A stretch of DNA of 21,923 nucleotides from a virus: IMG/VR virus record IMGVR_UViG_3300028769_000381, positions 1 through 21,923 of that record. The stretch is one strand, 5' to 3'. Both the position numbers and the translations under genes were made by a program. Of the stretch, positions 1 through 21,923 are shown one piece after another. The notes below the pieces were generated by a model. It was not told the origin of the DNA. It did not search any database and worked only from the letters and a program-made list of their open reading frames with translations. Numbering within the stretch: the stretch's first letter is position 1; every line of letters starts with the position of its first letter.

Positions 1-1233
1 AATGGTTTTTGTCCAATTAATGCATCTGTTACTTATGCCGGTACCAGATTAAGGTATTACATTGGTTATCGTATTCAAAAAGAGAAATTTGTTTCCTTTA
101 GCGATGAATTTGGCACAAGATACCAGGCAAAAAAAAACTCAATAGGACTAGAAGGCAAAACATCAGTAAAGTACAATGCTATTAACGACCGTTTACAAGC
201 AATCAATGTAGAGCTGTCAAACCTACTTCAAAACGCGAAGGAAGCACCAGAAAAACAATTGATAATAGAAAAACTGAATACAGTTTGCAATAAAGTAGAA
301 AATGCAAAAGAGATCGTTGTTGATACTTTCTGGACAACCTTTGACCGGTATAAGGAAACGGCAGATGTTACCCCCTTGAGCCGAAAACAGATCAAATCAA
401 GCTACAATCAATTTGAAGCCTTTGAAAAAACTTTAAAAGCAAAACTTACATTTGATACAGTTACCGGAGAAACGCTCACTGCATTTGAACAGTGGCTTAA
501 AGATGGTACACGTGGGCGTAATTCAATAGCCTCAATTTTAAAACGTCTGCAACGTTTTTTTTCTTGGGCTATCACCGACCAAAAACAACATAACATCGAA
601 GTAACAATAAAAAATCCATTTGCAGACTTCAAAATTACCCCGGAACTTTACGGCACACCAATAGTACTACAAAAGAAAGAGCGCGACTTGCTTTTTAATT
701 TTGTCTTTGAAAATGAAAGGCTTGCAAAAGTTCGGGATATTTTCATTTTTCAATGCTATTGTGGAGCACGTGTGAGCGATTTAATGAAGCTCACAACAAA
801 CAATCTTCATGGTGATACATTACGCTATGTTCCTCAAAAAACCGCAAAAGAAAACATGAAAACGGTTGAAATACCATTGAATAAAAAAGCCATTCAAATA
901 CTTAAACGTTACAAAGACCCCGAAGGCTATTTGTTACCTCGCATGAGTGATACAGAGATAAACCGAACCCTGAAGTCTGTTTTTGAAACAGCAGAACTTG
1001 ACAGGCCTGTTGAACATCTAAACCCTAAGACTGAAACGATTGAATTTTTACCTCTTCATAAAGTGGCAACCACACATTTGGCCCGCAGAACCTTTGCCGG
1101 CCTGATGTATAATGATGGAGTGAAAGATGACATAATTGGGTCTATGACCGGGCACTCCGAAAATTCAAAAGCATTTACCAGGTACCGGGCTATAGATATA
1201 AACTTAAAGAAAAAAGCAACAAAAAACCAATAA
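1..1233 (+). CDS. Tyrosine recombinase / phage-type integrase (5' end outside window)
   Basis: Site-specific DNA integrase that would insert and excise the element by strand exchange through a 3'-phosphotyrosine. The frame is open from base 1, so the TTG at 259 is not the start; the Bacteroidota arm-binding N-terminus is visible from base 1 (NGFCPINASVTYAGTRLR) and probably only 10-15 residues are missing. A SAM-like core-binding domain lies at about 340-640. The catalytic domain shows Arg-I in CGARVSDL (codon 769-771), a candidate catalytic Lys in TAKENMK, the HLARR box near 1075-1090, Gly-His in MTGHSENS, and the nucleophile Tyr in FTRYRA (codon 1183-1185). All key residues are present, so it looks functional. 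The next gene starts 3 bases after the stop, suggesting cotranscription. The family is clear; the attachment site is not visible. Confidence 0.95.
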   Translation, partial: NGFCPINASVTYAGTRLRYYIGYRIQKEKFVSFSDEFGTRYQAKKNSIGLEGKTSVKYNAINDRLQAINVELSNLLQNAKEAPEKQLIIEKLNTVCNKVENAKEIVVDTFWTTFDRYKETADVTPLSRKQIKSSYNQFEAFEKTLKAKLTFDTVTGETLTAFEQWLKDGTRGRNSIASILKRLQRFFSWAITDQKQHNIEVTIKNPFADFKITPELYGTPIVLQKKERDLLFNFVFENERLAKVRDIFIFQCYCGARVSDLMKLTTNNLHGDTLRYVPQKTAKENMKTVEIPLNKKAIQILKRYKDPEGYLLPRMSDTEINRTLKSVFETAELDRPVEHLNPKTETIEFLPLHKVATTHLARRTFAGLMYNDGVKDDIIGSMTGHSENSKAFTRYRAIDINLKKKATKNQ

Positions 1234-1236
1234 TGT

Positions 1237-2283
1237 ATGAAATCCATAATCATAGTTGAAGATAGACTTAGAGTGATCAAGGAAATATTGAATGTTATTG
1301 TTGAACATGATTGTTTTTTTATTGAAGACATATTTATTTATACTCCTTCTATAAGTTGGAGTATAAATACTGATTTTAGACCTGAAATGTTATGTTTGGA
1401 TTTTAGAAATGAAATTAATAAAAAGACACTTTCTATTATTAAAAATTTGATTATAGACATCAGTTTATTGTACGAAAAACATAATAATAGCAGAAATGAG
1501 ATAATAATTGACAAAGACGTCTTTGCAGTAATTTTAGATGATAGCTTGTACAATTATACAATTGAATATAGTAATGAATTAGGTTATACTGAAATTAAAT
1601 TATTTAGAGAAAGAAACAAAATTACAGAAAAGTATAAGTCCTATGAATGGATTCCCATTAAAGAAAGAGATAAAAATAAAGAACAGGATCCATATAATAC
1701 ATTGAAAAGTGAATTTAAATATTGGACGAAATTGCAATTCGTCTTTTTGGATTATATCAACAAATTGAACAGTTTTATAGATGAAAGAGTTGAATGTAAT
1801 GAAACAAATACTGAAAATAAAAGACTAAAAGCAATATGTATCAAACGACTGTACTCTGAAGACCCTGAAAATAACCAATCAATTGACACCCCAGAATTTA
1901 ATAAAAATGATAATGCTAACCCGGCTATATTTGACGATGAATTCATTATTAGCATACATCGTGAATTTAATAATTACCTTTGGAAAAGCGTAGATATTGA
2001 TACTTGTAAAGACTGGTTTAGGGTAAATCCGAGAGGTGAAATTACTTTAGAATCCGGCATAACAAAAACTGCTTTTTGCTATTTTATTGGAAAAATTGAG
2101 GGAAAAATTAAGAAAAAACCCAAAATGGGAGAATGGATGTCCTTTCATATAGGTAAAAATAATTATAGCAAATTAAAAAAGGCATGGGAAGCAAAAGATA
2201 AACAAGGGAATATTATTGTTTGTTATCCGAACATAGTGAAAGAGGAAATAGATAGAAGATTAATCAATACTGTTCAATTGTAA
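1237..2283 (+). CDS. Hypothetical protein following the integrase (348 aa)
   Basis: I do not recognise the family. The ATG follows the integrase stop by 3 bases and the reading frame ends 60 bases before a strong terminator, so it is most likely translated from the integrase transcript. The protein is rich in Lys, Glu, Asn and Ile, is soluble, and has no signal peptide or membrane segment. The first residues (MKSIIIVEDRLRV) faintly recall the start of a receiver domain, but nothing after them supports that. The C-terminal third, from about residue 230, holds a compact aromatic region (YLWKSVDIDTCKDWF, then TAFCYFIGKIEGKIKKK) that looks like a folded basic domain. A role in excision or integration control is inferred only from position. 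Base composition is clearly more AT-rich than the integrase, as is usual for cargo genes. Confidence 0.75.
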   Translation: MKSIIIVEDRLRVIKEILNVIVEHDCFFIEDIFIYTPSISWSINTDFRPEMLCLDFRNEINKKTLSIIKNLIIDISLLYEKHNNSRNEIIIDKDVFAVILDDSLYNYTIEYSNELGYTEIKLFRERNKITEKYKSYEWIPIKERDKNKEQDPYNTLKSEFKYWTKLQFVFLDYINKLNSFIDERVECNETNTENKRLKAICIKRLYSEDPENNQSIDTPEFNKNDNANPAIFDDEFIISIHREFNNYLWKSVDIDTCKDWFRVNPRGEITLESGITKTAFCYFIGKIEGKIKKKPKMGEWMSFHIGKNNYSKLKKAWEAKDKQGNIIVCYPNIVKEEIDRRLINTVQL

Positions 2284-2343
2284 AGTTGGTAATTACCATC
2301 TAAATACCTACAAATATAGAATATTTTTTTTGCAAATACATTT

Positions 2344-2386
2344 AAACGCCTGTAAACGTAAGTTTTACAGGCGTTTTGTTTTGTTT
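2344..2386 (+). terminator. Rho-independent terminator after integrase operon
   Basis: A perfect 13-bp stem (AAACGCCTGTAAA, 2344-2356, with TTTACAGGCGTTT, 2364-2376) closes a 7-nt loop and runs into a T-rich tail (TTTTGTTTTGTTT). It ends the integrase and 348-residue protein transcript and insulates it from the phage block. Confidence 0.85.
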
Positions 2387-2430
2387 AAAATACTTATATA
2401 TTTACCAAAATACTACCAATGATCGAGTAT

Positions 2431-2438
2431 TAATTTTG
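2431..2438 (+). promoter_or_regulatory. Candidate Bacteroidota -7 box (TAATTTTG)
   Basis: TAATTTTG matches the Bacteroidota -7 consensus TAnnTTTG and lies about 40 bases before the start codon at 2479, just downstream of a terminator, where a new transcription unit must begin. No good TTTG box is visible 19 bases upstream, so the promoter may need an activator. Confidence 0.45.
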
Positions 2439-2478
2439 AATTGAAAAGTAAAACCGCTTTTCAGAAACTCAAATCAAT

Positions 2479-2781
2479 ATGTTACCAGCAGATGATAATC
2501 GACCACTGTTTCAATTAACGGTATCTGAATTTAAAAACCTACTATCCGCTTCAATTCCTGAAGTAAAAACCGAAATCAAGATAACTGAACCTATAAGGGT
2601 AAAGATAGACGGTATTCGAGGTCTTGCAAATTTCCTTACTGTTAGTATCCCGACGGCTCAAAAGCTGAAGAATCAAAAGAAATTCCCATTCTATGAATCC
2701 GGAAACAAGGTGTATTTCTTCTCTGATGAAGTGAATGCAGGTCTGAAAGTAGAGGCTAAGATAAAAGGTAACAGTAAATGA
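2479..2781 (+). CDS. DUF3853-like helix-turn-helix protein (100 aa)
   Basis: Small DNA-binding protein of the type found near the start of Bacteroidota prophage and mobilisable-element operons (DUF3853-like, excisionase-related winged helix). Residues 42-85 carry the recognisable part: VKIDGIRGLANFL, then VSIPTAQKLKNQKKFPFYESG and a KVYFFSDEV wing, the pattern in which a tyrosine or phenylalanine wing precedes a Glu-Val helix. The N-terminal 40 residues are a less conserved extension. It is the first gene behind the promoter at 2431 and overlaps a tiny downstream frame by ATGA. Function as an excision factor or early regulator is inferred from family and position. The family call is fairly secure; the precise role is not. 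Confidence 0.7.
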   Translation: MLPADDNRPLFQLTVSEFKNLLSASIPEVKTEIKITEPIRVKIDGIRGLANFLTVSIPTAQKLKNQKKFPFYESGNKVYFFSDEVNAGLKVEAKIKGNSK

Positions 2782-2855
2782 AAGCCAACAGAAAAATCAT
2801 CAATGATATACGCAATATGTATAAAATTACACTGTGTCGGCTTGGCGCGGGTTAA
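2778..2855 (+). CDS. Possible 25-aa small ORF or truncated gene
   Basis: An ATG overlapping the stop of the preceding gene (ATGA at 2778-2781) opens a frame encoding a basic 25-residue peptide starting MKANRKIINDIRNMYKIT and ending LCRLGAG. Translational coupling makes expression plausible. The abrupt end, followed by 80 bases without a gene, suggests it may instead be the 5' stub of a longer gene. Nothing else supports it. Confidence 0.3.
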   Translation: MKANRKIINDIRNMYKITLCRLGAG

Positions 2856-2937
2856 GTGCAAACTCCAATTATATTCGAGGAGGTAGATGTAACTTCAAAA
2901 ATCAATTAGACGATAACACATTAAATTTATATTCAAA

Positions 2938-3465
2938 ATGGAATTTTTTGAAAAAACAATTGCAGATATTATTTGGGAATCAGATAATGCTATTTTAAAA
3001 CAAAAAGGGCTTTATATAGTCTCAGGAAAGAAATTCAGAGATTTTAAAATAGGTAATTATGGGAGTGCAGATATACTTACCGTAAAACGGACTTTTAAGG
3101 GCAATAATTATGATTCTTATCACAATGAAGATGGTCACGGATTACTATTCACAATTTATGTGGTTAGAAATGAAAAAATAGGAATTTCTGCATTTCTGAA
3201 AGCTGTAAGTTGCGCAAGGGGGATCATATCATATCTGATGAATACCCGGAAAGCTTATTTCCCATTTGACATAAAATTAGTATTAGTCGGAAAGGAACTT
3301 GATAGATCAGGGGCATTCGTTTATTTATCTGATTTATTCGGATTCAATTGCGAATATAAAACTCAATCGGTTATTGAAATTGATTTCTTTACTTACTTTT
3401 TCGATATAGATGGTATCCACTTTAGTTCAGAGTCCCAATTTAAATTAAGTCAGGAAGGGTTTTGA
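2938..3465 (+). CDS. Prophage protein with possible degenerate PD-(D/E)XK nuclease fold (175 aa)
   Basis: This resembles a protein family common in Bacteroidota prophages next to the replication initiator. The visible core is GNYGSADILTV (candidate metal-binding Asp in a beta strand), a strand ending IYVVRNEKIGISAF followed by helix LKAVSCARGIISYL, then strands DIKLVLVGKEL and DFFTYFFDIDGIHF. Alternating strands and helices with an Asp and a charged second strand suggest a restriction-endonuclease-like fold. From memory, relatives carry a Glu-x-Lys-type motif on the second strand; here that position reads V-V-R, so catalysis may be lost. The nuclease idea is inference. The stop lies one base before the initiator start, so the two are translated together. 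Confidence 0.65.
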   Translation: MEFFEKTIADIIWESDNAILKQKGLYIVSGKKFRDFKIGNYGSADILTVKRTFKGNNYDSYHNEDGHGLLFTIYVVRNEKIGISAFLKAVSCARGIISYLMNTRKAYFPFDIKLVLVGKELDRSGAFVYLSDLFGFNCEYKTQSVIEIDFFTYFFDIDGIHFSSESQFKLSQEGF

Positions 3466-3466
3466 T

Positions 3467-4201
3467 ATGGAAGGTTGGATAAGACTTCATAGACAAGTTT
3501 CAGAGCATTGGATCTGGAAAGACCCAGTCAAGTTTCAATGGTGGATTGATATGCTGTTAATGGCTAATCATGCTGATGTAAAAGTAAACATTGGTTTTGA
3601 TCTGTATGATTGCAAACGAAGTCAATCTATCTTAAGTCTTAAAAGCTGGGGAGAACGATGGGGAGTTTCAAAAGATACTGTTCGAAACTTTTTTGTACTT
3701 CTAACAAAGGATAATATGATTATTTCTGAAAATATTCAAAAAAGTACACGGATAACTATTTGTAATTATGAAACTTATCAGAGTGATTTACACGCAAAGC
3801 AAACGCAAGGCAAACGCTTAACAAACGCAGAGCAAACGCAACCTCACCCAAACAAGAATGAGAAAAATGTAAATAATGAAATAACCAATAGAAATATTTC
3901 AATTTTCGATGAATTTAGAAAAATATATCCCGGAGCAAAAAGAGGATTGGATACAGAATTTGAAAATTTCAATAGAAAAATCAAAGACTGGATAATAGTA
4001 TTACCCCTTCTCCTACCAGCAATTAAAGCTGAAATTCAACATCACAATGATTCTAAAACAAAAGGGGCATTTGTTCCAGAATATGCAAATCTATCTACGT
4101 GGATAAATCAACGGAGATGGGAAACAGAATTGCCTAATTACCAAAATGAAGAACCGATTATTCGAAGAACAAAAGCTTCAGAAATATTTGAAAATAGATA
4201 G
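3467..4201 (+). CDS. Phage replication initiator, winged-helix O-like protein (244 aa)
   Basis: Replication protein of the kind that binds the phage origin and recruits the helicase. Residues 1-105 form the conserved N-terminal winged-helix domain of Bacteroidota prophage initiators: MEGWIRLHRQVSEHWIWKD, WWIDMLLMANH, then WGVSKDTVRNFFVLL as the recognition helix and ITICNYETYQ as the end of the domain. Residues 108-138 are a Gln/Asn/Lys-rich linker, and residues 140-244 a second domain likely to contact the helicase. The linker DNA contains four exact heptamers spaced 11 bp apart, which makes it the probable origin. A DnaB helicase follows 489 bases downstream. This order (initiator with internal iterons, then helicase) parallels lambda O and P in architecture, not in sequence. 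Confidence 0.75.
   Translation: MEGWIRLHRQVSEHWIWKDPVKFQWWIDMLLMANHADVKVNIGFDLYDCKRSQSILSLKSWGERWGVSKDTVRNFFVLLTKDNMIISENIQKSTRITICNYETYQSDLHAKQTQGKRLTNAEQTQPHPNKNEKNVNNEITNRNISIFDEFRKIYPGAKRGLDTEFENFNRKIKDWIIVLPLLLPAIKAEIQHHNDSKTKGAFVPEYANLSTWINQRRWETELPNYQNEEPIIRRTKASEIFENR
3789..3843 (+). repeat. 11-bp iteron array inside the initiator gene; probable replication origin
   Basis: CAAACGC occurs at 3800, 3811, 3822 and 3833, exactly 11 bp apart, with a degenerate fifth unit (TACACGC) at 3789. Unit consensus is about CAAACGCAAAG. Because 11 is not a multiple of 3, successive units are read in different frames (Gln-Thr, Lys-Arg, Asn-Ala, Gln-Thr), so the repetition is conserved at DNA level rather than as a peptide repeat. 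A very AT-rich stretch follows (about 3855-3950), suitable for strand opening. Origin function is inferred. Confidence 0.7.
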
Positions 4202-4304
4202 GTATTTATCGCAAATTATACTCAAGCAGTAGTGTTGAATGCAATGGCAACTCATTTAGAAAACAGCAAAAACTAAATACAAAAAAACTGATTAAATTAA
4301 TCCT

Positions 4305-4607
4305 ATGGAAGAACCAAAATTGATTGATGAAACTACAGATTACAGAATCTATGAGGCAAGTTTTAATAGTTTCAAACAGCAATTCAGAATGTGGCATAAT
4401 GGAGTAACTGAAATGAAATTTACAGATAATTTCGCCAAAGCAAATGGGTATAAGGATATACCGGATCTTCTCAATAAAATGCCAGAGATGAAAGAATACT
4501 TAATTCAATCATTTGGAAGCATACCAGAATGGATAACCGTTGATTCAGCTACAGAGTTTATCGGCTTTATACCATTGAACACCCAGACTAAAACATCATT
4601 CAATTAA
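4305..4607 (+). CDS. Hypothetical protein between initiator and helicase (100 aa)
   Basis: Not recognised. It is a small acidic soluble protein with no signal or membrane segment. The region FAKANGYKDIPDLLNKMPEM resembles the short helical segment after a KilA-N or BRO DNA-binding element, but that is too little for a call. It sits between the replication initiator (103 bases upstream) and the DnaB helicase (82 bases downstream), so a role in early phage functions, such as helicase loading or single-strand binding, is possible only by position. The ATG at 4305 is the first in frame and has an AT-rich leader typical of the neighbours. Confidence 0.6.
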   Translation: MEEPKLIDETTDYRIYEASFNSFKQQFRMWHNGVTEMKFTDNFAKANGYKDIPDLLNKMPEMKEYLIQSFGSIPEWITVDSATEFIGFIPLNTQTKTSFN

Positions 4608-4689
4608 TACTACGAAGTTGCGGTGAAAAATTATTATTGTAAACAGAATCCCATTTCAGCAGATGGCTACCAATTAAACAGACAATCAA

Positions 4690-6075
4690 ATGGCAGACAA
4701 GAAGTACCAGAACAAACAACAAGGCGAAGAAAAGCCGCCGATATTTTGCAACAATGACGCCGAACAGGCTGTAATTGGTGGAATTATCAATGAATCATCT
4801 GCATTTGGATTAGTTACATTTCTTCGTCCTGAGATGTTTTGCAGCGATAAGCATACTGCTATTTTCACAGCTGTACAGCAGATTTATGATAATGGAGGTA
4901 AAATTGATTATGTAACCGTTGCCGATCAGATTGAAAAAAATGGAATGCTTGAGATAGTAGGCGGAAAGTATGCTCTTGTTGAACTATCATTGAAAGTTAG
5001 TTCTACTGCTCACATTGAATCACATGCATGCATTATTCAAGATGAGTATTATCGTCGTAAAATTTACATGGTAGGAGAGATAGCAAAAGCACTCTCTTTA
5101 AATAGATCCGAAGACGTAGGAGATGTTATTGATAAAATGAGTTTAGAGGTTGAGAATATATCTCAAGATGCCTATAACCTTGACGAGAATACTTCTGTAA
5201 GCCAAACTGCTGAGGATTCATATAATCGCTACTTCGAACGCGAGAAAGCAGCTAATAATGGAAGTATTACAGGTGTAGAAACGGGTTTTTCTATTCTGAA
5301 TAAAATATCATTCGGTTATCAACCGGGTAATCTTATAATTCTTGCAGCACGTCCGGCAATGGGTAAAACAGCAGTTATGCTTCATAAAGCAAAAGCAGCT
5401 GCGATAAGTGGTAAAATACCAGTTATATTTTCTCTTGAGATGTCAAAAGAGGATTTGACAGATAGGCTTGTACTTTCAGAGTGTAATGTGAATAGCATTG
5501 CATTTAAAAATGGAACACTATCAAATCACGAAGTAGAAGAAATGTGTACCGGTGCCGATCGGGTATTGAAACTAAATATCCAAATTAATGACAATAGCAA
5601 TCAAACGGTTCGTAAGATTAAAAATATTTCTAAACAGTTGATAAAACAAGGGAAATGCAATGTTATCTACATCGATTATCTTCAATTGCTAGATATGAAA
5701 AATGATAATCGGTCCTATAATCGAGAGCAAGAAGTTAGTCAAACGTCCCGGGCGCTTAAACTAATGGCAAAAGAGTTAGGAGTTCCAGTAATTGCTTTAT
5801 CACAGCTAAGTCGTACTTGTGAAGATAGAGCTGATAAGCGTCCCAGGCTATCTGATCTTAGGGAATCAGGAGCTATTGAACAGGATGCTGATATTGTAGA
5901 ATTCTTATGGCGACCCGAGTATTACAATATTGACGAATATGAGCGTCAAAATACAAAAGGGTTGCTAATCCTAGATATTGCTAAAGGCCGAGGAATGCCG
6001 ACATGTGAGATTGAATTCAAACACAACGGTCAAATGTCAAAGTTTTACGACAAACACGAAGATAAACCTTTTTAA
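4690..6075 (+). CDS. dnaB: Replicative DNA helicase, DnaB family (461 aa)
   Basis: Hexameric 5'-3' replicative helicase that unwinds the fork, here of phage type. The DnaB N-terminal domain is seen at residues 20-125 (DAEQAVIGGIINE, GGKIDYVTVADQIEKNG). The RecA-like ATPase domain runs from about 195 to 455: ITGVETGF, Walker A ARPAMGKTA (220-228, Lys226), IFSLEMSKEDL with catalytic Glu250, Walker B VIYIDYLQLL (325-334, Asp329), ALSQLSR, the LSDLRESGAIEQDAD block, and the Lys432/Arg434 finger in AKGRGMP. Length equals chromosomal DnaB, and every motif is intact. It is linked to an initiator gene, so the element directs its own replication. It may load the host primase; no primase gene is present in the window. 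Confidence 0.95.
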   Translation: MADKKYQNKQQGEEKPPIFCNNDAEQAVIGGIINESSAFGLVTFLRPEMFCSDKHTAIFTAVQQIYDNGGKIDYVTVADQIEKNGMLEIVGGKYALVELSLKVSSTAHIESHACIIQDEYYRRKIYMVGEIAKALSLNRSEDVGDVIDKMSLEVENISQDAYNLDENTSVSQTAEDSYNRYFEREKAANNGSITGVETGFSILNKISFGYQPGNLIILAARPAMGKTAVMLHKAKAAAISGKIPVIFSLEMSKEDLTDRLVLSECNVNSIAFKNGTLSNHEVEEMCTGADRVLKLNIQINDNSNQTVRKIKNISKQLIKQGKCNVIYIDYLQLLDMKNDNRSYNREQEVSQTSRALKLMAKELGVPVIALSQLSRTCEDRADKRPRLSDLRESGAIEQDADIVEFLWRPEYYNIDEYERQNTKGLLILDIAKGRGMPTCEIEFKHNGQMSKFYDKHEDKPF

Positions 6076-6086
6076 AAGAAATCATT

Positions 6087-6728
6087 ATGAATATTGAAAT
6101 TGAAAAATATATCAAGAAGCGCTATGATCGTTGGTTGGACTACTCTTCTTTTCATACAGAACAAGCAGGTTTGCAGGACCAGGCTGTCGATGTTCTAAAT
6201 GAGGTTCTATTATCGCTTTTAAAAAAGGATGAGGATTCTCTTCTTAAACTGCTTCACTCAAGGAAAGAACAATATTGCGAACTTGATTTTTTTGTCCTCA
6301 GATTAATAAAAATGAATGCAACATCAAATACAGCACCCTATCGATTTAAAAATCGCAACAGGCTGCCTATAGATATCAACGTTGATTATTCGCGACTTGA
6401 AATTGTAGATCTAAAAGAACCTGAGATAGATAAATCTCATGAGATTCTTGAGAAGCTTAAAACTTTATGTAAAATAGTTGAAAGGTTTGACATGAATAAA
6501 ATTGAGAAGGAAGTATTCAACCATGTATTTGTTATGCAAGAACCAATATCTACTTATAATAAATGTGACAATATCAAAAAACAGCTATACAAATCTTACT
6601 TAACAATAGAAACAGCGTTAACTGCCGTACTCTTTCAAGAGGGCATAATCCAAGTGTCACCAAAAAGAACTATAACAAATAGAGTAAAAAGTATTGTCAA
6701 TCAATATAATTTAACCAAAGTGTATTGA
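6087..6728 (+). CDS. Phage protein of unknown function, possibly sigma-like (213 aa)
   Basis: It starts 11 bases after the helicase stop, so it is in the same transcript. The protein is helical, soluble and acidic-basic mixed. The N-terminal part (KKRYDRWLDYSSFH, then LQDQAVDVLNEVLLSLLKKDE) has the spacing of a sigma-70 region 2 start, where a long helix is followed by a DxxxE helix; the segment TSNTAPYRFKNRNR is a conserved-looking basic turn; and the C-terminus has helices that could form a region-4-like domain. I regard this as suggestive only. A middle/late transcription regulator between replication and packaging genes would make sense of its position. It could equally be an unrelated DNA-binding protein. 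Confidence 0.55.
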   Translation: MNIEIEKYIKKRYDRWLDYSSFHTEQAGLQDQAVDVLNEVLLSLLKKDEDSLLKLLHSRKEQYCELDFFVLRLIKMNATSNTAPYRFKNRNRLPIDINVDYSRLEIVDLKEPEIDKSHEILEKLKTLCKIVERFDMNKIEKEVFNHVFVMQEPISTYNKCDNIKKQLYKSYLTIETALTAVLFQEGIIQVSPKRTITNRVKSIVNQYNLTKVY

Positions 6729-6820
6729 AAACCAAGTTGTTTAAATTAGTGATACTATATTTTAAAAATAGAGAAAATCCAATTTAGCAATTTAAGTTTA
6801 TAACAATTAATCACACTAGG

Positions 6821-7351
6821 ATGAAAGAACTAAAGCCATTGATAGTCTATGAAGATCAAATAAACATCAAGAAGGAGTTGAAATATTTAGATACTATTGT
6901 ATTGCCGTGTTGCCCAAAAATTCAATGTGAATTTGAGAAATTAGGTATAGGAGAAATTTCAAATAATTACCTAGCAGATATACTCTACAATTCTTGTTCT
7001 GGAATAGAAGCTGAGGTGAATAAAGATAGCATTCCGATTAAAAATCTAAGGGCTGCAGTCGGCTTATTACACGACAAATGCAATATTACCGGTGTGCAGC
7101 ACCTTTTGCGTTACCTTTCTATTTCGCAAAATGGAAACATTGTATTCTCTGAGATATCAAAAGAAGAATTGAAAGATTGCTATAGGCAATATGTACGTAC
7201 AGAAACCGGAATAACCCGACGACAACTGCACGAAAAAGCGGTCCGGGCATTGAATGATTTCAAAAAAGCAATGGATAATGCTGATGTGATTGAGTTATTT
7301 GATATCGATGAGCAGGACAACATAATGCCAATCCCGGTTAGTTATGAATAG
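6821..7351 (+). CDS. Hypothetical protein upstream of terminase small subunit (176 aa)
   Basis: Not recognised. Two parts are visible: an N-terminal domain with paired cysteines (VLPCCPKIQCEFEKLG; three Cys within nine residues, possibly metal binding) and a helical C-terminal part (GITRRQLHEKAVRALNDFKKAMDNADV) ending in an acidic tail. No signal peptide or transmembrane segment. It lies 92 bases after the preceding gene and 86 bases before terS, in the place where Bacteroidota prophages often carry small unknown genes before the packaging module. No function is proposed. Confidence 0.6.
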   Translation: MKELKPLIVYEDQINIKKELKYLDTIVLPCCPKIQCEFEKLGIGEISNNYLADILYNSCSGIEAEVNKDSIPIKNLRAAVGLLHDKCNITGVQHLLRYLSISQNGNIVFSEISKEELKDCYRQYVRTETGITRRQLHEKAVRALNDFKKAMDNADVIELFDIDEQDNIMPIPVSYE

Positions 7352-7437
7352 TAATTCTATCTGCAATAATTATACAATTACCCTATTTATAAGCATAATA
7401 ATCACATTTTACACATATTTAGATCAAGAATACACCT

Positions 7438-8004
7438 ATGAAAAAGTCAGAAGTAGTTCAAGAAGAAAAAAAACTAACCTTTAAGCAAGAGCTATTCTGC
7501 AGTGAATATTGCATTGATTATAACGCAACTAGGGCAGCAATAAAGGCGGGATACAGCGAAAGAACTGCATGCTCAATTGGAAGCGAAAACCTAAGAAAAC
7601 CTGAGATTAAGGAACGAATTAAAATTTTACAATCAAATTTATCTGAAACATCCGGTATTTCTGCACTCCGAGTATTGAACGAGCATAAAAAAATAGCCTT
7701 TTCTAGTGCATCAGACCTCCGTGAGGGTTGGATAAGCTTAAAACGGTTCGATAGCCTATCCGAAGAACAAAAGTCCTGCATTCAAGAGATAAGCACGAAA
7801 AGTGATAAGCGGTACGAAAAAGGAGTAGACGGAGAACCCGGGACGTGGGTTGATGAAGAGTGGGTGAAAATTAAGCTCTATGATAAACAGAAGAGCCTTG
7901 ACAGTATTAGTAAGATGCTCGGTTATGATGCGCCTCAAAAAATTGAGATCGGATTATCTGAAGGTCTAGAACTTGAAATTGGGTTTAAACGAAAGACTGA
8001 TTGA
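7438..8004 (+). CDS. terS: Terminase small subunit (188 aa)
   Basis: DNA-packaging recognition protein that binds the pac or cos site and directs the large terminase to it. Residues 12-62 show the Terminase_2 pattern: KLTFKQELFCSEYCIDYN, ATRAAIKAGYS, then SENLRKPEIKERIKIL, which is the helix-turn-helix DNA-binding domain. The C-terminal half contains the usual WVKIKLYDKQKSLDSISKMLGY segment. Length is normal and the gene looks intact. What is odd is the neighbourhood: the large subunit gene that should follow is absent and the next gene is the tape measure. It could serve as a packaging specificity factor acting with a helper phage's large terminase, or simply be a survivor of a deletion. Confidence 0.85.
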   Translation: MKKSEVVQEEKKLTFKQELFCSEYCIDYNATRAAIKAGYSERTACSIGSENLRKPEIKERIKILQSNLSETSGISALRVLNEHKKIAFSSASDLREGWISLKRFDSLSEEQKSCIQEISTKSDKRYEKGVDGEPGTWVDEEWVKIKLYDKQKSLDSISKMLGYDAPQKIEIGLSEGLELEIGFKRKTD

Positions 8005-8025
8005 ATACGACATTTGTCATTCAAT
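8000..8025. repeat. Inverted repeat at the terS/tape measure junction
   Basis: ATTGAAT (8000-8006) pairs with ATTCAAT (8019-8025), with an inner GAC/GTC pair (8009-8011 and 8016-8018) on a 4-nt loop. It overlaps the terS stop and is followed by A-runs rather than T-runs on this strand, so it is a poor rightward terminator. It sits where head genes would be expected and may mark the deletion junction; this is inference. Confidence 0.4.
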
Positions 8026-8064
8026 AAAAAATAATAGAACATCTTACAAACATAAAAAATAGTC

Positions 8065-11000
8065 ATGAGCGAATTAATTGATAGAATTATAGATGAAGGA
8101 GCAATCAAGAAACAGCTTGATGACTTAGATAAACAGCTGAAGAGCTCTTCTGAAAATCTAGCTGCATGTGCTGTTAATGCCAAAGCCTTCAGTGATGCCT
8201 TTGGTAGTTCAAAAGGAATAAATGACATTACTACTATGCTAAAGCAGTATAACGAAACTATTCTTTCTACTCAGAAAGCACAAACGGAAGCTGAAAAAAC
8301 TGAAAAGCTTCGTGCCGATACTGCTCTTAAACTTGCAAAAGCTCAGGAAGTAAATGCAAAAGCTGAATTGGAACGTGCATCGGCAATTCTTGCTACTCAG
8401 AAAGCGCAAGAATCAGCTGCAAAAGCTGATCAGGTAAAGATTGACCTACTTACTAAGTCTATTGCCAATACAGAGAAAGCAGCTAAGGCCGAAATGGAGT
8501 TGATGAATGCCAAACAGACGATGATCAATATCCTAGCAAAAGAGGGTATTTCTGTTGATAAAATGAATATGAGTAAATCTCAGGCTAATGCTATCAATAG
8601 ATTGGTACTCGCTGCAAATAATGCTGAAATTGGGAGCCGTGAGCAGCTGTCGGCACAATTTGATTTAAATTATAAGGCTTATAGTAAACTTTCGGCAGCA
8701 CAGCAAAATACTGCTGGTGGTAAAGCAATGCAAGCAAGCATACTTGAGCAATCAAATGCGCTAAAAAGTACTGAAGGGTCACTCGGTAATTTTACCCGTA
8801 ATGTAGGGAATTATTCTTCTGCCACTAAAATGATGGGTATAAATATTGGCCAAATTTTGAAAGAGTTACCGAATGCCGGGATATCTGGTAGAACATTCAT
8901 TATGTCCCTATCAAATAACCTTATTCCTCTTGCTGAATCTATAAAGTCTGTTTCTGCTGAGCAAAAATTACTTACTGCTGCATTCAAAGCCGGAGAAACT
9001 GACGTAAAACCTGCTTCGATGATGAAGCTACTCGGCCAGTCAATATTTGGACTTACAGGGATAATGTCTGTAGGCGTTGCTTTATTCGTAGCATTTGGTC
9101 CCGAAATATTAAAGTGGGCTTCAAACCTATTTGCAGGTGATAAAGTAGTTCGTTCACTTACGTCAAGATTATATGATTTAAACAGCGCTCAACAGATGAT
9201 TCATAAAACTATGAAAGACGGTGGTGGAGTGTATGCCGATGCCGTTAAGTCAGTTGAAGAAATGAATGTACAACTATCAGCTGCTAAGGGTAATCATGAA
9301 GAAGAAATACTCGCATTGGATAAATATAACAAAGGACTTGGTGAAAACTTTGGTAAGGCTACCAGTGTAGGCCAGGCACTTGATATAATTGCAAGTAAAA
9401 AGGATGCGTATATTGATGCTATGATGAAAATGGCCTATGCAAATGCTTTCCTTGGTCAAAGTCAAAAGGATATGGTTGCTTATGTAGATGCTCAGACTAA
9501 ATCACAGCAGGAATTACTAAGAAATGCCGGTAAAGATGCAAAAGGACTTTGGGAAGAATACGAGGCCATTGGTAAAGCCATAGAAGAAGCAAAGGTCAAT
9601 TCAAAAAAAGGAATGACAGATAACGTGAATGTTGGTGGCATATTTGGTACTGCTTATTCAATGCAAGGAGCAATAGAGAAAAGAAAGAATCTTGCAAATG
9701 AAATGAAAACGATTGAATTGAATGAACGTAAACGCCAACTCGATGATATTGCAAAGCACCAAGGTACCATGAGTGCAAAATACAAAGAATACTATAATCT
9801 TTATCTGAAAGAATTAGAGGAAAATGGTATTAAAAGCGGCAAACTTGATGCAAGCCAACACAAAATATATAAAGCTGCTAAGATTAAACAATTTGAGTGG
9901 GATATTGCTATGGAAGAATCTGAGGCCAAAACTATTCAGAATATGCAGGAAAATGAAATTGCTGCATTTGATGTAACTATTGATAAGAAAAAGAAAAAAG
10001 TTACAGACTATATAGCCGATCTTAAAACACAACAATCTGATATTAACGCAGTGGTTCACCAAACTAAAGATCCCAAAGTAAAAGCACAGGCTCAGGAGGA
10101 TTTCAATAAGATTAGTATTGCTATCACCGAAGCAGAGCAAAAAAAAACAGACCTATTTGTTCAGTATGAATTGGAACGCCAAAAAGGCCTTTTCGATATA
10201 AAATCAAAATGGTTTGTAAAATATCTGAATGAAGAAAAATCATTCCAAGAATCTCAAGTAAAATCGACTCAGGATTATGGTGATAAATCTCTTGCATATC
10301 AACAACATATTACTAGTACTCTATTTGAAATACAAGCTCATGCAGATGAAAAAATAGCACGATCAAGATACTTAAATGGAGAAATAACTATAACTGCATT
10401 AAACACAACGTTGGCTAATATAAAAGCTCAACGTGCAGCCCTTGAGGATTCTCAAAAAGAATCTAAAAACTCTGATTTCAAGAGTAGAGTAAGTAATATT
10501 GAAACTAAAAAAACTAACGATGCTCTTGAAGAAAAAAATCGTGAGTATATTGAAGGAAAATTATCTGCATCTCAGTATGAAAAGGACATAGCTGAAATTA
10601 AAGAACGTGGAGCAGATGCTCAACTTTCAAATCAGATTTGGCTTAGTGAGGAAGAGATTGAAAATTTAAAGAAACAAGGTAAAGATACTACAAAACTTGA
10701 ACAAGAATTATCAGATAAAAAACAGCAACGTGATGCTAAAATAGCAGATAAGAAACTGCAATCTGAGAAAGCTCTTCAAAAGAAATTGATTGAACTTATC
10801 AAAACCTCTGCTTCTGCAATAAAAGAAATCGGAGATAATCAGTTCCAGGAACAACTGGATAAAATTGATGCGCTAAAAACGGCTAATACCGAAGCGGCAG
10901 CCGCCGAGACCGATGCCATAGATAAAAAATTTAAGTCCGGTGTATTATCTCAGGAAGAAGCCGATGCCAGAAAAGCCTCTATAGATGATCAAGCAAAAGC

Positions 11001-11619
11001 AAGAGAGGATCAGCTAAACGAAGAAGCGAAGCAAACTAAAATCAAACAGGCAAAGTTTGATAAAGAGATGTCTGTATTTAATATCCTATTGAATACAGCT
11101 ACAGCAGTAGTAGAAGCACTTCCAAATGTACCATTATCAATAATAATTGGGGCTATGGGAGCGCTGGAATTAGGTGCTGTACTTTCAAAACCGATTCCGG
11201 CGTATGCTCTTGGGACCAATGATCATATTGGTGGTAATGCTATTTTAGGAGATGGTGGAAAGCACGAGATGGCCGTTACTCCATCGGGTAGTATTATCAA
11301 AACTCCAAAGGTTCCAACGGTAATGAGTCTTCCTATTCATACAAAGGTATTCCCGGACTACGATAAAGCAATTCAAGAAATGGCTTTTGATGCTTCAATT
11401 CGATCTATGTATGCAACTACACCAAGTATTGAGATTAATGCCTACAATGACGCGCTTATGCGTAAACAAATGGGTTCGTTAGTCAAACAGACTGAAAGAC
11501 AAATTAATCAACTTGGTAAACTGAATAATTTAGATAGGAATATGGAAAATATGGTAAGTACGAACCTTAAAATAGTAGATGCAATAAAAAGTAACAAAAA
11601 AAGTGGATGGAATGACTAA
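8065..11619 (+). CDS. Phage tail tape measure protein (1184 aa)
   Basis: Tape measure that sets tail length and helps DNA pass the host envelope. Residues 1-180 are an Ala/Lys/Gln-rich coiled coil; residues about 245-300 contain the family signature MMGINIGQILKELPNAGISGRTFIMSLSNN written here in two parts (MMGINIGQILKELPNAG and RTFIMSLSNNLIPLAES). A hydrophobic helix lies near 326-346 (FGLTGIMSVGVALFVAF), a long charged coiled coil at about 560-1000, and a second hydrophobic block near 1005-1040. The C-terminus has the Bacteroidota tail signature YALGTNDHIGGNAILGDGG followed by a proline-rich segment. Both ends are intact. At roughly 1.5 angstrom per residue the length implies a tail of about 0.18 micrometre, a siphovirus-type tail. 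The gene directly follows terS with no head genes between. Confidence 0.88.
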   Translation: MSELIDRIIDEGAIKKQLDDLDKQLKSSSENLAACAVNAKAFSDAFGSSKGINDITTMLKQYNETILSTQKAQTEAEKTEKLRADTALKLAKAQEVNAKAELERASAILATQKAQESAAKADQVKIDLLTKSIANTEKAAKAEMELMNAKQTMINILAKEGISVDKMNMSKSQANAINRLVLAANNAEIGSREQLSAQFDLNYKAYSKLSAAQQNTAGGKAMQASILEQSNALKSTEGSLGNFTRNVGNYSSATKMMGINIGQILKELPNAGISGRTFIMSLSNNLIPLAESIKSVSAEQKLLTAAFKAGETDVKPASMMKLLGQSIFGLTGIMSVGVALFVAFGPEILKWASNLFAGDKVVRSLTSRLYDLNSAQQMIHKTMKDGGGVYADAVKSVEEMNVQLSAAKGNHEEEILALDKYNKGLGENFGKATSVGQALDIIASKKDAYIDAMMKMAYANAFLGQSQKDMVAYVDAQTKSQQELLRNAGKDAKGLWEEYEAIGKAIEEAKVNSKKGMTDNVNVGGIFGTAYSMQGAIEKRKNLANEMKTIELNERKRQLDDIAKHQGTMSAKYKEYYNLYLKELEENGIKSGKLDASQHKIYKAAKIKQFEWDIAMEESEAKTIQNMQENEIAAFDVTIDKKKKKVTDYIADLKTQQSDINAVVHQTKDPKVKAQAQEDFNKISIAITEAEQKKTDLFVQYELERQKGLFDIKSKWFVKYLNEEKSFQESQVKSTQDYGDKSLAYQQHITSTLFEIQAHADEKIARSRYLNGEITITALNTTLANIKAQRAALEDSQKESKNSDFKSRVSNIETKKTNDALEEKNREYIEGKLSASQYEKDIAEIKERGADAQLSNQIWLSEEEIENLKKQGKDTTKLEQELSDKKQQRDAKIADKKLQSEKALQKKLIELIKTSASAIKEIGDNQFQEQLDKIDALKTANTEAAAAETDAIDKKFKSGVLSQEEADARKASIDDQAKAREDQLNEEAKQTKIKQAKFDKEMSVFNILLNTATAVVEALPNVPLSIIIGAMGALELGAVLSKPIPAYALGTNDHIGGNAILGDGGKHEMAVTPSGSIIKTPKVPTVMSLPIHTKVFPDYDKAIQEMAFDASIRSMYATTPSIEINAYNDALMRKQMGSLVKQTERQINQLGKLNNLDRNMENMVSTNLKIVDAIKSNKKSGWND

Positions 11620-11690
11620 ACCGGGTCATTCCCAATTAACTGCTCATTAAAAATACAACTATCAATATGAATCCTATTATATATTAACTC

Positions 11691-13820
11691 ATGAGAAACC
11701 ATGTGACCCCACCAAAAATAAAATACGTTTTACAGTATACTGATAATTCAGTATCACAATCGGTTGATGTTACTGCTGATTTTGCAAATTGGAAATCCTT
11801 TTCGACGGACATTGTTCGCGATGGAATTAGCGGTGCATTTATCCAACTACAAGACGGTGGAATATCATTTACCGGTGAATCATATGAAATTGTACAGGAG
11901 ATTAACGATACACAAGGTTTGAAAGCTCATGCGAAATTAGTTGTAAGTGTTCGTAAAGACACATTCCCCGATTTATGGAGCTACGAACAAAAAGTAGTTC
12001 TTGACCTAAATTTTGCTACCTATACTCGCACAAATACGACTATAGAACTAGAAGCAAACGAGAACGGATTGAAAGAAATGATCAAATCTAATGCTTCTCA
12101 AAAGTACGATATTCCTGTCGAAACGCTTACCCCTGATACGCTTGATTATGATGGATTAGAGATAAAAGAAACGCTTACATGGACTACAGGTGAGATAATT
12201 GGATATCCCACTTTGAATAGCGCTCTTCAAAATTATAGTGGGCCTCTTTACCTATCTATTTATGCCTCTGATCAGGATGTAAATGCAAATTATAATAACC
12301 CTTTTACTCAAGGTAGCCAGGTATTAGCAAAACCGTTCCCTTTAACTGGTGGATTATACGATATACGCGAGTGGAATGGATCTGATTGGTATAGCTATAA
12401 TAATAACGAGTATAAACATTATCTAATTCAATCAAAGTTTGCAAAACAATTTACGTTTTCTTTGAAAGCAACACTCAATGTAAATTTTGGATATCCACTT
12501 AATATAGCCTACTTATACCTAGTTTGCGCAAATACTCAAGAGAGAACGTCACTTCGTACTTTTGGTGGAGGAAATAACGTTGATTATCATATAAATATTG
12601 ATGTAACTAAAACAATTCTAAATGATGTCGATGGCCTTAATTACTATCTGGAACTAGATTATCAGCATCATGTTGATGCTGGAATTCTAACAGCGCATCT
12701 TACACTGAATAAATTTGAATTTGAGAGCGGTGGATCCATCCAAATAGAATGGCTTGCAATGCCAAAAGCAAATATTTCTATTCCGATTGTCAGTGAAAGG
12801 AAACTAGTCCAGGCATTAGTTGATAATCTTACTGAAACAAGCGGAGTTTACACTGCGCTTGTTGACGAACATGATGAAAATATTAGGATAGCTGCCGGCG
12901 AAAGTATCCGTAATTTCGAAAAACAGTATTTGCATACTTCATTCAGTGATTTTTCTACTTATATGAAATCATGTTGGGGTTATGAATATGACATTGACGG
13001 AAACACTATTCGTTTTTCACTCCGGGATAAGTTCTTTTCATCCGAACCCGCATTAGTCATACCCGAGATAAATAACTTCAAATTTTCGAAAAATCAAGAT
13101 TATATGTACACCGGTGTAAAAATTGGTATTGCACTTATTCAATACCAATCAATAAACGGAGTTGATGAGTTTAGATTTTTAGAGGAATGGAGTACAGGAG
13201 TAAAAAATGTGATAAACGTCCTTGATCTGACTTCTCCATATCGGACTGATGCCTATGGGTTCCAATTGCTATCTGATAAACAGTATAAAAAGAACAGTAC
13301 GGATGATCAATCAGACAATGGAATATTCGTTGTACATGTTATCCCGGATAACGGAAAATTCATCCTTGATAGAAATGCTGTAATCACCGGTGTCGCGAGT
13401 ACCGATACAATGTTCAATGCTATTTTTTCACCTCGTAAATGCTTGGAACGAAACGCAAGTTTACTGGGTATGTCTACATCGGTTTTGAAATTCACTTCCG
13501 GACTTGGGAATGCTGATATTTCAATTAATGGAGTTTCGGAGAAAGCAGATATTATTGTTGGTTCATCGCTATTTACACCGGACATACTAGAATGTGATAT
13601 TGGTGAAATAGTTGATTTACCAACGGAGAAAAATGGGTTAGTAAGCTGCTCTCTCAATGGAAAAGTTTACAATGGATTTATAAAGAAATTATCCCATTAT
13701 TGGGGAGCAGATCAAAAGACTTCAGCAACATTTTTCATAAAAAGTATTACGCGTGATAGTTCAAGAGATATTGATTACGATCCGCGCGATTATGATTCAC
13801 GTGATTTTAAAACAAGATGA
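11691..13820 (+). CDS. Tail-tip / tail-associated structural protein (709 aa)
   Basis: Large beta-rich protein placed where siphoviruses encode distal tail and tail-tip proteins, directly after the tape measure. The N-terminal half contains short strand repeats such as LQDGGISFTGESYEIVQEI. The central part, from about residue 370 (ERKLVQALVDNLTETSG, then SFSDFSTYMKSCWGYEYDIDG), resembles baseplate-hub or Tal-like folds that position the tail tip on the receptor. The C-terminal tail DYDPRDYDSRDFKTR is an Asp/Arg repeat. No signal peptide. A relic of a related gene's 5' part lies about 2.8 kb downstream. Structural role is well supported by order and by resemblance to Bacteroidota prophage tails; whether it binds receptor itself is inferred. 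Confidence 0.75.
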   Translation: MRNHVTPPKIKYVLQYTDNSVSQSVDVTADFANWKSFSTDIVRDGISGAFIQLQDGGISFTGESYEIVQEINDTQGLKAHAKLVVSVRKDTFPDLWSYEQKVVLDLNFATYTRTNTTIELEANENGLKEMIKSNASQKYDIPVETLTPDTLDYDGLEIKETLTWTTGEIIGYPTLNSALQNYSGPLYLSIYASDQDVNANYNNPFTQGSQVLAKPFPLTGGLYDIREWNGSDWYSYNNNEYKHYLIQSKFAKQFTFSLKATLNVNFGYPLNIAYLYLVCANTQERTSLRTFGGGNNVDYHINIDVTKTILNDVDGLNYYLELDYQHHVDAGILTAHLTLNKFEFESGGSIQIEWLAMPKANISIPIVSERKLVQALVDNLTETSGVYTALVDEHDENIRIAAGESIRNFEKQYLHTSFSDFSTYMKSCWGYEYDIDGNTIRFSLRDKFFSSEPALVIPEINNFKFSKNQDYMYTGVKIGIALIQYQSINGVDEFRFLEEWSTGVKNVINVLDLTSPYRTDAYGFQLLSDKQYKKNSTDDQSDNGIFVVHVIPDNGKFILDRNAVITGVASTDTMFNAIFSPRKCLERNASLLGMSTSVLKFTSGLGNADISINGVSEKADIIVGSSLFTPDILECDIGEIVDLPTEKNGLVSCSLNGKVYNGFIKKLSHYWGADQKTSATFFIKSITRDSSRDIDYDPRDYDSRDFKTR

Positions 13821-13856
13821 GTATTTCAAAGATAATCACTTATTTAATCTTAATTA

Positions 13857-13890
13857 AAAATGCACACTATACCGGTGTGCATTTTGTTGT
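13857..13890 (+). terminator. Terminator after the tail genes
   Basis: Perfect 11-bp stem AAAATGCACAC (13857-13867) with GTGTGCATTTT (13875-13885), 7-nt loop, followed by GTTGTTT. It ends the tail transcript 37 bases after the stop, so no further structural genes belong to that unit. Confidence 0.8.
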
Positions 13891-13952
13891 TTATATAGCG
13901 TCACTAAATTATTTTTACTATTTTTACAATCTAATCAATTAAGCTAATTATT

Positions 13953-14585
13953 ATGAAGAAAATTATTTTAGCGGTAATGCTTTTTATTTCGGTAGCTGGA
14001 TTTAGTCAAAACAAAGAAGAATTTAAGTTCAAGACTATTTCAAATAGTGATATCAAGATAAATCGAGACAAATCAATAAAAATAACCGATAATAAAAATA
14101 TTTATTCAAGCAATTCAAATAGTAGAGTTGTTGTTGAAAATGATAGTTTTCCAACATACGATGATGTAGTTATATGTAAAAACATAGAATTAAAAGCAAT
14201 AAATAAGCATATAAATGAATGGATAGCGGAGACATATGAAGACCCAAAATCAGTCATTAAATACATTAGTCCGGATGGGAGTAAAATTATAATCAGAGCA
14301 CAGAAAAGTTTCATTTACTATTATAGAGAAAATAATGATGCGATATGTAAATATACAATCACTTTCAATTTAAAAAACGGTAAATATAAATGGACTGTTG
14401 ATATAAATGACGTATTGGATGATTCTGGAAATTCTATGTATCCCTTATTTAATGGGTCATATAATGCGACCGATGTGCTGCGTGATATCCAGTCATCTGT
14501 ATCTAACAAACTAGAATTGATAATCTTTGAATTAAGGAGTCAATTATCAACCATAATGGTAAATGAAAAAAAAAATAATTGGTAA
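13953..14585 (+). CDS. Secreted protein with DUF4468-like domain (210 aa)
   Basis: Exported protein, probably periplasmic. The N-terminus is a clear type I signal peptide (MKKIILAVMLFISVAGFSQ), with the Bacteroidota-typical ...FSQ cleavage region around residue 19. No lipobox Cys is seen. Residues about 85-170 match the DUF4468 type of TBP-like fold: INKHINEWIAETYED, SVIKYISPDGSKIIIRAQ, then KYTITFNLKNGKYKWTVDIND. The gene is flanked by terminators on both sides (13857 and 14643), so it is a separate transcription unit, the usual sign of lysogenic-conversion cargo. It is AT-rich compared with the tail genes. Function of the domain is unknown; altering the host envelope, and so phage entry, is a guess. 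Confidence 0.7.
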   Translation: MKKIILAVMLFISVAGFSQNKEEFKFKTISNSDIKINRDKSIKITDNKNIYSSNSNSRVVVENDSFPTYDDVVICKNIELKAINKHINEWIAETYEDPKSVIKYISPDGSKIIIRAQKSFIYYYRENNDAICKYTITFNLKNGKYKWTVDINDVLDDSGNSMYPLFNGSYNATDVLRDIQSSVSNKLELIIFELRSQLSTIMVNEKKNNW

Positions 14586-14642
14586 TATCCTTTGTGTACA
14601 CATAAGGTGACTAATTAAATACTAAGCTTCAATAATTTTATC

Positions 14643-14686
14643 AAAACGGCTTTTCTAGGAACCTAGAAAAACCGTTTTGCTTTTTT
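14643..14686 (+). terminator. Terminator after the DUF4468-like gene
   Basis: A 17-bp stem with one mismatch (14643-14659 with 14662-14678; sequence AAAACGG.TTTTCTAGG) is followed by GCTTTTTT. The stem has a U-rich flank on both strands, so it could work in both directions. Confidence 0.8.
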
Positions 14687-14701
14687 AAAGTATGAATATA
14701 G

Positions 14702-14775
14702 ATTTCAGATGGTAGAATCTCATTTACCGGTGAATCATTCAAAATAGTTCAAGAGATTTACGAAACACAACAAAA
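14702..14775 (+). pseudogene. Relic of a second tail-tip gene (5' fragment)
   Basis: The frame starting at 14702 reads SDGRISFTGESFKIVQEI followed by YETQ, which aligns without gaps to QDGGISFTGESYEIVQEI and NDTQ in the 709-residue tail protein (DNA about 11851-11915). By hand count about 52 of 63 bases match, including a 19-base identical core. A stop codon lies directly upstream (TAG, 14699-14701) and similarity ends after about 25 codons, so this is a fragment left by duplication and deletion, or by exchange between related phages. Confidence 0.75.
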
Positions 14776-14804
14776 AATTCTTGTTAAGCAATCATCAACC
14801 ATCC

Positions 14805-14831
14805 TTTGTATCCCAATTATTTATATATTTG
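14805..14831 (+). promoter_or_regulatory. Weak promoter candidate for the 99-aa gene
   Basis: TATATTTG (14824-14831) fits TAnnTTTG. A TTTG lies at 14805-14808, but the 15-base spacing is shorter than the usual 19. It would give a leader of about 100 nt before 14940. Confidence 0.35.
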
Positions 14832-14939
14832 TCGGACTAAACATAAAACGAATAAAGGCAACCTTGATAAAGAGTTATCAGGGGTTTGATAAAAGTCCAA
14901 CTCGCAAATTATAGATAAATTCAAACAAGCCACTACAAA

Positions 14940-15239
14940 ATGGAAGATCGACAATTAGAACAAATTATTACCGCTGCAATGCAGATCGGCGTGTACAATA
15001 CGCTAAATGAACTAGGGTTACTTAATGACGTACTCACCCAGCAACAGGCATACAAAAAACACACTCAACGTATTATTGATGACCTTCGGCACAAAGGATG
15101 GATTACCGGATACCCTACAGGAAACCCTAAGCGTGGAAAAGTTTACTTCAAGCGCTCCGAAGTAGAGACAGCATTAAGAATGCTTGACATACAAAACCTT
15201 GTTACAGAGAACAAAATATTCAAGTCTATAATACAATGA
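14940..15239 (+). CDS. Small DNA-binding protein, winged-helix type (99 aa)
   Basis: Probably a winged-helix DNA-binding protein related to excisionase or MerR-like domains. Residues 28-55 give two helices (DVLTQQQAYKKHTQRIIDDLRHKGWI), and residues 62-85 form a wing and helix (NPKRGKVYFKRSEVETALRML), similar in shape to the KVYFFSDEV end of the protein at 2479. No signal or membrane segment. It is a stand-alone unit: candidate promoter upstream, terminator at 15286 downstream. It could regulate the early region or act in excision; neither is shown by the sequence. The exact family name is not certain. Confidence 0.6.
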   Translation: MEDRQLEQIITAAMQIGVYNTLNELGLLNDVLTQQQAYKKHTQRIIDDLRHKGWITGYPTGNPKRGKVYFKRSEVETALRMLDIQNLVTENKIFKSIIQ

Positions 15240-15285
15240 AATAGAATTTCTTTCTGGTGCATCCTCGGGTTAATTATAGATAAAT

Positions 15286-15323
15286 AAAAAGGGCCGACTC
15301 ATTTACTTGAGTCGACCCTTTTT
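15286..15323. terminator. Bidirectional terminator between convergent units
   Basis: A 16-bp stem with one mismatch (AAAAAGGGCCGACTCA, 15286-15301, against TGAGTCGACCCTTTTT, 15308-15323) with a 6-nt loop. T-runs flank it on both strands, so it can end both the rightward 99-residue gene and the leftward cassette. Confidence 0.85.
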
Positions 15324-15352
15324 GTCTAATAATATTTTTCTCTCGCAACTCA

Positions 15353-15796
15353 TCATTTATTCAATTCATCATATATCTTTTCGTTCAACTTTTGTATCGA
15401 AAAGAAATTTATCACAAAATAGATAATACTGTATATCATCAAAATACAAAATACTATAGTCCAATTTATATTTGCATTCAACCCACAAAATGACAAATCT
15501 GTGAACTTATAGTCTGACAACAATTTAGTAAGTAGATACACGATTGTTGTCATTGAAAAATGGATTATAAATGAACTTCTAACAACCTTTAGGTTATCTC
15601 GAATATCTCTAATAACAGATTTGTTTTTCAATCCATTAAGATTAAATGTCACTAATAGACCTAATCCAACGGAAAACATTATTCCAGAGACATTGAATAT
15701 CGTTGAAATAAAAAACTCTCCAGGGACAGTTTTGATAAAGACAGACAATATAGTCGATAGTACTATAACTATTATTGTTCTTACAATAGTTTTCAT
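15353..15796 (-). CDS. Four-helix membrane protein, second gene of a two-gene cassette (147 aa)
   Basis: Integral inner-membrane protein of unknown family. Four hydrophobic segments are visible at about residues 4-26, 30-54, 72-92 and 109-135, separated by short basic loops (LNGLKNKSVIRDIRDNLK is the longest, and probably cytoplasmic). No cleavable signal or enzymatic motif. The start codon overlaps the stop of the 321-residue gene by four bases (TCAT on the plus strand, 15793-15796), so the two proteins are translationally coupled and probably act together. A small four-helix membrane protein paired with a soluble partner is the layout of several anti-phage systems such as Kiwa, but I cannot show homology. 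It could be a membrane effector, an exclusion protein, or an immunity partner. Confidence 0.7.
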   Translation of the reverse strand: MKTIVRTIIVIVLSTILSVFIKTVPGEFFISTIFNVSGIMFSVGLGLLVTFNLNGLKNKSVIRDIRDNLKVVRSSFIIHFSMTTIVYLLTKLLSDYKFTDLSFCGLNANINWTIVFCILMIYSIIYFVINFFSIQKLNEKIYDELNK

Positions 15797-16758
15797 TTCT
15801 TTATTTCTTGAATAAATAACTCCATTTCCTGTAATAATTGCTCCTCACTTATCATTTTAGATTCTGTAAGTTCAATCAATACATCCTTAGTCATTAATAT
15901 ATCTGAACCATTAATCTTTTTTCCCTTTTTTGTAGTGAAAACGACATCATCTGTTTCTGAAATTGGTTTCAGATATGCACCCATAATTTTTTCATACGCT
16001 TCTTTCTTCATTTCCTTTGGTTTGCTAAATTTTAGAAGTAGTTGCGCAGAAACAATTTGTTGTTTTTTAATCTCATCAAAGTCCGATACATCATTTAAAA
16101 ACAGTTTGATTAAATCATCTTTTAATGTAAGTAATGAGTTTGACTTTATTTTTGAATCATCATCCTTATATATTGCCGAATCTTTAACTTCAATATTTTT
16201 TATTTCAGAAAGATGAAATTTGTCTACAGATTGAACTTTAGGAGTGAACTCATATATTACATCTCCTCTTTCAATTTGAATTAACCAATTAATATATGTT
16301 TGAAATCTTTTAATGTGAGAATTAGATTGAAAATTAGAAATCAAATAAGAATCATTCATGAAAAAATAATAGTGTTCTTTGAATCTCATATTCTGGGTTG
16401 TGGCACTATCTTTTTCAAGTTCTGACATCGTGATTTGTTCGTGATCAAGAAAGTCATTTGGGATCTTTGATGTTTCATCGGCATAAAAAATTCGTATAAT
16501 TGATCCGCAAATATAGCTTTTGGTAATTCTATAAAATGATAAAAGATCTTCCTCTTTATTTTCATCTTCTAAATTTAGAATCATCATTCTATCATTTGCC
16601 TTACTTTTATTTTCAACCAACCTTTTGTTCAGGTGTTTTAGTAAATCATTTTTTGACTTGTCAAGTTCTTTATTTGGTATCTCAAAAGCTCTTAATTTTA
16701 CTTTTTTAGGTTGTATTGCCTTTATTTGTTTTACAGCTTTTTCTGTTGATTTACTCAT
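15793..16758 (-). CDS. Soluble protein, first gene of a two-gene cassette (321 aa)
   Basis: Not assigned to a family. The N-terminus is basic (KQIKAIQPKKVKLRAFEIPNK). Residues about 75-165 form a beta-rich region containing LLSFYRITKSYICGSIIRIFY, then KEHYYFFMNDSYLISNFQSNS and KRFQTYINWLIQ; the pattern of a 'yyf..n..yli.n' strand pair followed by a helix recalls uncharacterised sensor-like families of the DUF6731 sort, though this is a loose impression. The C-terminal 120 residues are helical and lysine-rich. No signal, no recognised catalytic triad or Walker motif. It is on the strand opposite to the phage genes with its own consensus promoter, as expected of a cargo gene expressed in the lysogen. 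A defence or exclusion role is inferred from context only. Confidence 0.7.
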   Translation of the reverse strand: MSKSTEKAVKQIKAIQPKKVKLRAFEIPNKELDKSKNDLLKHLNKRLVENKSKANDRMMILNLEDENKEEDLLSFYRITKSYICGSIIRIFYADETSKIPNDFLDHEQITMSELEKDSATTQNMRFKEHYYFFMNDSYLISNFQSNSHIKRFQTYINWLIQIERGDVIYEFTPKVQSVDKFHLSEIKNIEVKDSAIYKDDDSKIKSNSLLTLKDDLIKLFLNDVSDFDEIKKQQIVSAQLLLKFSKPKEMKKEAYEKIMGAYLKPISETDDVVFTTKKGKKINGSDILMTKDVLIELTESKMISEEQLLQEMELFIQEIKK

Positions 16759-16789
16759 GATTTTATAGTATTTGATTTTTAGATTTCAA

Positions 16790-16830
16790 CAAAAGTACAA
16801 TTATTTTATAATTACCAAGGTACAATTATA
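16790..16830 (-). promoter_or_regulatory. Promoter of the two-gene cassette, with direct repeats
   Basis: On the reverse strand TACTTTTG (16790-16797) matches TAnnTTTG and TTG (16817-16819) lies exactly 19 bases upstream: a consensus Bacteroidota promoter ending about 30 bases before the start codon. GTACAATTAT occurs twice on the plus strand (16795-16804 and 16821-16830), 26 bp apart, one copy on the -7 box and one just beyond the -33 box, so it may be a regulator site. Confidence 0.65.
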
Positions 16831-17152
16831 AAAAAAAGGCGGAAAATACATTTATCCCCAAATTATACAAACATGTTGCTACTCATAATGAAACAAAAGT
16901 AGAACCTGTATAAACTCGACTTTTCTATAACAATAAATCTAATACTATGAAAAATCACGAAATCAGCTACTTTTGCAGTTTTTAATTCAATTGAAACTGG
17001 ATGAAATATTTACATGCAACTAAAATAGCATTAAAAACGCAAAAAAAAATTGTCCCTGAGTTTCAGTGAAAATAAAGATTATGTCATTTTCAACAGTATG
17101 TCGAGTACAAATAATACCGGTCAATTAGTTGTTTAACGGTATTTAAAAGAAA
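16831..17152. other. Gene-free AT-rich region between cassette and repressor terminator
   Basis: I see no convincing gene. Two -7-like boxes lie in opposite orientation (CAAAAGTAG at 16894-16902, CTACTTTTG at 16967-16975) but neither has a -33 partner at 19 bases. Very short frames at 16947 (12 codons) and 17001 (22 codons) have no support. The region is strongly AT-rich. Confidence 0.5.
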
Positions 17153-17182
17153 GAATCGGTTAGTTTTAGTACTAACCGATTC
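17153..17182 (-). terminator. Terminator of the repressor gene
   Basis: Perfect 12-bp stem GAATCGGTTAGT (17153-17164) with ACTAACCGATTC (17171-17182), 6-nt loop. Read leftward it is followed by CTTTCTTTT, giving a U-rich tail for the repressor transcript. Confidence 0.75.
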
Positions 17183-17208
17183 ATTTTGTGTATTGATTCG
17201 ATATTAAT

Positions 17209-17508
17209 TTACTCATGTTCAATAACCGGTCCGGTTGAGTAATCGGTTAGGAATGTTTGTAATGCTTGATCACTGTCTATTCTATAGGTTCTACCCCGGA
17301 ACAACAATAATCCATACAATTCAGATTCAACATCGAATAAATTTGATACCGGCACCTCTAAAGCTTGAGCTATTTTCTCTAATGTGTCAAGCGTTGGATT
17401 ACCATTTATTGCCCGGCTCAAACTTTCTCTTGCCATTGGCATCTTTTCGGCCAGATCACCAATAGTAATACCTTTTGATTTACAAATTTCTTTTACGCGT
17501 AGATTCAT
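17209..17508 (-). CDS. XRE-family transcriptional repressor, CI-like (99 aa)
   Basis: Helix-turn-helix regulator in the position of a prophage master repressor. Residues 5-58 are a standard Cro/C1 domain: VKEICKSKGITIGDLAEKM, recognition helix region ARESLSRAINGNPTLDTLEKIAQAL, ending EVPVSNLFDV. The C-terminal 40 residues (YGLLLFRGRTYRIDSDQALQTFL) form a short beta-rich tail too small for a LexA-type self-cleaving domain, so release from repression would need an antirepressor or other signal. It is divergent from the early operon; the 169 bases between the two start codons hold both promoters and repeated TTTGTGAT sites, which are its likely operators. Autoregulation is likely, since sites flank its own -7 box. 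Confidence 0.88.
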   Translation of the reverse strand: MNLRVKEICKSKGITIGDLAEKMPMARESLSRAINGNPTLDTLEKIAQALEVPVSNLFDVESELYGLLLFRGRTYRIDSDQALQTFLTDYSTGPVIEHE

Positions 17509-17510
17509 AG

Positions 17511-17568
17511 TTTGTGATATTATATGTTTGAGTACAAAAATACAAAATGTAACTTATATAATCACAAA
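17511..17568 (-). promoter_or_regulatory. Repressor promoter and flanking operators
   Basis: On the reverse strand TATTTTTG (17535-17542) matches TAnnTTTG; a TTTG (17565-17568) lies 22 bases upstream. TTTGTGAT occurs forward at 17511-17518 and inverted at 17561-17568, so one copy covers the -33 box and the other lies downstream of the -7 box, as expected for autoregulation. Confidence 0.6.
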
Positions 17569-17593
17569 CAAAGTATTAAATAACATTAAATAT

Positions 17594-17619
17594 CAAATAA
17601 TTTGTTCAAATAATTTGTT
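17594..17619 (+). repeat. Tandem palindromic operator overlapping the early promoter
   Basis: CAAATAATTTGTT is repeated twice head to tail (17594-17606 and 17607-17619). Each copy contains the 11-bp perfect palindrome CAAATAATTTG. The second copy includes the TTTG -33 box of the early promoter, so a bound protein would block RNA polymerase. Confidence 0.7.
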
Positions 17620-17644
17620 CATCGTGATATTATATGTATCTTTG
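17614..17644 (+). promoter_or_regulatory. Early promoter (consensus TTTG-N19-TATCTTTG)
   Basis: TTTG (17614-17617) is followed after exactly 19 bases by TATCTTTG (17637-17644), a full match to the Bacteroidota consensus. The spacer contains GTGATATTATATGT (17624-17637), a repeat of the sequence at 17514-17527. The inverted repeat CTTTGTGT/ACACAAAG (17640-17647 and 17658-17665) and another inverted TTTGTGAT site (17667-17674) cover the start of the transcript. It should drive the genes from 17678. Confidence 0.8.
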
Positions 17645-17677
17645 TGTCGAAATAATAACACAAAGTATCACAAAGTC

Positions 17678-17935
17678 ATGAAAACAAATAACCCAATCAA
17701 CAAAAGCAGATTATTCAAGCGTGCTTGGTATTTGGTAAAAACGAGATGTTACTCACTGTCTTATGCTTTGATAACTGTTTGGCGCGAGATGAAAGAAGCT
17801 ATCAAAAACGATTCTAACAAGCTGGCCTTGTCAGAATCGTTGCTTACCACTCAAAATAGTATTTCTGTTGCCTGGAGTGCAACAGCTGAGACAATGGCAG
17901 CCTATTATAATTCAAGTTGCTACAAGGGAGATTAA
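17678..17935 (+). CDS. Short early protein with KAWxL-type motif (85 aa)
   Basis: First gene of the early operon. The start at 17678 is chosen because the promoter ends at 17644; the open frame extends further upstream, but those codons lie in the operator. The N-terminal 40 residues (NKSRLFKRAWYLVKT, then SLSYALITVWREMK) repeat the spacing A-W, S, L, W, K found in the N-terminus of the next gene; 9 of 32 aligned residues are identical without gaps. This motif is a common N-terminal helix pair in Bacteroidota SH3/DUF2693-type phage proteins. The rest is polar and unrecognised, and the SH3-like domain is missing here. Function unknown. Confidence 0.65.
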   Translation: MKTNNPINKSRLFKRAWYLVKTRCYSLSYALITVWREMKEAIKNDSNKLALSESLLTTQNSISVAWSATAETMAAYYNSSCYKGD

Positions 17936-17955
17936 AACAGCAAATTATTACAGCC

Positions 17956-18279
17956 ATGAAGATAGAAAATTTATCTCAAATCATGAAGTCCGCTTGGAGT
18001 TTCTACCGTATCACCGGTGAATGTTTCTCAAAATGTTTGAGATGTGCCTGGATAAACTACAAGTTAGTTCAAAAGATGCAAAAAGGCGTAGTAAAGTTCT
18101 ACTTCCAAAAGGTTGATGGATCAATACGAGAAGCATGGGGAACTTTAAATAGGAAATACACATCAACTATCACCAGCCCAAACAAAATGGCTAAAAACGA
18201 AACCGTACAGACTTATTTTGATACGGAAAAGCAAGAATTTCGCTGTTTCAAAAAATTAAATTTAGTATCAATCATTTAA
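17956..18279 (+). CDS. SH3 beta-barrel fold protein, DUF2693-like (107 aa)
   Basis: Small protein of a family widespread in Bacteroidota prophages and plasmids. The N-terminus (NLSQIMKSAWSFYRITG, then SKCLRCAWINYK) is the A-W/S/L/W/K helix pair shared with the preceding gene. Residues 42-107 form the SH3-like domain: GVVKFYFQKVDGSIREAWGT and VQTYFDTEKQEFRCFKKLN, matching the 'F.K.DGtiReA.GTL ... YFD.ek..fRcF' pattern. Start at 17956 is preferred over an upstream TTG because it leaves a 20-base gap after the previous gene and begins at the conserved motif. Early expression is expected from the switch promoter. Molecular role is unknown; nucleic-acid binding is possible for an SH3-like barrel. 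Confidence 0.75.
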   Translation: MKIENLSQIMKSAWSFYRITGECFSKCLRCAWINYKLVQKMQKGVVKFYFQKVDGSIREAWGTLNRKYTSTITSPNKMAKNETVQTYFDTEKQEFRCFKKLNLVSII

Positions 18280-18305
18280 TATAAACGTCAAATACAATTA
18301 CAATC

Positions 18306-18665
18306 ATGGAGACAACTAAAAAAACAGAAGTGCAAGTTTTTAGTGAAGAGTTTGCTAAAGAAATCGATTTTCTGAAATCATACGACCAATCTGAGGGTTA
18401 TGATATTACCAACTTGTTTAGAATTATGAAAAAACAAATAGGTGATACATTAGAAAGGTTAGAATTACTTAAAGTTGATATGAACGATATTGCATATGAA
18501 AATTTATGGCAAATGGGTACAATATTGAAAATAGTTGGAGATAAGGTGACTGATGAGCTTTTTTTAAATATTGATAATCTTGTCTATGCCCTTGAAAATA
18601 ATGAATATTTAAATCCGAATAGCAATAACAATTTAACCTCAAAAATGGAAGGAGCTAATAAATGA
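18306..18665 (+). CDS. Early-operon hypothetical protein A, paralogue of the gene at 18946 (119 aa)
   Basis: Helical acidic protein without known motifs. It is clearly related to the protein at 18946-19245: shared pattern F-x-E-x(3-4)-E-I-x-x-L-K-S-x-x-Q-x-x-G-x-D-I-x-N-x-F-x-I, then M-x-T-I-L-(R/K)-x-(I/V)-x-x-K-V and L-F-x-x-I-D-N-(L/V)-V. So the pair arose by duplication. The segment DITNLFRIMKKQIGDTLERLELL is predicted helix. A 14-residue Asn-rich tail (NPNSNNNLTSKM) is extra to its paralogue. The stop overlaps the next start (ATGA, 18662-18665), so translation is coupled. No function is proposed. Confidence 0.7.
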   Translation: METTKKTEVQVFSEEFAKEIDFLKSYDQSEGYDITNLFRIMKKQIGDTLERLELLKVDMNDIAYENLWQMGTILKIVGDKVTDELFLNIDNLVYALENNEYLNPNSNNNLTSKMEGANK

Positions 18666-18949
18666 CAACAATTACATCCGGCAATAGATCAGTACTTATT
18701 AAAGCAATTGATACCCGTATAGATTCCGGTATTCGTAATCTGGAATATAATATTTTAGTAGGAGAACAGGTTATCTCAATAAACCATGAAGAGCTAGTCA
18801 AAATATCTGAAATTTCAATATCGTATATAAAACCGACAGAGTTAGAAACGTCAATGGAAGTCGCAAAAGATTTGATCATACACTTAACCTCACTTGTCGA
18901 AAGAGAAACAAAAATGCAGTTATTGATGTCAAAACATGAAAACAAATGA
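18662..18949 (+). CDS. Early-operon hypothetical protein between the paralogues (95 aa)
   Basis: Not recognised. It overlaps both neighbours by ATGA at each end (18662-18665 and 18946-18949), so the three genes form one translationally coupled block. The protein begins MTTITSGNRSVLIKAIDTRIDSG and carries a central strand-helix segment (YNILVGEQVISINHEELVKISEIS) and a C-terminal amphipathic helix (SMEVAKDLIIHLTSLVERE). It is unlike the flanking paralogues. A complex made of A, this protein and the A paralogue is a reasonable guess from the coupling, but nothing in the sequence proves it. Confidence 0.65.
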   Translation: MTTITSGNRSVLIKAIDTRIDSGIRNLEYNILVGEQVISINHEELVKISEISISYIKPTELETSMEVAKDLIIHLTSLVERETKMQLLMSKHENK

Positions 18950-19245
18950 GTAATATGAAACAAATAGACTTCAATGAACTAACTGAAGAGATTACTATTC
19001 TTAAAAGCTGCACACAAACACATGGAACTGATATTTTAAACTTTTTTGAAATAATAGATCAGCAATTGGCCTTAGCAATAGAAATAGCCGAAGAACTCCC
19101 AGAAAACAATAAATCGGCCATGTTGAAGAATTTTTATATTATGGACACTATCCTAAGACAGATTCGTTCTAAAGTAGATACTAAATTGTTTTGGGCCATT
19201 GATAATGTTGTATTTGAAGCACACAAAGAGAAATCAAAAGAATAA
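18946..19245 (+). CDS. Early-operon hypothetical protein, paralogue of the gene at 18306 (99 aa)
   Basis: Helical acidic protein, paralogue of the 119-residue protein at 18306. Matching blocks are FNELTEEITILKS with FSEEFAKEIDFLKS, GTDILNFFEIIDQQ with GYDITNLFRIMKKQ, and KLFWAIDNVVFEA with ELFLNIDNLVYAL. It lacks the Asn-rich tail of its relative. The start overlaps the preceding stop (ATGA); a second in-frame ATG three codons later (18955) is an alternative. It is the last intact gene of the early block before the Rha/BRO relics. Function unknown. Confidence 0.7.
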   Translation: MSNMKQIDFNELTEEITILKSCTQTHGTDILNFFEIIDQQLALAIEIAEELPENNKSAMLKNFYIMDTILRQIRSKVDTKLFWAIDNVVFEAHKEKSKE

Positions 19246-19407
19246 ATTTCTACAAAGACTGGAACTAAGTTTTTAAATAGATCATATTCATTTGAAAACA
19301 GTTTCCGGCCAAAGAAATTTACAAAGGCATTGAATTTAGTCGCAAACTGTCACAACATGCGATTATTTTCTTTGCCTTTTATTTTTTACCCTCAAAATAT
19401 ACATACA

Positions 19408-19608
19408 ATGGAATCATTAGTAAAAACAAACCCAAAAGGTTTAAACATTACAACTTCTTTAATAACTTCTGAGATATTTGGAAAAGAACACAATAAAGTA
19501 TGTAGAGATATCGAAAATTTAGATTGTCCTGAAGAGTTTAGAGTCGCCAATTTAGGCGTGTCTTCTTATATTAGTCAACAAAATAAAGAGTTGTCGTTTC
19601 ATGGTTAG
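19408..19608 (+). pseudogene. Truncated Rha-family phage regulator (66 aa of N-terminus)
   Basis: The frame from the ATG at 19408 begins MESLVKTNPKGLNITTSLITSE, then IFGKEHNKVCRDIENLDCPEEF and NLGVSSYISQQNKEL, the hallmark N-terminal part of the Rha regulatory family (TSxxIAxxFGKxHxxVxRDIxxL). It ends after 66 residues; normal proteins continue with a GF-containing helix and a further 80-150 residues. The match stops at about 19590 and the next sequence reads as a different regulator in another frame. An upstream in-frame ATG (19330) is unlikely to be the start. It was probably an antirepressor-type gene of the phage and is now broken. Confidence 0.7.
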
Positions 19609-19793
19609 ATAATGAAGAATCGCCTAAGTTAGACTTAGGCGGTCGTTTTGAAGGAACAAATTTTGTCACAGAATCAGGAATGTATTGTATCCATGAAAAT
19701 GAAATTTTAAAGATTATTATTGTGAAAAACATTCATGTTTCTCAAATAGATTTCATACATTTGCAACCCAAAATATCAAAATACACGTATTAA
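19587..19793 (+). pseudogene. Fragment of a BRO-N-type antirepressor
   Basis: In a frame different from the Rha fragment and with no start codon, 19587 onward reads RVVVSWLDNEESPKLDLGG, then RFEGTNFVTESGMYCI, which resembles the middle of BRO-N domains (DEDEK...  INESGLYSLI). The upstream part (FVAKDV...LG) and everything after the Tyr are missing. A hairpin lies inside it (CGCCTAAGT, 19621-19629, with ACTTAGGCG, 19633-19641). It is therefore an internal relic fused by deletion to the Rha stub. The similarity is short; the call is moderate. Confidence 0.45.
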
Positions 19794-20015
19794 AAAACTG
19801 GGCACCTATCGATTCAAATGACTTAATAATCCACAAATCTTTAACTCCATTGCGATCAATCGGCATTATAAATAATGCCATAGCTTATTAGGGCATTTTC
19901 TTTACGCTACGTTGCACTACACTAAAAAAGCCCACTAAGCCAAGGGGATCTCCCCTTTGGAAACCCAAGAAAAATCTACGATTTTACAAATACAAAACCC
20001 AAGCTAAAAAACGAT
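19794..20015 (+). other. Putative oriT region upstream of the relaxase
   Basis: The 220 bases before the relaxase contain GGCATTAT-AA-ATAATGCC (19862-19879, perfect 8-bp arms) and a GC-rich hairpin AAGGGGA-TC-TCCCCTT (19942-19957) that extends to CCAA...TTGG with one bulge, followed by AAACCC. Nick regions of MobV-type Bacteroidota elements lie just upstream of the relaxase gene and commonly include such AAGGGG/CCCCTT hairpins. The exact nick cannot be placed by eye. Confidence 0.55.
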
Positions 20016-21323
20016 ATGCCCTACGCTGTTCTCCACTTAGAAAAAGCATCCGGACCCGATACTGGAATGTCAATGCATATTGAAAGAACTATATCACCGG
20101 CGAATGCCGACCCATTACGCACTCATCTAAACAAAGAACTTATAATGTTCCCTGAAGGGGTCGCGAGTCGCTCACAAGCAATTCAACATAGAATAGATAA
20201 TGCGGGTATTTCCAGAAAGATATCAAAGACTCAGGTTCGAGCGATTAGAATTTTACTTACCGGTAGTCCTGATAAAATGAAAGAAATAGAATCGGGCGGC
20301 CGGCTTGAAGATTGGTGCAATGACAATATTGAGTGGCTAAATAGAACCTATGGTAAGGATAATGTTGTATCCGCGGTACTTCACTTAGATGAATCAACAC
20401 CACATTTACATGCCACTATAGTACCCATTACTACCGGAGAAAGAAGAAAGTCCAAGCAAGAACAATCTACCCCAAAGAAAAAATACAACAAGAAAAGTAT
20501 TGGTACCGTTCGTCTTTGCGCAGATGATATAATGACTAGGATTAAGCTCAAAGAATACCAAAATAGCTATTCTGAATCCATGCATAATTATGGGCTAGAA
20601 CGAGGAATTGACGGCTCAGAAGCTAAGCATATATCAACATCGCAGTATTACCGTGAATTGCTGTCACAAACAGACGGCCTGCAAAACAATATTGGTAGTT
20701 TGCTACACCAACAAGATCAAGTGACTGGTGAACTAATGAAAATTAAACGGGAGATCAAAACTGACAAGATGAAGAGTGTTGCGGTTAATGTCGCTACATC
20801 GGCAATGGAGGGTATCGGTTCAGTATTTGATAGTTCTAAACTAAAAAAACAACAGCGTGAGATTGATACATTGAAAGCCGAAAATACAAATCTAAAGAAT
20901 GAGATCCGGCAACTAAATAAGCGCATCGATATTCTGAAGAATGAATATAAGATCACTACAGATAAGCTACGCGAAGAACTCCGAAAGATATATGAGATGG
21001 TCCCAAGTATAAGAGATTTATTCATTATTGAGAAAATCTGTAGATTTGCTGAGTTCTCTGAGGAATTGATAAAAAAAATACTCACTTTTAAACCGGTTGA
21101 GTTTAAAGGTAAAATCTATTCTACTCAACACTTCTACAGATTTGAAACAGATCACTCAATCGCTAAAATCGAAAATGACAAATCAGATCCAAGTCGACTT
21201 CGACTTTTTATAGACAACCTAGAAATACATGATTGGTTTAAAAAGAAAGATAGAGAGATTGATAAAAAGCTAGGGATTAATTATAAGCGTAAAAATGGTG
21301 GAGAACTAGGAACTAAGATTTAA
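20016..21323 (+). CDS. MobV-family relaxase / Mob_Pre protein (435 aa)
   Basis: DNA-nicking mobilisation protein that cuts oriT and leads the strand into a recipient through a helper conjugation system. The N-terminal 210 residues match the Bacteroidota MobV pattern: MPYAVLHLEKASG, SMHIERTI, ADPLRTHLNKEL, QAIQHRIDNAGISRKI, then the metal-binding HxDExxPHxH motif (VLHLDESTPHLHATIVPI, His123, His130, His132), and GTVRLCADDIM. Residues about 270-325 are a coiled coil. The C-terminal 110 residues are a unique, probably DNA- or partner-binding tail. All motif residues are present. No type IV secretion genes are in the window, so a helper is needed. Its presence beside terminase and tail genes is unusual; it may be part of the same element or of a neighbour. 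Confidence 0.92.
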   Translation: MPYAVLHLEKASGPDTGMSMHIERTISPANADPLRTHLNKELIMFPEGVASRSQAIQHRIDNAGISRKISKTQVRAIRILLTGSPDKMKEIESGGRLEDWCNDNIEWLNRTYGKDNVVSAVLHLDESTPHLHATIVPITTGERRKSKQEQSTPKKKYNKKSIGTVRLCADDIMTRIKLKEYQNSYSESMHNYGLERGIDGSEAKHISTSQYYRELLSQTDGLQNNIGSLLHQQDQVTGELMKIKREIKTDKMKSVAVNVATSAMEGIGSVFDSSKLKKQQREIDTLKAENTNLKNEIRQLNKRIDILKNEYKITTDKLREELRKIYEMVPSIRDLFIIEKICRFAEFSEELIKKILTFKPVEFKGKIYSTQHFYRFETDHSIAKIENDKSDPSRLRLFIDNLEIHDWFKKKDREIDKKLGINYKRKNGGELGTKI

Positions 21324-21493
21324 ATAAATAAAATCTGATTGTAAATTGACTATTCGAATATCTTTAAATAGTTTTAATGATGTGATAATATCAAGATTAT
21401 TGAAATGACTGTGTATTTGAAGTATTTTTATTAATTCTAAAAATAAAGAGCGATACATGAACAAACAACACAAAAATTCGGTTATAGAATAAA

Positions 21494-21544
21494 AGTGTTG
21501 CAAAAATAGTGTATGATAAATATTTTAATTACTTTTGCAACACT
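21494..21544 (+). promoter_or_regulatory. Inverted-repeat operator and promoter of the XRE gene
   Basis: AGTGTTGCAAAA (21494-21505) and TTTTGCAACACT (21533-21544) are perfect 12-bp inverted repeats separated by 27 bases. The right arm overlaps TACTTTTG (21530-21537), a TAnnTTTG -7 box lying 59 bases before the start at 21597. The arrangement fits negative autoregulation by the XRE protein. Confidence 0.65.
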
Positions 21545-21596
21545 ATGTATATATAAATACTTATCAAAAGTATAACTCAATCAATAAATAGACTAT

Positions 21597-21923
21597 ATGA
21601 AAACCATTGTAGGCGAGAATCTAAAAAGATTTAGGAATGCCTCAGATTACAATCAATTGGATGTTGCAAATTATTTAAACATCGATAGAGGCGCTTATGC
21701 AAATTATGAATCAGGATTAAGAGAAATGCCGTATGAGTTGATTTTAAAAGTATGTGAATTGTATGGAATTTCTTTTTCTGCACTTTTTGAAGAAGATCTA
21801 AGTAAAATTGAAAATGAATTAGTTTGTGCATTTAGAGTAAAGAATCCCAATGAAGAAGATATTAAAGAAATGTCCCTTTTTAAAAATGTTGTGCGTAGTT
21901 ATTTAAAAATGTATTCTTATTGA
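21597..21923 (+). CDS. XRE-family regulator, probably of an ImmA/IrrE-linked type (108 aa)
   Basis: Cro/C1-type regulator, whose stop codon is the last three bases of the window. Residues 6-62 form the helix-turn-helix: NLKRFRNASDYNQLDVANYL, recognition segment DRGAYANYESGLREMPYEL, then CELYGISFSALFEED. The C-terminal 40 residues (ELVCAFRVKNPNEED, then NVVRSYLKMYSY) are the helical extension typical of XRE proteins encoded just before an ImmA/IrrE metallopeptidase, which would cleave them on a stress signal. The peptidase gene, if present, lies outside the window. A perfect inverted repeat covers the promoter. Such pairs control excision in conjugative elements and prophages. Confidence 0.85.
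   Translation: MKTIVGENLKRFRNASDYNQLDVANYLNIDRGAYANYESGLREMPYELILKVCELYGISFSALFEEDLSKIENELVCAFRVKNPNEEDIKEMSLFKNVVRSYLKMYSY

Follow-up and report, generated by a model that had tools for sequence, protein, structure and literature searches.

A headless Bacteroidota element with a terminase small subunit and its own tape measure protein, probably a tail-respecifying phage satellite

The stretch of DNA analysed here (the window) is the whole of a linear IMG/VR record of 21,923 bp, G000, in which a terminase small subunit gene (terS) leads directly into genes for a tape measure protein (TMP) and a tail-tip protein. Headless elements that combine terS with a TMP gene occur on at least three chassis in Bacteroidota. 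With moderate confidence, we interpret the module as part of an integrative, self-replicating Bacteroidota phage satellite without head, motor ATPase or tail tube, which would depend on a helper and form chimeric tails. The element probably belongs to a recurrent family that places its own ruler in the tails of particles taken from a helper, as judged from the comparisons below. A broader proposal is put forward only tentatively: several independent lineages may constitute a recurrent headless class in Bacteroidota, with a plug-in tail cassette and a helper-matched TerS, in which swaps would retarget the helper and set tail length and ejection.

The features of the window are listed in Table 1. 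ORF calls place 60 bases (8005-8064) between terS and the TMP gene, the products of the three genes being 188, 1184 and 709 aa in length. The initial annotation had described terS, a 60-base gap, a complete TMP gene, a tail-tip gene and a terminator, all of which are borne out by the ORF calls and the sequence, and the surviving genes are full length as it stated, with the 1184- and 709-codon frames intact. Regarding the TMP, matches to PHROG tape-measure families (phrog_20660/1506) are weak and are accompanied by phrog_14476 and phrog_26705; tblastn linked it to proteins annotated as tape measures in Bacteroides phage vB_BfrS_23 and Olleya phage Harreka_1, and synteny with the phage G005 also supports the identity. 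The name “tail tip” for the downstream product is a prediction based on synteny. Its AlphaFold model had a mean pLDDT of 31.5 and was discarded, and a PDB search with its sequence gave no match; Rfam and tRNA scans of the window likewise gave none. The 64-bp remnant of a second tip gene lies downstream of the terminator, indicating turnover of the tip in the past. The window is bounded by contig breaks at both ends, with int truncated at base 1 and no att sites visible. A second record, G001, overlaps it from position 5546 and extends 3.6 kb past its right end, giving a combined length of 25.5 kb.

Table 1. Annotated features of the window, with the evidence for each
Feature	Position	Strand	Evidence
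Tyrosine integrase, 5'-truncated at contig start	1..1233	+	PF00589, PF13102; 37% to integrase of att-bounded Lentimicrobiaceae element
Excisionase-like HTH protein (DUF3853)	2479..2781	+	PF12964/HTH_17; 58% to L121_2, 34% to L049_3
Chassis gene g4	2938..3465	+	63% to L181_3/L232_5; no match in other phage loci
DnaD-like helicase loader / initiator	3467..4201	+	phrog_2514 E=2.8e-30
DnaB-like replicative helicase	4690..6075	+	PF03796 E=1.7e-82
Chassis gene g8, also in some phages	6087..6728	+	58% L027, 53% L181, 43-50% phages
Chassis gene g9, satellite-specific here	6821..7351	+	52% L027, 42% L181; absent from ~110 other phage loci
Terminase small subunit, mosaic	7438..8004	+	PF03592 E=6e-35; phrog_51 E=3e-35; domain mosaic
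Tape measure protein, 1184 aa	8065..11619	+	PHROG, tblastn; 58% (aa 1-264) and 50% (C-terminal third) to G005/G006 TMP
Predicted tail-tip/hub-like structural protein, 709 aa	11691..13820	+	phrog_22157 E=6e-58, phrog_15220, both “virion structural”; 50% to G005 protein likewise downstream of TMP
Intrinsic terminator 3' of tail module	13856..13896	+	inverted repeat ATGCACAC...GTGTGCAT, then TTTTG (T run)
DUF4468 secreted protein (cargo)	13953..14585	+	PF14730 E=2.8e-7
64-bp remnant of second, diverged tail-tip gene	14707..14770	+	83% nt to 11852-11915
Chassis gene g14 (DNA-binding-like)	14940..15239	+	67% L029_5, 60% L181_15; absent from other phage loci
HTH repressor	17209..17508	-	PF01381; 53% to L232_16
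Chassis genes g18-g20, g18 and g20 paralogues	18306..19245	+	47% L029_4, 41% L181_16; absent from other phage loci
MobV/Mob_Pre relaxase	20016..21323	+	PF01076 E=3.5e-30; 42% to Bacteroides plasmid MobV

Profiles for the large terminase (terL), portal and major capsid protein (MCP) were searched against the DNA and gave no match in the window or in G001, while the phage G005, serving as positive control, matched all three. No major tail gene was recognised in the 25.5 kb of window and extension, and no capsid-size gene in the window element. The absence of large terminase, portal, capsid and major tail genes claimed in the initial annotation therefore holds across this length, and the terL, portal and MCP profiles found none of these genes in the 3.6-kb extension, although it had allowed that the missing genes might lie elsewhere in the element. 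The same three profiles found nothing in G000, G001, G415, G416 and G419, nor in an att-bounded element from Lentimicrobiaceae. HMMs built for the analysis recognised 99 loci with terL, 62 with a portal gene and 88 with an MCP gene, but none of these genes in the headless elements, with the exception of terL in Dysgonomonas alginatilytica. The window element thus has no recognised gene set for a complete virion, as read from a copy with contig-break ends; in this copy missing genes might still lie beyond those ends, a possibility that is excluded for the Lentimicrobiaceae element.

The junction between terS and the TMP gene was found in five IMG/VR records (G000 and four others), with identical sequence at the junction; the records differ in extent and their contig ends are mostly different. 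Each copy of this exact junction stems from a metagenome. The initial annotation had proposed two checks, a search for the junction in further genomes and one for related full prophages that carry the missing genes, and the second is answered by the phage G005 (IMG/VR 3300028774_000035), a 26-kb record continued in G006. It has counterparts of terS (75% identity), of the TMP gene (58% within aa 1-264) and of the tip gene (50%) in that order, and its terS is separated from its TMP gene by ~11.0 kb that contain the genes for terL, portal, protease and major capsid as well as tail and other genes; g9, g14 and g18/g20 are absent from it. Between G000 and G001, 23 SNPs (20 synonymous, 3 non-synonymous) were observed, all within 193 bp of the TMP gene (8625-8817). 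Such confinement to one tract possibly reflects recombination or an assembly patch, and an estimate of purifying selection from these SNPs was therefore dropped. The donor of the tract would be an unsampled TMP of ~88% identity; it is neither G005 nor L234.

The surroundings of the module are shared with other headless elements. Genes g4, g9, g14 and g18/g20 are common to the window and to L181/L232 and/or L027-L029 only; they are absent from the ~110 other phage loci examined, and g9 gave 0 matches in 50,697 phage records. In the window, the order is int-...-g4-dnaD-...-dnaB-g8-g9-terS-TMP-tip-...-g14-...-g18/g20. In L026-L029, where L027 together with L026/L028 and L029 represents overlapping pieces of 93-100% nucleotide identity, it is g8-g9-tail completion-TMP(1294 aa)-o168-terS-second terS-199-284-g20-g14, and in L232 (16.5 kb) it is int-...-g4-dnaD-...-g8-g9-tail completion-TMP(1234)-o168-terS2-...-g14-g20. 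The slot between g9 and g14 is thus filled by terS-TMP-tip in the window, with a TMP of the G005 type, and by tail completion-TMP(phrog_9959)-o168-(terS)-terS2 in L027-L029 and L232, with an unrelated TMP of the phrog_9959 type. Since the chassis genes are shared and the contents of the slot differ, a constant chassis carries differing structural cassettes.

A complete integrated headless element is located in a Lentimicrobiaceae MAG, L049, on a contig of 545,705 bp. It measures 18,015 bp from repeat to repeat and is flanked by a 15-bp att repeat, the right copy of which is the 3' end of a tRNA-Arg gene. It carries int (37% to that of the window), xis, VRR-NUC, terS2, terS, tail completion, a TMP gene (1216 aa), a RadC-like gene and others, and profile searches found no terL, portal or capsid gene in it. 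In a second chassis (L230/L231/L154), one or two terS2 genes lie on the strand opposite the tail completion-TMP operon, and the 7-kb fragment L031 is a further headless tail completion-TMP element. Loci other than the window, L026-L029 among them, carry a terS of the window clade and have no terL. In the cultured isolate Dysgonomonas alginatilytica DSM 100214 (L048), the order is terS-terL-small genes-TMP-tip, and portal and capsid genes are lacking in the vicinity; because terL is retained, it is either a cousin of the headless elements or a decayed prophage. A private gene of chassis B had no match in 395 genomes, a search rated uninformative.

In each cassette, the TMP is accompanied by the gene for a protein of one tail end: the tip in the window, and an HK97-gp10-like tail-completion protein in L027, L031, L049, L230, L231 and L232. 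The model of the latter protein is confident (pLDDT 88) and resembles HK97 gp10 proteins and the tail components of viruses. One PDB hit, to a SaPI1 neck structure that includes tail completion and tape measure proteins (9mu2), was weak and non-significant and counts as no more than a lead. Both genes share a strand in 67 loci; the spacing from tail completion to the TMP gene downstream is 3-20 bp in the 6 headless elements among them, compared with at least 1031 bp in the 61 others. Adjacency of the two genes as a mark of satellites only was nevertheless rejected, since a full Dysgonomonas mossii phage has the same arrangement. Two candidates from the genome scan, G071 and G337, proved to be ordinary phages, in which the tail-completion gene is followed by a MuF-like gene. 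Satellite TMPs range from 893 to 1294 aa and as a group are the shorter ones, with a median of 1216 aa compared with 1464 aa in 36 non-identical phages (Mann-Whitney p=1.3e-4, with members not fully independent), although the TMP of the window is not shorter than the 1169 aa of G005. Between satellite alleles, the dN/dS of the TMP gene was 0.15 (L026-L027, 1104 codons) and 0.26 (L028-L027, 336 codons). The intact frames and purifying selection expected of a maintained element are accordingly present in related headless elements, which together with the recurring junction supports the satellite reading of the initial annotation.

The TerS of the window is a mosaic. Compared with phages L019-L021, amino acid identity is 68-69% for residues 1-72 and 96-97% for the remainder of the protein (97% in the C half for L019/L020); compared with the satellite L026, it is 79% in the N half, where phages reach 67-69%, and 68% in the C half. 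The site patterns of the two halves differ (heterogeneity p=2e-10), and the C-terminal half traces to a different phage lineage than the TMP of the window. Satellite contigs occur in the same metagenomes that yielded L020 and L021 (3300030339, 3300031521). The simplest reading of these sequences is recombination that kept a different DNA-recognition half and gained a TerL-contacting half matched to the helper. The variant of the HTH half is partly shared by the phage L030, so that “satellite-specific” would be too strong a term for it.

A process consistent with this gene content can be proposed. The element would excise and replicate using its own Int, DnaD-like and DnaB proteins. The HTH half of TerS, which is unlike that of the helper, may bind the packaging site of the element itself, while the C-terminal half, nearly identical to that of the helper, may dock the helper TerL, so that helper heads would be filled with satellite DNA. 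The TerS of PICIs redirects the helper TerL, and this mode of action, together with the mosaic, suggests the packaging step. Subsequently, the satellite TMP and tip would replace those of the helper, resulting in chimeric tails in which the satellite sets both the length and the core for DNA ejection, a step with experimental precedent in PLEs. As a TMP must fit its partner at one tail end, satellites would carry it with one cognate partner, which is distal (tip) in the window and proximal (tail completion of the HK97-gp10 type) in the sisters. An exchangeable cassette in a constant chassis would also allow a lineage to switch helper.

Other explanations have to be weighed against this satellite. 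A defective prophage would result if one deletion of ~11 kb in a G005-like prophage had joined terS to TMP, the rest being leftover. The homologous terS, TMP and tip of G005, their common order and the length between them fit such an event, the missing genes are those of a normal phage as a single deletion predicts, and the tip remnant at 14707 is a sign of past rearrangement. However, G005 lacks g4, g9, g14 and g18-20, which other headless elements do carry, the C-terminal half of TerS and the TMP derive from different phage lineages, and the 149-aa gene between TMP and tip in G005 is also gone along with all post-tip genes, so that several events would be needed. The long frames are intact, and genes of one phage in order with decaying frames were not what was found. 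In sister elements the TMP gene precedes terS or is encoded on the other strand, and since order and strand vary in this way, and the TMP family too, the single deletion of 8-12 kb considered in the initial annotation fails to account for the set; we regard a defective prophage as quite unlikely. A chimera, in which the metagenome assembly fused a phage tail with another element, is the least probable explanation and a very remote one: the exact junction is metagenomic throughout and the patch of SNPs in G001 possibly arose in assembly, but five records contain the junction and their contigs mostly end at different points, and the same gene logic is present in the 545-kb chromosomal contig with att repeats.

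The remaining two explanations accept a maintained element and differ in its function. TMP and tip could poison tail assembly of the helper, as defence or copy control, rather than serve as parts of a satellite particle. The TMP is a known target of tail interference (PLE Rta, PMC12987554), and a TMP and tip without a tube cannot build a tail alone. Against this, TMPs of full length under purifying selection with an end partner have the look of working parts, and TerS would be pointless unless the element were also packaged; interference is considered unlikely. It is improbable, in our assessment, that the window represents a mobilizable element with an acquired phage fragment, transferred by conjugation with the phage genes as passengers. 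A relaxase is present, 42% identical to those of Bacteroides plasmids, and the element could move mainly by conjugation. Nevertheless, L230, L232 and the 18-kb Lentimicrobiaceae element keep terS and TMP although none of their listed ORFs matches the relaxase of the window, and the cassette is exchanged as a unit at the same chassis position. The relaxase had been taken in the initial annotation as a sign of a maintained element; its MobV type (PF01076) is real, and its relevance to the tail module is conjectural. The location of MobV and terS in one element makes dual transfer, conjugative and phage-mediated, possible.

With respect to known satellites, the window broadly resembles PICIs and SaPIs in size class and in having an integrase, an excisionase-like gene, its own replication genes and TerS without TerL. 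Compared with the PICI gene set (~10-20 kb, integrated at a specific att site), int, a xis-like gene, DnaD/DnaB and terS are present and the length with G001 exceeds 25 kb; in the 18,015-bp Lentimicrobiaceae element the set is mostly present, its replication genes being tentative. Tail structural genes are expected to be absent from a PICI, whereas the window has a full-length TMP and a tip; classical PICIs are not known to encode a TMP or a tail tip. Like cf-PICIs, the satellite would supply part of its own virion, but cf-PICIs have their own capsid and packaging genes and borrow tails, while here the head module, including MCP and portal, is absent and tail parts are present. The Streptomyces phage satellites Mulch and Flayer also encode virion parts and need a helper, with the opposite division of labour: encapsidation machinery is present and key replication genes are lacking (PMC10690885).

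Well-characterised satellites supposedly borrow helper tails unchanged, and the PLE satellites of Vibrio cholerae, reported in 2026, are the first exception. PLEs build chimeric tails with their own TMP, which is required for efficient transduction and is paired with a chaperone and a hub protein, the tail being 10 nm shorter (PMC12987554). Putative tmp genes were also reported in cf-PICIs and Vibrio PLE-like elements (PMC12987554; cf-PICIs in Extended Data Fig. 10), so tail respecification is already a known kind. Shared with PLEs are a satellite TMP with an end partner (the baseplate hub in PLEs), incomplete tail genes and, as proposed here, use of the helper tail tube. PLEs differ in that their TMP is shorter than that of the helper, the helper is the contractile-tailed ICP1 and a tail chaperone is also encoded; the class of the window carries TerS, is located in Bacteroidota and swaps its tail cassette within a chassis, and terminase is unmentioned in the PLE paper (PMC12987554). 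A literature search of incomplete coverage found no Bacteroidota satellites with tape measure genes. The headless terS-TMP class with swappable tail cassettes is new for Bacteroidota; further additions are the TerS mosaic and a TMP that teams with a partner from one or the other tail end. With at least three chassis in a second phylum, tail respecification looks like a general satellite strategy. Furthermore, the cassettes paired with tip or tail completion are natural variants for asking which end of the TMP fixes helper compatibility. If the reading is true, satellites would be natural tail engineers, in which swapping a cassette and a TerS half retargets the element to a new helper.

Several minor observations were made in the related elements. 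In L155, of the same chassis as L230/L231/L154, the start of the tail-completion gene is fused in frame to the end of the TMP gene (6118-6672), an internal cassette deletion. In L154 (5164-6276), a gene for a MuF/SPP1 gp7-like minor head protein lies directly 3' of the TMP gene. L049 (9413-10588), L028 (1537-2720) and L153 (406-1439) have pairs of neighbouring terS genes, which belong either to the same family or to different ones and perhaps serve one helper each. To the right of the window, the G001 extension carries HTH, ImmA-like, PIN-like, UmuC and SRAP-like genes; in L040 (2381-3629), HTH, ImmA/IrrE-like and PIN-like genes are present, and PADLOC capP and PDC-M69B match the ImmA-like protein. 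Within the window, a reverse operon of two genes (15353-16758, minus strand) encodes proteins of 321 and 147 aa, the latter membrane-like; it had no match in Pfam, PHROG or PADLOC, and by its layout it looks like a defence or exclusion pair.
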